Assembly (NCBI RefSeq): GCF_023634025.1
Contig: NZ_JALJCW010000007.1
Coordinates: forward strand, 1-63,094
From: Hanstruepera flava
GTDB taxonomy: Bacteria; Bacteroidota; Bacteroidia; Flavobacteriales; Flavobacteriaceae
DNA: 63,094 bases
Direction: 5' to 3'
Part shown: one piece after another, positions 1 through 63,094 of the stretch
Position numbering within the stretch: position 1 is the stretch's first letter
Layout of the letters: every line of letters starts with the position of its first letter
Translations under genes and position numbers: made by a program
The notes under the pieces: generated by a model
What the model was told of the DNA's origin: nothing
The model's input: only the letters and a program-made list of their open reading frames with translations
Databases searched by the model: none

Positions 1-1183
1 TTGCACTCCCAGTAATTGGCTCTGCACAATCGCTTGTGGCTGTCCAGGTTACTGTTGTCTCACCTCCACAGGCATTCGGTGCGCCTGGATTATCAATCTG
101 AACATCCAAGTTACAGCCTCCCGTTATGGTTCCTGTGGCTACCCATGCATCAAACGCTGCATCTACTTCATCCTGTGATAAGCATGAACCTACTCCTGAA
201 TCCTGTGGTACATTGGCTATAATATCTTCAGACTCTATCCAAGTATATGTTACACTCAAGGCTTCAGCAACATTACCACAGGCATCTGTGTAGTTTGCTG
301 TCCATGTTTGGGTATAATTACAGCCATCTGCTACTGGACCTTCAGTCTCGCTTTCTAAATCCATGTCTCCGTCCATGCAATTATCGTCCACCTTGAACAT
401 TGGTGGTACAATCTCTGGATTACAGCCTAAATCACCGCTCTGTGAGTCTGATGTGATTACTGGCGCTTCGGTATCTACTGTCCAAGTGTATGTTACACTA
501 CATCTTTCAAAATCATATGTTTCATTACCGCATGAATCAATTGCAGCAAAAGTATATGTTACACTTCTATCACAACCTTCATCATCTAAAACAGTATCAT
601 AAACAAACACCTCTGATGAGCCGAAACAGTTATCATCGGTATCAACAAAATCAATTAAACTTTCTCCTGTTGGTATTTCTTTTGGATTACAACCCAAATC
701 GCCTCCCTGTAAAGCTGTACATATAACTTTAGGCGGCAATGTGTCTTGTGTCCAAGTATATGTTATACTAACTGGCTCATACTTAAGTCCACATTTATCA
801 GAAAAGGTGGCTGTCCATGTTTGACTATAACTACAGTCAAAACCTCCTGCATTTTGGGGTCCTTCAGTAGAAACAATAATTAAACAATCTGCCTTTGAAT
901 AAAATTCTGGTGGAACGACATCAGGGTTGCACCCTAGATCTCCACTCTCGGCATCTGTTTCAATAATTGCAATTTGAGTATCTCCAATATTGTTTTGGCT
1001 GATTGTTAGTCTTTGACCAAAACTTTGGAAAGAACCAAATGCAAAAAATAAAATAACCATAAATGAAAGAAAGGATTTAAAAACACCTTTACCATTTATG
1101 GTTGCACAAAATCCATTACGGATTGAATTTTTAACTGAATTCCTACAACAAGAACTCAATTGATTGCTGGTAACTTTGTACAT
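1..1183 (-). CDS. Secreted multi-domain adhesin, N-terminal part (truncated by window edge)
   Basis: The minus strand is open from an ATG at 1183 to base 1, giving about 394 residues with no stop. The protein begins with a roughly 40-residue basic and polar stretch, then a hydrophobic segment (FLSFMVILFFAFGSF) ending at SFGQ, which fits a long Sec signal peptide. It continues as repeated modules of about 80-110 residues with phrases such as DLGCNP, NCxxG, SVTYTWT and DTxAPVI. These resemble HYR/Ig-like modules of large flavobacterial surface proteins. The regularly spaced Cys residues could form disulfides outside the cell. The C-terminus, where a type IX sorting domain would be expected, lies outside the window. 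The module style is seen directly; an adhesin role is inferred from the family. The later start was chosen because the ATG at about 1191 runs straight into a stop. Confidence 0.8.
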   Translation of the reverse strand, partial: MYKVTSNQLSSCCRNSVKNSIRNGFCATINGKGVFKSFLSFMVILFFAFGSFQSFGQRLTISQNNIGDTQIAIIETDAESGDLGCNPDVVPPEFYSKADCLIIVSTEGPQNAGGFDCSYSQTWTATFSDKCGLKYEPVSITYTWTQDTLPPKVICTALQGGDLGCNPKEIPTGESLIDFVDTDDNCFGSSEVFVYDTVLDDEGCDRSVTYTFAAIDSCGNETYDFERCSVTYTWTVDTEAPVITSDSQSGDLGCNPEIVPPMFKVDDNCMDGDMDLESETEGPVADGCNYTQTWTANYTDACGNVAEALSVTYTWIESEDIIANVPQDSGVGSCLSQDEVDAAFDAWVATGTITGGCNLDVQIDNPGAPNACGGETTVTWTATSDCAEPITGSA

Positions 1184-1447
1184 TAACATAACATTTTAGT
1201 TTGATTAATAATGTGTTACACAACACAGGAAGGCTCTAAATGAAATCAGTCCTTGACTGTGCAAACAATCAAAAACTTGAAGTTTTATGAAGTAAATTGA
1301 GGCATTTAATTGCTATTAATCAAATGCTAAAAATCGAAAGTTGAACAAATATTTCATTCATTCAAAAACGAATATAAATAATTAAGGGTCTGCTTTCAAA
1401 GGAAATTAGATAATCTACAATTAAATTAGATAAGCTGTAAATTACAA
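1184..1447. other. Intergenic region upstream of the left adhesin
   Basis: No ORF of note lies in these 264 bases, which separate the hutH stop codon from the start of the minus-strand adhesin. They should hold the adhesin promoter, but no clean TAnnTTTG box was found. A short inverted repeat, TGTGTT-acac-AACACA (about 1211-1226), lies close to the adhesin start and could form a small hairpin in its 5' leader. No strong terminator for hutH was recognised. Confidence 0.4.
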
Positions 1448-2956
1448 TTAAAACATTTCATTTGGCTCAATATTTAAATTCTTAAGAAATAATATTGAGG
1501 CTTCAATATCTTTATAGAGCTCTCTATCATTATGAACCAAATTAACTTCGCCTCTAAAAACATTGACTAAAGATTGAAGAAATTCTGATGACTTTAGCGG
1601 CTTTCTAAACTCCAATGCTTGAGAGGCATTAAACAATTCGATTGCTAAAATTCTTTCAATGTTAATTAACAAGGAATAGGCTTGAGTAGCGGCATTTGCT
1701 CCCATACTAACATGATCTTCCTGTCCGTTACTAGACACAATGCTATCCACACTTGCTGGACTTGCAAGTTGTTTATTGGCACTTACAATACTTGCTGCTG
1801 TATATTGAGGGATCATAAACCCTGAATTTAAACCTGGATTCTCTACTAAAAATGTTGGTAACCCACGTAATCCAGAAACCAATTGAAATGTCCGTCTTTC
1901 TGAAATGTTTCCTAATTCTGCCATAGCTATTTTTAAATAGTCTAATGCCAATGCCAAAGGCTGTCCATGAAAATTTCCTCCAGAAATAATTTCATCTTCT
2001 TTACTGAATATATTGGGATTATCAGTTACAGAATTAATTTCAGTAATAAACGTCTTTCTTACAAAGTCTAAAGTGTCTTTTGTTGCTCCATGAACTTGTG
2101 GAATACATCGAAACGAATATGGGTCTTGTACATGCTTCTTCTCTTGCGATATTAATTCGCTTCCTTCCAAAAATTCTCTTATTCGTTCAGCTGTTTTTAA
2201 CTGGCCATTATGCGGACGTACTAAATGGACCAATTCATTAAAAGGTTCTATTCTACCATCAAAAGCTTCAAGCGAAACACTTCCTATTAAATCAGATAAA
2301 TAAGATAATTTATAAGACTTTAACAAAAGGTGAATACCATACGCACTCATAAATTGCGTTCCATTTAATAACGCTAAACCTTCTTTAGATTGCAACTGAA
2401 TAGGTTTCCATGAAAACTTATTTAAGGCTTCTTCTGCATTACAAATTTCACTTTTCGAATACACTTCCCCTTTACCAATTAAAGGTAAAGCCATGTGAGC
2501 CAGAGGTGCCAAATCGCCTGAAGCACCTAATGAACCCTGGGTGTAAACAACAGGCAAAACATCTTGATTATAGAAATCCAATAAGCGTTGAGCTGTTTCT
2601 AATTGCACCGCACTATGACCATAACTTAACGATTGAACTTTTAAAAGCAGCATTAATCGCACTATACTTTTCGGAACCTTTTCACCAGTGCCACAAGCAT
2701 GAGACATTACTAAATTTTCTTGTAATTTAGTTAAGTTGACTTTTGAAATTTCTACATTATATAATGAACCAAAACCTGTATTAATACCATAAATCGGTCT
2801 ATGCTCTGTCTCTAATTTGTTATCTAAATACGCTCTACTAGCCTTAATTTTCAGAATAGATTCTTCTGAAAGCGCCAATTGTTTATTATTTACAACAATA
2901 TCAAAAATTGTATTTAAGTCTAAAGGCTTACTAGATATATAATGTATGTTCTCCAT
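1448..2956 (-). CDS. hutH: Histidine ammonia-lyase
   Basis: Converts L-histidine to urocanate and ammonia, the first step of histidine breakdown, in the cytoplasm. The MIO-forming triad Ala-Ser-Gly is present in TQGSLGASGDLAPLAHMAL (about residues 145-156). The N-terminal YGINTGFG motif (about 56-63) and the SHACG segment that follows fit histidine rather than aromatic substrates. The length of 502 aa is normal for HutH. The frame also opens 21 nt earlier at a TTG (2977, adding MKQFSRI), but the ATG at 2956 gives the usual length and is preferred. No hutU, hutI or hutG gene lies alongside, so the rest of the pathway must be elsewhere if present. It stands as a single gene on the minus strand, divergent from the thioredoxin lipoprotein. 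Confidence 0.93.
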   Translation of the reverse strand: MENIHYISSKPLDLNTIFDIVVNNKQLALSEESILKIKASRAYLDNKLETEHRPIYGINTGFGSLYNVEISKVNLTKLQENLVMSHACGTGEKVPKSIVRLMLLLKVQSLSYGHSAVQLETAQRLLDFYNQDVLPVVYTQGSLGASGDLAPLAHMALPLIGKGEVYSKSEICNAEEALNKFSWKPIQLQSKEGLALLNGTQFMSAYGIHLLLKSYKLSYLSDLIGSVSLEAFDGRIEPFNELVHLVRPHNGQLKTAERIREFLEGSELISQEKKHVQDPYSFRCIPQVHGATKDTLDFVRKTFITEINSVTDNPNIFSKEDEIISGGNFHGQPLALALDYLKIAMAELGNISERRTFQLVSGLRGLPTFLVENPGLNSGFMIPQYTAASIVSANKQLASPASVDSIVSSNGQEDHVSMGANAATQAYSLLINIERILAIELFNASQALEFRKPLKSSEFLQSLVNVFRGEVNLVHNDRELYKDIEASILFLKNLNIEPNEMF

Positions 2957-3076
2957 GATTCGTGAAAATTGTTTCAAAAGTCTATATTCAATGGTAATTA
3001 TGCAAACAATTGTTAATAATTAATGAGTTTATATTTATAAATTATATTTTTGAAAAAAACCAATACATTAAAACGC

Positions 3077-4129
3077 ATGAAAAAAAGCCTATTAGCATTA
3101 TCTGCATTAGCAATATTAGCATGTCAAGAAGATGCTCCTAAAGATTACGTAACCCTTACAGGAACCATAACAAATCAAAATAGTGATTCGTTGGTAGTAA
3201 GAAACAGATCTTACAGTAAAACAATTACTGTTAACCAAGATGGAACATTTAGTGATACTTTAAAAGTAGAAACTGGTATTTACTCTATTTTCGATGGTGC
3301 CGAAAGCACCAATGTCTTTCTTAAAAATGGTTATGAGCTTAATATGAGCCTAGACACTAAAATGTTTGATGAAACAGTTAAATATGAAGGTCTTGGTTCG
3401 GAACAAAGTAATTTCTTGGCACAAAAATCTTTAAAGGAAGAACAGCTTTTAGATTTTGATGCATTAAGTGCTATTGAGGATATGGAAACCTTAAACAAAA
3501 CTTTAGATGGTATAAAATCTGAATTAAATGCGTTTTACACATCTAACACGGAAATAGATTCAACCATAACCAATAGTTCTATTGAAACTTTAGAACCCAT
3601 GTTAAACTCGTACAAAAGGTATCTTGGCCAATCTATAGCTTTAAAGCAAGAATTACCTAAAGGGTCTGAATCTCCTGCATTTACAGATTATGAAAATGTT
3701 GATGGTTCAAAAACCTCTTTAGCAGATTTAAAAGGCAAGTATGTTTATGTTGATGTTTGGGCAACCTGGTGTGGCCCTTGTAAGGCAGAAATACCACATT
3801 TAAAAGCTATTGAAAAAGAATATCATGACAAAAATATTGAATTTGTTAGTCTTTCTGTAGATGACGGTCGTGGTTATAAAGCTGATTCAAAAGAGGAAGC
3901 TGCAGCTCTTGCCAAAGAAGGTTGGAAAAAAATGATTGCTGAAAAAGAATTGGGTGGTATTCAAATTATTGCTCCTGAAGGATGGCAATCTTCTTTTGTT
4001 AAAGATTATAAAATTAGTGGTATTCCTCGTTTTATCTTAATAGATCCAGATGGTAATGTAGTTAACCCAGACGCACCAAGGCCATCTAGTGACAAGCTTA
4101 AAGAATTATTTACCGAATTAAATATTTAA
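3077..4129 (+). CDS. TlpA-like thioredoxin-fold lipoprotein
   Basis: A 350-aa lipoprotein with a thioredoxin-type redox domain. The N-terminus MKKSLLALSALAILAC is a lipoprotein signal with the acceptor Cys at residue 16. The middle (about 20-200) is a beta-rich then helical region similar in style to the DUF4369 domain often fused to such proteins. The C-terminal domain carries VDVWATWCGPCKAEIPHL with the active-site WCGPC at about 231-235, and a cis-Pro context (SGIPRFILID) near the end. It probably reduces or isomerises disulfides in the periplasm. The TTG at 3050 lies inside a TATTTTTG box that looks like a -7 promoter element, so the ATG at 3077 is taken as start. The gene ends at a strong terminator shared with the convergent NAD(P)HX repair gene. 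Confidence 0.9.
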   Translation: MKKSLLALSALAILACQEDAPKDYVTLTGTITNQNSDSLVVRNRSYSKTITVNQDGTFSDTLKVETGIYSIFDGAESTNVFLKNGYELNMSLDTKMFDETVKYEGLGSEQSNFLAQKSLKEEQLLDFDALSAIEDMETLNKTLDGIKSELNAFYTSNTEIDSTITNSSIETLEPMLNSYKRYLGQSIALKQELPKGSESPAFTDYENVDGSKTSLADLKGKYVYVDVWATWCGPCKAEIPHLKAIEKEYHDKNIEFVSLSVDDGRGYKADSKEEAAALAKEGWKKMIAEKELGGIQIIAPEGWQSSFVKDYKISGIPRFILIDPDGNVVNPDAPRPSSDKLKELFTELNI

Positions 4130-4150
4130 TTCATTTAAAGAAATCCAATA

Positions 4151-4179
4151 AAAAAAGCCACTAGTTAGTGGCTTTTTTT
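4151..4179. terminator. Bidirectional intrinsic terminator
   Basis: AAAAAAGCCACTA-GT-TAGTGGCTTTTTTT forms a 7-bp GC-containing stem flanked by A and T tracts on both sides. It can therefore end transcription from both convergent genes. It overlaps the last codons of the minus-strand gene. Confidence 0.85.
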
Positions 4180-5746
4180 ATTGTTGATTATTAGATTTTT
4201 CTTCGGGTTGTTCTTCAACTTCCGGTTGTTCAGGCTGTTCAAACAAACTGATATAGGCTTCTCCCAATGCTTCAATAATATGTGACGCAATTAAACTTTG
4301 ATAACCTAAATCATCAACAGCAATATCGGCAGATTTTCCATGTAAATACACTCCAAATACAGAAGCTGCCAGTGGGTCATATCCTTGGGCAATTAATCCA
4401 GTTATCATTCCTGTAAGCACATCTCCTGTTCCAGCTGTTGCCAATCCTGGATTTCCGCTTGAATTTATATATAATTTATCTCCCGATACTATAATTGTAT
4501 TGGCTCCTTTTATAACGATAATAACCTTATAGTCGTTAGAGAGCTTTTTAACTTTTTCTAATTTATCAAAATCATCATCCCACTTTCCTATCAACCTTTC
4601 CAACTCTTTTGGATGGGGTGTCAAAACTGTATTTTCGGGTAAATGTTTCAATAGCTTCTTATCTCCAGACAATAGGTTAATACCATCTGCATCTATAACT
4701 AAAGAAACTGTATTGGTTTTAATAAAATTCTGAAATGCTATTTTAGTTTTGTCATGTACACCAAGACCTACACCAATTCCAATAGCATTTGTATTAATAT
4801 TATTAAAATCTATATCAGAAATATATTCATCAGCTACATCAGTTATAACCATGGCTTCAGGAAAGGACGCTTGCAAGGGAACATAACCACACTTTGGCAC
4901 ATAAGCAGTTACTAAACCTGCTCCTGAAGTTAGTGCTGCTCGACTGGCCAAATTTACAGCTCCAATTTTCCCATAACTACCTCCAACTATTAATGCATGC
5001 CCAAACATACCTTTGTGAGAAAACTTATCACGTGGCTGGTAAATGGGCAATACTTCGTGCTTTCCTATTAAATCGACCTCTGTTGCTGTTGACATTAAGT
5101 ACTCTCTATCTATACCTATATCCAAAACTTCCCATTGAACTGTATATTTAGCAGTATCTGGTAAAAAGAACACCAATTTAGGAGATTGAAAACTTAAGGT
5201 ATAACCAGCCCAAACTACGTTATTCTCATCATCAGGAATCTTATCTGTCTTTAACCCAGAAGGAATATCTATAGATAATGTAAATGCCTTCGATTGCCTA
5301 AAATATTGAAATAACTTTATCACCCAATCTGCTGGTGGACGATTGAGTCCAATGCCAAATACCGCATCAATAATAATATCAGGTGTTTCAATAGGTGGTA
5401 AATCATCATTAGGACCTAATAGGGTTGGCCAATCTTTTGTGGTTTCCTTTATACGTTCGTAGTTGATTAAGAAATCTTTTGAACGTTTATCACTATAATT
5501 TACTATATACGTTTTAACATTATACCCATGGGTTATTAAATGCCTCGCAACAACCAAACCATCACCACCATTATTTCCAATACCACAAAATACGTGAATG
5601 GGTACTTGAGCACCTTGCATGCGCATATGCAACCAATTGAATATTTGGGTTCCAGCACGCTCCATGAGTTCAGTAGATGTAATGTTTTGTCGTTCAGCTG
5701 TTAGCCTATCTCCTTCATATATTTGTTCTTTAGAAAAAATCTTCAT
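4178..5746 (-). CDS. nnr: Bifunctional NAD(P)HX epimerase / ADP-dependent NAD(P)HX dehydratase
   Basis: Repairs hydrated NADH and NADPH. The N-terminal YjeF_N epimerase domain (about 1-215) carries FCGIGNNGGDGLVVARHL at about 53-70. The C-terminal carbohydrate-kinase-like dehydratase domain (about 225-500) carries DADGINLL, TPHPKELERL and NPGLATAGTGDVLTGM (about 430-446). The 522-aa length matches the fused bacterial enzyme. The last about 20 residues are an odd low-complexity tail rich in Glu, Gln and Pro that is not part of either catalytic domain. It is transcribed alone, away from thrABC. Confidence 0.93.
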   Translation of the reverse strand: MKIFSKEQIYEGDRLTAERQNITSTELMERAGTQIFNWLHMRMQGAQVPIHVFCGIGNNGGDGLVVARHLITHGYNVKTYIVNYSDKRSKDFLINYERIKETTKDWPTLLGPNDDLPPIETPDIIIDAVFGIGLNRPPADWVIKLFQYFRQSKAFTLSIDIPSGLKTDKIPDDENNVVWAGYTLSFQSPKLVFFLPDTAKYTVQWEVLDIGIDREYLMSTATEVDLIGKHEVLPIYQPRDKFSHKGMFGHALIVGGSYGKIGAVNLASRAALTSGAGLVTAYVPKCGYVPLQASFPEAMVITDVADEYISDIDFNNINTNAIGIGVGLGVHDKTKIAFQNFIKTNTVSLVIDADGINLLSGDKKLLKHLPENTVLTPHPKELERLIGKWDDDFDKLEKVKKLSNDYKVIIVIKGANTIIVSGDKLYINSSGNPGLATAGTGDVLTGMITGLIAQGYDPLAASVFGVYLHGKSADIAVDDLGYQSLIASHIIEALGEAYISLFEQPEQPEVEEQPEEKSNNQQ

Positions 5747-5827
5747 TTATAAATCTTGTTTTTAATCGATTTTAATGGTATTCAATCCAAAAAAAATCAA
5801 TTTATTTTTTTATTACTGTAAAAATAA

Positions 5828-5835
5828 TACTTTTG
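5828..5835 (+). promoter_or_regulatory. Candidate -7 promoter box for the thr leader/thrABC
   Basis: TACTTTTG matches the Bacteroidetes -7 consensus TAnnTTTG exactly. It lies 17 nt upstream of the leader ATG, so the leader ORF would begin close to the 5' end of the transcript. The -33 box is weak (TTT about 19 nt upstream). Confidence 0.5.
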
Positions 5836-5852
5836 ATAGTACAGACAGTTAT

Positions 5853-5945
5853 ATGACTACTTCTAATAACATAGAAAATAAAATTAACGCAAATAGCTTT
5901 GCTGTTTGTATTTCTACTGTTACCACTACTACCCCTTGGGGTTAG
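5853..5945 (+). CDS. Threonine-rich leader peptide (candidate thr operon attenuator)
   Basis: A 30-codon ORF precedes thrA: ATG at 5853, TAG at 5943-5945. Its C-terminal half reads CISTVTTTTPWG. It has seven Thr codons in 30, five of them within residues 22-27, plus three Ile codons. That is what a ribosome-mediated attenuation leader for a Thr/Ile pathway would look like. An ACCCC-TT-GGGGT inverted repeat lies over the last codons, and an AT-rich stem TTGTAAA-ctt-TTTACAA follows at 5971-5987, about 48 nt before thrA. No classical U-tract terminator was seen, so the mechanism is inference. The reading frame, codon content and position are seen directly. Confidence 0.7.
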   Translation: MTTSNNIENKINANSFAVCISTVTTTTPWG

Positions 5946-6034
5946 TTTCTATTTCACTTCCGTACTTATTTTGTAAACTTTTTACAATCTCTATTCAACA
6001 AAAATAAAATTTATTAGTCCTTAAACGATTAATT

Positions 6035-8482
6035 ATGAATGTATTAAAATTTGGCGGCACATCTGTAGGCTCCTCAAAAAATATCAACCAAGTCATCTGT
6101 ATTTTAGAAAATTATGCCAAAAACGAACCCGTAATCTGTGTGGTTTCAGCCATTGGTGGCATAACCAATAAGTTGCTTCAGGCTGGCGAATTAGCACAAA
6201 GTAAAAACGAAAGTTATTTATCTGTTTTTAAGGATATTAAATCAATTAATTTAAATATATTGTTTGAGTTACTCACAAATCAAGACACAACTTCAAAAGA
6301 GTATTTGGAAAGCAAGCTGCAAGCCTTAAAAAGCCTTTTGGATGGCATTTATTTAATCAATGAATTGTCACCTAAAACTACTGACAAATTAGTGAGCTTT
6401 GGTGAACTGTTATCTTCGTATATCATTACTGAAGCATTAAAAGAACGTGGCAATAATGCTGTTAGAAAAAATAGTCAAGAACTGATTATTACCGATTCCA
6501 ATTTTACCAAAGCTGAAGTTAATTTTGATATTACAAATACGAATATCCAATCTTACTTTACAAACTCCAAGCAATCCATTACGATTATTCCCGGATTTAT
6601 TTCCCAATCTGAAGATGGTGAACAAACGACTTTAGGTCGTGGAGGATCTGATTTTACAGCGGCTATTATTGCAGCTGCATTAAAAGTAAATAGATTGGAA
6701 ATCTGGACCGATGTTAGTGGTATGTATACGGCTAATCCTAAATTAGTTAAGCAGGCCTACCCTATTAAAAACCTGTCATATCAGGAAGCTATGGAACTAT
6801 CCCATTTTGGAGCCAAAGTACTATATCCACCAACTGTACAACCAGTATTAAATTACAACATACCAATTCATATAAAAAATACTATGGAACCAGATGCTCC
6901 TGGAACTGTAATCTCAAATGAATATACCAACGGCAAAACAACCGTAGCTAGAGGCATCAGCCATATAGATAAAATTTCGCTGTTAACCCTTCAAGGCAAT
7001 GGTATGGTAGGTATACCAGGATTTTCAAAGCGATTATTTGAGACTTTAGCACTAGAAAAAATTAATGTGATTTTAATTACTCAAGCATCTTCCGAACACT
7101 CTATTTGTTTTGGAATTTCTGAAGATGATATCCTGAAAGCCGAAAAAGCTATCAACTTGGCATTTGCCAATGAAATAGCCTTGCATAAAATTGATCCTAT
7201 TCTAGTTGAGAACAATCTTGCCATAATCGCACTCGTAGGTGATAATATGAAAAACCATCAAGGTGTTAGCGGCAAACTGTTTAGTGCATTAGGAAAAAAC
7301 AACATCAATATTCGTGCTATTGCCCAAGGTGCATCTGAAAAGAATATCTCAACAGTAATCTCCCAAAAAGATGTAAAAAAAGCTCTAAATACCATTCATG
7401 AACGCTTTTTTGAAGACCAAAACAAACAACTCAACGTCTTTATTACAGGTGTTGGTAATGTTGGAGAGCGTTTGGTAAAGCAAATAAAACAACAAAGAAA
7501 ATTCTTAAAAGAACAGCTTAAAATAAACCTTCGCGTGATTGGTCTATCAAACTCCCGTAAAATGGTTTTCGATGATTCTGGTCTATCACTTAAAAACTGG
7601 AAAGAAAGCCTTGAAAATGGTGAAGATGCTACTTTACAGGACTTTTTAGAACGTGTAAAAACCTTTAACCTGCGTAATAGTATTTTTGTTGATGTGACGG
7701 CCAATGAAACCGTTGCCAACATGTATGACGCCTATTTAAAGGAAAGTATTGCTGTAGTTGCCTGTAATAAAATTGCTTGTTCCAGTGAATTAGCTAATTA
7801 CCAAAACCTAAAATATCTATCTCGGAAATACAACGCACCCTTTCTCTTTGAAACCAATGTTGGTGCAGGATTACCCATAATTGACACCCTAAACAATTTA
7901 GTTGCTTCAGGAGATCGAGTAACCTCAATTCAGGCGGTACTTTCTGGAAGTTTGAACTTTGTGTTTAATAACTTTAACGATGAAACCAAATTTCACGATG
8001 TTGTGAAACAAGCTCAAGCGGAAGGCTACACAGAACCTGATCCTAGAATTGATTTAAGTGGTGTTGATGTCGCACGAAAAATTCTTATTTTGGCTAGGGA
8101 AAGTGGCACAGATATGAATTTGGAAGATATCAAGAACAACTCATTCCTGACTAAAGCTAATTTAGAAAGCAATTCTGTTGATGATTTTTATCAGACCTTG
8201 ATTGGTGATGAAGCGCATTTTCAACAACTTTACGCTTCAGCTAAATCCAAAAATTGTCAGTTAAAATATGTTGCCCAATTCAATGATGGCAAAGCCGAAG
8301 TTGGATTGCGAGAAATCCCTGAAGGGCATCCTTTTTACAATTTAGAAGGAAAAGATAACATCGTCATGTTTTACACGAAACGTTACCCAGAACAACCGAT
8401 GATTATTAAGGGTGCTGGTGCTGGAGCCGATGTGACAGCTTCTGGTTTGTTTTCAGATATTATTAGAATTGGTAATAACTAA
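6035..8482 (+). CDS. thrA: Bifunctional aspartate kinase / homoserine dehydrogenase I
   Basis: Catalyses the first and third steps from aspartate towards threonine. The 815-aa fusion has the aspartokinase domain first, with KFGGTSVGSS at residues 5-14. Tandem ACT regulatory domains follow (about 315-460) and probably sense threonine. The NAD(P)-binding homoserine dehydrogenase domain starts near 470 with ITGVGNVGERLV. Later segments such as NVGAGLPIIDTL and the VLSGSLNFVFN stretch are typical of homoserine dehydrogenase. It is the first gene of a tight thrA-thrB-thrC operon, with 2 nt to thrB. It lies downstream of a Thr-rich leader peptide, so control by both feedback and attenuation is likely. 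Confidence 0.96.
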   Translation: MNVLKFGGTSVGSSKNINQVICILENYAKNEPVICVVSAIGGITNKLLQAGELAQSKNESYLSVFKDIKSINLNILFELLTNQDTTSKEYLESKLQALKSLLDGIYLINELSPKTTDKLVSFGELLSSYIITEALKERGNNAVRKNSQELIITDSNFTKAEVNFDITNTNIQSYFTNSKQSITIIPGFISQSEDGEQTTLGRGGSDFTAAIIAAALKVNRLEIWTDVSGMYTANPKLVKQAYPIKNLSYQEAMELSHFGAKVLYPPTVQPVLNYNIPIHIKNTMEPDAPGTVISNEYTNGKTTVARGISHIDKISLLTLQGNGMVGIPGFSKRLFETLALEKINVILITQASSEHSICFGISEDDILKAEKAINLAFANEIALHKIDPILVENNLAIIALVGDNMKNHQGVSGKLFSALGKNNINIRAIAQGASEKNISTVISQKDVKKALNTIHERFFEDQNKQLNVFITGVGNVGERLVKQIKQQRKFLKEQLKINLRVIGLSNSRKMVFDDSGLSLKNWKESLENGEDATLQDFLERVKTFNLRNSIFVDVTANETVANMYDAYLKESIAVVACNKIACSSELANYQNLKYLSRKYNAPFLFETNVGAGLPIIDTLNNLVASGDRVTSIQAVLSGSLNFVFNNFNDETKFHDVVKQAQAEGYTEPDPRIDLSGVDVARKILILARESGTDMNLEDIKNNSFLTKANLESNSVDDFYQTLIGDEAHFQQLYASAKSKNCQLKYVAQFNDGKAEVGLREIPEGHPFYNLEGKDNIVMFYTKRYPEQPMIIKGAGAGADVTASGLFSDIIRIGNN

Positions 8483-8484
8483 CT

Positions 8485-9408
8485 ATGGATAAAATTACAA
8501 TTTTTTCACCTGCAACTGTTGCCAATGTCTCCTGTGGTTTTGATGCTTTGGGACTCGCTTTAAATGGAAAAGGTGACAAAATGATTTTCACCAAACGTCA
8601 AGACAATCAATTAATCATTACCAAAATTGAAGGTGCCAATCTCCCCTACGACATTGACGATAATTTAGTTGGAACCGTTATAAAAGCCATGCTTCAAAAA
8701 CTTGATTTGCAGTTAGGTTTAGACATAGAAATCTATAAAGGATTTAAGCCAGGAAGTGGATTGGGTTCCAGTGCGGCCAGTGCTGCTGGTACGGCTTACG
8801 CCATCAACGAATTATTGGGAAAACCTTTTTCAAAAATTGAATTGATTCAGTTCGCCATGTTTGGTGAAGAAGCTGCGTGTGGCTCACAAATTGCCGATAA
8901 TGTTTCAGCAGCCTTGTTTGGTGGTTTTGTGTTGATAAGAAGTTATAATCCTCTGGAAATTGTGAGTTTACCCGTTCCTGATGATTTATATATTACCGCC
9001 TTACATCCACAAATAGAAATTAAAACGGAAGATGCACGCGATGTTTTGCCAAAGGATATTCCATTAAAAAGTGCTATTACACAATGGTCCAATGTAGGTG
9101 GTTTGATAAGCGGTCTCTACACAAATGATTACGACCTCATCAGTAGGTCTTTACAAGATGTTATTGTAGAGCCTGTTAGAAAAAAACTGATTCCTCATTT
9201 TGATTTAGTAAAAAATGCTGCTTTGCAATCTGGCGCTTTAGGCGCTGGCATTTCGGGAGCTGGACCAACTATATTTGCCTTATCAAAAGGCATGGAAACA
9301 GCCAAAACCGTTGAAGAATCCATGAGCAAAATATATTCGAATACAGACATTGAATTTTATACTTTTACATCTGAAATTAGTGTTGATGGCGTTAAAACAA
9401 TTACTTAA
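8485..9408 (+). CDS. thrB: Homoserine kinase
   Basis: Phosphorylates homoserine to O-phosphohomoserine using ATP. This 307-aa GHMP-family kinase has the ATP loop PGSGLGSSAASAAG at about 89-102 and the C-terminal GAGISGAGPTIFAL glycine-rich motif. The N-terminal FSPATVANVSCGFDALG is the usual substrate-side motif. The start lies 2 nt after thrA, and the stop TAA directly abuts the thrC ATG, which suggests translational coupling. Confidence 0.96.
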   Translation: MDKITIFSPATVANVSCGFDALGLALNGKGDKMIFTKRQDNQLIITKIEGANLPYDIDDNLVGTVIKAMLQKLDLQLGLDIEIYKGFKPGSGLGSSAASAAGTAYAINELLGKPFSKIELIQFAMFGEEAACGSQIADNVSAALFGGFVLIRSYNPLEIVSLPVPDDLYITALHPQIEIKTEDARDVLPKDIPLKSAITQWSNVGGLISGLYTNDYDLISRSLQDVIVEPVRKKLIPHFDLVKNAALQSGALGAGISGAGPTIFALSKGMETAKTVEESMSKIYSNTDIEFYTFTSEISVDGVKTIT

Positions 9409-10704
9409 ATGAACTTTTACTCATTAAACAATAAAGCCAACAAAGCTTCCTTCAAAGAAGCTGTTATCAAAGGCATTGCACCTGATAAAGGCTTATATTT
9501 CCCAAAAAGTATCACACCTTTACCAAAATCATTTTTTGAAAATATTGATACGCTTTCCCATACTGAAATTGCTTTTGAAGCCATCAAGCAGTTTGTTGAG
9601 CCAGATATTCCAGAAACGGTATTAAAGGAAATCATAGAAGAAACAATATCGTTTGATTTCCCAATAGTCAATATCAACAATCAAATTTCTACACTAGAAT
9701 TGTTTCATGGTCCTACCATGGCATTCAAAGATGTTGGCGCTCGATTCATGGCGCGTTGTTTGGGCTATTTCAACAAAGACAATACCAACGAAGTTACCGT
9801 TCTGGTTGCCACTTCTGGTGATACTGGTGGTGCTGTCGCCAATGGTTTTTTAGGTGTTAAAGGTGTTAATGTCGTTATTCTATATCCTAGCAGAAAAGTC
9901 AGCGATATTCAAGAAAAGCAATTAACTACTTTAGGTCAAAACATTACCGCTTTAGAAGTAGATGGTGTTTTTGACGATTGTCAGGATATGGTCAAGCAAG
10001 CCTTTTTAGATACTGACATTACCAACCATAAACAATTGACGTCTGCCAACTCCATTAACGTGGCCAGATGGTTACCGCAGCTATTCTATTTTATGTTTGC
10101 GTATAAGGCATTGCATAATAAACACCAAGAAATCGTTTTTTCAGTGCCAAGTGGTAATTTTGGTAATATTTGCGCTGGCATGATGGCGCAACAATTGGGT
10201 TTACCTATCAAACATTTTATTGCCTCAAACAATGAAAACAACGTCGTGACCAACTATTTAAATTCCCAAAGCTATAACCCCAAACCTTCCGTGCAAACCA
10301 TTAGTAACGCAATGGATGTTGGCAATCCCAGCAATTTTGTACGTATTCTGGAGATTTACAACAACAATTTTCAAACATTAAAAAAGAATCTTTCCGGATT
10401 TAGTTTTTCGGATGCTCAAACACGAGCAGCCATGAAAGAACTGTATACCAATTACAATTACATAGCCGACCCACACGGAGCCGTAGGCTATTTGGGCTGC
10501 AAAGCCTTTTTAGAAAACAACCCCCAAAGTCATGGTGTGTTTTTGGAAACCGCACATTCAACCAAGTTTTTGGATGTGGTTGAAGAAACCGTAAACACCC
10601 AAGTTCCTTTACCAAAACAGATTCAAGATGTTATGGGCAAAGACAAACACAGTATTAAAATATCCTCTTATAACGACTTAAAGAAATTCCTGCTTATGAA
10701 TTAA
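9409..10704 (+). CDS. thrC: Threonine synthase
   Basis: PLP enzyme converting O-phosphohomoserine to threonine, the last step of the operon. The 431-aa length suits the long, E. coli-type class. The PLP lysine lies in HGPTMAFKDVGARFM (about 100-114), and the phosphate-binding ATSGDTGGAVANGF begins near 134. FSVPSGNFGNICAG is a further family motif. The start codon abuts the thrB stop. No strong terminator was found after the gene. The GNAT gene begins 34 nt later and may be read through. Confidence 0.95.
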   Translation: MNFYSLNNKANKASFKEAVIKGIAPDKGLYFPKSITPLPKSFFENIDTLSHTEIAFEAIKQFVEPDIPETVLKEIIEETISFDFPIVNINNQISTLELFHGPTMAFKDVGARFMARCLGYFNKDNTNEVTVLVATSGDTGGAVANGFLGVKGVNVVILYPSRKVSDIQEKQLTTLGQNITALEVDGVFDDCQDMVKQAFLDTDITNHKQLTSANSINVARWLPQLFYFMFAYKALHNKHQEIVFSVPSGNFGNICAGMMAQQLGLPIKHFIASNNENNVVTNYLNSQSYNPKPSVQTISNAMDVGNPSNFVRILEIYNNNFQTLKKNLSGFSFSDAQTRAAMKELYTNYNYIADPHGAVGYLGCKAFLENNPQSHGVFLETAHSTKFLDVVEETVNTQVPLPKQIQDVMGKDKHSIKISSYNDLKKFLLMN

Positions 10705-10738
10705 AAACAAATAAAACTTAAGTAAACGCTATTATCTT

Positions 10739-11254
10739 ATGACAACCATACTAACCGCTACTGGCATTGATGCCAAAATGCTCTCTGAATTAGGCAAGCA
10801 GACTTTTTTGGAATCCCACGGACACAGTGCTTCCAAAAAGGACATTACCAATTATGTGAAAACCAAATTCGCTATTGCTGAATTTGAACGCGAGCTCAAG
10901 CAAACCAAAAACCATTACCATATTCTATATCACAACGAAACACCCATTGGCTATTCCAAATTGGTATTAAATGTTACGGGTAAAAACATTCCCAATAAGA
11001 CCACTACCAAACTAGAACGCCTGTATGTCCTGCAAGAATATCACCATCTTAAATTAGGATTGGAACTGTTTAATTATTGTGTGACTTTTTCTAAAAACCA
11101 TCAGCAGTCTGGCATGTGGCTGTACACCTGGGTAGAAAACCAAAAAGCTATTTCGTTTTATAACAAGGCAGGCTTTAAAATTGTAGGCAGTTACGATTTT
11201 AAAATTTCAGACACCCATTATAATCCCAATCATCAAATGCTGTTGACATATTAA
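10739..11254 (+). CDS. GNAT family N-acetyltransferase
   Basis: A 171-aa protein with the GNAT fold. The core beta-strand 4 region is TKLERLYVLQEYHHLKLGLELFNYC (about 90-115), where the acetyl-CoA loop normally sits. WLYTWVENQKAISFYNKAGFKIVGSYDFKI (about 137-160) is the typical C-terminal motif. The substrate cannot be told from sequence. It lies 34 nt after thrC in the same direction, so it may be cotranscribed with the threonine operon, but a biosynthetic link is not implied. Confidence 0.85.
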   Translation: MTTILTATGIDAKMLSELGKQTFLESHGHSASKKDITNYVKTKFAIAEFERELKQTKNHYHILYHNETPIGYSKLVLNVTGKNIPNKTTTKLERLYVLQEYHHLKLGLELFNYCVTFSKNHQQSGMWLYTWVENQKAISFYNKAGFKIVGSYDFKISDTHYNPNHQMLLTY

Positions 11255-11293
11255 TAGCTTTTTTTTGTATCTTGACTAATAAAAACCTCTATT

Positions 11294-11497
11294 ATGAAAA
11301 AAAACATGGGAACAGCAGACAAAACCATTAGATTATTGGTTGCTGCGGTCATTGCCGTACTGTATTTTACAGGAAACATTTCAGGAACATTAGGAATCGT
11401 GTTACTAGTTGTGGCCATAGTTTTTGCCCTAACAAGCTTTATGAGCTTTTGCCCGTTGTATAAACCATTAGGTATTAACACGTGTTCGAAGAAGTAG
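11294..11497 (+). CDS. Small DUF2892-type (YgaP-like) inner-membrane protein
   Basis: A 67-aa protein with the pattern MGTADKTIRLLVAAVIAVLYFTG, a loop, and a second hydrophobic segment GIVLLVVAIVFALTSFMSFCPLY. It has two predicted transmembrane helices followed by a short CPLYKPLGINTCSKK tail. This is the usual form of the DUF2892 family, in which the CPLY...LGxxTC ending is conserved. The family role is unclear. Where it is fused to rhodanese domains it is linked to sulfur chemistry, but no rhodanese lies here. It precedes the first cassette-like element by about 36 nt. Confidence 0.85.
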   Translation: MKKNMGTADKTIRLLVAAVIAVLYFTGNISGTLGIVLLVVAIVFALTSFMSFCPLYKPLGINTCSKK

Positions 11498-11532
11498 AAA
11501 TTTTATAGTCTTTAAATTCTAAAAAATAAAGC

Positions 11533-11623
11533 ACAACACCGGCTATAGTTCCTTTAGACTTTTCTTTAGGACACGAGCATGAAGTGCAAACTGGAAAAGT
11601 CAAACCATAGCCAAACAAGTTGT
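11533..11623 (+). repeat. Structured inverted-repeat element A (attC-like)
   Basis: The outer arms ACAAC (11533-11537) and GGCTAT (11541-11546) pair with ATAGCC (11607-11612) and GTTGT (11619-11623). The unequal spacers give a bulged stem. A perfect inner stem GACTTTTC (11557-11564)/GAAAAGTC (11594-11601) encloses GGACACGAGCATGAAGTGCA and the following AACT. The same 24-nt core recurs in element B with three changes. The element ends about 19 nt before the start of the next ORF. The overall form recalls integron attC sites, but no integrase is in the window. Confidence 0.6.
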
Positions 11624-11642
11624 AATACATTTTGGCAAACCA

Positions 11643-12335
11643 ATGAAATTTATCAATCTAATCATAATTTTACTTCTAACTTTTAGTTGCTCTAACGACA
11701 AAGAAATAGAAGCGTTTGAAAATATTTTGGGTAAAGAAAATAGTGAAACACTAACATATCTTGTAAACGACTTTGAAACCGACTTTTTAAAAAGACAATA
11801 TCCTAACTTGACCACCAAACAAGCCTACAAACAATTTTTGACCGAGCTATCAAACGGAAAAACTGAAAATTGGGAACAGATATCAAAAAAAAGCATAGCA
11901 TATTTAGAAGAAAGTACTTTAAGGTTAGAAATTTTCAGTGTTCCCGATTCAATCTGGATTGAACGTGACCCCAATAAACTGACTATTAGCAATAGCCGTA
12001 TTCCATTGTTAAAAATTAAAAGTAAATATTTAACGCCCGATGGCACATTGGGTTATACTACTTCTGAATCTACTTTTGAATTTGTGAAGCCAATAAATGA
12101 GGATTCAATCATTGAATCTCGAAAATATTATTACAACATTAATGTTATTGGAAGCTATTCAAGGGCATTAAACGCAATCTCTAAAAAATCGTATTTTCTA
12201 ATAAATTATCTTGACAAACGAGAAGCGGCCGGTAGGTATGACCCTAGAATTGTTGCCAAGCAAATGTTGAAATCAAAAGTTGATTTAGACAACTATTTTA
12301 TAAAAAGATTGATAATCACCGAAATAGTCTATTAA
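11643..12335 (+). CDS. Hypothetical lipoprotein, candidate cassette gene
   Basis: A 230-aa protein starting MKFINLIIILLLTFSC, a lipoprotein signal with Cys at residue 16. The mature part is charged and rich in Lys, Glu and Ser, without a motif I recognise. It has short predicted helices in the first half (FENILGKENSETLTYLVNDF) and a more beta-like middle. No enzyme signature is visible. Repeat elements A and B flank it: element A ends about 19 nt upstream and element B begins about 20 nt after the stop. It therefore reads as the cargo of one cassette. Codon use is AT-rich like its neighbours. Function is unknown. Confidence 0.7.
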   Translation: MKFINLIIILLLTFSCSNDKEIEAFENILGKENSETLTYLVNDFETDFLKRQYPNLTTKQAYKQFLTELSNGKTENWEQISKKSIAYLEESTLRLEIFSVPDSIWIERDPNKLTISNSRIPLLKIKSKYLTPDGTLGYTTSESTFEFVKPINEDSIIESRKYYYNINVIGSYSRALNAISKKSYFLINYLDKREAAGRYDPRIVAKQMLKSKVDLDNYFIKRLIITEIVY

Positions 12336-12357
12336 AAAAATACGTTTACCAACACCA

Positions 12358-12495
12358 TGTATAGCTCATTACGGCTAAAATCCCTATCGGACACGAGCGC
12401 GAAATGCAAACTACCGTTAGCAAAGTCCTGTCGGATTTGCTATCTTTCGGCTATTGTGGGAAATCCGCGAGGATTTTCACGTAACTAGCTATACA
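12358..12495 (+). repeat. Structured inverted-repeat element B (attC-like)
   Basis: TGTATAGCTCATTACG (12358-12373) pairs with CGTAACTAGCTATACA (12480-12495) at 14 of 16 positions. AAAATCC (12377-12383) pairs with GGATTTT (12471-12477), extending the same long stem. Inside is GGACACGAGCGCGAAATGCA plus AACT, matching the core of element A at 21 of 24 positions. The element ends 20 nt before the TTG start of the next ORF, the same spacing as in element A. Confidence 0.65.
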
Positions 12496-12515
12496 CAAAA
12501 ACTACTTTAAAACAA

Positions 12516-13142
12516 TTGAAAAAATTGAATTCTAAAACTGCTGGAAAATGGATTAATGTTAGCGAAATGAGACAATTTCGTGATTTAGATATAATTACTT
12601 TCGAGAATGGTAAGATTAATTATTCAGTCCTGGAAAGCACTGAAAATGAAATAAACCTTAAAGTGAAAAAAGTCGAAAATCGATCTGAAAACTTATCTGA
12701 TTCAAACTTTAAATTCATTAATCCCAACCGAATTCGATTTTATCGAAAAGGAAAAAAACATACAGTAATTAACGAAATCGAATCTAAAACTGAAGATGAA
12801 ATTTTTGAATATGATTATGTCAGATTATTACCTACCGAATCAAAACTATCGGAAAGTAGAATTCAACTCTTAAAATACAATTTTGAATGGAATAACGAAA
12901 AAGGCATAATTGAATTCAATAAAATTTTAGATAAGCCAGAAACCTTTGAAATACTAAAGAAAACTGGATACAAAGGTCGAAAAATACTATTAGAAAAAAT
13001 AGATAGTACATTATTGATATCTTTTTTTCGTAATAATCACAAAGGATTGGTCCTTCCAATAAAAGAAATTGATGAAAATAAAGCTGTTTTATGTGGACTT
13101 CCTTTGGAACCTTATGAAATGATAGCGACTCGAATTAATTAA
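12516..13142 (+). CDS. Hypothetical protein, second candidate cassette gene
   Basis: A 208-aa protein with no motif I can name. The N-terminal part (KWINVSEMRQFRDLDIITFENGKI) and following strands have a rhythm like small lipocalin-type beta-barrels found in Bacteroidetes, but this is only a guess. There is no signal peptide, so it is probably cytoplasmic. The reading frame opens with TTG at 12516, and an in-frame stop lies 28-30 nt upstream. The first ATG is residue 18 (12567). The TTG is preferred because it keeps the KWIN strand and sits 20 nt after element B, as in the previous cassette. A hairpin terminator follows. Confidence 0.65.
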   Translation: MKKLNSKTAGKWINVSEMRQFRDLDIITFENGKINYSVLESTENEINLKVKKVENRSENLSDSNFKFINPNRIRFYRKGKKHTVINEIESKTEDEIFEYDYVRLLPTESKLSESRIQLLKYNFEWNNEKGIIEFNKILDKPETFEILKKTGYKGRKILLEKIDSTLLISFFRNNHKGLVLPIKEIDENKAVLCGLPLEPYEMIATRIN

Positions 13143-13150
13143 AAAACATA

Positions 13151-13184
13151 AAACCCAAACAACTCTCACAAGCTATTTGGGTTT
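13151..13184. terminator. Bidirectional intrinsic terminator
   Basis: AAACCCAAA (13151-13159) and TTTGGGTTT (13176-13184) form a 9-bp stem with a 16-nt loop, followed by T residues on the plus strand and preceded by A residues. It lies between the second cassette ORF and the convergent aminopeptidase gene. Confidence 0.7.
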
Positions 13185-13208
13185 TTATAAATAGTATATA
13201 GTTTGTAT

Positions 13209-14846
13209 CTAATCCAAGGTTGGCAATACAAAATCATCCAAAGCACTTTTTTCTTTCATTAAGGCTTCAATCTCATCTGACTTACGAGGTGCTTCTCCAG
13301 ATAAATTCACAGGACCATTATCGGTAATTAAAATATCGTCTTCAATACGTACGGCGATTCCCCACCATTTTTTATCACAAGGGCTACCATCTGGAATATA
13401 AATACCAGGTTCAACCGTAATCACCATATTAGCTTGTAAAGCACCATAATCTCCTGGATCATGAACATCCAATCCTAAATAATGTGACGTTCCATGAGGA
13501 AAGTATTGACGCGCTTGGTCCTCGCTTTCAACAATACCCAATTTTACCAATCCAGCATTAATTACTTCACGCGAGGCAGCATCAACCGAACCAAATTTAG
13601 CCCCAACAACTGTAGCTGCAATACCTGCTTCCTGCGCTTCGTAAACCAAATCGTAAATGGCTTTTTGCTCTTTGGTAAACTTACCATTAGCAGGAATAGT
13701 TCTGGTAACATCAGCTGTATAACCATGATATTCAGCGCCTAAATCCATAAGCACTAAATCGTTTTCCACTTTCATTTTTGAATTTTCTATGTAGTGCAAG
13801 ACACAACCATTATGTCCAGCACCAACTATACTTGGATACCCCTCATACTCGCTACCATATTTCTTGTATACGTACTCGTGTATACCTTGAATTTCCAATT
13901 CAGACATGCCAGAATGCATGGCTTTCATTATTTCTCGCTGGCCCATAGCAGAAATTCGAATAGCTTTGGTAAGCAATACCATTTCCTCTTCTGTTTTAAT
14001 TTGGCGCAAGCTTGCCATAATGGTTGATAACGATTTGGAATCCAAATTACTTTTAGGAGCTTCCGATTCTATTTTAATGACCTGTTGCTTTAACTCAATA
14101 CGGGTTTTATCATCAGTGGCATTAACATAACCGGCAATAACCTCATCATCTTTCAATTCTGGAAAACGTTCAAAAGCATTACCTATGGTTTGGGCCACGT
14201 TAGCACTGTTCTCAACATCTGTGGCTTTAATCATTTCATAAACACGGTTTTTTATTGGGTCTTCTTCAACAAACAGTTTGTCGTAATTGGATTGGGCTTT
14301 AAACGCTTCTATCAAACTATATAAATCGGCTTTATTTCGTTTAGAATCGCGATAGTCATTTTTAAAGTTATTAAACATAACTTTATCAAAAGCACTAAAA
14401 TCAATTCCAGAATTGGCAAACTCTGCTCCATTGTAAGCGACATCAAAACCGAGTTCTTTTTTAGCACCTTCAGTCCCTAAACGTCTACCTGTCCACTGCT
14501 CTGCTTGTGGATTACGTTCTTGAACATAAAGAATTTCATTAAATGTGTTGCCATTATCATCTGTTTGGTTTTCCTTGAATACCACCAAAACAGCATGAGG
14601 TTCCTTATAACCCGTTAAATAATAAAAATTTGGATCTTGGTGGTAGACATAATCTACATCATTGGCACGATTTCTAACTGGATTTGCAAAAAACACTGCC
14701 ACACTATTATCAGCCATTTTAGATCGTAATGATTCGCGTCTTTCTTTATGAAAATCTGAACTCAAATAGTCTTTTGGCAAACCATCTTGAGCGGTGATTA
14801 CTATTGAAAAAAGAAATAAACAAAAGGTAAATAATTTTAATCTCAT
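13209..14846 (-). CDS. Secreted Xaa-Pro aminopeptidase (M24B)
   Basis: Removes an N-terminal residue next to proline from peptides. The start MRLKLFTFCLFLFSIVITAQDG is a Sec signal peptide, so the mature enzyme is periplasmic or exported. The aminopeptidase P N-terminal domain follows (RRESLRSKMADNSVAVFFANP). The creatinase-fold catalytic domain has the dimetal ligands in order: Asp in LVLMDLGAEY, Asp in GYTADVTRTIP, His in FPHGTSHYLGLDVHD, Glu in TVEPGIYIPDG and Glu in AVRIEDDILI. At 545 aa it is longer than cytoplasmic PepP because of the signal and extra N-terminal region. It is a single gene, divergent from gcvT. Confidence 0.93.
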   Translation of the reverse strand: MRLKLFTFCLFLFSIVITAQDGLPKDYLSSDFHKERRESLRSKMADNSVAVFFANPVRNRANDVDYVYHQDPNFYYLTGYKEPHAVLVVFKENQTDDNGNTFNEILYVQERNPQAEQWTGRRLGTEGAKKELGFDVAYNGAEFANSGIDFSAFDKVMFNNFKNDYRDSKRNKADLYSLIEAFKAQSNYDKLFVEEDPIKNRVYEMIKATDVENSANVAQTIGNAFERFPELKDDEVIAGYVNATDDKTRIELKQQVIKIESEAPKSNLDSKSLSTIMASLRQIKTEEEMVLLTKAIRISAMGQREIMKAMHSGMSELEIQGIHEYVYKKYGSEYEGYPSIVGAGHNGCVLHYIENSKMKVENDLVLMDLGAEYHGYTADVTRTIPANGKFTKEQKAIYDLVYEAQEAGIAATVVGAKFGSVDAASREVINAGLVKLGIVESEDQARQYFPHGTSHYLGLDVHDPGDYGALQANMVITVEPGIYIPDGSPCDKKWWGIAVRIEDDILITDNGPVNLSGEAPRKSDEIEALMKEKSALDDFVLPTLD

Positions 14847-14974
14847 TATGAATTGGTTTTAAGAACCCTAAATTAATTTTTAATTGTGAAAAGCAGGATA
14901 TTATTAAAAAAAATTAACAAAGTTTTAATTGTAGAATATCAACCAAATCCTAAAATAAAACAGATAATTTTCAA

Positions 14975-14982
14975 TACTTTTG
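14975..14982 (+). promoter_or_regulatory. Candidate -7 promoter box for gcvT
   Basis: TACTTTTG is an exact TAnnTTTG match. A TTG that would extend the gcvT reading frame lies inside this box (14980-14982), which argues that TTG is promoter and not start codon. The -33 region is not convincing. Confidence 0.5.
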
Positions 14983-15033
14983 CGACACAACAAAAGTCTA
15001 ACTAATCGATTTCTACATAACCCTTATAGAGAT

Positions 15034-16116
15034 ATGAAAAATACTGCTTTAACCGATACACACATTGCTCTAGGCGCCAAAATGGTTCCGTTTGCTGGAT
15101 ATAATATGCCTGTTCAATATGAAGGCGTTAATATAGAACATGAAACCGTGCGACATGCTGTTGGTGTTTTTGATGTGTCCCATATGGGTGAATTTTTAAT
15201 TGAAGGACCTAGTGCTCTAGATTTAGTGCAAAAAGTAACCAGTAACGATGCCAGTAAACTTTCGCCAGGAAAAGCACAATACAGTTGCTTCCCTAACGAT
15301 AATGGTGGTATAGTAGACGATTTAATAGTCTACATGATTAAAGAAAATCAGTATTTATTAGTTGTAAATGCCAGTAATATTGAAAAAGATTGGAACTGGA
15401 TTAGCTCCAAAAACGATGTTGGTGCTACGATGCGTAATTTAAGTGACGACTACTCTTTATTAGCAATACAAGGCCCTAAAGCTATTGAGGCTATGCAAAG
15501 TTTAACCAGTCATGATTTATCTGAAATTAAATTCTATAATTTTGTTGTTGGTGATTTTGCAGGTATAGAACACGTTATTATTTCTGCTACTGGCTATACA
15601 GGAAGTGGTGGATTTGAAATTTACTGTAAAAACAGTGAGGTTAAACAAGTTTGGGACAAGGTTTTTGAAGCTGGAGTCGATTTTGGAATCAAGCCCATAG
15701 GTTTGGCTGCTCGTGATACACTACGTTTGGAAATGGGCTATTGCTTATACGGTAATGATATTGACGACACAACCTCTCCTTTAGAAGCAGGTTTGGGATG
15801 GATAACAAAATTCACAAAGGTATTTACAAGCTCTGATAAACTCTCTGAAGAAAAAAAGCGCGTTCTAAAACGCAAACTTGTAGCTTTTGAATTAGATGAA
15901 AAAGGTATTCCTAGAAGCGGTTATGATATTGTTGACAGTAATGGTAAGCTTATTGGCAAGGTAACTTCAGGGACCATGTCTCCTTCACTAAAAAAAGGTA
16001 TTGGTTTAGGTTATGTTGCTCCAATTTTTAGCGATTTTGGAAGCAAAATACATATACAAATACGTAAAAATGCTGTTCCTGCAACGGTAGTTAAATTACC
16101 GTTTTATAAAGGGTAA
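15034..16116 (+). CDS. gcvT: Glycine cleavage system T protein (aminomethyltransferase)
   Basis: Transfers the methylene group from the aminomethyl-lipoyl H protein to tetrahydrofolate, releasing ammonia. The 360-aa length is normal. [18 protein letters not shown] near the N-terminus, [10 protein letters not shown], and [14 protein letters not shown] are family motifs lining the folate pocket. [23 protein letters not shown] is the conserved segment with the DTLRLE motif. The ATG at 15034 is preferred over a TTG 54 nt upstream that lies in a promoter box. Other gcv genes are not adjacent. An SDR gene starts 23 nt after the stop in the same direction. Confidence 0.95.
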
Positions 16117-16139
16117 TTTATTTTTTTTGAAAGGATTTA

Positions 16140-16970
16140 ATGAAGGAGATCAGTAACAAGCATCGTATTTTAATATTTGGAGCCAGTGGCTTTATAGGCT
16201 ATGCCATTTACAAAGAACTTTGCGGTTACTTTAAAACGTTTGGTACTTACAGAACACCAAAACATGAGTTTGTAAAAAACAAGCAATTCATTCAATATAA
16301 TGTTGAGGAAGACGATGCTTTTGAAATTTTGGAAATTGTAAGGCCAACTATAATCATTTCAGCTTTACGTGGTGATTTTAATGCTCAAATTATTGCCCAC
16401 ACCCATATGGTTGAATTTATGAAATTGCACAAAACCAAGATGCTCTTTCTATCATCTGCAAACGTTTTTGATGCCTACAGCAAATACCCAAGTTATGAAA
16501 ACGATAAAACGTACAGCAACAGTGTTTATGGATATTTTAAAATTAAGTTAGAGAACATGTTCATGCGACTGCCAAAACGGCAAGTCGCAATTTTAAGACT
16601 TCCAATGGTACTGGGTAAACATTCACCGAGAGTCGAAGAGATTAAAACATTACTCAAATCAAAAGAACCTATTGAAGTATTTCCTAATTTAATCATGAAC
16701 GTTACTTCAGACTACAAAGTCACTCAACAAATACATTATATCATTAACCGAAATAAATACGGAATTTATCATTTGGGTAGTCAAGATTTGGTTCACCATG
16801 AAGAGTTTATTGAAGAAATCACCCATTTATTGCACTTGGGTAAAGCAAAATTTAAGCGTGTTTACACAACCAACGACGATAGGTATCTAGCAGTTTTACC
16901 AAAAGACCATTTACTTCCCAAGCACTTGCAACTACAAAGTAAAGAGGTTCTAAAAGAAATAGAGCTATAG
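16140..16970 (+). CDS. NAD-dependent epimerase/reductase-like protein (extended SDR, RmlD-like)
   Basis: A 276-aa extended short-chain dehydrogenase. The Rossmann nucleotide-binding motif is ILIFGASGFIGYAIYKEL (residues about 10-27). The catalytic pair is in VYGYFKIKLENM, giving a Tyr-x-x-x-Lys motif. The RLPMVLG strand and the late YGIYHLGSQDLV region resemble dTDP-4-dehydrorhamnose reductases. No nucleotide-sugar operon surrounds it, so the substrate is open. It sits 23 nt downstream of gcvT and is probably cotranscribed with it. Confidence 0.8.
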   Translation: MKEISNKHRILIFGASGFIGYAIYKELCGYFKTFGTYRTPKHEFVKNKQFIQYNVEEDDAFEILEIVRPTIIISALRGDFNAQIIAHTHMVEFMKLHKTKMLFLSSANVFDAYSKYPSYENDKTYSNSVYGYFKIKLENMFMRLPKRQVAILRLPMVLGKHSPRVEEIKTLLKSKEPIEVFPNLIMNVTSDYKVTQQIHYIINRNKYGIYHLGSQDLVHHEEFIEEITHLLHLGKAKFKRVYTTNDDRYLAVLPKDHLLPKHLQLQSKEVLKEIEL

Positions 16971-17023
16971 TTTTCATTTACATTGGTATTTCACTATTTT
17001 AGGGTAACTTAAAAAACTATATT

Positions 17024-17314
17024 ATGAAAAGACTGTATCCTCAAGAAATAGAGAAAAAAATATTGCGCTTCCCAGATTGGGAATATTACGATAATGCCCT
17101 TCACACCGAATTTGAATTTGATAATTTTAAAGATTGTTTTAGTGCCATGAGTCGTATTGCTTTTGAATGCGAAGCCTTAAATCATCACCCTAATTGGACA
17201 AACATTTATAACACGCTATCTATTTCATTATCAACACATGATGCAGGAGGCGTAACCGATAAAGATTTTAAGCTGGCTGAAGCTATTGAAATGATTGTTG
17301 AAGTGCAGGATTAG
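17024..17314 (+). CDS. 4a-hydroxytetrahydrobiopterin dehydratase (pterin carbinolamine dehydratase)
   Basis: A small 96-aa enzyme that dehydrates 4a-hydroxytetrahydropterin, recycling the cofactor of aromatic amino acid hydroxylases. The signature ECEALNHHPNWTNIYNTLSI contains the conserved His-His-Pro and Trp, and LSTHDAGGVTDKDFKLAEAI is the following active-site segment with conserved His. Length is typical of the PCD/DCoH family. No phenylalanine hydroxylase gene lies in the window. It is followed by yebC after a 70-nt gap with its own likely promoter. Confidence 0.92.
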   Translation: MKRLYPQEIEKKILRFPDWEYYDNALHTEFEFDNFKDCFSAMSRIAFECEALNHHPNWTNIYNTLSISLSTHDAGGVTDKDFKLAEAIEMIVEVQD

Positions 17315-17340
17315 AGCTTTTAATAGCTAATCTATTTTAC

Positions 17341-17348
17341 TACATTTG
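17341..17348 (+). promoter_or_regulatory. Candidate -7 promoter box for yebC
   Basis: TACATTTG matches TAnnTTTG. TTTT lies 19 nt upstream in the -33 position, one base off TTTG. The start codon follows about 36 nt downstream. Confidence 0.5.
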
Positions 17349-17384
17349 CTTAACAATTAATACTAACACTTTTATTAAAGATTT

Positions 17385-18131
17385 ATGGGAAGAGCTTTTG
17401 AGTTTCGTAAGGCACGAAAAATGAAACGTTGGTCTGCTATGAGTAAGGCCTTTACAAGAATTGGCAAGGACATTGTTATGGCTGTAAAAGAAGGCGGCCC
17501 TGATCCTGACAGCAATTCACGATTACGTGCTGTTATACAAAATGCAAAAGCTGTAAACATGCCAAAAGACAATATTGAGCGTGCCATAAAACGTGCGAGC
17601 GATAAAAGTCAGGGCGACTATAAAGAAGTTATTTTTGAAGGTTATGCGCCACATGGGATAGCTGTTTTAGTAGAAACCGCTACTGATAACAACACAAGAA
17701 CAGTGGCCAATGTTAGAAGTTATTTTAATAAATGTGATGGCAGTTTGGGCACTTCAGGTTCTGTTGTTTTTATGTTTGACCATACCTGTAATTTTAAAAT
17801 AAAAGGCGAGGAACTTGATTTAGAAGAATTGGAGTTAGAACTTATAGATTTTGGTGTTGAAGAGATTTTTGAAGATACCGATGAAGATGCTGATGGCAAC
17901 CAAGTAAACAGTGTTATGATCTATGCTCCTTTTGAGAGTTTTGGAAAAATACAAGCATATTTAGAAGAAAACAGCATAGACATTTTATCTTCTGGATTTG
18001 AGCGTATTCCTCAAGTGACAAAACCTTTGAGCCCAGAACAAGCTACTGATGTTGAAAAATTACTTGAAAAACTGGAAGAGGATGATGATGTTCAAAACGT
18101 TTATCACACTATGGAAGAAACCACCGATTAA
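17385..18131 (+). CDS. yebC: YebC/PmpR family protein (DNA-binding regulator / translation factor family)
   Basis: A 248-aa protein of the highly conserved YebC family. The N-terminal MGRAFEFRKARKMKRW and the following SKAFTRIGKDIVMAVKEGGPDPDSNSRLR region are diagnostic. MPKDNIERAIKRA comes next and then VMIYAPFESFG in the C-terminal domain. Members have been described as transcriptional regulators and, more recently, as factors helping ribosomes through difficult sequences. Which applies here cannot be told. It ends with a clear terminator and has its own candidate promoter, so it is probably monocistronic. Confidence 0.94.
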   Translation: MGRAFEFRKARKMKRWSAMSKAFTRIGKDIVMAVKEGGPDPDSNSRLRAVIQNAKAVNMPKDNIERAIKRASDKSQGDYKEVIFEGYAPHGIAVLVETATDNNTRTVANVRSYFNKCDGSLGTSGSVVFMFDHTCNFKIKGEELDLEELELELIDFGVEEIFEDTDEDADGNQVNSVMIYAPFESFGKIQAYLEENSIDILSSGFERIPQVTKPLSPEQATDVEKLLEKLEEDDDVQNVYHTMEETTD

Positions 18132-18153
18132 AAAAATTATACATAAATAATCT

Positions 18154-18184
18154 AAAAATCCTAAACATCTCGTTTAGGATTTTT
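18154..18184 (+). terminator. Intrinsic terminator after yebC
   Basis: AAAAATCCTAAAC (18154-18166), loop ATCTC, then GTTTAGGATTTTT (18172-18184) give a perfect 13-bp stem ending in a T tract. Confidence 0.88.
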
Positions 18185-18236
18185 ATTTTTATGTAAAATA
18201 ATTAACGATAATAACGTTAAATTAACAAAACTTGTT

Positions 18237-19721
18237 ATGACATCTAGAAATGCTAATCTACTTTACAGTCTTTTGTTTACACTAACCACTACTCTTTCTG
18301 GTTTTACTCAAAATGTTTCAGGTAAAATACTTTCTGAAAAATCTAACCCTATTCCTTTTGCTACTATTCAAATTGGTGAGAATTATGGTGTAATTTCAAA
18401 TGATGAAGGTAACTTTTCAATTTCCACTGCTGGTTTTAAATCTACAGATTCAGTTACGATTTCATGCCTAGGCTATGAAAAACTGGGTCTGCAATTGAAA
18501 GAATTCACATCCCAAAATTATGTACTTAAGGAACATTTAAACGAACTTTCTGAAGTGTATGTAACAGACCGAAAACTTGGCGTGGACTCTATAATGTATT
18601 ACGTAAATAAAAACTTAAACAAAAACTATAAAGTAGATTTACTAGCGCTTAAATTCTTTGGAAGGCGTACAGACTATATAGAAGGAAAAAATGCGGATTT
18701 TGAAATAGAAAAATCATCAAGCTTTAAGAAAAAGCAACTTGATGCCTTCAATAAGGATTTTGATGCTTTAGAGCAATCTTTAATAAACAATAAATCCAAG
18801 CAATATACTGATGCTATAGCCACACTAAATATATTGAATTCTAACAAGGCTAAACTAGATGTTGAGAAATCGGTAAGGCTTTTAGATGAAAGAAACGATC
18901 AATCTCTAGAAAAGTTAGCTGAAAAGGGTAATGATATTGTACTAAACCATTTAGATAGAGATAAAGTATACACAGTAAAATCTGGCTGGTTTAAAGTGTC
19001 TGATTCTGTATCACTAGACAACAGAAGCGACAAAATGGGTGACAGCATAAACTCGGCCAATAATGTAAAAAATGCCACATTCGGAATGATTAAAAATAGT
19101 CTATTTATTACTGATGAACCTGAATTGGATTTTGTAACTGAAACAAGAAAATACAAATATGAACTGAAAGACCTAACCTTTTTGAACAACGAAATAGTTT
19201 ACATCATAAATTTTAAACCCAAACGTGGTTCTGCTAAATATGTGGGCACTTTATATGTTTCTAATGAAACATTTGCCGTAATACGAACTGATTATAAATT
19301 TTATGAAGGTCGTGTTGGTGAGAAACTTAATTTACGCCTTATTTTAGGCATTAAATATGTTGAACAAAACAAATCGGGTTCCATATCTTACAAAAAACGA
19401 GAGAATGGCTTATACTACCCGTATTATATTAGTGAACAGGTTGACCGGTATTTTTATGTTAACAGACCTATTAAGTTCATTGATAATGCCAACTCTAAGA
19501 ATAAAGTAGCTTTTAATTTTAAAATAGAAGGTGTTTTTAAGGAACGATCAGAAATGCTTACCATGGAGGTTAATGATATTAGTGCTTCTGACTATAAAAA
19601 TGCCATACAAACCAAAACCATTGAATTTCAAAATATCAAAAAATACGACCCAACAATTTGGTCCGAATACAATGTATTAGAGCCTTTAGAAGACATGAAG
19701 AACTTTAAAGTTGAAGAATAA
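18237..19721 (+). CDS. CarboxypepD_reg-like domain protein, secreted
   Basis: A 494-aa exported protein. The N-terminal segment up to SGFTQ is a signal peptide. Residues about 25-110 form a carboxypeptidase regulatory-like beta-sandwich (GKILSEKSNPIPFATIQIG...VISNDEGNFSI...DSVTISCLGYEKL). This module is common in Bacteroidetes at the start of TonB-dependent receptors and outer-membrane proteins. The rest has no TonB plug or barrel and instead contains alternating charged and beta stretches. It may be a periplasmic or outer-membrane-associated protein. Function is unknown. It stands alone between two terminators. Confidence 0.8.
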   Translation: MTSRNANLLYSLLFTLTTTLSGFTQNVSGKILSEKSNPIPFATIQIGENYGVISNDEGNFSISTAGFKSTDSVTISCLGYEKLGLQLKEFTSQNYVLKEHLNELSEVYVTDRKLGVDSIMYYVNKNLNKNYKVDLLALKFFGRRTDYIEGKNADFEIEKSSSFKKKQLDAFNKDFDALEQSLINNKSKQYTDAIATLNILNSNKAKLDVEKSVRLLDERNDQSLEKLAEKGNDIVLNHLDRDKVYTVKSGWFKVSDSVSLDNRSDKMGDSINSANNVKNATFGMIKNSLFITDEPELDFVTETRKYKYELKDLTFLNNEIVYIINFKPKRGSAKYVGTLYVSNETFAVIRTDYKFYEGRVGEKLNLRLILGIKYVEQNKSGSISYKKRENGLYYPYYISEQVDRYFYVNRPIKFIDNANSKNKVAFNFKIEGVFKERSEMLTMEVNDISASDYKNAIQTKTIEFQNIKKYDPTIWSEYNVLEPLEDMKNFKVEE

Positions 19722-19727
19722 AATAAA

Positions 19728-19753
19728 AAAGCTACTTTTCAAGTAGCTTTTCT
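19728..19753 (+). terminator. Intrinsic terminator
   Basis: AAAGCTACTT (19728-19737), loop TTC, AAGTAGCTTT (19741-19750) form a 10-bp stem followed by TCTTTT. It closes the CarboxypepD_reg-like gene. Confidence 0.8.
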
Positions 19754-19844
19754 TTTGGGTAAATGTTTCTTTTTAGGGACAAAAACGTTTACTTTATGTT
19801 TCACTTACCCTTATACTATATTTGTCAAATTTTATGCCAAATTG

Positions 19845-20393
19845 TTACGAGTATTCTGGGATTTTACCTTTAACACCTTCATAGAATTTTTTCATAAAAG
19901 CAAAATCGGCTTCCATGTTATTTGTAGGGTAAAATGGTTCTGAAATTTTATTTTGCTTTTTTCCAAAATCAAGTGTAAACATAATTATAGGTACTTTGGC
20001 TGTCTTGGCTATGTAATAAAATCCTGTACGCCATTTATCTACCTTTTTTCGTGTGCCTTCTGGAGCAAGTGCTAAACGAAATTCATCGCGTTCTTGAAAT
20101 AACTTTGCTATAGCCTCAACTTTATTTTCATTTGAACTTCTATCGACAGGAGCTCCACCAATAGACTTTAAATACCAACCAAATGGTCCAACGAAAAGCT
20201 CTTTCTTTCCTATGAAATTTGCTTTAACCCCAATTACTTGGCGTAAAAGAAGTCCAATATAGAAGTCATGCCAACTGGTGTGTGGAACAGCTATTAAAAC
20301 AGCCTTTTTTATTGTGTCTTGAGACATATTTGTATTACCAACTACTTTCCACCCTAATAGTTTAAAATAGATAAATTTGGCCAACCGTCTCAT
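19845..20393 (-). CDS. plsC: 1-acyl-sn-glycerol-3-phosphate acyltransferase family protein
   Basis: A 182-aa acyltransferase. The catalytic HxxxxD motif is in VPHTSWHDFYIG (about 36-47), and the substrate-binding APEGTRKKVDKWRTGFYYIA motif lies near 113-132. It is shorter than many PlsC proteins and lacks an obvious N-terminal transmembrane helix beyond a short hydrophobic start. The ATG begins one base after the kdnB stop, so the two are likely translated from one message. The kdsB-HAD-kdnB context suggests a possible job in lipid A or envelope lipid acylation instead of general phospholipid synthesis. This is inference. Confidence 0.85.
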   Translation of the reverse strand: MRRLAKFIYFKLLGWKVVGNTNMSQDTIKKAVLIAVPHTSWHDFYIGLLLRQVIGVKANFIGKKELFVGPFGWYLKSIGGAPVDRSSNENKVEAIAKLFQERDEFRLALAPEGTRKKVDKWRTGFYYIAKTAKVPIIMFTLDFGKKQNKISEPFYPTNNMEADFAFMKKFYEGVKGKIPEYS

Positions 20394-20394
20394 A

Positions 20395-21477
20395 TTACAT
20401 TTTTGAATAAAGTGCCTTTAACTTATCTCTGGTAACTTTCTTTTTCCAATTCTTACCAATGGCATTTTCCCACAAAGGCTCCAAGCTTAAAGCGACATCA
20501 ATCATAATATCGAATTCTGCATCACTCAAATCGGCACAAAGTCCTTGCGGTAATTCAATATCATGTTTGGCTTTCATATCCTTAAAAATTTTGACACCTT
20601 CAGGGTAATATTCTTCTAGATGGTCAAAAACAATACAGTTTCCAATACCATGTTTAGTTCCCAACAAATACCCTAATCCATAACTCATAGCATGAGCTAC
20701 TCCCACTTGAGAATACGCTATACTCATTCCGCCATGCCAAGAAGCCATCATTAATTTATCTTGGGCTTCTTCAACTGCTAAACTATTTTCAAGAAATATT
20801 TCTAAACAAAGTTCTAAAGCCTTTTCGCCGTAACTCTTACTAAACGCATTTAAAAACGTTCCGTTTAATGATTCAATACAATGAATATAACAATCCATAC
20901 CTGTATAAAACCATTGATCTTTAGGCACATCCTTTGTTAACTCTGGATCCAGAATAACCTGATCAAACGGCGTGTAATCTGAATTAATCCCCAGCTTTCT
21001 TTCTGGTCCTGTTAATACAGTAGTTCTAGAAACCTCTGCTCCTGTACCAGAAATTGTAGGAATACCAACATGATAAATAGCTGGGTTTTTTACTAAATCC
21101 CAACCTTGGTAGTCTTTAGCTGAACCATCATTAGTTAACATAATGGATACAGCTTTTGCCAAATCCATTGTTGTACCACCACCAACACCAATAATCCCTG
21201 AAGGTCTTTCATTAAATGAAAGTATAATTTCTTCTGTTAGTTTATCTACTTGCGAAGTTTTTGGTTCCTCTTCAGCTGAAACATATATTAACTTATCTTG
21301 ATAAGCCAATGGAATTCTTGAGGTTAACCAAGAATTACCTTTAAAAATATCATCTACAAGAAATATAAAAGGCGCTTTAATATTACGACGCTTTGGAGCA
21401 ATAATATCTCCTAACTGATTAAAACTGCCTCTACCAAATATAACTCGAGAGACCATCGGGTAATTTTTGTAACTCAT
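20395..21477 (-). CDS. kdnB: Iron-containing alcohol dehydrogenase, probable 3-deoxy-manno-octulosonate 8-oxidase
   Basis: A 360-aa group III alcohol dehydrogenase. GIIGVGGGTTMDLAKAVSIM is the NAD-binding loop (about 96-115). DCYIHCIESLNGTFLNAFSK, GVAHAMSYGLGYLLG and KHGIGNCIVF contain the metal-binding Asp/His residues. The N-terminal VSRVIFGRGSFNQLGDI and the run TISGTGAEVSRTTVLTGP closely resemble what I recall of Shewanella KdnB. KdnB oxidises C8 of Kdo as the first step to 8-amino-Kdo. The neighbouring kdsB supports this. The partner aminotransferase KdnA is not in the window. A different alcohol dehydrogenase role is possible but less likely. Confidence 0.83.
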   Translation of the reverse strand: MSYKNYPMVSRVIFGRGSFNQLGDIIAPKRRNIKAPFIFLVDDIFKGNSWLTSRIPLAYQDKLIYVSAEEEPKTSQVDKLTEEIILSFNERPSGIIGVGGGTTMDLAKAVSIMLTNDGSAKDYQGWDLVKNPAIYHVGIPTISGTGAEVSRTTVLTGPERKLGINSDYTPFDQVILDPELTKDVPKDQWFYTGMDCYIHCIESLNGTFLNAFSKSYGEKALELCLEIFLENSLAVEEAQDKLMMASWHGGMSIAYSQVGVAHAMSYGLGYLLGTKHGIGNCIVFDHLEEYYPEGVKIFKDMKAKHDIELPQGLCADLSDAEFDIMIDVALSLEPLWENAIGKNWKKKVTRDKLKALYSKM

Positions 21478-21571
21478 GTAATTGTATTCTTTAACAAAAA
21501 TAAAAACATAGTTGGATATACCTTTATTAATTCAAACTTTGTTTTTTACATTATTTAATTCTTAATAAACA

Positions 21572-22273
21572 CTACAAAAGCTCATTTAATTCCAACAAAC
21601 TACTTATAGTTTTATAGGCTTTGCCATTTTTCTCGTCCTCACTCACTTGTTCATGTGCCCAAGTTGTATGAAACGGAATATGAATAGCATGTGCTTTAAT
21701 ATTAATGAGCGGTAAAATATCTGACTTTAATGAATTACCTACCATTAAAAATTCTGATGGTTTTATATCAAGGTGATTTAACAATTTTGAATAGTTCTCT
21801 TCCTTTTTGTCACTTAACACCTCTATATGATGAAAATAATCTAATAATCCAGACTTTTCCAATTTTCGTTCTTGATCTAACAAATCGCCTTTGGTAGCAA
21901 CAATGAGTCTGTAGTTTTTTGATAAATTGCTTAATACCTCTTCTACACCTTCGAGCAACTCTACTGGTTTATTTATCATGTCTTTACCAATGTTTAAAAT
22001 AGCATCAATAGTTTTGTTGGACACTGAATAATTGGACAATTCCAATGCCATTTCAACCATGGATAACACGAAGCCCTTAACACCATAGCCATAAAGCGAC
22101 AGGTTTTTCATTTCCATTTTAAAAAGCTCTTGGTCAATTTTATTCATGGTTTCGTAAGGTGACAACAGCTTCGCAAACGCTATTTCAGCATCACGAAAAT
22201 AGGTTTCGTTTACCCACAGGGTATCATCCGCATCAAAACCTATTACTTTTATATGTTTATAATCTATTTCCAC
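21572..22273 (-). CDS. HAD superfamily hydrolase
   Basis: A 233-aa haloacid dehalogenase-fold phosphatase. Motif I is GFDADDTLW (nucleophile Asp14, then Asp16), followed by a helical cap (about 30-95). The middle motif is VATKGD and motif IV is [12 protein letters not shown]. The start overlaps the end of kdsB by 10 nt, so it is translationally coupled to it. KdsC, the usual Kdo-8-phosphate phosphatase, is a shorter capless HAD of about 180 aa, and this protein is not a clear KdsC. It could act on a related sugar phosphate, but the substrate is not visible in the sequence. Confidence 0.85.
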
Positions 22274-22995
22274 AATTTTTTAGCACGTTCTAAATCTTCA
22301 GGCGTGTCTATTTCAACACCTTGCACATGGGTTTCTACCATTTTAATTTTCTTACTGTACTCCAAGTATCTAATACATTCAATTTTTTCTGAAGCTTCTA
22401 AAGACAACATTGGCAAACGATAAAAATCTAATAAAGCCTCTCTTCTAAATGCATAAACACCTTTATGTTTATGGTATTTTACAGTTACCGACTTATCTCT
22501 AGGGTAAGGAATTGGGCTTCTTGAAAAATATAATGCAAAATTGTTATTATCAACAATTACCTTAACAGTGTTTGGATTATTTATCTCATCTTGATCGGTA
22601 ATATGCACCATTAATGACGCTAAATCTATTTCCCTATCATCATCATCCTTAAACACAGCTATTAATTTTTTGAGTGAATCAACTTCAGTAAAGGGCTCAT
22701 CGCCTTGAACATTAACAACAATATCCACATCATCCATAGATTCCACAGCTTCAGCAATTCTATCACTACCACACTCATGTTCTTTCTTACTCATAATGGC
22801 CTGCCCTCCATTATTTACAATTTCATCATAAATAATAGCACTGTCTGTAACCACAAAAACATCATCGAACAGTCCCGTTTTTAATGTTGCCTCGTAAGTA
22901 CGCAAAATAACCGGTTTTCCTTCTAAATCCTGCATAAGTTTCCCTGGGAAACGTGATGCTGCATATCGTGCAGGTATCATGGCTATTATCTTCAT
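22264..22995 (-). CDS. kdsB: 3-deoxy-manno-octulosonate cytidylyltransferase
   Basis: Activates Kdo (or 8-amino-Kdo) with CTP to the CMP-sugar used in lipopolysaccharide inner core synthesis. The 243-aa length is standard. The nucleotide-binding start is [20 protein letters not shown], followed by [12 protein letters not shown] with the Mg-binding Asp. [12 protein letters not shown] and [15 protein letters not shown] are further family motifs, and [15 protein letters not shown] closes the protein. It is the first gene of a minus-strand run kdsB-HAD-kdnB-plsC. The link with kdnB suggests the true substrate may be Kdo8N, as reported for some Shewanella-type systems. Confidence 0.94.
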
Positions 22996-23018
22996 AATTT
23001 GCTATTATATTTATACTT

Positions 23019-23026
23019 CAAAAATA
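23019..23026 (-). promoter_or_regulatory. Candidate -7 promoter box for the kdsB operon
   Basis: Read on the minus strand this is TATTTTTG, an exact TAnnTTTG match about 24 nt upstream of the kdsB ATG. The -33 element is not clear. Confidence 0.4.
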
Positions 23027-23063
23027 GAATATTTAAATCGAACCTCTTATAAACCTCAAAAAA

Positions 23064-24488
23064 TTATTCCATAAAAAAACTATCCTTAAACCCAATTAAG
23101 TACAAGCGTTCTTGTGCTCTGGTAACCGCTGTATACAACCATCTTAAATAGTCTATTGTTACACCGTCAGGCAAGTAAGGCTGTTCTACAAAAACTGTGT
23201 TCCACTGGCCTCCTTGCGACTTATGACAAGTAATTGCATATGAGAATTTCACTTGTAAAGCATTAAAATACTTATTGTTTTTAACTCCTAAAAACTTTTT
23301 GTAGTTACTTTTTTCGTTTTGAAAATCTTTCATAACCTCTTGATATAACCTATTAGAATCTTCATAAGTTAACGAAGGGGTTTCTGCTTTTATGGTATCT
23401 AACAACAAAACTGTTTCAAAAGGTCTCATTCTGGGATAGTCTACCATTTTAACTTTTACCTCTGCAAAACGAAAACCATACAATTCTTTAATACTGAATA
23501 TCTCAAGAATCTCAATAATATCGCCATTAGCTATAAAACCGGCCTCTGTTGTAGGTTTTAACCAGAAATAGTTGTTCTTAACCGCCATTAAATAATCACC
23601 TGCGGATATTTCATTTTCATTAAACAAAATACGTTCACGAATTTGTTGATTATATAGGTTAGCGCGTTTATTACTTCTAACTATAATTGTCGTTTCCTCA
23701 TTTCCTAAAGTACTGTAAGCATCGTTAATGGCCTCCATTATTTCATGACCATCAATAAGTCTAATAATATCTTTGTAGCCGTTTAAATTAAATTGAAAAC
23801 TATCTGTAAAGGAGTTTGATAGTGATTCTCTTAAATTAGTAGCATTTACAAGTATTCCTGATTCTAATTCTTGCCTAACAACTTCGTCCAACTCCATTTT
23901 AGTCACTTCTTTATTGTAATTTAAGCCTAAAGTGTTTTCATTTAAAGCAGGACTTAAATCTAACTTTACAGGAGGTAGTTGGGCTGTATCACCTATTAAC
24001 AACAATTTGCAATTATGACCAGAATAAACATATTGCATTAAATCATCTAGCAACGAACCATTTTCGAATAATTTAGATTCACCTGGTGTATCAGGAATCA
24101 TGGAGGCTTCATCAACAATAAAAATTGTGTTTTTGTGCTTGTTGGGTTGCAAAATAAATTTCACACCACCACTTTTTTCCTTCTTGGGGAAGTATATTTT
24201 CTTATGAATGGTAAACGCTTCTTTTCCCGAATAATTTGAAATAACTTTAGCTGCTCGACCAGTAGGTGCCATAAGCACAGCACTTTTTTTGGCCTTCCAT
24301 AAGTTTGTTACAATACTGCCTATTATGGTAGTTTTACCCGTTCCTGCATAACCTTTTAATAGAAATAGACTGTTTTTGGTTTTTGAAAAAATAAAATCTG
24401 CTAATTGTTGTAAAACGATGTCTTGTTTTAGTGTTGGTTGAAAGGGAAATTGCTGTTTTACAAGTGAATAAAATTCGCTAGAATTCAT
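23064..24488 (-). CDS. RecD-like ATP-dependent DNA helicase (SF1)
   Basis: A 474-aa superfamily 1 helicase. Walker A is LLKGYAGTGKTTIIGSIV (about 43-60), Walker B is TIFIVDEASMIPD, and motif III is LLLIGDTAQLPPV. The C-terminal UvrD_C_2 part contains ITCHKSQGGQW and YTAVTRAQERLYLIGF, the last being helicase motif VI. This is the compact RecD2/Dda-like form without a RecBCD partner. It probably unwinds DNA 5' to 3' during repair or replication. It is transcribed alone, with a candidate TATCTTTG box on the minus strand at 24517-24524, divergent from the next gene. Confidence 0.9.
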   Translation of the reverse strand: MNSSEFYSLVKQQFPFQPTLKQDIVLQQLADFIFSKTKNSLFLLKGYAGTGKTTIIGSIVTNLWKAKKSAVLMAPTGRAAKVISNYSGKEAFTIHKKIYFPKKEKSGGVKFILQPNKHKNTIFIVDEASMIPDTPGESKLFENGSLLDDLMQYVYSGHNCKLLLIGDTAQLPPVKLDLSPALNENTLGLNYNKEVTKMELDEVVRQELESGILVNATNLRESLSNSFTDSFQFNLNGYKDIIRLIDGHEIMEAINDAYSTLGNEETTIIVRSNKRANLYNQQIRERILFNENEISAGDYLMAVKNNYFWLKPTTEAGFIANGDIIEILEIFSIKELYGFRFAEVKVKMVDYPRMRPFETVLLLDTIKAETPSLTYEDSNRLYQEVMKDFQNEKSNYKKFLGVKNNKYFNALQVKFSYAITCHKSQGGQWNTVFVEQPYLPDGVTIDYLRWLYTAVTRAQERLYLIGFKDSFFME

Positions 24489-24570
24489 TAAAGCTGTGTG
24501 ATTTTTTTATTTTCATCAAAGATAACAATGATTTTTGGTCGCATAGGCTTTTACGATTAAAAAAAAATTG

Positions 24571-24578
24571 TAGATTTG
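24571..24578 (+). promoter_or_regulatory. Candidate -7 promoter box
   Basis: TAGATTTG matches TAnnTTTG, with TTTT about 18 nt upstream. It lies 32 nt before the ATG of the membrane-protein gene at 24610. Confidence 0.5.
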
Positions 24579-24609
24579 CGTACAACCTTAATTAATTTAA
24601 TTAAACACT

Positions 24610-25350
24610 ATGTTAACAATAATTCTCCTAGTAGTAGCTGTAATTCTTATTACCATTGGTTTGGTTTGGCTAGTTGATAAATTTATACCTGCTAAATTTA
24701 AACCTGTTCTAGTAATCTTGCTTTGGGTAGTGATTGGGTTTTTAGGTTACCAAACTTTTATGTCTGTTTATGAGCCTATCCAATTCAACAAAGTTAAAAA
24801 TAAACGTTATGCACAAGTTATTGAACGTTTAGTTGATATACGTGACTCGCAACTAGCACATAGACAAGTAACCGGTAAGTTTGCTAAAGACTTTGATGGA
24901 TTAGTAAAATTTATTGATACGGCACAATATACAATTACACAACGTCGTGACTCATTGGTATTAGATGAAGAAATGACAAAACGATATGGTGGAGTTGAAA
25001 CGATGAAAGAAATTACTATAATTGACACGCTAGACTTTGTTTCGGTTAAAGACTCATTGTTTAAATCTTCTGATAGATATAAATCCATGATGTTTGTTCC
25101 AACAGCTCCCGAAGGAACAAAATTTGAGATGGATGCTGGCTTTTTAGAAGAAGATGCCGTTAAAATACCTGTATTTGAAGCTTCAGTTAAAAAAGCCATA
25201 ATCTTACATGATCAAGATAAAGATTTAATTGCTCAAGAAAATGAAGTGGTTTCTGTTGATGGTGTTAATGGAGATGCTCTTAAGGTTGGTTCTATGACAG
25301 AGGTAAAAACCAACGGAAACTGGCCAAAAACTTATGGCGATAGCGAATAA
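24610..25350 (+). CDS. Membrane protein of unknown function
   Basis: A 246-aa protein with two N-terminal transmembrane helices (about 2-22 and 32-50: LTIILLVVAVILITIGLVWLV and PVLVILLWVVIGFLGYQTF). A soluble region of about 190 residues follows, containing short helices such as KNKRYAQVIERLVDIRDSQLAHRQV and TGKFAKDFDGLVKFIDTAQ. The RLVDIRDSQLAHRQVTGKFA segment is a pattern I associate with uncharacterised Bacteroidetes membrane proteins. Its last codons overlap the DUF3822 gene by 17 nt, so the two and rsmD form one operon. Function is unknown. Confidence 0.8.
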   Translation: MLTIILLVVAVILITIGLVWLVDKFIPAKFKPVLVILLWVVIGFLGYQTFMSVYEPIQFNKVKNKRYAQVIERLVDIRDSQLAHRQVTGKFAKDFDGLVKFIDTAQYTITQRRDSLVLDEEMTKRYGGVETMKEITIIDTLDFVSVKDSLFKSSDRYKSMMFVPTAPEGTKFEMDAGFLEEDAVKIPVFEASVKKAIILHDQDKDLIAQENEVVSVDGVNGDALKVGSMTEVKTNGNWPKTYGDSE

Positions 25351-26155
25351 CAAATTAAATAAAACAACAAATAAAAGCTTGTCCATTCAAATTAGTTTGA
25401 ATGGACTTTCTTTTTGTGTTTTAAACTTAAGTAACCAAACTATTACGTATCTCAATCATATAAAATTTGATAAACGCGTTACGCCTTTTAGATTGCTAGA
25501 TATACTTAAAGATCAGTTTTCGGTAGAAGAAGCATTACAACAAAATTTTCAGAGTATTCAAGTTGTTCATGTAAATGAACTTGCAACAATAGTTCCAAAA
25601 GCACTATTTAATGAAAGCCTAATTGCAGACTATTTAAAATTTAATTCAAAAATTTTAAAGTCAGATTTTATCACCTACGATACTATTGAGGCCAACAATT
25701 CTATTTGTGTTTATGTTCCTTATGTGAACATTAACAATTATATATATGAAAAGTTCGGTAGTTTCACTTACAATCATGTTTCAAGTATATTAATCAATAG
25801 TATTTTACAGGAAGAACAACAATCAAGCTCAACAAAAGTATTTTTAAATATCTACGAATGTTTTTTCCAAATCATTGTAGTAGATAAAGGTTCTCTTAAA
25901 CTTTATAATTCTTTTGAGTTTTATACAAACGAGGATTTTATTTATTATGTTCTTTTTACTTTCGAACAACTACAATTAGACCCAGAAACCATTAATTTAA
26001 TTTTGCTTGGTGATATAGAAAAAGATGACGCTTTATATACTATTTTATATAAATATATAAGGCATGTAGAATTTGGTAAACATCATATCCAGTATAATTT
26101 TTCAACTGAACCAAAAAATCAATATTCAGATTTTTCACTAATACACAGCTTTTAA
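25334..26155 (+). CDS. DUF3822 family protein
   Basis: A 273-aa protein of the Bacteroidetes family DUF3822, commonly found next to rsmD. The pattern NKSLSIQISLNGLSFCVLN at the start, a central YDTIEANNSICVYVPYVNINNYIYEKFG, and the late LILLGDIEKDDALYTILYKYIRHVEF support this. The repeated beta-strand order resembles the actin/ASKHA fold, but ATP motifs are not clear. It overlaps the upstream gene by 17 nt and shares one base with the rsmD start. The biological role is not known. Proximity to an rRNA methylase gives only a weak hint. Confidence 0.8.
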   Translation: MAIANNKLNKTTNKSLSIQISLNGLSFCVLNLSNQTITYLNHIKFDKRVTPFRLLDILKDQFSVEEALQQNFQSIQVVHVNELATIVPKALFNESLIADYLKFNSKILKSDFITYDTIEANNSICVYVPYVNINNYIYEKFGSFTYNHVSSILINSILQEEQQSSSTKVFLNIYECFFQIIVVDKGSLKLYNSFEFYTNEDFIYYVLFTFEQLQLDPETINLILLGDIEKDDALYTILYKYIRHVEFGKHHIQYNFSTEPKNQYSDFSLIHSF

Positions 26156-26688
26156 TGCGAATTATTTCTGGACAATATAAAGGCAGGCGAATAAGTGCGC
26201 CAAAAAAGCTACCAGTAAGGCCCACAACCGATATGGCTAAAGAAGCCTTGTTCAACATTATCAACAACCAATATTATTTTGATGACATATCAGTTTTAGA
26301 TCTGTTTTCCGGTACTGGAAATATAAGTTACGAATTTGCTTCTAGAGGCACAGAAGATATTACATGTGTTGATGCTAATTTGGGTTGTGTTAAATTTATT
26401 AATGAAACCTCTAATGGCTTTAATATGGGCTTAAAAACTGTAAAAAGTGATGTCTATAAATATTTAGAGACTGTAACAAAACAATATACCGTTATTTTTG
26501 CCGATCCGCCTTACGATTTTTCTCTTGATAATTTTTCTAAAATACCTGAATTAGTTTTTAAAAACAGTTTGCTGGAAGAAAATGGAATGCTAATTATAGA
26601 ACACTCTAAGCATACATCTCTAGAAAATATATCACGTTTCAGTTATTCCAAAAGCTATGGCGGCAATATGTTTAGCTTTTTCGAATAG
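26155..26688 (+). CDS. rsmD: 16S rRNA (guanine966-N2)-methyltransferase
   Basis: Methylates G966 of 16S rRNA. The 177-aa length fits. The start MRIISGQYKGRRISAPKKLP followed by VRPTTDMAKEALFNII is the family N-terminus. The SAM-binding motif is VLDLFSGTGNISYEFASRG (about 45-63), and the catalytic IFADPPYDF (DPPY motif for N6/N2 methylation) lies near 118-126. The start codon overlaps the stop of the DUF3822 gene (TAATG), so translation is coupled. Confidence 0.94.
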   Translation: MRIISGQYKGRRISAPKKLPVRPTTDMAKEALFNIINNQYYFDDISVLDLFSGTGNISYEFASRGTEDITCVDANLGCVKFINETSNGFNMGLKTVKSDVYKYLETVTKQYTVIFADPPYDFSLDNFSKIPELVFKNSLLEENGMLIIEHSKHTSLENISRFSYSKSYGGNMFSFFE

Positions 26689-26802
26689 CCAACTATGTTC
26701 GTATTTTTATAATTCGTTTTTTTTCAGTACTTTAGACAACTCCCATAAAGAAAAAACATAATTAATAGCAAATTTTGTAACCCCTTTTTGTTGGACTCAC
26801 TT

Positions 26803-26810
26803 TACTTTTG
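26803..26810 (+). promoter_or_regulatory. Candidate -7 promoter box
   Basis: TACTTTTG matches TAnnTTTG and lies 56 nt upstream of the ATG at 26867, after the rsmD operon. No clear -33 box was seen at the right spacing. Confidence 0.4.
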
Positions 26811-26866
26811 GTATGGTAAATATTTGACTATTTATCAACATTTTTTACTAACCAAAACCAACAATT

Positions 26867-27631
26867 ATGAAAATTTTAAAAAAAGGGATTTTTTTCTACA
26901 CACTAGCTTTATGTGTTGTTTTTAGTGCTACTGCACAAGACAATCAACCTACTATGTTCACAGTTCACACAGATAATGTGAAGTTTGACAAAATCATGCA
27001 ATATGAAGAGGCTGCAAAAGAACTAAAGAGCAGCTTTGAGAAGCACGACATTAAAGATGCTAATTGGACCGCTTTAAGCATTGAAGATGGACGATTTGTA
27101 TATGTTACCCCTATTAAAAACATGGGAGAATTAGACAAAAATATGATGGGTGACCTTTATGAAAAAATGGGAGAAGAAAAAGCAGATGCATTGTTTAACA
27201 AAATGGATGAATGCTACGATTCGCATAGCAACTATATTGTTCATTATTTACCAAGTATGTCGTATCATCCAGGACCTGAAGGGGCTGATGAAGGTAAAAA
27301 TCATCGGGAATATCACTTCTTGTATTACGCTCCAAAAAATGGTAAAGCCATGAAAGAAGGTATGCAGGAAGTTAAAGCCATGTTTGAAAAAAGAAATATC
27401 AAGAATGGTTACAGTGTATACCACAGCGGTTTTGGCTGCGAAGAAAGTTACTATATGGTATCCATAGCAGCAAAAGATAATTTGGAGATAGCACAAAACG
27501 GTAAGCAAAATGATGAAATTTTTACAGATGAAGATCAAGCTACTTTTTTTAAGGTTATACAACTAACAACAAGATATGACAAAATTGAGGGCAGAGTACG
27601 ACCAGATTTAAGCTATCACCCAAAACAATAA
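26867..27631 (+). CDS. Secreted protein of unknown function
   Basis: A 254-aa protein with a Sec signal peptide (MKILKKGIFFYTLALCVVFSATAQ). The mature part has two similar halves: FTVHTDNVKFDKIMQYEEAAKELKSSFEKHDIKDANWTAL early on, and YHFLYYAPKNGKAMKEGMQEVKAMFEKRNIKNGYSVYHS later. Each has the pattern of a helix flanked by strands, suggesting two dimeric alpha/beta-barrel (ferredoxin-like) repeats. The ending YHPKQ resembles that of the next protein, but I cannot assign a function. It lies 6 nt upstream of a SnoaL-like lipoprotein gene, so the two are one operon. Confidence 0.75.
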   Translation: MKILKKGIFFYTLALCVVFSATAQDNQPTMFTVHTDNVKFDKIMQYEEAAKELKSSFEKHDIKDANWTALSIEDGRFVYVTPIKNMGELDKNMMGDLYEKMGEEKADALFNKMDECYDSHSNYIVHYLPSMSYHPGPEGADEGKNHREYHFLYYAPKNGKAMKEGMQEVKAMFEKRNIKNGYSVYHSGFGCEESYYMVSIAAKDNLEIAQNGKQNDEIFTDEDQATFFKVIQLTTRYDKIEGRVRPDLSYHPKQ

Positions 27632-27637
27632 CACCAA

Positions 27638-28531
27638 ATGAAAAAAGTAATCTTATACACACTACTCCTAGTATTTATTGTAGGATGTCAAAATTCTGAA
27701 ACTAGATATACCCAACAGTCTCCTGAAATTGAAACTGTTAAGACTTTAATAAGCAATTATAATAATAAAGCTTATGATACTAGTATATATGCTGATACCT
27801 CTAAAACGTATTACAATACAAAGAAAGAAGCAATGTCTCCTTCTGAAACCATAGCCTATCACAAAGCTAACGATGCTAATTATTCGTCAAGAGGTTTTCT
27901 GGATGAAGATCAAGAATATGAAATGGTGAAAACCGATGATGGCCAAACATGGGTGAATTGTTGGTTGGATTGGCAAGGAACTTTAGCAGCTACTGGTAAA
28001 GAGTTTTTAGTACCAATTCATTTAACCTATCAATTTAAAGATGGAAAAATAGTAAGGGAAGTTGGAATGTGGGATCCATCTGAAATAGTTCTTGCGTTAC
28101 AAGAAATTAATGGTGCTGGATCAACAATGCAAGCAGTTAATAAAGTAGTAGAAGGTTGGAATGCACATGACATTAGCAACCTTAAATCCTTATCTGTTGA
28201 AAATCTGGAAAGATCATCAAATGGCAATTTGGAAATTAACAACATTGGTGAATATGAAGGTTTTATGAATACATTTGTCACCGCTTTTCCAGACTTTAAT
28301 GTAGCGGTTAATAGTACTGCTGCTAGAGGCAATAAAGTTTATATTAACTGGACTGTTACAGGAACACATAACGGTGACTTTATGGGAAATCCTCCAACTG
28401 GCAAAAAAATGAAATCACACGGCTTTAGTGTTTGGACCATGAATGAAGATGGACTGTTTATAAGAGAAGATGCCTACTATGATAATCTTACATTATATAA
28501 TCAATTAGGTATTGCACCACCAAAACAATAA
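27638..28531 (+). CDS. Lipoprotein with two SnoaL/NTF2-like domains
   Basis: A 297-aa lipoprotein with signal MKKVILYTLLLVFIVGC (Cys17). Two successive NTF2-like folds can be seen. The first is at about 30-155 (IETVKTLISNYNNKAYDTSIYADTSKTYYN...). The second, better conserved, is at about 165-290 (VNKVVEGWNAHDISNLKSLSVENL...FPDFNVAVNSTAARGNKVYINWTVTGTHNGDFMGNPPTGKKMKSHG). The second domain is like the polyketide-cyclase/SnoaL ester cyclase group. No catalytic role can be assigned. It ends at a strong terminator before rnpB. Confidence 0.82.
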   Translation: MKKVILYTLLLVFIVGCQNSETRYTQQSPEIETVKTLISNYNNKAYDTSIYADTSKTYYNTKKEAMSPSETIAYHKANDANYSSRGFLDEDQEYEMVKTDDGQTWVNCWLDWQGTLAATGKEFLVPIHLTYQFKDGKIVREVGMWDPSEIVLALQEINGAGSTMQAVNKVVEGWNAHDISNLKSLSVENLERSSNGNLEINNIGEYEGFMNTFVTAFPDFNVAVNSTAARGNKVYINWTVTGTHNGDFMGNPPTGKKMKSHGFSVWTMNEDGLFIREDAYYDNLTLYNQLGIAPPKQ

Positions 28532-28562
28532 GACTGACACTAACCAACCAGTTATTATTGTA

Positions 28563-28588
28563 AAAACCCTCTTAAAAAAGAGGGTTTT
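28563..28588. terminator. Intrinsic terminator between lipoprotein gene and rnpB
   Basis: AAAACCCTCTT (28563-28573), AAAA loop, AAGAGGGTTTT (28578-28588) form a perfect 11-bp stem with A and T flanks. It can act for the plus-strand gene and, from the other side, for rnpB. Confidence 0.85.
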
Positions 28589-28596
28589 ATATTGTG

Positions 28597-28916
28597 AGTA
28601 AATCTATAAGCCGAATTCTGTTACAGAAACAACAATAGCACGTTGTCTGCACCTTATCATTTATCTGGATGCATTGTTGCCAATACACTCTAGCTGCCTA
28701 CCCTCCAACAATTGCACGTGCCGCACTCAAGCGTTGGTATACATGACATTGCACCGCATAGAGTTTACCTGATTTCACTACAGCTTAACCTGTACTTGCT
28801 TTCTGTTGCACTTTTCCTAGTCTCACGACTGGTGGCTGTTAACCACTATGCTTGCACTATGGTGTTCGGACTTTCCTCCAAGACAAATAAATGCCTCAGC
28901 GATAAGGCGATTTACT
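28597..28916 (-). ncRNA. rnpB: RNase P RNA (M1 RNA), type A
   Basis: The ribozyme part of RNase P, which trims the 5' ends of pre-tRNAs. On the minus strand the hallmark GGAGGAAAGTCCGAACACC lies near the 5' side (28861-28880 region), and ACAGAATTCGGCTTATAGAT closes the 3' side. The ends pair: AGTAAATC at the 5' end with GATTTACT at the 3' end (P1). Conserved internal bits such as GAGGGTAGGCAGC and GATAAATGATAAGGTGCAGACAACG agree. Length is about 320 nt. An exact -7 box (TACTTTTG on the minus strand, 28921-28928) lies just upstream and supports the 5' end. A short ORF on the plus strand here is a shadow. Confidence 0.95.
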
Positions 28917-28920
28917 ATTG

Positions 28921-28928
28921 CAAAAGTA
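28921..28928 (-). promoter_or_regulatory. Candidate -7 promoter box for rnpB
   Basis: Read on the minus strand this is TACTTTTG, an exact TAnnTTTG match placed 5 nt before the predicted 5' end of RNase P RNA, as expected for a -7 element. Confidence 0.6.
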
Positions 28929-29027
28929 ATTCAATAATTGTTAATAACTACTATTAAAATTTTGAACGAGTATTCTTAAATTGTAGCTGAATTTTTAACT
29001 TTGTTAAAATAACATTCAGACTATTTA

Positions 29028-30776
29028 ATGGAGCATTTTGTAGTATCGGCTAGAAAGTATAGACCACAGACATTTAAAGATGTTGTTGGTCAACAAGCCA
29101 TTACAAATACACTACTAAATGCCATTGAAAACAATCATTTGGCTCAGGCATTATTATTCACAGGTCCTCGTGGTGTTGGAAAAACAACTTGTGCGCGTAT
29201 TTTGGCTAAAATGATTAATAGTGATGGTTCTGAAAAAGAAGACGAAGATTTTGCGTTTAACGTTTTTGAATTGGATGCCGCCTCTAATAATGGTGTTGAT
29301 CAGATAAGGGAGTTAACCGATCAGGTTCGCATACCTCCTCAAGTAGGAAAATACAAGGTGTATATTATTGATGAAGTGCATATGCTCTCTCAAGCTGCTT
29401 TTAATGCTTTTTTAAAGACATTGGAAGAACCACCTAAGCACTGTATTTTTATTCTTGCCACCACTGAAAAACACAAGATAATCCCAACTATATTATCGCG
29501 TTGCCAAATATTCGATTTTAAGCGTATTACCGTAAATGACGCTAAAGAGTATTTAAAATATATTGCTGAAGAACAAGGTGTAGAAGCCGAAGACGATGCG
29601 CTCCACATTATTGCACAAAAAGCTGATGGCGCTATGCGTGATGCCCTTTCTATTTTTGATAGGGTTGTGAGTTTCTCCGGTAAAAATTTAACACGAAAGG
29701 CAGTTACCGAAAACCTTAATGTTTTAGATTACGAAACATATTTTAAAAGTACCGACTTAATACTCGACAATAAAATTCCTGAATTGTTAATTCAGTTTAA
29801 TTCCATTTTAGCCAAAGGTTTTGACGGCCATCATTATATTGCTGGATTAGCATCTCACTTCAGAGATCTATTGGTTTGTAAAAACTCTGAAACTATTGAA
29901 TTGTTGGAAGTTGGCAAAGAGACCAAAACTAAATATTTAGAACAATCTCAAAAAACATCACAAACATTTCTTTTTAAAGGCATTGAGCTGGCCAACGATT
30001 GCGATTTAAAGTATAAAATCAGTAAAAACCAACGTTTACTCGTTGAACTTTGCCTTATGCAACTTGCCTCTATCACTTTTGATGGAGAAAAAAAAAATAG
30101 CAAAAACTACATAATTCCAGCTAGTTATTTTAAAGCTAAAGGAATTGAGACTATAAAGGTTAATGTTCCTAATGAAAACGACAACAACAGTGGTCAATCT
30201 ATTCAACAACAGCAGCAAACAACCATTGAAACTGAAAAAAGTGAAGAATTAGAACATTCTGCATCACCTATTAATGTTGCAGAGCCTCCACCAAAAATTA
30301 GTTTAAATGTTCGTAAGCAGTCTACTTCTGCACTATCCTTAAGTAGTATTCGTGCTAAAAAGGAACACCAAATTAAGCAAATGGAGGTTGTACTTGATGA
30401 AGAAGATTTACCAAAAGAACCGTTTACTGAAGAGGAACTTGTAAAAACTTGGAACAATTATGTGAAAATGCTTCAAGATTCTGGTAAATTCAATTTGGCC
30501 TCTATCCTATCTATCGATACGCCAAAATTACAAGATACCACTATACATTTAGAATTTCCAAATGCTACAAATAAAGTGGAAGTTGAACGCCATCAATATG
30601 AATTATTAGGCTTTATTCGTAAAGCACTTAATAATTACGATATAAACCTCTCTATTACAGTTAACGAGGAAATGGAAAAACAATATGCCTACTCACCTCA
30701 AGAGAAATACGAAAAGCTAAAAGAAAAAAACCCTGCAATAACTGTACTCAAAAAAACGTTTGGATTAGATATCTAA
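29028..30776 (+). CDS. dnaX: DNA polymerase III subunit gamma/tau
   Basis: Clamp-loader ATPase subunit of the replicase. Of 582 aa, the AAA+ module comes first: RKYRPQTFKDVVGQQ, Walker A LFTGPRGVGKTTCARILAK (about 43-61), ELDAASNNGVDQIR, Walker B YIIDEVHMLS, and sensor 1 IFILATTEKHKIIPTILSRCQIFDF with the arginine finger. The four-Cys zinc module usually found between Walker A and ELDAASN is absent. In its place is SDGSEKEDEDFAFNV. The C-terminal about 200 residues are low-complexity then a tau-like domain. It probably heads an operon with a lipoprotein gene and miaE. Confidence 0.95.
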   Translation: MEHFVVSARKYRPQTFKDVVGQQAITNTLLNAIENNHLAQALLFTGPRGVGKTTCARILAKMINSDGSEKEDEDFAFNVFELDAASNNGVDQIRELTDQVRIPPQVGKYKVYIIDEVHMLSQAAFNAFLKTLEEPPKHCIFILATTEKHKIIPTILSRCQIFDFKRITVNDAKEYLKYIAEEQGVEAEDDALHIIAQKADGAMRDALSIFDRVVSFSGKNLTRKAVTENLNVLDYETYFKSTDLILDNKIPELLIQFNSILAKGFDGHHYIAGLASHFRDLLVCKNSETIELLEVGKETKTKYLEQSQKTSQTFLFKGIELANDCDLKYKISKNQRLLVELCLMQLASITFDGEKKNSKNYIIPASYFKAKGIETIKVNVPNENDNNSGQSIQQQQQTTIETEKSEELEHSASPINVAEPPPKISLNVRKQSTSALSLSSIRAKKEHQIKQMEVVLDEEDLPKEPFTEEELVKTWNNYVKMLQDSGKFNLASILSIDTPKLQDTTIHLEFPNATNKVEVERHQYELLGFIRKALNNYDINLSITVNEEMEKQYAYSPQEKYEKLKEKNPAITVLKKTFGLDI

Positions 30777-30785
30777 CTCGTCATC

Positions 30786-31343
30786 ATGAAAAAACTACTC
30801 TATCTAACTACTTTATTTATTATTACAATCTGTCTTACAGCCTGTGATGGTCGTGACCGATTAAGTATGACGCCTCAAGAAGTTCTAAAGGAGCATAAAC
30901 TATTAGATTCATTTTCAGAAAAACAAATACGCTTTATTCCTGAAGACTATGCCGAAAAAACCACAGATACTATTTTTGATAATGGTTACGAAGTACATGT
31001 AAAAATGTATAGTGACATGAATAATCATATTACTGTAAACTCGAATGGTGAAACAGTAAATTATCGTGACTTTAATTTAGATATAAAAGTCATAAGAGAT
31101 GATAAATCTATTCTTTCAATTAAAATAAATAAAGGAGTTAGTATTGTTTATGAACATTTAAGTAGGTTAAATTTAGATGAATATTATTTAAGAGATTTTT
31201 GGATTGCAAAAGACAACAAATATTATCCCAATATGCCAGCTGTTTATTTTGAATATTATTCTCCAGTTCTTAAAGATTCTTCAATTTTAGAGATTACTCC
31301 TAAAGAAAATAAGGGTTTTCTTGTAACAGAACTCATTAACTAA
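30786..31343 (+). CDS. Lipoprotein of unknown function
   Basis: A 185-aa lipoprotein. The signal MKKLLYLTTLFIITICLTAC has its Cys at residue 20. The mature part is beta-rich with many Asp, Tyr and Lys residues (for example FDNGYEVHVKMYSDMNNHI and YFEYYSPVLKDSSILEITP) and has no motif I recognise. It sits 9 nt after dnaX and 6 nt before miaE, so it belongs to the same transcript. That does not reveal a function. Confidence 0.75.
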   Translation: MKKLLYLTTLFIITICLTACDGRDRLSMTPQEVLKEHKLLDSFSEKQIRFIPEDYAEKTTDTIFDNGYEVHVKMYSDMNNHITVNSNGETVNYRDFNLDIKVIRDDKSILSIKINKGVSIVYEHLSRLNLDEYYLRDFWIAKDNKYYPNMPAVYFEYYSPVLKDSSILEITPKENKGFLVTELIN

Positions 31344-31349
31344 ATAATT

Positions 31350-31931
31350 ATGCTAGGCCTAAAACTTCCTACAGATCCTCGTTGGGTAAACATTGTAGAA
31401 AAGAACATTGAAGAGATACTTACAGATCATGCCTATTGTGAGCAAAAAGCAACCAGCACGGCTATTTCATTAATTGTTTCGTTTCCAGAATACACCGATT
31501 TAGTAAAAGAAATGACAGCTTTGGTAAAGGAGGAAATCAGCCATTTTAAAATGGTACACGACAAAATTATTGAGCGTGGGTGGGTATTGGGTCGTGACCG
31601 AAAAGATGATTACGTTATTGCTCTACACAAATTTTTTCCAAAAGGTGGTAGTAGAACCACACAATTGGTACACAGGCTATTATATGCAGCCTTAATTGAG
31701 GCAAGAAGCTGTGAACGTTTTAGATTACTGTCTGAAGAATTGGAAGATAAAGAATTGGCCGAGTTTTATAGAAAACTCATGGTAAGTGAAGCCAACCATT
31801 ACACCATGTTTCTGGGCTTTGCCAGACAATATGGAGACCGAAAAGAAGTTGATAAAAAATGGCAGGATTTATTGACTTTTGAAGCCGAAATCATGAAAGA
31901 TTTGAGCAAAAAAGAAACCATTCATGGATAA
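31350..31931 (+). CDS. miaE: tRNA-(ms2io6A37) hydroxylase
   Basis: Non-haem diiron monooxygenase that hydroxylates the isopentenyl group of ms2i6A at position 37 of tRNAs. This 193-aa ferritin-like four-helix protein begins LGLKLPTDPRWVNIVEKNIEEILTDHAYCEQKA, the family N-terminus. Diiron ligands can be assigned to Glu in DHAYCEQKA, Glu and His in KEEISHFKMVHD, Glu in IEARSCERF and Glu/His in VSEANHYTMF. It is the last gene of the dnaX operon and is followed by a hairpin terminator. miaA and miaB are not in the window. Confidence 0.93.
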   Translation: MLGLKLPTDPRWVNIVEKNIEEILTDHAYCEQKATSTAISLIVSFPEYTDLVKEMTALVKEEISHFKMVHDKIIERGWVLGRDRKDDYVIALHKFFPKGGSRTTQLVHRLLYAALIEARSCERFRLLSEELEDKELAEFYRKLMVSEANHYTMFLGFARQYGDRKEVDKKWQDLLTFEAEIMKDLSKKETIHG

Positions 31932-31933
31932 AA

Positions 31934-31960
31934 AAACTCCAACACTAAATGCTGGAGTTT
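31934..31960. terminator. Intrinsic terminator after miaE
   Basis: AAACTCCAACA (31934-31944) and TGCTGGAGTTT (31950-31960) form an 11-position stem with one mismatch and a short loop. Confidence 0.7.
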
Positions 31961-31988
31961 CTTACAATTTATTTGGTTGGTTAGTTAA

Positions 31989-32522
31989 TTAGATTTTTAT
32001 TCCAATTCCTAATTGAATGTTTGTGTTTGTAGCTTCGTATCCAGATGGATTATCATCATCTAACACATTTGTAAATCCGTAGTGGTATCTAGCATCGATA
32101 AAAATCTCATCAGATATCATAAACTCTAAACCACCAACTCCAGAGAAGCCAAAGTTTTTAAATCCATCTTCATACTCATGCACCTTTAAACTAACTAAAG
32201 GACCTGCACCTACAGATAATCTGTCTCCAATTCTGTATTTAAACAAAATTGGCATTTGAATATAGTCTATTCTTAAATCTCTGTCTTTTGCTCCTTCAGC
32301 AGAAAATTGAATTTCTGGCGCCAATCCTATTGCCGCAGATAAATCATATTCTCCAAAAAATCCAATAGCAAAACCATTTCTGTGCATATTGTCAAAAGTT
32401 GGATGTGGCTCAAAATCCAGATTAGATATATTATAACCTACACGCACACCATAAGACGCATTTTGGGCAAATGACATAGATGCTACGATAATAAAGGCTA
32501 AAAAAAGTAATGTTTTTCTCAT
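31989..32522 (-). CDS. Outer-membrane beta-barrel protein (porin-like family)
   Basis: A 177-aa protein with signal peptide MRKTLLFLAFIIVASMSFAQ. It continues with amphipathic strands typical of small eight-stranded barrels (ASYGVRVGYNISNLDF, NGFAIGFFGEYDLS, IGLAPEIQFSAEGAK, MPILFKYRIGDRLSVGAGPLVSLKV, FSGVGGLEFMISDEIFIDARYHYGFTNV). It ends GIGIKI with a terminal hydrophobic strand. These features match the PorT/OmpA-like barrel family common in Flavobacteria. Its particular substrate or partner is not known. It is a single gene. Confidence 0.88.
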   Translation of the reverse strand: MRKTLLFLAFIIVASMSFAQNASYGVRVGYNISNLDFEPHPTFDNMHRNGFAIGFFGEYDLSAAIGLAPEIQFSAEGAKDRDLRIDYIQMPILFKYRIGDRLSVGAGPLVSLKVHEYEDGFKNFGFSGVGGLEFMISDEIFIDARYHYGFTNVLDDDNPSGYEATNTNIQLGIGIKI

Positions 32523-32617
32523 AATTCTTGTTTTTATAGGTATAGATTGAATTAGTGAAAGCTAATATAATTTAATTTGTTAAATATAGTACAATAAAAA
32601 GATAAAGTGCTAGATTT

Positions 32618-33523
32618 TTACTGTGTATTGCTCGAAACCGTATCATAGTATATACTTTTAATTATACCATCGGCTAAACCAATTTTTGGCACATAAATGT
32701 CTTTTGCTCCACTCCATTTCATTGCGGACAGGTAAATACGCGTAGCAGGTATAATTACATCGGCTCTATCTTGGTTTAAATCTAATTCTGTAATACGCTC
32801 TTCGTAAGAATACGATTGAAGCATATTATAGTAACTAGTTAAATAAAAATACGTCAAAGGCTTACCAAGCGCCTTTCCTGAAATTTTAAATATTTTATTG
32901 ATGTTTCCACCAGAACCTAAAACATCTATCTTATCATATTTAGACGTATTTTCTTTAATCCATTCTTCTAATTCGTTCCAAGTTTCTTTCTTTACAATAT
33001 CATTTAACAAACGTACCGTCCCTATTTTAAATGATCTTGAGGTAACGGTTTCTCCGTTATGAAATACAGTAAACTCCGTACTACCACCACCTACATCAAC
33101 ATATAAATAGGTTTTATTAACATCTATATAAGATTGTAAATCTGTAGCAGCTATAATTGCAGCCTCTTCTTCTCCATCAATAATATCAATCTTTATTTGT
33201 GTTTCGTTTTCAACTTGAGTAGAAATTTTAATGCCATTGCTTGCCTCACGCATTGCTGATGTGGCACAGGCTTTATATTTTTCAACATTATGCGATTTCA
33301 TAAGTAATTTAAAAGCCTGCATAGTATCTAGCATACGCTCTGTATTGTGTTTTGAAATTTTTTGTTTTAAAAACACATCAGCGCCTAAACGAATTGGAAC
33401 ACGAACAAGTGAGCTTTTTTTAAATCGAGGTGGCTTTCCTTTTTCTTCAATAATATTGGCAATTAATAATCTTACGGCATTTGAACCTATATCTATTGCT
33501 GCATATTTTTTTATTGAAAGCAT
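32618..33523 (-). CDS. ppx: Exopolyphosphatase/pppGpp phosphatase family protein
   Basis: A 301-aa Ppx/GppA phosphatase with an actin-like fold. Motifs are KYAAIDIGSNAVRLLIANI (phosphate 1 loop), YVDVGGGSTEFTVF (phosphate 2 loop) and VLGSGGNINKIF. It lacks the C-terminal HD extension seen in the longer forms. It hydrolyses polyphosphate and possibly (p)ppGpp. The ATG overlaps the stop of ppk1 (TAATG), so the polyphosphate-making and polyphosphate-degrading enzymes are translationally coupled on one message. Confidence 0.93.
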   Translation of the reverse strand: MLSIKKYAAIDIGSNAVRLLIANIIEEKGKPPRFKKSSLVRVPIRLGADVFLKQKISKHNTERMLDTMQAFKLLMKSHNVEKYKACATSAMREASNGIKISTQVENETQIKIDIIDGEEEAAIIAATDLQSYIDVNKTYLYVDVGGGSTEFTVFHNGETVTSRSFKIGTVRLLNDIVKKETWNELEEWIKENTSKYDKIDVLGSGGNINKIFKISGKALGKPLTYFYLTSYYNMLQSYSYEERITELDLNQDRADVIIPATRIYLSAMKWSGAKDIYVPKIGLADGIIKSIYYDTVSSNTQ

Positions 33524-35583
33524 TAACTATTTAGTTTTTTTAAATAATAATCGTAAGTAGCAAACTGGGCTCTTACGATAGGTTGTTTTCGTTTCTTATA
33601 TTCATTGTTTTGAGTCTCGTTCAAAATACGTGCCTTAACATTGGCACTCCAATAAATATTAAAATTATCTATTAATTCTTGCTTTATATCAGTGTCGTAT
33701 ATCGGACAACTGACCTCTACACGATTTTCAATATTTCTCGTCATCCAATCTGCAGATGAAATATAAATTTTGGCGTCGGAGTCTTCCCCAAAAATATACA
33801 ACCTGGTATGTTCTAAAAATTTATCAACTATACTTATAACCTCAATGTTTTCACTCATTTCGGGAACACCAGGAATTAAACAACATATTCCGCGAACAAC
33901 CATTTGTATTTTAACGCCTGCCCTACTTGCCTCATATAACTTATCGACCATTTTGTAGCTTGATAAGCTATTCATTTTTAATCGTATTCTACCTGGTTTG
34001 CCAATTTTCACTTTAATGATTTCTGTATCAATAAGTTTAAACAGCGCTTTTTCGGTATAATGAGGTGATGTAATAATATGCTTATATCTAAAAATACGAT
34101 AATTGGTTTCAAAGAAACTAAAAACCTTATTAATGTCCTTTAATATTTTTTGATCGGCTGTAAATAAGGTATAATCCGTATATATTTTAGCTGTAGATTC
34201 ATTAAAATTTCCAGTACTAATAAAACCATAGCGTCTGGACTTTTCATTTTCATCTCGTTCAATAACACACATTTTACTGTGTACTTTTAATCCTTGAACC
34301 CCAAAAATTAAATTAACACCTTCTTGCTGCATTTGCTCGGCATAATCAATATTTGCCTGCTCATCAAAACGCGCTTGAATTTCTATTGAAACGGTAACTT
34401 TTTTACCATTTTTTGCTGCATTAATGAGCGAGCTCGCTACGTGTGAAATTTGAGCTAATCGGTAAATGGTAATTTTTATAGTGGTTACCTTTGGATCTAA
34501 AGCAGCCTCCCTTAAAAATTTTACCACATAAGAAAATGTATGATAAGGCGTATGGATTAAAAAGTCTTTGTCTTTAATGGTAGAAAAAATACTCTTCTCT
34601 AAACTTAAGCCTTTAACCGGAAGTGGTTCAATTTTATCATAAAGCAAGTCCGTTCGCCCTAAACTAGGAAAACCCATGTAATCGCGCCTATTGTGATAAC
34701 GACCACCAGGAATGATACTATCGGTAGATTCAATTCCCATTTTATCCATTAAAAAGGATAATGTTTCCTTGTCAATGGTTTTATCGTATACAAAACGTAC
34801 TGGCTCACCTACTTGTCTATGCTTAACACTGTCTGAAATTTTCTCAATAAAGCTTTTACTAAAATCACTTTCTAAATCTAACTCGCCATCTCTAGTAATC
34901 TTGATCATATGAGCGCTAATACTCTGATAATCAAAAATATTAAAGATATCATTTAAGCAGTAACGTAGCAAGTCATCAAGCATAATGATGTAATCGTTAC
35001 CATCAAGTTCTGGTAACACCACAAATCGATTCATGCTTTTTGAAATTTCAATTAATGCATATTGATTCGTGTCGTTTCTTAATTTTAAATTAACGGCAAG
35101 ATAGGCTGCACTATCTTTTAAGTTTGGTAAATCAACCGAATCGCTTAAAATAATTGTAACTAATGCTGGGCTTACATTCTGAATAAAGTAGCTTTTAACA
35201 AAACTATGGTGTTCGGGCCTTATTTGGGTTTCATTAACCATAAATATGTGCTCCGTTTCCAATTCTTTTTGAATTCTACTTAAAATTTCAAGGCTATCAC
35301 TTTGTTGTTTAATTACTATTTGCGTAATAATATCTAAAAGTTCATTGGCTTTAATACCACCAAGCTCACTTTTTCCGCCTTTACCCGCTTCTACTATTCG
35401 CTTAACGGTAGCATAACGTACTTTAAAAAATTCATCTAAATTATTAGAAAAAATACCAAGGAATCTTAATCTTTCAATTAAAGGAACTGTTTCATCGTCA
35501 GCTTCTTGAAGAACTCTAGCGTTAAATTGCAGCCAGCTTACTTCTCTATTTATATATGAATTTTGTAGTACTTCCTTATTCAT
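33523..35583 (-). CDS. ppk1: Polyphosphate kinase 1
   Basis: Makes polyphosphate from ATP. The 686-aa length is normal. The N-terminal domain starts NREVSWLQFNARVLQEA and contains FLGIFSNNLDEFFKVRYATV. The phospholipase D-like catalytic domains carry the autophosphorylated His in GLKVHSKMCVI (about residue 432) and a second conserved His in EHTRLYIFGEDSDAKIYISSADWMTRN (about 592). The frame can extend to a TTG one codon upstream, and the ATG at 35583 is used. A TATATTTG box on the minus strand at 35604-35611 is a candidate -7 element. Overlaps ppx. Confidence 0.95.
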   Translation of the reverse strand: MNKEVLQNSYINREVSWLQFNARVLQEADDETVPLIERLRFLGIFSNNLDEFFKVRYATVKRIVEAGKGGKSELGGIKANELLDIITQIVIKQQSDSLEILSRIQKELETEHIFMVNETQIRPEHHSFVKSYFIQNVSPALVTIILSDSVDLPNLKDSAAYLAVNLKLRNDTNQYALIEISKSMNRFVVLPELDGNDYIIMLDDLLRYCLNDIFNIFDYQSISAHMIKITRDGELDLESDFSKSFIEKISDSVKHRQVGEPVRFVYDKTIDKETLSFLMDKMGIESTDSIIPGGRYHNRRDYMGFPSLGRTDLLYDKIEPLPVKGLSLEKSIFSTIKDKDFLIHTPYHTFSYVVKFLREAALDPKVTTIKITIYRLAQISHVASSLINAAKNGKKVTVSIEIQARFDEQANIDYAEQMQQEGVNLIFGVQGLKVHSKMCVIERDENEKSRRYGFISTGNFNESTAKIYTDYTLFTADQKILKDINKVFSFFETNYRIFRYKHIITSPHYTEKALFKLIDTEIIKVKIGKPGRIRLKMNSLSSYKMVDKLYEASRAGVKIQMVVRGICCLIPGVPEMSENIEVISIVDKFLEHTRLYIFGEDSDAKIYISSADWMTRNIENRVEVSCPIYDTDIKQELIDNFNIYWSANVKARILNETQNNEYKKRKQPIVRAQFATYDYYLKKLNS

Positions 35584-35744
35584 CAAATTATTTTGTAACC
35601 ATACAAATATATTTCATTTTTAATTGCTTTTAGGGGTTAAATAGAAATTTCTTAAAAATTTCATTTTTGTATTAATTTTCTTACCAATTAAGTATTTCAT
35701 CGTATTAATTATACACTTAATTGACAAAAAAAGTAAAAATAAAG

Positions 35745-35774
35745 TTGGATATTTTAATAAAATGTATAGATTTG
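35745..35774 (+). promoter_or_regulatory. Strong Bacteroidetes-type promoter
   Basis: TTG (35745-35747), 19 nt, then TAGATTTG (35767-35774) match TTG-N19-TAnnTTTG fully. The ATG at 35799 lies 24 nt downstream. This match also argues against an upstream TTG start at 35721 for the next gene, because the promoter lies inside that extension. Confidence 0.7.
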
Positions 35775-35798
35775 TTGCCAAGGAATAATTCTAAAATT

Positions 35799-36257
35799 AT
35801 GAATATGAAAACTAAACTACTTGTTTTTTGTGCTATTTTTTTCATAACATCAAGCACTCTTTTTTCCCAAAAGAATAACGAGCCTCAAGGCATTATCAGT
35901 CAAAAAGTTGCCATAAAAAAATACCATGACCGTGACGAATTAGATCAAATGAACAAAGGTCAATTATTAGACTTATATATAGAACGCATTGAAGTAATAG
36001 TTAAAATACTACCTAACATCGCTTTTACCAACAAGCCTGGTGTAACCATTCAAGCTTTAGGTATACCAGATACTAAAGATCATCGCAAGGCTTTAGAAGA
36101 AAATATTGAAGCTGCTTCTGAATATTTTGATAATACTATAGAATTTCAAACTAAAATTCTGCCATATTCAGACAAAACAAATTTAATTGCTGCTATTTTA
36201 TTTTACGAGCAAACTTTAAAATCATTACATACTTATAACGAATTTAATGAGTATTAA
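35799..36257 (+). CDS. Small secreted protein of unknown function
   Basis: A 152-aa protein with a Sec signal peptide (MNMKTKLLVFCAIFFITSSTLFSQ). The mature domain is helical and charged, with DRDELDQMNKGQLLDLYIERIEVIVKILPNIAFTNKPGVTIQALGIPDT followed by KDHRKALEENIEAASEYFDNTIEFQTKILPYSD. No enzyme motif was seen. The start at 35799 was chosen because a full promoter lies just upstream and because it begins the signal peptide. A clear terminator follows. It lies just before the gliding/adhesin locus but is separated from it by the terminator. Confidence 0.75.
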   Translation: MNMKTKLLVFCAIFFITSSTLFSQKNNEPQGIISQKVAIKKYHDRDELDQMNKGQLLDLYIERIEVIVKILPNIAFTNKPGVTIQALGIPDTKDHRKALEENIEAASEYFDNTIEFQTKILPYSDKTNLIAAILFYEQTLKSLHTYNEFNEY

Positions 36258-36287
36258 AACTTTTTAATTTCACACTATAATTAAAAG

Positions 36288-36317
36288 AATCCCTGATTAT
36301 AAAAGTCAGGGATTTTT
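36288..36317 (+). terminator. Intrinsic terminator
   Basis: AATCCCTGA (36288-36296), 9-nt loop, TCAGGGATT (36306-36314), then TTTT. It separates the small secreted gene from the gliding/adhesin operon. Confidence 0.85.
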
Positions 36318-36361
36318 TCATACTACACATTAACCTTCAGTTTTTTATATCAAAAATAAAC

Positions 36362-36424
36362 TAGTGACTTTCACTAATCTATGTAAAAAACAATATTATT
36401 TGTAATATATATACTACAAATAAT
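36362..36424 (+). promoter_or_regulatory. Two palindromes upstream of the gliding/adhesin operon promoter
   Basis: TAGTGA-ctt-TCACTA (36362-36376) and ATTATTTGTA-N10-TACAAATAAT (36395-36424, ten perfect base pairs) lie just upstream of the candidate promoter at 36453-36484. They look like regulator binding sites. No regulator gene is adjacent. Confidence 0.4.
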
Positions 36425-36452
36425 TTATTTTTATGTATTTCATCGATATTTT

Positions 36453-36484
36453 TTTGTATTTCATAGGATTTATTTATATGTTTG
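36453..36484 (+). promoter_or_regulatory. Candidate promoter of the gliding/adhesin operon
   Basis: TTTG (36453-36456), 20 nt, TATGTTTG (36477-36484) fit the Bacteroidetes consensus with 20 rather than 19 nt spacing. The first gene starts at 36533, 49 nt downstream. Confidence 0.55.
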
Positions 36485-36532
36485 ATGTGATGATAAATAA
36501 AACCCCAAAATTGAACAATAAACTTACTTACT

Positions 36533-37828
36533 ATGAAAAACTTTACTCTAACTATATGTTTGACCCTTTTTGCGCTAGGCAACTTGGTCGCACAGCAGGA
36601 AAAAGGAATTATAGGATATGACAATTGGTTAAACTCATGGACCGAGTTTACACCAAATACAGTTGAATATGGAGAACCTACTCAAATCTTAAGTGGTAAC
36701 ATCTCCGAAGACACAAAACTTTATAAGAAAGACATCTATTTATTACTAGGAAGTGTTTTTGTTACCGATGGTGCAACACTAACCATAGAGCCTGGCACAG
36801 TAATTATTGGTGATTTTAAAACAAATGGCTCTTTAATAATAAGTAGAGGATCTCGAATTTTTGCTAATGGTTTAGAAACAGACCCAATTGTTTTTACCTC
36901 AAATAGAGGAGTTAAAAAACAAGGAGATTGGGGTGGGATTTTCATTCTTGGAAATGCTCCTATCAATAAATTTGGTAACGAATCTGCGGTTAACTATGGT
37001 TTAAAACCTTCGTCTTACGACAATATTAGCTATGGAGGTGATAATGCCAATGACGATTCTGGAATATTCAAATTTGTAAGAATTGAATATGCCGGGAAAA
37101 GAACAAAAGAATTCGGTTATTTTAACGCTCTTACATTAGCAGGTGTTGGTAGTGAAACAACTATTTCGAATGTAATGGTTAGTTATTGCTACGGAAACTC
37201 TTTTAACGTAATTGGCGGCGAAATTAATTTAGACAAAATGATTTCGTACAGAACAAGCAGTAACGATTACGAATTTAATTTTGGTACACAATGTAAAATA
37301 ACAAACTCTTTGGCCATTAGATCTCCTTATATATCTGGAGCTAATGGATCAAAATGTATGTATATCGCTTCTTACGATGAAATAGATGAAGTAGATTTAA
37401 CTAAAAACAAAACTGATGTAATCGCTGAAAACTTAACATTGGTTAATGTTAGTGATGATTTATCTTCAGACATTCAAATCGGATTAGTAAAAGAAGCCCT
37501 TTATATTGCTCCCGATGTTTCTGCTTCACTAAATAAAACAGTAATTTCTGGTTTTAATCCAGCTGTAATTTTAGACAATAGAATCAAAGTTAATAGTGAA
37601 AATTTAGATCGTATAAAGTTTACTGAAATGTATTTCAATAACTGTAACGGAAATATTTTTACTAAAAATGATTCCAATAACGATGATTTAGAAAACTGGT
37701 ACGGTAACAGTATCTTTAAAAATGTCTACTCTAAAGGTGCAGATTCAGAAACATTTATCGATTTAAAAAATCCAAAGCGTCCAGATTTTAGATTACGCAT
37801 TAATAAGATTATCGCATCTAACGATTAA
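36533..37828 (+). CDS. Secreted beta-helix-like protein at the head of the spr locus
   Basis: A 431-aa exported protein with signal peptide MKNFTLTICLTLFALGNLVAQ. The mature chain has repeating short strands typical of a right-handed parallel beta-helix: LLGSVFVTDGATLTIEPGTVIIG, SLIISRGSRIFANG, PIVFTSNRG, WGGIFILGNAPIN, FKFVRIEYAG and ALTLAGVGSETTISNVMVSYC. The loop SGANGSKCMYIASYDEIDEVDL interrupts the helix. No type IX sorting domain is visible at the C-terminus (LRINKIIASND). The gene is separated from sprC by a 145-nt gap holding a strong hairpin and may still be cotranscribed with it. Its role in gliding or adhesion is inferred from position only. Confidence 0.8.
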   Translation: MKNFTLTICLTLFALGNLVAQQEKGIIGYDNWLNSWTEFTPNTVEYGEPTQILSGNISEDTKLYKKDIYLLLGSVFVTDGATLTIEPGTVIIGDFKTNGSLIISRGSRIFANGLETDPIVFTSNRGVKKQGDWGGIFILGNAPINKFGNESAVNYGLKPSSYDNISYGGDNANDDSGIFKFVRIEYAGKRTKEFGYFNALTLAGVGSETTISNVMVSYCYGNSFNVIGGEINLDKMISYRTSSNDYEFNFGTQCKITNSLAIRSPYISGANGSKCMYIASYDEIDEVDLTKNKTDVIAENLTLVNVSDDLSSDIQIGLVKEALYIAPDVSASLNKTVISGFNPAVILDNRIKVNSENLDRIKFTEMYFNNCNGNIFTKNDSNNDDLENWYGNSIFKNVYSKGADSETFIDLKNPKRPDFRLRINKIIASND

Positions 37829-37891
37829 TGATTAATAAGTGCCGTAAAAATGGTACTACCCTTAATTAATCCAATAAGATCTTTTATTCTG

Positions 37892-37924
37892 CTAATACTT
37901 ACTATACAAAAAAGTAAGTATTAG
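37892..37924 (+). promoter_or_regulatory. Perfect 12-bp stem-loop between the beta-helix gene and sprC
   Basis: CTAATACTTACT (37892-37903), 9-nt loop, AGTAAGTATTAG (37913-37924). The stem is perfect but has no following T tract. It is therefore more likely an mRNA processing or stability element, an operator, or a weak attenuator than a standard terminator. Confidence 0.5.
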
Positions 37925-37973
37925 TAGAAAGACCCTAAAAGTTAAATAATTGATTGTGATTAAATAAATTTGA

Positions 37974-39434
37974 ATGCTTAAAACTACTCTACCAAGAAAA
38001 ATTTTAACTAGTCTTTGTTTATTAGCTCTATTCTGTTTAGAAAAAGGTTATACTCAAATTGTTATTGGTACACCAAATTTAGGTTTCAGCCAGGCATGTG
38101 CTAGTGCTTCATTTAACACGTATAGCACAACATTTGTTTTTTCTCCTGAATCAAATTTAGATCCTTCCAATCAGTTTATTATTGAAATGTCTGATGCTAA
38201 TGGTGACTTTACAAACCCTGTTGTGGTTTATACTTCAACTTCAGGAGCTGTAACGACATCTCCAGCGACTTTAAATTTTTCTATACCTACAGATACTGCT
38301 GGCGAAGGTTATAAAATACGTGTTAAAAGTACAGCGCCTGCCGCTACTAGTTCTCGTTCAATCGCCTTTGCAGCTTACTATAAAATTCAAGATAGCCCGT
38401 TTACAATCAATAATTTAGTATCTACTGGAGCGTTCTGCTCTGGCGGTAGTTACTTACTAACAATTGATAATCCTGGAAACGGTAATAATGATTCGCCATT
38501 AAACTATCCTTCTTTAACATTCAATTGGTTTAGAGAAACCGGACCTACAACTTCTGTTTTTGTTGCTGAAGGAAACACACTTGAAGTTAGTCAAGAGGGT
38601 ACATATTTTGTAGAAACGAACTATGGAACCTGTACTTCCAATTCATTTTCAAATCGCGTAACTATTACTGAAGTTGTTTCAGGACAAGCTAGTGCAAACA
38701 TTGCTTCCAGCCTTGGCAACCCATTTTGCCCAGATCAGGGGTCTACAATATTAAGCACAATAAGCGGAAATAGTTACCAATGGTACAAAGATGGAGAAAT
38801 AATTCCTGATGCAACAGACCAAATGTATGAAACAAGTGAATCTGGTGTTTTTTCTGTACAGGTTGATTTAGGAAGCTGTTCTGCTTCTGGTTCAATAGAT
38901 TTAATTAGTGAGTTATTTGATGCCAGTATAAACGTACCTGAAGAAAACACCATGGAAACTGGTGAGACATTAACTGTCACTGTTACATCAACAGCTGCAA
39001 ACCCTAGTTATGAATGGTATTTTAACAATTCCATCATTTCAACAGCAACTACAGAAACATACATAGCTAGCGAATTTGGAAATTATAGTGTAATTGTAAC
39101 AGACAACTCTGGATGTACCGGATCAAGAGAATTCAATTTCTCAATCAATGAACCTGTAGACCCTTTTCCCGATGTAGATAAAATACCAAACATCATTAGT
39201 CCTAATGGTGATGGTATAAATGATACTTGGATTTTGCCAACCAAATATGTTAGTGGTTCAAATGCTGAAGTTTTAATCATGACAAACCAAGGTAAAATCG
39301 TCTTAAAAACTAATGACTACTTAAACAATTGGCCAGAGGAACAATTGAATTTAAATAGTGTTAATAAATTATACTATTACATCATAAAAACAACCAATGA
39401 AACTAAAAAAGGTACCATAACAGTCCTTAAATAA
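37974..39434 (+). CDS. sprC: SprC-like secreted protein with type B sorting domain
   Basis: A 486-aa secreted protein with a signal peptide (up to about GYTQ, residue 28). Several Ig-like modules follow, such as [16 protein letters not shown]...[21 protein letters not shown] and [39 protein letters not shown]. The C-terminus is a gliding motility/type IX type B sorting domain ([20 protein letters not shown]...[20 protein letters not shown], about 403-486). In Flavobacterium johnsoniae the gliding operon runs sprC-sprD-sprB-sprF, and this gene has the first position. The symbol is assigned by order and domain type and needs a homology search. One nt separates it from the next gene. Confidence 0.65.
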
Positions 39435-39435
39435 A

Positions 39436-41988
39436 ATGATACGAAAAGTATTGGCCATATCACTAATATGCTGTTTAATTCAGCTTTCCAACGCTCAAGA
39501 GAACGATGGTGTGGTAGCTTTTGATTTACCTGTTCGTAATTCATTAACCTATAATCAATATACAATTAACCCAACATTTAGCTTTGTTAGACAACAACAC
39601 AAATATGTAAGCATAACTAATAAAAGGGAATGGGTGTCATTTGATGATGCGCCACTCACCTATTTAGCGAGCTATTCAGGACGTTTTAGGGAAAATATAG
39701 GAATTGGAGTTGGACTGTTTCAACAAAATTATGGTGTGCTTACAACATTTGGCGGAATTTTAAATTTTGCATACAACGCACAACTTAATAGAGACAGTAA
39801 CTTGACATTTGGTTTAAATGTATCTGCTTATAGCAGTGGTGTTAACGATGGAAAAGTAGTTACTAATACTCCAGATCCTTCATTACAGAACATTCCATCA
39901 AATTTTCTATTAAGTGTAAGTCCAGGTATCAATTACGGAATGGCATTTATCGATGTTGGTATTGCAGTAAACAATGCTGCTCTGTACAATTTTAGTACAT
40001 CTGAATTAATCAAAGACGATTCCCAACGTGGTATACAAGCGCATTTAATGTATACAGGTTATATGTACAACAATAGTTTTTTAGATGAAAGCAAGTTTAC
40101 CGGATTGGTAAAAGCAGAATTTAAGGAAGATAATACCATTATTTCTGGTACTGCCATGTTAACTATTCCATTAGGAATTTGGGCGCAAGCCGGTTACAAT
40201 ACATTCAATGGCTTTCACGGTGGCGTGGGTCTTAACATTACAAAACAAATATCTGTTGAGTATAATTATGAAAAAGCAACTGGAGATATAAACAGTTTTG
40301 GCTCGTCTCACGAACTGACTTTAGCCTATAAATTTAACAACAAAGAACGCTATAGCTATAGTCGTGAAGATAAAGTGAGCTCTTTATTTCAATCAACAAA
40401 AAAGAAAAACACGGCGAAACCTGTTAACGAAAAAGCTGAAGCAAACAGAAGAGCAAATGCTCTTGCTAAAGCTGAAGCTGAAGAACAGGCTCGTTTAGCT
40501 GCGGAAGGACAAGCTAAGGCGGAAGTTGAAGAACAAGCACGGTTAGCTGCGGAATCACAGGCTAAAGCAGAAGCTGAAGAACAAGCACGCTTGGCTGCGG
40601 AAGCACTGGCTAAAGCGGAAGCCGAAGAACAATTACGTTTGGCTGCAGAAGCACAGGCAAAAGCGGAAGTCGAAGAACAAGCACGTTTGGCTGCGGAAGC
40701 TCAAGCTAAAGCGGAAGCTGAAGAACAAGCACGTTTGGCTGCAGAAGCTCAAGCTAAAGCTGAAGCTGAAGAACAGGCTCGTTTAGCTGCAGAAGCACAG
40801 GCTAAAGCGGAAGCCGAAGAACAAGCACGTTTGGCTGCGGAAGCTCAAGCTAAAGCAGAAGCTGAAGAACAGGCTCGTTTAGCTGCAGAAGCACAGGCTA
40901 AAGCGGAAGCCGAAGAACAAGCACGTTTGGCTGCGGAAGCTCAAGCTAAAGCAGAAGCTGAAGAACAGGCTCGTTTAGCTGCAGAAGCACAGGCTAAAGC
41001 GGAAGCCGAAGAACAAGCACGTTTGGCTGCCGAAGCACAGGCTAAAGCAGAAGCTGAAGAACAGGCTCGTTTGGCTGCGAAAGCTGAAGCCAGTGAGAAT
41101 GCAATTCCTGAAGCTCAAGACGAGTTAGGTAAAACCATGAATACTCTTGTAGAATCTACTGAAGATTCTAAAGAGACTCAAGAAGCCTTATTAATTCGCT
41201 TACAAGAAGTGGTTATTAGCAAGGATAAAGATTTAAAAGACTTAAAAGAAGAAAACGACTTAAGTGAGCAAGGTATTTATATGGAGCCTAAACCTTTTAA
41301 GAGTATATCTGCTGAAAACAAAAAACTCGCAGCTATTCAAGCAGATTTAGATGCAGTAATTGAAGCTAGAAATAAGGAAATTAAAAGACTTGAAGAATTA
41401 TATAATCAAAGAGAAGAATCTGACACCATCAATCTAGATGAAGTTAGCTTATTCCATAGAAAAAAATTAAAAGAATTAAAAGCAGAGCAAGAGGGAGCTA
41501 TTAAAGCTAAAGCAAATCTTGAAATACAATTAGAAGAAATTAAAATTGCAACAGATTTTGAAAGAAAACGTAGAATCAAACGTGCCGCATATAAAAATCA
41601 AGAAGACAGATATGCCCAAGATGCTGCTACATTAAAACTAATTAAGGATAATACGCCAATTAGTGCAGAAACCAAAACTGAAGATGATTTTGATTTTGGA
41701 GAAGCAAGAAGCAAGAAAATACAGATTGTAAAAAATGTAGCGAATGAAGAAAATGGGTACTATGTTGTATTAGCGGTTCATAGTGATGTTAAAAAACGTG
41801 ACGAATTTATTACAAATGTCGTGGCATCTGGAGATAAAAACATCAACTTCTTTTACGATGTAAATACAAGTAAATATTACATCTATCAGAATAAGTTTGA
41901 TAATATTCAATCTGCTAATAATGCCGTAGATTCAAGTAATAACAAACCATATAAAAGTAAAATGTCTATTGTAAAAATTGAGAATTAA
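39436..41988 (+). CDS. sprD: SprD-like: PorP/SprF barrel + coiled-coil repeats + SPOR-like domain
   Basis: An 850-aa fusion. After a signal peptide (to about SNAQ, residue 20), residues about 30-320 form a PorP/SprF-like outer-membrane barrel ([44 protein letters not shown]...). Residues 346-553 are 13 copies of the 16-residue unit [16 protein letters not shown], strongly coiled-coil like TolA. More helices follow (560-740), then a SPOR-like C-terminus ([23 protein letters not shown], about 773-850) that could bind peptidoglycan. It may span the periplasm from the outer membrane to the wall and support adhesin export or the gliding apparatus. Assignment as SprD rests on order and design. Confidence 0.7.
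40471..41094 (+). repeat. 13 tandem 48-bp repeats (three 96-bp dimers in the middle)
   Basis: Thirteen 48-bp units encode the 16-residue coiled-coil motif. Early units vary (GQAK, SQAK, ALAK, EEQLRL). Units 7-12 alternate between two DNA versions (GCAGAAGCTGAAGAACAGGC... and GCGGAAGCCGAAGAACAAGC...), so the array grew by copying a 96-bp dimer about three times. Copy number could change by slippage in steps of 16 or 32 residues without breaking the frame. Confidence 0.9.
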
Positions 41989-42039
41989 TATATCCTTTTG
42001 CGTATTGCCCCATATAATGAAGGAAAAAATATAAGTGTC

Positions 42040-45000
42040 ATGAAAAAACCTGCTTATTTCAAAAATAGTTTAGCTATTCTAATCTTCTTGATTGGCTTCA
42101 CTGGTTTTGCTCAAACTTATCAACCTTGGTCGGTAAGAGAAAATGTAGAAGTTAAAGGAAGCATGCTTGTTATTGGTAATAATATTCTTGGTCAGGATAA
42201 TTTACCATGTAATGACAATGGTATTGATAATGATGATGTTACGATGCAGTATATTGATATTGATAGTGATGCTTCAACATTTAGTTCAAGTAGTGCCGAT
42301 CTTGTTTTTCAACCTCATGAGGATGGTACACCAACAACATGTTATTCCGTTGCTTATGCAGCATTGTATTGGGGAGCCGTTCTGCAAGATGGTGATCGTT
42401 CCAATATAACAAATGTTAAATTTAAGACTCCTGGAAGCAGTGTATATACAGATATCAATGGAACGTTGATATATGATGCCATTGTAAACCCTATTGTTTC
42501 AGAAGCTGGAGAACCGGGCAATACACCTTATGCATGTTATGCTGAAGTAACAGATATACTAAATGCATTAACAACTGTAGAAGGAACATATTCAGTAGCA
42601 AATGTTGTATCTAGTGAAGGAACTAATTTTTCTACAGGACTATCAGCAGGATGGACATTATTTGTTATATATGAAGATCCTGATTTACATACAAAATCAT
42701 TTACAACATTTGATGGGTTCAGCCATATCTATGACGACCATTACGAAGAAGTCCCTGTAACAGGATTTACAACACCTCCTGCAGGCCATATCGATTTACA
42801 ATTTGCTTATGCTACTTTAGATGGCGATAAAACCAAAAGAGCTACAAAATTAGAAATCAACAACAAAGAGGTAACAACACCTTTCAGATCTGCAAATAAA
42901 TTCTTTGGATCAATAATTGAAAATTATAATGGCATTGCGCACCCTAGAAATCCGTTTGGAACTAATACTCTAGGTTATGATACAGGTATGTTGGAAATAT
43001 TTAATTCAGAACCTGAATATATTGTAAACGGAGCAACAGACGCTTCTTTTACACTTCAGGTAGCACGTGGACAAGCCGATCCTATTTTCGCCTTCTTTAG
43101 CGCTTTTGCAGTTGATGTTATTTCTCCAGAAGTTACACTCGTTAAAACTGTTCAAGACGAATTCGGAAACGATATTAATGGAGACGACGTAATATTAGGC
43201 CAAAACATATTTTACGAAATAAGCTACCAAAACACCGGCAATGAGGATATTACTAATTTTACTATAACTGATATATTACCTGATAACATTGTATTTGATC
43301 CAGCTAGTATTGACTATACAAATTCAGGAGGAGCCACTCTACTTTCTTACGATCCAATTACAAGAACTGTTGTTTTTAGTATTCCAGATGATTCTGTAGA
43401 ATTTGGAGACCCTGTTTTTGTTATACGTATCCCTGTACAGATAGTTCCTAACTGCTATGATTTAAGTCAAGCATGTTCAAATGAAATATTGAATCAAGCT
43501 TTTGGAACTTATACGGGAGCATTAAGTGGAATTACAGTTGAAGATCAAGCAAGTTATGTTGAACTTGAATGTTTTATAGATCCCCAACCTACTAATTTTT
43601 TGGTAGACATATCTAGCTGTAACTTCGAACGTGAAGAAATACTTTGTGGCGACAGTGTTACAATTACAGCTGCTGATGGTTACGATAGCTACTCTTGGTC
43701 TACAAGCCCAACGGGAACTCCGGTTATAGGTACTGGCCAATCATATACAGCTACTGAAGTAGGAACATATTATGTTACCAATACAGCGTCAGCTACCTGT
43801 ATCTCTATTCAAGAAGTAATAACTGTTTCTTTGTATGGTACAACACAAACTAACCCTGTAATTCCATTTGCAGATGTTGTTTCTATTTGCCCTAATGACG
43901 GTAAAGAACTTCCAAAAATATTTCTATGTGGAGCCAACGATGTTAGAGACATAATTACTGGAATTAGTGATGCAACTTCAATCATTTGGGAACAACTGGA
44001 CGAGTCTAGCTGTCCTCCTATCGGAATTGATGACTGTGCTAATGAAAATTCTGCCTGCACCTGGAACCAGGTTGGATCAGGACCAAATTACACTGCCAAT
44101 ACATCTGGACAATTTAGAATTGTAATTAATTATCCTGGAGGCTGTTTCAGTATATTTTATTTTAACGTCTACCAAAACCTTCTTAACCCAACTGCAGTAG
44201 CACAAGACATTATTTGTGATACAACAGGAAGCATAACAGTTAATGGAGTTCCCAGCGGTTATGAATACAGTATAGATGGCATTAATTACCAATCCAGTAA
44301 TGTTTTCACTGTTACATCTCAAGGATATTATGTAATATATATTCAACAAGTAGGTGTTGATACAAATCCATGTGTTTTTGAAACACCTGCTGTATTCGTA
44401 AGGGAGCGTGACTTTACGGTTACAACTAATGTTACTCAACCAGATTGTTATGGTGGTTTCGGTAGTATTAGTATTGCAGTTAACGACGCCTTACCACAAT
44501 ACTACTTTAGTATCTACCAAGGTGGTGCTTTAGTGAATAGTGTTGGGCCAGTAATGAATAGTGATCATACATTTTCATCATTAAATGCTGGTAATTACAC
44601 TATAAATGTAAGTACCGACGATGGCTGTTTTTACACCGAGGACATAGTAATAATAGAGCCACCGTTGCTGACAGTGACCGCAGCGGTCACCATACCGCTT
44701 ACCTGCGACGATGGCCAGATTACCATATACCCAGAGGGAGGTACTCCGCCCTACTTCTATTTCATAAACAGTACAACAGATTTCCAGACCTACCCTGAAG
44801 TAGTAGTTACAAGTCCTGGTGTGTATGATATTACCGTTGTGGATAGCAACAACTGTAGTGCCAGCACCACCATAACCGTTGACCAGATTCCAGCCCCTGA
44901 ATTCACCGTCGATGCCACCAATATCGATTGTGCCGGATCCAACGACGGGACCATTACCGTTAACGTTACCAATGCCAATGGCAATAATTTAGAGTTCAGC

Positions 45001-48000
45001 ATTGATGGCGGTACGACATTCGTTAACTCCAATGTGTTTACCGGATTGGCCCCAGGCACGTATGATGTTGTGGTCCAGTATTCTGTTGGTGCTTCCGTTT
45101 GTCTGACAGACCCACAGCCCATTACCATTACAACGGCTACGGCCATTTCTGGTACGGCAACCTTAAGTGCCGACTATACCTGTAATTCAGGTGGCAGCAT
45201 TACCGTTACCGGTGTGACCGGTGGAACTCCACCTTATGCTTACAGTATTGATGGTGTAACGTTTCAGGTCAGTGATACCTTTACGGGATTGACAGCAGGA
45301 ACCTATACCATTACCATACTGGACGCCAATAGCTGTACGGCCATAACCAATACCATTACCATAGATCCTTTAAATCCCCCTACGGATTTAACGTTCAACA
45401 ACACACCGTTAAGCTGTCCGGCAAATACCACCACAATTACCATAACAGGAACTACAGGTGGTGATGGTCTACTGGAATACCAGATCATCGCTCCTGCGTC
45501 GGCAGCCACACCGTACCAAACATCCAATACCTTTTCTGGTTTGGGCCCAGACACCTACACCTTCCAGGTTCGTGATGAAAACGATTGTGTGTATTCAGAA
45601 TCCTATACCATAGATCCTTTACCTGTGCTTTCATTGAACACGGTCCTGACCGAAGACTTGGATTGTACTGCAACGCCTGATGCCGTAATTACGGGAACGT
45701 TCTCTGGTGGAGTGGCCCCCTTTACATTTGCCGTTTCCATTGATGGGGCTCCTTATGTCAATTTAGGACCTACAAGTTCACCTTTTACATATACAACATC
45801 CACCCCTGGAACCTACCAGTTCCAAGTTACCGATGCCAATAACTGTACCGCAGAGTCAGGAACACATACCATAAACCCAATCGTTCCCCCTGCTTTAAGC
45901 GCTGTAGTGCAGACACAGCCTATATTATGTAACGGTGATGCCAATGGTGCCATTGACATTACTATTGATAATACTGTTGGAACACCACCTTTTACAATTA
46001 ATGTAAATAACGATACAACTGGCACGAACTACGGAACACAAACCTCTGGTCTTCCTGCTGGCACCTATACCATTACAATTACCGATGCTAAATCGTGTAC
46101 TGCCACAGAAACCATAGTCATTGCTGAACCAGATCCTATTATTGTTAATTACCATACGGTAGATATTACCTGTACTGCTGGTGGTATCTCCCAAGGTTCC
46201 ATTATTATTGATGGTGTAACCGGTGGTACTGCCCCTTACAACTATTTTGTTACGGGAACTAATGGTTACAACAACTCCGAACTAAATGCCACGGGATCAA
46301 CATCGGTGAGCTTTGATGTCGTTGACTTTGGACTATATCAAATAAACGTTGTTGATGCCAATGGTTGTTCTGTACTCATTCAAGATGTATTGGTAGCCTC
46401 ACCTCCTACTGATTTAGACATCAATATCTCAACATCTGTAGATTGTGCAACAGGTGGTACGGCTATTGTAAGTGTTGGTACAACATTAAGTAGTGCTGGA
46501 CCATTTTTCTTTAGTATTTACCAAGGTCCAATTTCTGTTTATCCCAATCCTCCAGGATCTTGGATCCCAGAAGATTCTCCTGGTAGTGAAACAGCTACGT
46601 TTACCGGTTTAACACCTGGCGTATCTTACACTTTTATAGTTTATGATGCCTCTACTAACTGTAGTTACTATGAACCTGCCACCGCTCCTATTCCTACCAA
46701 CTCAACACTGACTGTCGATGCGGTTGGTTCAAATAACATTACATGTACAGGAAGTGCCGACGGAAACGTTTCATTTACCGTAAACAGTATTTATGGTGTT
46801 GGCACAACCGTTAGTTACGAGATATTTGATTCGTTGACATTGGCTTCTACCGGTGTTACCGGATCTGGAAACGTACCTGCCGGTGGTTCGCTGTCCGTAA
46901 CCAATTTGGGACCATTGCCATTTGGTAATTACTATGTGCTGATTACTGAAACTTCTGGACCAAATGCAGGGTGTGGTATTGTAACAGCTCCTTTTAATAT
47001 AACAGAATCGGCCATTCCGTTAAGTCTAACAACCAGCATAGATCAGAATGCCAATTGTAATGCTAGTTCTGGTATTATTAGTGCTATCGGCCATGATGGT
47101 ACGCCTCCATACCAGTACCAGGTAACCACAACTCCTGGATCGCCTGTAGCAACAGACCCTTCATGGGCTTCTGCTAGCTCTTTTAACCTCGATGCAGGAA
47201 ACTATTATGTCCATGTAATTGATGCTTATGGTTGTGTGGTGTCCAGCCCTATAGTAATATTGCCCATGGACCCAGCTCCTGTTGTCGCTGCTACCGTTAA
47301 CAACCAATGTCTGACCGTAGATGGTAATTTCGAGATTGATGTGACCTTAACAACTACAGGAATTGCTCCTTATAGTTATAGTATAAATGGCGGTGCATTC
47401 CAAACTATGACAGCGCCTTTTACCATTTCAAACTTATTTTCTGGAACACACACTATTGAAGTTAATGATGCCAATGGATGTGGTAATTTAGTGTCCGTTA
47501 CCATTGAACCTATCCTGGACATAACACCAAACGTAACGGCCTTGCCAACTTGTAATGACAACGATGGTGAGATTACCGTTTCTGGAAATGGTGGCTCTGG
47601 AAACTATGCCTATACCATTAGCCCAAACCCAGCTTCCATAAGCTTGGCAGGCAATGTGTTCTCGGGAGTGCCTTCCGGATTGTATACAATAACTATTACC
47701 GATACGGTTACTGGATGCACCAAAGATGTAAGCGTATCCTTGGCTCCCGCTACGCCTCCTACGTTTACCCTAACGCCTACTGCCCTGACCTGTTTTGGGG
47801 ACAATACAGGTTCATTTGAGTTATTTGTCAATGGATACTCTGGAACTTATAATTATGAAGTTTTTGATAGTTCTGGTACATCAGTTACCGGTTCTGTAGC
47901 AGCAAATACAACAACAAACCCAATAGTGGTAACTGGTTTAACTTCTGGAAGCTACTCGGTAACCCTAACGGAAACACAAACCCCTTTCTGTTCTGCCTAT

Positions 48001-50265
48001 GGAACGCTTGTCATTGCATCGCCTTCTGAAGCTTTGGACGTTGTTGCCAACGAAACTTCAAATGTTAGTTGCGACAACAATATAGGGACCATCACGGCTA
48101 TTGCTTCTGGTGGCTGGGGACAGTACGAATATGAATTGACCGGTGCCGCTACCGTGGCTTATTCGCCTAACGGAACATTTACCAACCTTTCAGCAGGTAC
48201 TTATACCGTTAACGTTAGGGATGCCTCTGGTTGTATAGCTTCTGATACGGTAACATTAACGGAGCCTACTCCTATAACTGCGACTTTTACGCCCAATACA
48301 ACACAGTTGTCATGTTTTGGAGATCAAAATGCCACTATAACCGTAACCAATGTTACCGGTGGACAAGGGGCTAACTATACATATACCTTAAATACCATAT
48401 TGCCTACGCCAAGTTCGTCAGGTCCACAAACATCAAATGTGTTTAGCGATTTGGGGGCAGGAACCTATTCGGTTACAATTAACGATGGCTACAATTGTAC
48501 GATGACCTCGGTCGATATCGTGATTGCACAGCCTACTGCCATACAAGCCAATTTGGTTGTACAGACTACGCAAACTTGTCTAAACCAAACAACATTAACA
48601 TTAAGTGCCACAGGTGGAACAGGTCCATATACTTATAGTGATGACAGTTCGTTCGCTACAGTTTTGGGTTCATTTACATCATCAACAACTTTCCCTGTTC
48701 CTGTGGGCACTTATTCTTTTTACGTTAGGGATAACAATGGCTGTGTCGCTAATGTTTCCAATGAAATAACAATAGATCCATTACCTACTTTAGATATAAT
48801 CTTGGATTCTGTTAACCCAACTATTAATTGTGCTGGTGATAACACAGGGTCGATTACGGCCACAGCCCAAGGTGGTCTGGGCAACTATATTTACACCTTA
48901 CAGGATACTGCTGGAAATACAATTCCGGCAACTCAAAACAGTCCTGGTATATTTACCGAACTAGTTGCAGGTACTTATGTGGTTTATGTTGAAAGTGGCG
49001 ATTGTAATGCTACTTCTGCTACAATTACTATAACAGAACCTTCATCTGTACTTGATGCCACGTTCAACGTTACCAACGTAACCTGTAGTGGCTCTAACAA
49101 TGGTGTTCTTGAAATTACTGCTTCAGGTGGTACAGGTATAATAAAATACGCCATATCACCGCAATTGGACCAATTCTTTGACACCAATATTTTTGAAAAT
49201 CTGGCACCAGGTAATTACGATGTCATTGTTCAAGATGAATTGGGATGTTATATCATCCATAATTTTGATATTGTTGAGCCAGCACCTGTTATTTTGAGCA
49301 TTGTGGCAAACTCTATCATACCGGAAGTCTGCGATGGTGACCTCAATGCCGAGTTCAGTATTGATATCTCTGGAGGAACACTACCTTATAGTGTGAGTCT
49401 AGACAGCTATGATGGCCCGTATTCTACCGGTGCTTCAAATCAAACACAATTTGACTTTACGGGTTTAAATGGTGGTGACCATACGGTATTTGTAAGGGAT
49501 AGCCAAGGCTGTGAATCAGAATGGAATATCACATTACCGGAATCTGTTGCCATTAACCCAACGGTGGTTGTTGAATACAACTGTTTAAACAACATGCCTG
49601 GTAATACCGTGACTGTATTGGTTGATGATAGCCTAAATCCAGATGATTTGGACTACTCCCTAAATGGAGGACCTTACCAAACAAGTAATGTCTTTACCAA
49701 TGTTCCGGCTGGAACCGACCACTTTATTGATGTTAGGCATACCAATGGTTGTGTACAGTCTACCGAATTTTTCTCAATAGATACTGTTGAACCTTTAACC
49801 TTGGTCTTAAATGAAGGGGAAATAAATGAGTTCATTGCCGTGGCCTCTGGCGGTACTGGCGATTATGAGTTTACACTCAATGGTGAAAACCAGGGCAGCA
49901 ACAATACCTTTGTCATCTCTGAAACAGGAACCTATGTCGTGGTCGTGACCGATAGCAGTGGATGTACGGCTACAGCATCCATTTTCTTGGAGTACGTGGA
50001 TATTTGCATCCCTAACTACTTCACCCCGAATGGTGATGGTGTAACAGATACCTGGGCTCCTGGATGTGTGACGGGATACCCTAACCTACAGTTCTCCATC
50101 TTTGACCGTTATGGACGTAAGATCGTAACGCTGAATGTCGGGGAAAAATGGGACGGTAAATATGGTGGCAAGGATTTGCCCACCGGTGATTATTGGTACG
50201 TCGTGAACCTGAACAGCTCGAACGACAACCGCGATTTTGTCGGAAACTTTACCCTATATAGATAA
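42040..50265 (+). CDS. sprB: SprB-like giant cell-surface adhesin, copy 1
   Basis: A 2741-aa secreted adhesin. Signal peptide MKKPAYFKNSLAILIFLIGFTGFAQ. The head (about 40-360) has a beta-rich domain beginning ENVEVKGSMLVIGNNILGQDN. A DUF11-like module follows (about 370-470: NIFYEISYQNTGNEDITNFTITDILPDNIVFDP). Residues about 500-2640 carry about 22 SprB repeats of the form GTPPYxYSIDGxxF...GLxxGTYTVxVxDxNGC. The last about 86 residues are a type B sorting domain (CIPNYFTPNGDGVTDTWAPGC...VGNFTLYR) for type IX export. The ATG at 42040 begins the signal peptide; an upstream TTG at 41998 is not used. From 44689 (residue about 884) the DNA is apparently identical to copy 2. In F. johnsoniae SprB is the mobile gliding adhesin and is longer (about 6500 aa). 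Confidence 0.88.
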   Translation: MKKPAYFKNSLAILIFLIGFTGFAQTYQPWSVRENVEVKGSMLVIGNNILGQDNLPCNDNGIDNDDVTMQYIDIDSDASTFSSSSADLVFQPHEDGTPTTCYSVAYAALYWGAVLQDGDRSNITNVKFKTPGSSVYTDINGTLIYDAIVNPIVSEAGEPGNTPYACYAEVTDILNALTTVEGTYSVANVVSSEGTNFSTGLSAGWTLFVIYEDPDLHTKSFTTFDGFSHIYDDHYEEVPVTGFTTPPAGHIDLQFAYATLDGDKTKRATKLEINNKEVTTPFRSANKFFGSIIENYNGIAHPRNPFGTNTLGYDTGMLEIFNSEPEYIVNGATDASFTLQVARGQADPIFAFFSAFAVDVISPEVTLVKTVQDEFGNDINGDDVILGQNIFYEISYQNTGNEDITNFTITDILPDNIVFDPASIDYTNSGGATLLSYDPITRTVVFSIPDDSVEFGDPVFVIRIPVQIVPNCYDLSQACSNEILNQAFGTYTGALSGITVEDQASYVELECFIDPQPTNFLVDISSCNFEREEILCGDSVTITAADGYDSYSWSTSPTGTPVIGTGQSYTATEVGTYYVTNTASATCISIQEVITVSLYGTTQTNPVIPFADVVSICPNDGKELPKIFLCGANDVRDIITGISDATSIIWEQLDESSCPPIGIDDCANENSACTWNQVGSGPNYTANTSGQFRIVINYPGGCFSIFYFNVYQNLLNPTAVAQDIICDTTGSITVNGVPSGYEYSIDGINYQSSNVFTVTSQGYYVIYIQQVGVDTNPCVFETPAVFVRERDFTVTTNVTQPDCYGGFGSISIAVNDALPQYYFSIYQGGALVNSVGPVMNSDHTFSSLNAGNYTINVSTDDGCFYTEDIVIIEPPLLTVTAAVTIPLTCDDGQITIYPEGGTPPYFYFINSTTDFQTYPEVVVTSPGVYDITVVDSNNCSASTTITVDQIPAPEFTVDATNIDCAGSNDGTITVNVTNANGNNLEFSIDGGTTFVNSNVFTGLAPGTYDVVVQYSVGASVCLTDPQPITITTATAISGTATLSADYTCNSGGSITVTGVTGGTPPYAYSIDGVTFQVSDTFTGLTAGTYTITILDANSCTAITNTITIDPLNPPTDLTFNNTPLSCPANTTTITITGTTGGDGLLEYQIIAPASAATPYQTSNTFSGLGPDTYTFQVRDENDCVYSESYTIDPLPVLSLNTVLTEDLDCTATPDAVITGTFSGGVAPFTFAVSIDGAPYVNLGPTSSPFTYTTSTPGTYQFQVTDANNCTAESGTHTINPIVPPALSAVVQTQPILCNGDANGAIDITIDNTVGTPPFTINVNNDTTGTNYGTQTSGLPAGTYTITITDAKSCTATETIVIAEPDPIIVNYHTVDITCTAGGISQGSIIIDGVTGGTAPYNYFVTGTNGYNNSELNATGSTSVSFDVVDFGLYQINVVDANGCSVLIQDVLVASPPTDLDINISTSVDCATGGTAIVSVGTTLSSAGPFFFSIYQGPISVYPNPPGSWIPEDSPGSETATFTGLTPGVSYTFIVYDASTNCSYYEPATAPIPTNSTLTVDAVGSNNITCTGSADGNVSFTVNSIYGVGTTVSYEIFDSLTLASTGVTGSGNVPAGGSLSVTNLGPLPFGNYYVLITETSGPNAGCGIVTAPFNITESAIPLSLTTSIDQNANCNASSGIISAIGHDGTPPYQYQVTTTPGSPVATDPSWASASSFNLDAGNYYVHVIDAYGCVVSSPIVILPMDPAPVVAATVNNQCLTVDGNFEIDVTLTTTGIAPYSYSINGGAFQTMTAPFTISNLFSGTHTIEVNDANGCGNLVSVTIEPILDITPNVTALPTCNDNDGEITVSGNGGSGNYAYTISPNPASISLAGNVFSGVPSGLYTITITDTVTGCTKDVSVSLAPATPPTFTLTPTALTCFGDNTGSFELFVNGYSGTYNYEVFDSSGTSVTGSVAANTTTNPIVVTGLTSGSYSVTLTETQTPFCSAYGTLVIASPSEALDVVANETSNVSCDNNIGTITAIASGGWGQYEYELTGAATVAYSPNGTFTNLSAGTYTVNVRDASGCIASDTVTLTEPTPITATFTPNTTQLSCFGDQNATITVTNVTGGQGANYTYTLNTILPTPSSSGPQTSNVFSDLGAGTYSVTINDGYNCTMTSVDIVIAQPTAIQANLVVQTTQTCLNQTTLTLSATGGTGPYTYSDDSSFATVLGSFTSSTTFPVPVGTYSFYVRDNNGCVANVSNEITIDPLPTLDIILDSVNPTINCAGDNTGSITATAQGGLGNYIYTLQDTAGNTIPATQNSPGIFTELVAGTYVVYVESGDCNATSATITITEPSSVLDATFNVTNVTCSGSNNGVLEITASGGTGIIKYAISPQLDQFFDTNIFENLAPGNYDVIVQDELGCYIIHNFDIVEPAPVILSIVANSIIPEVCDGDLNAEFSIDISGGTLPYSVSLDSYDGPYSTGASNQTQFDFTGLNGGDHTVFVRDSQGCESEWNITLPESVAINPTVVVEYNCLNNMPGNTVTVLVDDSLNPDDLDYSLNGGPYQTSNVFTNVPAGTDHFIDVRHTNGCVQSTEFFSIDTVEPLTLVLNEGEINEFIAVASGGTGDYEFTLNGENQGSNNTFVISETGTYVVVVTDSSGCTATASIFLEYVDICIPNYFTPNGDGVTDTWAPGCVTGYPNLQFSIFDRYGRKIVTLNVGEKWDGKYGGKDLPTGDYWYVVNLNSSNDNRDFVGNFTLYR

Positions 50266-51159
50266 TGCCAGAGCCCTTAACTTAACTAAAACTGATGTCA
50301 TGAAAAAATTAATCATATATATCCTGCTCATTACCTCTGGTTATGGCTTTGCACAAGAGCTGAACCTACCGGTATGGACACAATACCTGGCCGACAATAA
50401 CTTTGTACTCTCTCCTACTTTTGCAGGTATTGGCGATAATGTTAGAATTAGAATAAATGGACTTACGCAATGGGTAGGTATCAAGGATGCACCGGACAAC
50501 CAATCATTATATGTAGATGGAAGGATATCAAACCGCTCTGGGGTTGGATTATCACTCTATAACGATAGAAACGGGAATACTCGCCAACAGGGTATCAAGG
50601 CATCATTCTCACATCACCTAATTTTAGATTATACCTCCAGACAATACCTTTCATTTGGTATCTCTTACAACTTGAACAGTTTTAGGGTAGATGTGGAAAA
50701 TTTTGAACCAACATATGATATCCCAATCATTGACCCCAATATCAACGGAGACCGAGCCATTTCTAACAACAATTTTGATTTAGGGGTACTCTATAGGAAC
50801 AAGGGCTTCTACTTCAGCTTTAACGTTAACAATATTTTGGATAAAGAGATTGACAACTTTACCGGTATTGAGCCAAGCTTGCTACGCAACTACCAAATTT
50901 ATTCCGGTTACATTATGCAGAGTAAGTCCAACAAGCGCGTGGAGTTCGAACCTTCGATATTCTATCAGCTCTTCAGCAGCGACAACAGATCGAGTACAGA
51001 CTTGAACTTTAAGTACAGAAAATACAACAGGAACGAGGACTATTACTGGATAGGCGTGTCATACAGGTTCCTGAACGACCAGTTCTTCAACCCACTGAAC
51101 ATCGGGCCTATGGCCGGTATCATGAAATCAAAGTTCTACTTTGCCTACTCATACCAGAT
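44689..51159 (+). repeat. Large direct repeat, copy 1 (6471 bp)
   Basis: This block matches 54020-60490 at an offset of 9331 bp. I found no difference on reading it, and the proteins, even those read in shadow frames, are the same. It covers the last about 1858 residues of SprB and most of SprF. The edges are sharp: 7 synonymous differences in the 48 nt just left of it, and 5 substitutions in the last about 112 bp of sprF just right of it. Confidence 0.9.
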
Positions 51160-51271
51160 CACAATAAACGAACTTGCAGGATATAACTCCGGCACACACA
51201 TGATCACAATTGGGTTCGACTTCCTTCAGGGTATTAGTGATTGCCCATGTACGGAAGGTAGATATCATTAA
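50300..51271 (+). CDS. sprF: SprF-like PorP/SprF family outer-membrane protein, copy 1
   Basis: A 323-aa outer-membrane barrel of the PorP/SprF family. Signal peptide MKKLIIYILLITSGYGFAQ. It continues ELNLPVWTQYLADNNFVLSPTFAGIGDNVRIRINGLTQWVGIKDAPDNQSLYVDG, which is the typical start of SprF, and ends with barrel strands (AYSYQITINELAGYNSGTHMITIGFDF). SprF helps its partner SprB reach the surface through the type IX system. The start at 50300 gives the signal peptide. The longer frame into sprB is not used. It lies 34 nt after sprB copy 1. It differs from copy 2 only near its C-terminal end (for example NEL versus NDL). Confidence 0.9.
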   Translation: MKKLIIYILLITSGYGFAQELNLPVWTQYLADNNFVLSPTFAGIGDNVRIRINGLTQWVGIKDAPDNQSLYVDGRISNRSGVGLSLYNDRNGNTRQQGIKASFSHHLILDYTSRQYLSFGISYNLNSFRVDVENFEPTYDIPIIDPNINGDRAISNNNFDLGVLYRNKGFYFSFNVNNILDKEIDNFTGIEPSLLRNYQIYSGYIMQSKSNKRVEFEPSIFYQLFSSDNRSSTDLNFKYRKYNRNEDYYWIGVSYRFLNDQFFNPLNIGPMAGIMKSKFYFAYSYQITINELAGYNSGTHMITIGFDFLQGISDCPCTEGRYH

Positions 51272-51338
51272 TAATATAACAATAAAAACATTAAATAATT
51301 TAAAAATCGTGTAATGTAGTATAAATGTCTTGAAAATA

Positions 51339-51346
51339 TAAATTTG
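51339..51346 (+). promoter_or_regulatory. Candidate -7 box for the second sprB-sprF unit
   Basis: TAAATTTG matches TAnnTTTG in the 126-nt gap between sprF copy 1 and sprB copy 2, 52 nt before the second sprB ATG. If active, the second unit could be expressed on its own. The -33 region is weak. Confidence 0.35.
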
Positions 51347-51397
51347 CTATTTTTCTATTTTATGGCTCCTACAGAAACAAAATAACTCTTTAGAACC

Positions 51398-54300
51398 ATG
51401 AAAAAACCTACTTTTTCAAAAATTGCTGTAATAGCTTTGTTTTTTATCGTTTGCTTACAATCGTTTGCACAAAACTACGTCCCTTTTACGCCAAGGTTTA
51501 ATGACGATTTGAGAGGTGATATAGTTTTAATTGGTAACAATATTTTAGGGCCAGATAATAATGCCTTCAACGATAACAACACCTACAATCATAATGTTGA
51601 TATGCAGTATATTGATATTGATGGAGACGCAAGTACATTTAGTTCTTCAAGTGCAGATTTAGAAATTCCAAATCCAAATTGTTACAAAATTAGGTACGCA
51701 GGATTATATTGGGGCGCTGTAACAAATGGCAATGAACCTATTACCGAAGTTAAATTCAAAGGGCCAACGGGAGGATATAATGACATTACAGGAACAGTTA
51801 TTTATGAAGCAAATGGAACTGCAACAGGAAGTAGTTATCCATATTCCTGTTATGCTGATGTTACTTCAATTGTAACAAATTTAGGGACAGATTTAGGGAC
51901 CTATACAGTTGCCAACGTATCCAGTGCATTAGGAGAAACTGCAACATTTGACCCTTATAATGGAACTGGATTTTCTGCTGGATGGTCATTATTTATTGTT
52001 TATGAAGATCCTACACTACCAGGAAAATCTATAACAAGTTTTGATGGTTTTAGTGCCATAAGTAGTTCTGTAAATGTTGAAATTCCTGTTTCTGGTTTTA
52101 GAACTGTACCAGCACCAGCACCAGTTAGAGCAAATTTTGCGTTCGCGACTTTAGAAGGAGATAAACCTATACAAAACGACAGGTTGGTACTTAACAACGT
52201 TCCTTTATCTGCAGCAGATAGACCTGCAAACAACTTTTTCAATAGTTCGGTTACCAGACTAGATGCTACACCTGTTACAAATAGAAATCCAAACAGTACC
52301 AACACCCTTGGTTTTGATACTGGTGTAATGGTAGTACCCAATCCAGGTAATACAGTAATAGTTAACGATGCCACATCAGCTATTGTTAGATTGGAAAGTG
52401 ATCAGGATGTTTACTTTCAATATTTTTTCGCATTTGCTGTAGACATTATTGAACCAAACATTGTACTTACAAAAATAGTTGAAGACGATGCTGGAAATGA
52501 CATTGGTGGTCAAGGAATTGGTCTTGGACAACCGTTAAATTATGTCATTGGTTTTCAAAATACAGGAAACGATAATGCTACGAATTTTCAAATTAGAGAC
52601 ATATTACCAATTAACATAATCTTTAATTACCCAACAGATTTAGTTTTACCTCCAGGAGTAACCGTAGCAAGTTACGATCCTGTTACACGAGAAATTATAT
52701 TCAATATCGAAGATTATTTGGTTGAAGAAAACGACCCTGTTTATGAAATTAGAATTGAAGCTATGACAGTAGAAAACTGTAATCAATTAGCCGATTCATG
52801 TTCAAATATCATTCTTAATCAAGCTTTTGCAACGTATAATGGATATTATAACCCTAATTATCAAATTACCGACGATCCTAGTTACGACAGTAACACTGGC
52901 TGTTTAATTACACCTCAGGCAACCAATTTTTTAATAAATATTGATTGTGATTTTTCTGAAGATATCACGCTTTGTGGCGATAGTGTTACATTAACAGCAG
53001 CAAATGGCTACGATAGCTACTCTTGGTCTACAAGCCCAACGGGAACACCTGTTATTGGTACAGGGCAATCGTATACGGCAACTGCAACAGGCACGTATTA
53101 TTCCTTTAATAATGCTTTAGCTCCCTGTCAATCCATAGTTCAACAATACAATGTTTCCCTTTTTGGAGGAAACAACCTGACAAATCCCGTGATACCTTTT
53201 GCTGATCAGGTGGTTACCTGCCCAAATGATGGAAAATTATTGCCAAATATATTTTTATGTGGTGCAAACGATTTTAGAGACATTACCACCAATATAGCTG
53301 GGGCCTTATCAATTATTTGGGAACAACTGGATGAGTCAAGCTGTGCTCCTGTTACGGATCCAGATTGTGCCAATGAAAACACAGCCTGCACCTGGAACCA
53401 AATTGCAACAGGACCAAACTATACCGCCAATACATCTGGACAGTTCAGAATAACCATAAATTTTGAAGGTGGATGTTTTGCGCAATTTTATTTCAACGTC
53501 TATCAAAATGTCTTAAATCCAACTGTTACTGCAACAGATATTATATGTACAACCCCAGGATCTATAACTGTTAACAATGTGCCTAATGGTTATGAATATA
53601 GTTTAGATGGAATAACTTACCAAGCCAGTAATGTATTTTCAGTTACAACTCCTGGTACTTACACGGTATATATTAGACAAGTTGGCGTTTCTACAAACCC
53701 ATGCGTGTTTACGGTTCCTGATGTGCAAATTAGAGAACGTGACTTTACCGTTTCAACCATAATAACGCAACCTTTATGCCATGGCGATTTAGGATCCATA
53801 CACGTGGCAGCAAATGATGTGGACCCACAATATTTCTTTGCGCTTTATATTGGGGCTACTTTAGTAAATAGCGTTGGACCAATTATGGAAAATAATTACA
53901 CCTTCGCAAACCTTAATCCTGGAACATATACAGCAATAATCGAAACTGAAGATGGTTGCTACCATTCTGAAGATATTACTATAATAGAGCCGCCATTATT
54001 AACAGTAACCGCAGCGGTTACCATACCGCTTACCTGCGACGATGGCCAGATTACCATATACCCAGAGGGAGGTACTCCGCCCTACTTCTATTTCATAAAC
54101 AGTACAACAGATTTCCAGACCTACCCTGAAGTAGTAGTTACAAGTCCTGGTGTGTATGATATTACCGTTGTGGATAGCAACAACTGTAGTGCCAGCACCA
54201 CCATAACCGTTGACCAGATTCCAGCCCCTGAATTCACCGTCGATGCCACCAATATCGATTGTGCCGGATCCAACGACGGGACCATTACCGTTAACGTTAC

Positions 54301-57300
54301 CAATGCCAATGGCAATAATTTAGAGTTCAGCATTGATGGCGGTACGACATTCGTTAACTCCAATGTGTTTACCGGATTGGCCCCAGGCACGTATGATGTT
54401 GTGGTCCAGTATTCTGTTGGTGCTTCCGTTTGTCTGACAGACCCACAGCCCATTACCATTACAACGGCTACGGCCATTTCTGGTACGGCAACCTTAAGTG
54501 CCGACTATACCTGTAATTCAGGTGGCAGCATTACCGTTACCGGTGTGACCGGTGGAACTCCACCTTATGCTTACAGTATTGATGGTGTAACGTTTCAGGT
54601 CAGTGATACCTTTACGGGATTGACAGCAGGAACCTATACCATTACCATACTGGACGCCAATAGCTGTACGGCCATAACCAATACCATTACCATAGATCCT
54701 TTAAATCCCCCTACGGATTTAACGTTCAACAACACACCGTTAAGCTGTCCGGCAAATACCACCACAATTACCATAACAGGAACTACAGGTGGTGATGGTC
54801 TACTGGAATACCAGATCATCGCTCCTGCGTCGGCAGCCACACCGTACCAAACATCCAATACCTTTTCTGGTTTGGGCCCAGACACCTACACCTTCCAGGT
54901 TCGTGATGAAAACGATTGTGTGTATTCAGAATCCTATACCATAGATCCTTTACCTGTGCTTTCATTGAACACGGTCCTGACCGAAGACTTGGATTGTACT
55001 GCAACGCCTGATGCCGTAATTACGGGAACGTTCTCTGGTGGAGTGGCCCCCTTTACATTTGCCGTTTCCATTGATGGGGCTCCTTATGTCAATTTAGGAC
55101 CTACAAGTTCACCTTTTACATATACAACATCCACCCCTGGAACCTACCAGTTCCAAGTTACCGATGCCAATAACTGTACCGCAGAGTCAGGAACACATAC
55201 CATAAACCCAATCGTTCCCCCTGCTTTAAGCGCTGTAGTGCAGACACAGCCTATATTATGTAACGGTGATGCCAATGGTGCCATTGACATTACTATTGAT
55301 AATACTGTTGGAACACCACCTTTTACAATTAATGTAAATAACGATACAACTGGCACGAACTACGGAACACAAACCTCTGGTCTTCCTGCTGGCACCTATA
55401 CCATTACAATTACCGATGCTAAATCGTGTACTGCCACAGAAACCATAGTCATTGCTGAACCAGATCCTATTATTGTTAATTACCATACGGTAGATATTAC
55501 CTGTACTGCTGGTGGTATCTCCCAAGGTTCCATTATTATTGATGGTGTAACCGGTGGTACTGCCCCTTACAACTATTTTGTTACGGGAACTAATGGTTAC
55601 AACAACTCCGAACTAAATGCCACGGGATCAACATCGGTGAGCTTTGATGTCGTTGACTTTGGACTATATCAAATAAACGTTGTTGATGCCAATGGTTGTT
55701 CTGTACTCATTCAAGATGTATTGGTAGCCTCACCTCCTACTGATTTAGACATCAATATCTCAACATCTGTAGATTGTGCAACAGGTGGTACGGCTATTGT
55801 AAGTGTTGGTACAACATTAAGTAGTGCTGGACCATTTTTCTTTAGTATTTACCAAGGTCCAATTTCTGTTTATCCCAATCCTCCAGGATCTTGGATCCCA
55901 GAAGATTCTCCTGGTAGTGAAACAGCTACGTTTACCGGTTTAACACCTGGCGTATCTTACACTTTTATAGTTTATGATGCCTCTACTAACTGTAGTTACT
56001 ATGAACCTGCCACCGCTCCTATTCCTACCAACTCAACACTGACTGTCGATGCGGTTGGTTCAAATAACATTACATGTACAGGAAGTGCCGACGGAAACGT
56101 TTCATTTACCGTAAACAGTATTTATGGTGTTGGCACAACCGTTAGTTACGAGATATTTGATTCGTTGACATTGGCTTCTACCGGTGTTACCGGATCTGGA
56201 AACGTACCTGCCGGTGGTTCGCTGTCCGTAACCAATTTGGGACCATTGCCATTTGGTAATTACTATGTGCTGATTACTGAAACTTCTGGACCAAATGCAG
56301 GGTGTGGTATTGTAACAGCTCCTTTTAATATAACAGAATCGGCCATTCCGTTAAGTCTAACAACCAGCATAGATCAGAATGCCAATTGTAATGCTAGTTC
56401 TGGTATTATTAGTGCTATCGGCCATGATGGTACGCCTCCATACCAGTACCAGGTAACCACAACTCCTGGATCGCCTGTAGCAACAGACCCTTCATGGGCT
56501 TCTGCTAGCTCTTTTAACCTCGATGCAGGAAACTATTATGTCCATGTAATTGATGCTTATGGTTGTGTGGTGTCCAGCCCTATAGTAATATTGCCCATGG
56601 ACCCAGCTCCTGTTGTCGCTGCTACCGTTAACAACCAATGTCTGACCGTAGATGGTAATTTCGAGATTGATGTGACCTTAACAACTACAGGAATTGCTCC
56701 TTATAGTTATAGTATAAATGGCGGTGCATTCCAAACTATGACAGCGCCTTTTACCATTTCAAACTTATTTTCTGGAACACACACTATTGAAGTTAATGAT
56801 GCCAATGGATGTGGTAATTTAGTGTCCGTTACCATTGAACCTATCCTGGACATAACACCAAACGTAACGGCCTTGCCAACTTGTAATGACAACGATGGTG
56901 AGATTACCGTTTCTGGAAATGGTGGCTCTGGAAACTATGCCTATACCATTAGCCCAAACCCAGCTTCCATAAGCTTGGCAGGCAATGTGTTCTCGGGAGT
57001 GCCTTCCGGATTGTATACAATAACTATTACCGATACGGTTACTGGATGCACCAAAGATGTAAGCGTATCCTTGGCTCCCGCTACGCCTCCTACGTTTACC
57101 CTAACGCCTACTGCCCTGACCTGTTTTGGGGACAATACAGGTTCATTTGAGTTATTTGTCAATGGATACTCTGGAACTTATAATTATGAAGTTTTTGATA
57201 GTTCTGGTACATCAGTTACCGGTTCTGTAGCAGCAAATACAACAACAAACCCAATAGTGGTAACTGGTTTAACTTCTGGAAGCTACTCGGTAACCCTAAC

Positions 57301-59596
57301 GGAAACACAAACCCCTTTCTGTTCTGCCTATGGAACGCTTGTCATTGCATCGCCTTCTGAAGCTTTGGACGTTGTTGCCAACGAAACTTCAAATGTTAGT
57401 TGCGACAACAATATAGGGACCATCACGGCTATTGCTTCTGGTGGCTGGGGACAGTACGAATATGAATTGACCGGTGCCGCTACCGTGGCTTATTCGCCTA
57501 ACGGAACATTTACCAACCTTTCAGCAGGTACTTATACCGTTAACGTTAGGGATGCCTCTGGTTGTATAGCTTCTGATACGGTAACATTAACGGAGCCTAC
57601 TCCTATAACTGCGACTTTTACGCCCAATACAACACAGTTGTCATGTTTTGGAGATCAAAATGCCACTATAACCGTAACCAATGTTACCGGTGGACAAGGG
57701 GCTAACTATACATATACCTTAAATACCATATTGCCTACGCCAAGTTCGTCAGGTCCACAAACATCAAATGTGTTTAGCGATTTGGGGGCAGGAACCTATT
57801 CGGTTACAATTAACGATGGCTACAATTGTACGATGACCTCGGTCGATATCGTGATTGCACAGCCTACTGCCATACAAGCCAATTTGGTTGTACAGACTAC
57901 GCAAACTTGTCTAAACCAAACAACATTAACATTAAGTGCCACAGGTGGAACAGGTCCATATACTTATAGTGATGACAGTTCGTTCGCTACAGTTTTGGGT
58001 TCATTTACATCATCAACAACTTTCCCTGTTCCTGTGGGCACTTATTCTTTTTACGTTAGGGATAACAATGGCTGTGTCGCTAATGTTTCCAATGAAATAA
58101 CAATAGATCCATTACCTACTTTAGATATAATCTTGGATTCTGTTAACCCAACTATTAATTGTGCTGGTGATAACACAGGGTCGATTACGGCCACAGCCCA
58201 AGGTGGTCTGGGCAACTATATTTACACCTTACAGGATACTGCTGGAAATACAATTCCGGCAACTCAAAACAGTCCTGGTATATTTACCGAACTAGTTGCA
58301 GGTACTTATGTGGTTTATGTTGAAAGTGGCGATTGTAATGCTACTTCTGCTACAATTACTATAACAGAACCTTCATCTGTACTTGATGCCACGTTCAACG
58401 TTACCAACGTAACCTGTAGTGGCTCTAACAATGGTGTTCTTGAAATTACTGCTTCAGGTGGTACAGGTATAATAAAATACGCCATATCACCGCAATTGGA
58501 CCAATTCTTTGACACCAATATTTTTGAAAATCTGGCACCAGGTAATTACGATGTCATTGTTCAAGATGAATTGGGATGTTATATCATCCATAATTTTGAT
58601 ATTGTTGAGCCAGCACCTGTTATTTTGAGCATTGTGGCAAACTCTATCATACCGGAAGTCTGCGATGGTGACCTCAATGCCGAGTTCAGTATTGATATCT
58701 CTGGAGGAACACTACCTTATAGTGTGAGTCTAGACAGCTATGATGGCCCGTATTCTACCGGTGCTTCAAATCAAACACAATTTGACTTTACGGGTTTAAA
58801 TGGTGGTGACCATACGGTATTTGTAAGGGATAGCCAAGGCTGTGAATCAGAATGGAATATCACATTACCGGAATCTGTTGCCATTAACCCAACGGTGGTT
58901 GTTGAATACAACTGTTTAAACAACATGCCTGGTAATACCGTGACTGTATTGGTTGATGATAGCCTAAATCCAGATGATTTGGACTACTCCCTAAATGGAG
59001 GACCTTACCAAACAAGTAATGTCTTTACCAATGTTCCGGCTGGAACCGACCACTTTATTGATGTTAGGCATACCAATGGTTGTGTACAGTCTACCGAATT
59101 TTTCTCAATAGATACTGTTGAACCTTTAACCTTGGTCTTAAATGAAGGGGAAATAAATGAGTTCATTGCCGTGGCCTCTGGCGGTACTGGCGATTATGAG
59201 TTTACACTCAATGGTGAAAACCAGGGCAGCAACAATACCTTTGTCATCTCTGAAACAGGAACCTATGTCGTGGTCGTGACCGATAGCAGTGGATGTACGG
59301 CTACAGCATCCATTTTCTTGGAGTACGTGGATATTTGCATCCCTAACTACTTCACCCCGAATGGTGATGGTGTAACAGATACCTGGGCTCCTGGATGTGT
59401 GACGGGATACCCTAACCTACAGTTCTCCATCTTTGACCGTTATGGACGTAAGATCGTAACGCTGAATGTCGGGGAAAAATGGGACGGTAAATATGGTGGC
59501 AAGGATTTGCCCACCGGTGATTATTGGTACGTCGTGAACCTGAACAGCTCGAACGACAACCGCGATTTTGTCGGAAACTTTACCCTATATAGATAA
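51398..59596 (+). CDS. sprB: SprB-like giant cell-surface adhesin, copy 2
   Basis: A 2732-aa paralogue of copy 1. Signal peptide MKKPTFSKIAVIALFFIVCLQSFAQ. The head (about 30-350) has the same fold pattern (DIVLIGNNILGPDNNAFNDNNTYNHNVDMQYIDIDGDASTFSSSSADL) but diverges in sequence from copy 1. A DUF11-like module follows (GQPLNYVIGFQNTGNDNATNFQIRDILPINII). From residue about 875 to the end it is identical to copy 1, including the SprB repeats and type B sorting domain. This makes two adhesins with different heads on the same stalk and export signal. Whether the heads bind different targets is inference. It is exported by the type IX system, presumably with the SprF-like partner encoded next. 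Confidence 0.88.
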   Translation: MKKPTFSKIAVIALFFIVCLQSFAQNYVPFTPRFNDDLRGDIVLIGNNILGPDNNAFNDNNTYNHNVDMQYIDIDGDASTFSSSSADLEIPNPNCYKIRYAGLYWGAVTNGNEPITEVKFKGPTGGYNDITGTVIYEANGTATGSSYPYSCYADVTSIVTNLGTDLGTYTVANVSSALGETATFDPYNGTGFSAGWSLFIVYEDPTLPGKSITSFDGFSAISSSVNVEIPVSGFRTVPAPAPVRANFAFATLEGDKPIQNDRLVLNNVPLSAADRPANNFFNSSVTRLDATPVTNRNPNSTNTLGFDTGVMVVPNPGNTVIVNDATSAIVRLESDQDVYFQYFFAFAVDIIEPNIVLTKIVEDDAGNDIGGQGIGLGQPLNYVIGFQNTGNDNATNFQIRDILPINIIFNYPTDLVLPPGVTVASYDPVTREIIFNIEDYLVEENDPVYEIRIEAMTVENCNQLADSCSNIILNQAFATYNGYYNPNYQITDDPSYDSNTGCLITPQATNFLINIDCDFSEDITLCGDSVTLTAANGYDSYSWSTSPTGTPVIGTGQSYTATATGTYYSFNNALAPCQSIVQQYNVSLFGGNNLTNPVIPFADQVVTCPNDGKLLPNIFLCGANDFRDITTNIAGALSIIWEQLDESSCAPVTDPDCANENTACTWNQIATGPNYTANTSGQFRITINFEGGCFAQFYFNVYQNVLNPTVTATDIICTTPGSITVNNVPNGYEYSLDGITYQASNVFSVTTPGTYTVYIRQVGVSTNPCVFTVPDVQIRERDFTVSTIITQPLCHGDLGSIHVAANDVDPQYFFALYIGATLVNSVGPIMENNYTFANLNPGTYTAIIETEDGCYHSEDITIIEPPLLTVTAAVTIPLTCDDGQITIYPEGGTPPYFYFINSTTDFQTYPEVVVTSPGVYDITVVDSNNCSASTTITVDQIPAPEFTVDATNIDCAGSNDGTITVNVTNANGNNLEFSIDGGTTFVNSNVFTGLAPGTYDVVVQYSVGASVCLTDPQPITITTATAISGTATLSADYTCNSGGSITVTGVTGGTPPYAYSIDGVTFQVSDTFTGLTAGTYTITILDANSCTAITNTITIDPLNPPTDLTFNNTPLSCPANTTTITITGTTGGDGLLEYQIIAPASAATPYQTSNTFSGLGPDTYTFQVRDENDCVYSESYTIDPLPVLSLNTVLTEDLDCTATPDAVITGTFSGGVAPFTFAVSIDGAPYVNLGPTSSPFTYTTSTPGTYQFQVTDANNCTAESGTHTINPIVPPALSAVVQTQPILCNGDANGAIDITIDNTVGTPPFTINVNNDTTGTNYGTQTSGLPAGTYTITITDAKSCTATETIVIAEPDPIIVNYHTVDITCTAGGISQGSIIIDGVTGGTAPYNYFVTGTNGYNNSELNATGSTSVSFDVVDFGLYQINVVDANGCSVLIQDVLVASPPTDLDINISTSVDCATGGTAIVSVGTTLSSAGPFFFSIYQGPISVYPNPPGSWIPEDSPGSETATFTGLTPGVSYTFIVYDASTNCSYYEPATAPIPTNSTLTVDAVGSNNITCTGSADGNVSFTVNSIYGVGTTVSYEIFDSLTLASTGVTGSGNVPAGGSLSVTNLGPLPFGNYYVLITETSGPNAGCGIVTAPFNITESAIPLSLTTSIDQNANCNASSGIISAIGHDGTPPYQYQVTTTPGSPVATDPSWASASSFNLDAGNYYVHVIDAYGCVVSSPIVILPMDPAPVVAATVNNQCLTVDGNFEIDVTLTTTGIAPYSYSINGGAFQTMTAPFTISNLFSGTHTIEVNDANGCGNLVSVTIEPILDITPNVTALPTCNDNDGEITVSGNGGSGNYAYTISPNPASISLAGNVFSGVPSGLYTITITDTVTGCTKDVSVSLAPATPPTFTLTPTALTCFGDNTGSFELFVNGYSGTYNYEVFDSSGTSVTGSVAANTTTNPIVVTGLTSGSYSVTLTETQTPFCSAYGTLVIASPSEALDVVANETSNVSCDNNIGTITAIASGGWGQYEYELTGAATVAYSPNGTFTNLSAGTYTVNVRDASGCIASDTVTLTEPTPITATFTPNTTQLSCFGDQNATITVTNVTGGQGANYTYTLNTILPTPSSSGPQTSNVFSDLGAGTYSVTINDGYNCTMTSVDIVIAQPTAIQANLVVQTTQTCLNQTTLTLSATGGTGPYTYSDDSSFATVLGSFTSSTTFPVPVGTYSFYVRDNNGCVANVSNEITIDPLPTLDIILDSVNPTINCAGDNTGSITATAQGGLGNYIYTLQDTAGNTIPATQNSPGIFTELVAGTYVVYVESGDCNATSATITITEPSSVLDATFNVTNVTCSGSNNGVLEITASGGTGIIKYAISPQLDQFFDTNIFENLAPGNYDVIVQDELGCYIIHNFDIVEPAPVILSIVANSIIPEVCDGDLNAEFSIDISGGTLPYSVSLDSYDGPYSTGASNQTQFDFTGLNGGDHTVFVRDSQGCESEWNITLPESVAINPTVVVEYNCLNNMPGNTVTVLVDDSLNPDDLDYSLNGGPYQTSNVFTNVPAGTDHFIDVRHTNGCVQSTEFFSIDTVEPLTLVLNEGEINEFIAVASGGTGDYEFTLNGENQGSNNTFVISETGTYVVVVTDSSGCTATASIFLEYVDICIPNYFTPNGDGVTDTWAPGCVTGYPNLQFSIFDRYGRKIVTLNVGEKWDGKYGGKDLPTGDYWYVVNLNSSNDNRDFVGNFTLYR

Positions 59597-60490
59597 TGCC
59601 AGAGCCCTTAACTTAACTAAAACTGATGTCATGAAAAAATTAATCATATATATCCTGCTCATTACCTCTGGTTATGGCTTTGCACAAGAGCTGAACCTAC
59701 CGGTATGGACACAATACCTGGCCGACAATAACTTTGTACTCTCTCCTACTTTTGCAGGTATTGGCGATAATGTTAGAATTAGAATAAATGGACTTACGCA
59801 ATGGGTAGGTATCAAGGATGCACCGGACAACCAATCATTATATGTAGATGGAAGGATATCAAACCGCTCTGGGGTTGGATTATCACTCTATAACGATAGA
59901 AACGGGAATACTCGCCAACAGGGTATCAAGGCATCATTCTCACATCACCTAATTTTAGATTATACCTCCAGACAATACCTTTCATTTGGTATCTCTTACA
60001 ACTTGAACAGTTTTAGGGTAGATGTGGAAAATTTTGAACCAACATATGATATCCCAATCATTGACCCCAATATCAACGGAGACCGAGCCATTTCTAACAA
60101 CAATTTTGATTTAGGGGTACTCTATAGGAACAAGGGCTTCTACTTCAGCTTTAACGTTAACAATATTTTGGATAAAGAGATTGACAACTTTACCGGTATT
60201 GAGCCAAGCTTGCTACGCAACTACCAAATTTATTCCGGTTACATTATGCAGAGTAAGTCCAACAAGCGCGTGGAGTTCGAACCTTCGATATTCTATCAGC
60301 TCTTCAGCAGCGACAACAGATCGAGTACAGACTTGAACTTTAAGTACAGAAAATACAACAGGAACGAGGACTATTACTGGATAGGCGTGTCATACAGGTT
60401 CCTGAACGACCAGTTCTTCAACCCACTGAACATCGGGCCTATGGCCGGTATCATGAAATCAAAGTTCTACTTTGCCTACTCATACCAGAT
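54020..60490 (+). repeat. Large direct repeat, copy 2 (6471 bp)
   Basis: The second copy of the block at 44689-51159. See that entry for boundaries. Copy 1 reads GCGGTCACC and copy 2 GCGGTTACC at the left edge (44688 C versus 54019 T). On the right, copy 1 reads CCAGATC and copy 2 CCAGATT (51160 C versus 60491 T). Confidence 0.9.
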
Positions 60491-60602
60491 TACAATAAAT
60501 GATCTTGCAGGATACAACTCCGGCACACACATGATCACAATTGGGTTCGACTTCCTTCAGGGTATTAGTGACTGCCCATGTACGGAAGGTAGATATCATT
60601 AA
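59631..60602 (+). CDS. sprF: SprF-like PorP/SprF family outer-membrane protein, copy 2
   Basis: A 323-aa outer-membrane barrel, nearly identical to copy 1. The differences lie in the last about 37 codons and include one visible amino-acid change (Glu to Asp in TINELAG/TINDLAG). It has the same signal peptide and start position relative to its sprB (34 nt after the stop). It should serve as secretion partner for the second SprB. Only one base separates its stop from the stop of the convergent sixA gene, and no hairpin terminator lies between them. Confidence 0.9.
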   Translation: MKKLIIYILLITSGYGFAQELNLPVWTQYLADNNFVLSPTFAGIGDNVRIRINGLTQWVGIKDAPDNQSLYVDGRISNRSGVGLSLYNDRNGNTRQQGIKASFSHHLILDYTSRQYLSFGISYNLNSFRVDVENFEPTYDIPIIDPNINGDRAISNNNFDLGVLYRNKGFYFSFNVNNILDKEIDNFTGIEPSLLRNYQIYSGYIMQSKSNKRVEFEPSIFYQLFSSDNRSSTDLNFKYRKYNRNEDYYWIGVSYRFLNDQFFNPLNIGPMAGIMKSKFYFAYSYQITINDLAGYNSGTHMITIGFDFLQGISDCPCTEGRYH

Positions 60603-60603
60603 A

Positions 60604-61092
60604 TTATGTTTTAAGTGCTTTAGGAAACAGATGTAACTTTGTAATTGCATTTTTAATATTTTGCCATTGATGTGTTTCAAATTGAAGCCAAACCAAACCA
60701 GAAGTAGGTACGTTATCAAAATACTGACTTCCGAACGTATTAACAAAATTGGTTATGGCATAATTATGACCAAAAACCATCAAATTCGTAACCGAATCTT
60801 CACAGTTTTTAATTACTCTAGTTAAATTCTCGCCTGAAAAATCGTACAAATCATGTGAAAATTGTATGTTTTTCGTATCAACATTTAAATTACTTTTAAA
60901 AATTTCAGCAGTTAATTTAGTTCGTGTAGCATCGCTAACAAGCACTAAATCAGGCATTAAGTTCAACTCTTGAAAATGTAATGAAATTAAGTTAGCATCA
61001 GTAATTCCGCGTGTTTTAAGAGGTCGTTCATGATCTATCACATCGTATTCCCATGAAGATTTGGCGTGCCGTACAAGAATTAAGTTTTTCAT
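60604..61092 (-). CDS. sixA: SixA-like phosphohistidine phosphatase
   Basis: A 162-aa protein of the histidine phosphatase (RHG) superfamily, SixA branch. KNLILVRHAKSSWEYDVIDHERPLKTRG has the catalytic RHA and the following Arg/His residues. VLVSDATRTKLTAEIF and LMVFGHNYAITNFVNTFG supply the later conserved Arg and His. Members remove phosphate from phosphohistidine proteins. The E. coli SixA acts on histidine phosphotransfer proteins. The target here is not known. It is convergent with sprF copy 2. Confidence 0.88.
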   Translation of the reverse strand: MKNLILVRHAKSSWEYDVIDHERPLKTRGITDANLISLHFQELNLMPDLVLVSDATRTKLTAEIFKSNLNVDTKNIQFSHDLYDFSGENLTRVIKNCEDSVTNLMVFGHNYAITNFVNTFGSQYFDNVPTSGLVWLQFETHQWQNIKNAITKLHLFPKALKT

Positions 61093-61596
61093 AATATTCC
61101 GATTAAATACATTTTTTATCGATAAAGTGTTGATTTTATCAGTTAAATGACTTACATTGCCACAATAAAATTAACCAAATGCTATTATACATTATGAAAA
61201 TTAATTTAACCTACATGTTATCACGCCCTCACTTGAGTAACTGATTAACCCATAGATTTTTGCGGTCGTTAAAAATAATAATTTACCGATAAAGTGTTTT
61301 GCTAAATCATTTAATCGAATTTATTAGTTATTTAACATTTTTTTTTGATTCGAACTAGATATCGCTATTTATTTGTCTCGTAAGCTATAATCAATTATGA
61401 CCCCAAATCAAATGAAATATCTTAATCCATTAGCATGGCAACATGCATTTCCCTCTAAAATTTTGATTTGTTATTATATGTTTATTGCATGCTTACCATG
61501 TTTTAAAAACAAATAATTATAAAATAACTCAACCAATTTGGTTGTTAAAATATCGCTGTTAATCAATTAACTAATCCCATATTAAAATAAGGGCTT
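61093..61596. other. 504-nt AT-rich intergenic region upstream of the right adhesin
   Basis: No convincing gene. A 12-nt direct repeat, CGATAAAGTGTT, occurs at 61120-61131 and 61287-61298. A 7-bp inverted repeat CAACCAA-T-TTGGTTG (61530-61544) lies 53 nt before the adhesin ATG and looks operator-like. A 39-codon ORF at 61397-61516 is probably chance. The region probably holds the promoters of sixA (minus) and of the right adhesin (plus), but no exact TAnnTTTG box was found. Confidence 0.5.
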
Positions 61597-63094
61597 ATGA
61601 AAACAAATACGTATTTAATAAATTTTAGAAAGTATTTCTTTTTAATTTTCATTTTTAGTCTCACTAGCACTTTTTCTCAAGATTTGAGAGACTGTGGCTA
61701 TAACTGTACTACAAATGCCTTTTCTATTGAAAGTGTCTTTTTAAGTGCAACAGATGTGCCAGGAACTCCATTAACTAATACAAGTTGTGAATCTGGTGTA
61801 CCACAACAAGTGTATATGATTGCCGAAATTTCCAGTAATAGAAATTCTGCTGTTTACCATGGCCGAATTTTTGCTGACTTAATGGTTGGAGATTCCTCAA
61901 TAATGATTAGTGAATATTTAGGAACGTTACCGTCTTCTAATTCAGGTCTTACCCAAAGACTTGTTTATGGACCATTTAATTGGGTGTGTGGTGAATTATT
62001 AACATTAGAAAATGTTTTGGTGGTTTGGAAAACCAGTCGAAATAATGGTCCAGATGAAAATGACCCTTATGATTGTGGTAGTTATAGCTCCTCACAATGT
62101 CAATTCCCTTCAGACTTAATTGTTTCAACACCTTTAGCCGTACAATATGATTATACGGCTTGTACCGATAATAATGGAATAGCCACAGTTACTTTTGAGT
62201 CAACAACAATTGGAGGAACGCCTCCTTACACCTATTCATGGAATTATGATGGTGGAAATTTTATTGGTGGTACAGCCTCTAGCCCTATTGTAGAATACGA
62301 TATAAATGGAGGCCCTTACAACCCTACTTTAACCGTTACAGACAGTAATGGTAACGTTAATTTATACCCATATAGTGTAACCTTATCGTTTCCAAGCATA
62401 TTAATCAATTCTACTTCATTCACTAGTGCGCAATGTGCGAGTAATGATGGAACAGCAACTTTTACAGCTACGGGTGGTACAGCGCCATACACATTTACTG
62501 TCAATTCAAATACAACAGGAGGATCTACGTTTGTAAACGGTCCACCTAGTACTGAATTAGTAGTTATAAATGCTGGTGCTGGTTCTATTTCTGTTACAAT
62601 TACAGATGCCGCTGGTTGTGAGGCAGAAGAGACTCTTGTAATGGCTACTGGCGATTCAGAAGATCCTCAAATTACAGCTCCACAAGACTATACTATTGAA
62701 GGATGTGATACTTCTGCAATAACAAGCTTACCATATAGTGAAACACCAGTTACCATTACGTTAACAGAATTACAAAATGCTTTAGATGGAGGTGGTAATG
62801 CCAGTGACGATGTATCGATTAATGAAATTACATATCAAGATATTAGTTCTGGTACTTGTGTAATAACTGTTACTAGGACTTTCACAATAACAGATGGTTG
62901 TGATAAAACCGCCTCTGACACGCAAACTATAATTATTCAAGATACTACAGCGCCTGTTGCGCCTTCGGCTCCTGCTGATATCACTTACGAGTGTATAGCA
63001 GATGTGCCTGCTCCGGGTGACCTGACTGCTAACGATAACTGTGCCGGTGATATTACCGTGACTGGTGTGGACAATACCGATAGTTCTGATCCGT
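61597..63094 (+). CDS. Secreted SprB-repeat/PKD/HYR-like adhesin, N-terminal part (truncated by window edge)
   Basis: The plus strand is open from ATG 61597 to the window end, about 499 residues. Signal peptide MKTNTYLINFRKYFFLIFIFSLTSTFSQ. The first about 160 residues are a Cys-containing beta domain (RDCGYNCTTNAFSIESVFLS...). A PKD-like module follows (VTFESTTIGGTPPYTYSWNYDGGNFIGGTASSP, about 190-265). Then comes a SprB-type repeat (ATGGTAPYTFTVNSNTTGG..., about 285-350) and HYR-like modules (DTTAPVAPSAPADITYECIADVP) near the edge. The C-terminus, probably with a type IX sorting domain, is outside. It is a different protein from SprB copies 1 and 2. The base composition rises in GC in the last about 150 nt. 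Confidence 0.82.
   Translation, partial: MKTNTYLINFRKYFFLIFIFSLTSTFSQDLRDCGYNCTTNAFSIESVFLSATDVPGTPLTNTSCESGVPQQVYMIAEISSNRNSAVYHGRIFADLMVGDSSIMISEYLGTLPSSNSGLTQRLVYGPFNWVCGELLTLENVLVVWKTSRNNGPDENDPYDCGSYSSSQCQFPSDLIVSTPLAVQYDYTACTDNNGIATVTFESTTIGGTPPYTYSWNYDGGNFIGGTASSPIVEYDINGGPYNPTLTVTDSNGNVNLYPYSVTLSFPSILINSTSFTSAQCASNDGTATFTATGGTAPYTFTVNSNTTGGSTFVNGPPSTELVVINAGAGSISVTITDAAGCEAEETLVMATGDSEDPQITAPQDYTIEGCDTSAITSLPYSETPVTITLTELQNALDGGGNASDDVSINEITYQDISSGTCVITVTRTFTITDGCDKTASDTQTIIIQDTTAPVAPSAPADITYECIADVPAPGDLTANDNCAGDITVTGVDNTDSSDP

Follow-up and report, generated by a model that had tools for sequence, protein, structure and literature searches.

Different heads on a shared stalk: apparent concerted evolution of two tandem sprB-sprF units in Hanstruepera flava

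Hanstruepera flava (Flavobacteriaceae) carries two giant adhesin genes side by side, each followed by its own putative shuttle gene. The front parts of the two adhesins are strongly diverged, whereas most of the remainder reads the same base for base. How can two neighbouring genes be so unlike at one end and identical over the rest? The window analysed here is the whole 63,094-bp contig, free of Ns, of the H. flava genome (3,094,910 bp, 23 contigs). The reading that we regard as very probable is that of an sprCDBF-type locus in which the sprB-sprF pair is doubled in tandem, where different tips are kept while recombination homogenises the stalks, and where tips are exchangeable by way of the stalk.

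From position 37974 onwards the gene order is CHU_C/Ig protein, PorP/SprF-family protein with a tail of 48-nt repeats, sprB-A, sprF-A, sprB-B and sprF-B (Table 1), the first of these heading an apparent sprCDBF-type gene set. The names sprC and sprD are given here from gene order only. The sprC-like protein has a weak type B sorting domain (NCBIfam TIGR04131, 29.4 bits, under the cut-off of 35); both SprB proteins score 83.9 bits with the same model. The start of sprB-A, picked by reading the translation, is likely the ATG at 42040, ahead of a signal-peptide-like stretch; the mechanical open reading frame begins at 41998.

Table 1. Coordinates of the features of the tandem sprB-sprF locus in the window
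Feature	Position	Strand	Evidence
sprC-like gene, Ig-like/CHU_C protein	37974..39434	+	Pfam CHU_C 7.8e-12
sprD-like gene, PorP/SprF-family barrel, 48-nt-repeat tail, 850 aa	39436..41988	+	PorP_SprF 1.6e-49; TIGR03519
sprB-A, giant adhesin with head A	42040..50265	+	SprB repeats 9.9e-56; CHU_C 3.7e-15; type B sorting domain
Head A, diverged from head B	42040..44640	+	Nucleotide comparison; head tree
Frayed left edge, copy 1	44641..44688	+	7 synonymous differences in 48 nt
Identical block, copy 1 (stalk, sorting domain, most of sprF)	44689..51159	+	Base comparison
sprF-A, predicted dedicated outer-membrane shuttle	50237..51271	+	PorP_SprF 3.1e-71; TIGR03519; translation
Frayed right edge, copy 1	51160..51271	+	5 differences from copy 2
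sprB-B, giant adhesin with head B	51398..59596	+	SprB repeats 8.9e-53; type B sorting domain
Head B	51398..53971	+	Nucleotide comparison; head tree
Identical block, copy 2	54020..60490	+	Base comparison
sprF-B	59568..60602	+	ORF; second PorP_SprF match on contig (genome search)

Each adhesin combines SprB repeats and a C-terminal sorting domain with a PorP/SprF gene directly downstream, as is characteristic of SprB-type adhesins and type B substrates of the type IX secretion system (T9SS). Both SprF copies end in a tail reading DCPCTEGRYH, by translation, which contains the Cys-X-Cys motif of a gliding SprB/SprF pair. The same motif in the C-terminal tail of Flavobacterium johnsoniae SprF links that protein to GldK (PMC12635249), and in the same species an overproduced SprB sorting-domain fusion was found to be secreted only when SprF was co-expressed (PMC12618676). 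The locus is like Flavobacterium sprCDBF in having a giant SprB-repeat protein with a type B sorting domain and a PorP/SprF gene directly after it, and its gene order resembles sprC-sprD-sprB-sprF (PMC5879114). It is unlike that locus in that sprB-sprF occurs twice, the two units having different head types but a homogenised stalk, a doubling not described in the available excerpts on the Flavobacterium genes. A TPS secretion domain or TpsB partner, as in two-partner adhesins of the HMW1/HMW2 type, found no Pfam match at E 0.001 in either SprB protein or in SprF-A. Among the sequences of solved structures, neither the head profile nor SprF had a match, and the sprD-like protein had only matches that look like low complexity. 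The genes would form one operon, with both adhesins presumably expressed.

Two further repeat regions lie in the window. The 48-nt-period family has 12 overlapping copies in the sprD-like gene, where the tandem repeats at 40357-41184 make up the tail; the stop-to-stop frame of this gene differs in length between relatives, from 790 to 893 aa, and the number of repeats in the tail probably varies with it. At 61597-63094 begins a further SprB/HYR-type repeat protein, truncated by the contig end, whose counterpart region in Hanstruepera marina has repeats with a period of about 237 nt.

How sharp is the boundary between the unlike and the identical parts? The first-pass annotation had described a block of 6471 bp shared by the two units at an offset of 9331 bp, and the base comparison bears this out, with no difference in 6471 of 6471 positions. 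The block is the maximal identical run between the units and covers about two thirds of sprB, together with sprF minus its last 112 bases. At the left edge the seven differences in 48 nt are all synonymous, as had been stated, and both copies encode IIEPPLLTVTAAVTIP. The count of five differences at the right edge, up to the sprF stop, also holds (51160, 51169, 51172, 51184 and 51241); the one at 51172 changes E to D, so that the changes on this side are not all silent. Absent from that annotation is what lies further out. Left of the frayed 48 nt the units are only about 54-74% identical in nucleotides over about 2.6 kb, a stretch that encodes the two heads of about 870 residues each, and beyond the sprF stop their sequences are unrelated. 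All 993 differences in 9239 aligned sites fall outside the single 6471-bp run, and with a bound on log10 P of -581 chance is excluded.

A comparison with H. marina places these events in time. In this species A and B again form a pair in that order, collinear with the pair of H. flava over 22.5 kb, and its own two copies are identical over 6617 bp. Between the species the stalks are 7-19% apart per 250 bp, against zero within each species in the identical tract. Head A differs between the two species by 6-16% and head B by 8-16% per 250 bp, whereas heads A and B within each genome are 23-49% apart. The heads are thus orthologous across species, and the duplication is older than the species split. 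Synonymous divergence (dS) between the species is 0.610 for head A, 0.668 for head B and 0.666 for the stalk. Between the two H. flava stalks dS is 0 over 1366 synonymous sites (95% bound below 0.0022), where about 605 synonymous differences would be expected had there been no exchange since the split. The latest exchange would, on these sequences, fall within about 0.3% of the interspecies distance (95% bound).

The tract edges are specific to each lineage. In window coordinates the flanking differences stand at 44635 and 51253 in H. marina and at 44688 and 51160 in H. flava, a shift that points to a separate exchange in each line and answers the earlier suggestion that edges be compared in relatives. 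The 48-nt left strip, frayed in H. flava, shows no difference between the H. marina copies, as expected of successive tracts that end at slightly different places. Paralogues within a genome that are closer than orthologues between species, from a duplication that precedes the split, are the mark of concerted evolution. The homogenisation is accordingly read, from sequence comparison, as concerted evolution by homologous exchange after the separation of H. flava and H. marina. Conversion or repeated homologous exchange, the account favoured in the first-pass annotation, is supported by stalks that are identical within species and 7-19% apart between them.

Is homogenisation peculiar to Hanstruepera? 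Among 397 family genomes searched, head A found matches at E 1e-180 or better in 114. A class A head is present in 29 of these, of which 13 also have a B-class head. Identical or near-identical stalks are resolved in three of the 13 A-B genomes: H. flava (G000), H. marina (G003) and G067, which we assign to Mangrovimonas. The last is a single contig of 3,823,913 bp, whose A and B units are spaced 9329 bp apart; its stalks match exactly in runs of 1778 and 3368 bp, which a single mismatch separates (1 difference in 5147 bp). In this genome (L177/L178) sprF follows unit A only, and homology between the units ends with sprB; unit B is followed by a 529-residue frame that is presumably a trehalase. 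In a further genus (G394) the stalk is a single contig of 6394 bp that has exact 140-bp overlaps with the ends of the A and B contigs; at its opposite end a further 140 bp match the beginning of the A contig. With overlaps at both ends, the order of the units reads B-stalk-A-stalk; B thus precedes A (L194-L196), the reverse of the order in Hanstruepera.

The remaining A-B genomes present lesser degrees of similarity. Along 4.2 kb the two stalks of M. xylaniphaga (G288) differ by 4.6%. G404 is an older mosaic, in which a tract that starts at the junction and is about 1.9 kb long differs by 0-11%, and similarity of this degree returns near the C-terminus. Contigs with head A and head B end in one exact common tail in G288 (127 bp), G334 (119 bp) and G253 (127 bp); in G253 and G334 most of the stalk before the 119-127 bp tail is diverged, which leaves these two no more than one shared stretch, the size of a k-mer. 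Such a tail was not found in G389 or G404, and both were dropped as cases of a collapsed repeat, G404 being the older mosaic instead. The first part of the stalk, searched in the genus of G067, matched in one of three genomes; G422 gave no match, nor did G288, though it has both heads, which fits a dropped repeat contig but proves nothing. Three of the 13 (G021, G234 and G272) have tandem A-B units with stalks about 70-75% identical where they align at all; in these, the units are about 4650-4700 residues long for A and about 2720-2760 for B. In G010 the A and B units lie on separate contigs. Five further tandem pairs that were inspected and have no class A head (G007, G076, G152, G172 and G366) are 70-76% identical where aligned and are not homogenised, with the exception of 1.1 kb at 85% in G366. 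Homogenisation is thus recurrent, not universal. In H. neustonica (G001) and in a MAG (G004), with head B as the only head found, head B stands directly after the PorP/SprF-family gene, where the window has the A unit between.

Do heads and stalks have the same history? Trees were made of 79 heads and 71 stalks from loci chosen to cover A, B and A-B genomes rather than as a random sample; the stalk tree is a quick one with no bootstrap. In the head tree, A (29) and B (50) lie on opposite sides of a fully supported branch, and one change of head type is sufficient. The stalk tree (23 A, 44 B and 4 unlabelled) cannot be explained with fewer than 13 head changes; starred branches force 12 of these, and three of the 13 stem from the identical pairs of G000, G003 and G067. 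Head labels shuffled on this tree give a mean of 19 changes, with 0-1 of 500 shuffles as low as observed. The label is therefore still clustered, and head exchange is not free. The B class is broad, with sub-classes 52-60% identical to the H. flava head B. One of these, in G172, G152 and G010 (L186, L188-L189 and L119), is 52-55% identical to head B and forms its own supported branch inside B, which implies more than two tip types.

A difference of head at a single locus is plainest in two sister species, G032 with head A and G281 with head B, which have the same neighbouring genes and about 88% identity upstream. Divergence between their heads is 37-49% in the first 1.65 kb and 23-37% thereafter, and their stalks differ by 5-15%. 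The presence of A alone in one congener and of B alone in another, at the same locus, suggests exchange of the tip there. A second candidate pair, G186 and G365, was set aside: the stalks are sisters, but the nucleotide match is confined to 3.2 kb of stalk and sprF, with 0.2 kb elsewhere, and no junction was drawn. Across the family, sprB frames are often near 2740, 3240 or 4620 residues with either head, and other lengths occur too; this suggests that stalk lengths are stepwise.

Where do heads join stalks? Six junctions fall within 360 bp, at window-equivalent positions 44632-44992: 44671 in H. flava, 44632 in H. marina, 44992 in G067, 44824 in G404, 44893 in G394 and 44803 for G032 versus G281, from thresholds set case by case, with a latitude of tens of bases (the exact H. 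flava edge is 44689). The junctions lie about where the regular SprB-type repeats begin, the first member of that repeat family being at 44815. Homology-dependent recombination is expected to end where similarity collapses in each pair, which accounts for the clustering, and the scatter speaks against a fixed site.

Could a site-specific system, with an invertase or integrase exchanging cassettes, nevertheless be at work? The six clustered junctions might suggest it, but they track the head/stalk boundary of the protein, and the edges vary by tens to hundreds of bases between lineages. The two copies point the same way; the region 39000-63094 contains no inverted repeat of at least 40 bp (exact seed 14), such as a shufflon or invertible adhesin would have; and no recombinase or transposase was found among the 15 window proteins scanned with Pfam (of 52 mechanical ORFs); such an exchange is barely tenable. 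Scarcely more credible is a simple, recent doubling of sprB-sprF after which one head was replaced by a foreign one. It does account for the same stalk with different heads in one genome, and a head difference at one locus does occur between the sister species G032 and G281. Both heads, their order and their spacing are common to H. marina, however, and interspecies dS is about the same for both heads as for the stalk, so that the pair predates the split, in line with the doubts about a recent duplication already voiced in the first-pass annotation; independent duplications with the same two heads would be needed in both species. Did the assembler, then, create the identity by putting one consensus in both places where the true stalks differ? 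The caution raised at the outset about assembly copying was apt, since the H. flava and H. marina genomes come from one study and were assembled with SOAPdenovo v1.05 from Illumina HiSeq 4000 paired ends only (PMC9355603), and the surviving differences sit only close to unique flanks. Copies older than the species split, however, should differ at about 44% of synonymous sites, too far to collapse. A divergent stalk contig left over from assembly was not seen: the genome has two stalk matches at E 1e-150 or below, and both are on this contig. The pattern recurs in the single-contig Mangrovimonas genome G067, for which the sequencing method is not given, and G394 keeps the stalk as an unresolved assembly fork. 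A pure artefact is thus unlikely, and we give it only a slight chance. A milder one, in which a few real SNPs between the H. flava copies were erased, is possible: with Illumina-only assemblies the exact zero is not certified, and a few true differences may have been lost. The lack of a 16S rRNA match in the genome might have signalled lost repeats, but this clue was dropped, as the same search was positive in only 9 of 14 control genomes and masking is possible.

A more serious contender is unequal crossing-over with re-duplication, to three units or to one and then regain, in place of non-crossover conversion. Direct tandem repeats permit it, an A-B pair whose stalks crossed over would be reduced to A, and single-head species are common (16 of the 29 class A genomes have no second head at E 1e-180). 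A plain cycle of this kind, however, would hardly restore the same A-B order and spacing in both Hanstruepera species over 22.5 collinear kb, and we hold it possible but improbable. It is a little more doubtful still that the stalks are held identical so as to serve as arms for recombination in tip switching, by which cells would loop out or regain head B, or shuffle heads, and so alter what the moving adhesin grips; this would be a system of phase variation or tip exchange that is based on a module of stalk, sorting signal and shuttle and operates in many Flavobacteriaceae genera.

In the preferred reading, homogenisation of stalks under different tips, each SprB would have a tip of its own, A or B, borne on a stalk that is rich in repeats and includes a type B sorting domain, and its SprF shuttle would come next. 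Recombination between homologous, directly repeated stalks, presumably of the RecA type and mostly conversion, would repeatedly overwrite one with the other. On the left, exchange would be limited by heads too unlike to take part, and on the right by the end of homology at the sprF stop; limits on both sides would give edges that fray and shift. Two tips would result, with stalk, sorting signal and shuttle shared and interchangeable. In the long run such recombination, at about the same junction, would move tips between units and species. Any benefit of homogenisation to the cell is conjectural; selection may favour it because each head stays matched to a working sorting signal and shuttle. 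Identical stalks might also constitute large arms for the loss or exchange of heads, where a crossover between stalks would leave A alone from an A-B order and B alone from a B-A order. Both single-head states, A alone and B alone, exist.

Are there comparable systems? Concerted evolution of paralogous surface proteins is a known kind of process. The Campylobacter flaA and flaB genes are tandem flagellin paralogues that recombine with each other; they differ from the present pair in encoding flagellins, which are not known to have such a head-and-stalk split. By analogy the nearest counterpart would be HMW1 and HMW2 of Haemophilus influenzae, exported by two-partner secretion, which is type Vb. 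These too are two large paralogous adhesins whose binding domains have diverged strongly (33.8% identity in strain 12); each has downstream export co-factors that can stand in for one another, and in some strains the binding domains are swapped between the loci (PMC4849778). They differ from the H. flava pair in that they use two-partner secretion, occupy two separate loci and are unrelated in sequence, whereas the H. flava genes are in tandem and belong to T9SS and gliding; and unlike for HMW1/HMW2, head exchange is traced here across genera. Among the open-access matches listed for SprB with gene conversion, concerted evolution, tandem paralogues, recombination or duplication there is no such report; in one SprB paper the term 'gene conversion' occurs, in the excerpts available, in the reference list only (PMC5714932). 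Concerted evolution of a head-stalk-shuttle arrangement in a gliding adhesin thus appears to be new.

What does the arrangement mean for these bacteria? In flavobacterial genomes assembled from short reads this locus can break or collapse, and counts of adhesins taken from them may be too low. Deletion or exchange events between identical stalks are predicted to be visible in long reads. The junction offers a natural boundary for domain experiments, and the contrast between head and stalk, as far as sequence can indicate, points to the head as the binding part. In this gliding adhesin the stalk, sorting signal and shuttle would be treated as interchangeable hardware, and the head as an exchangeable tool.
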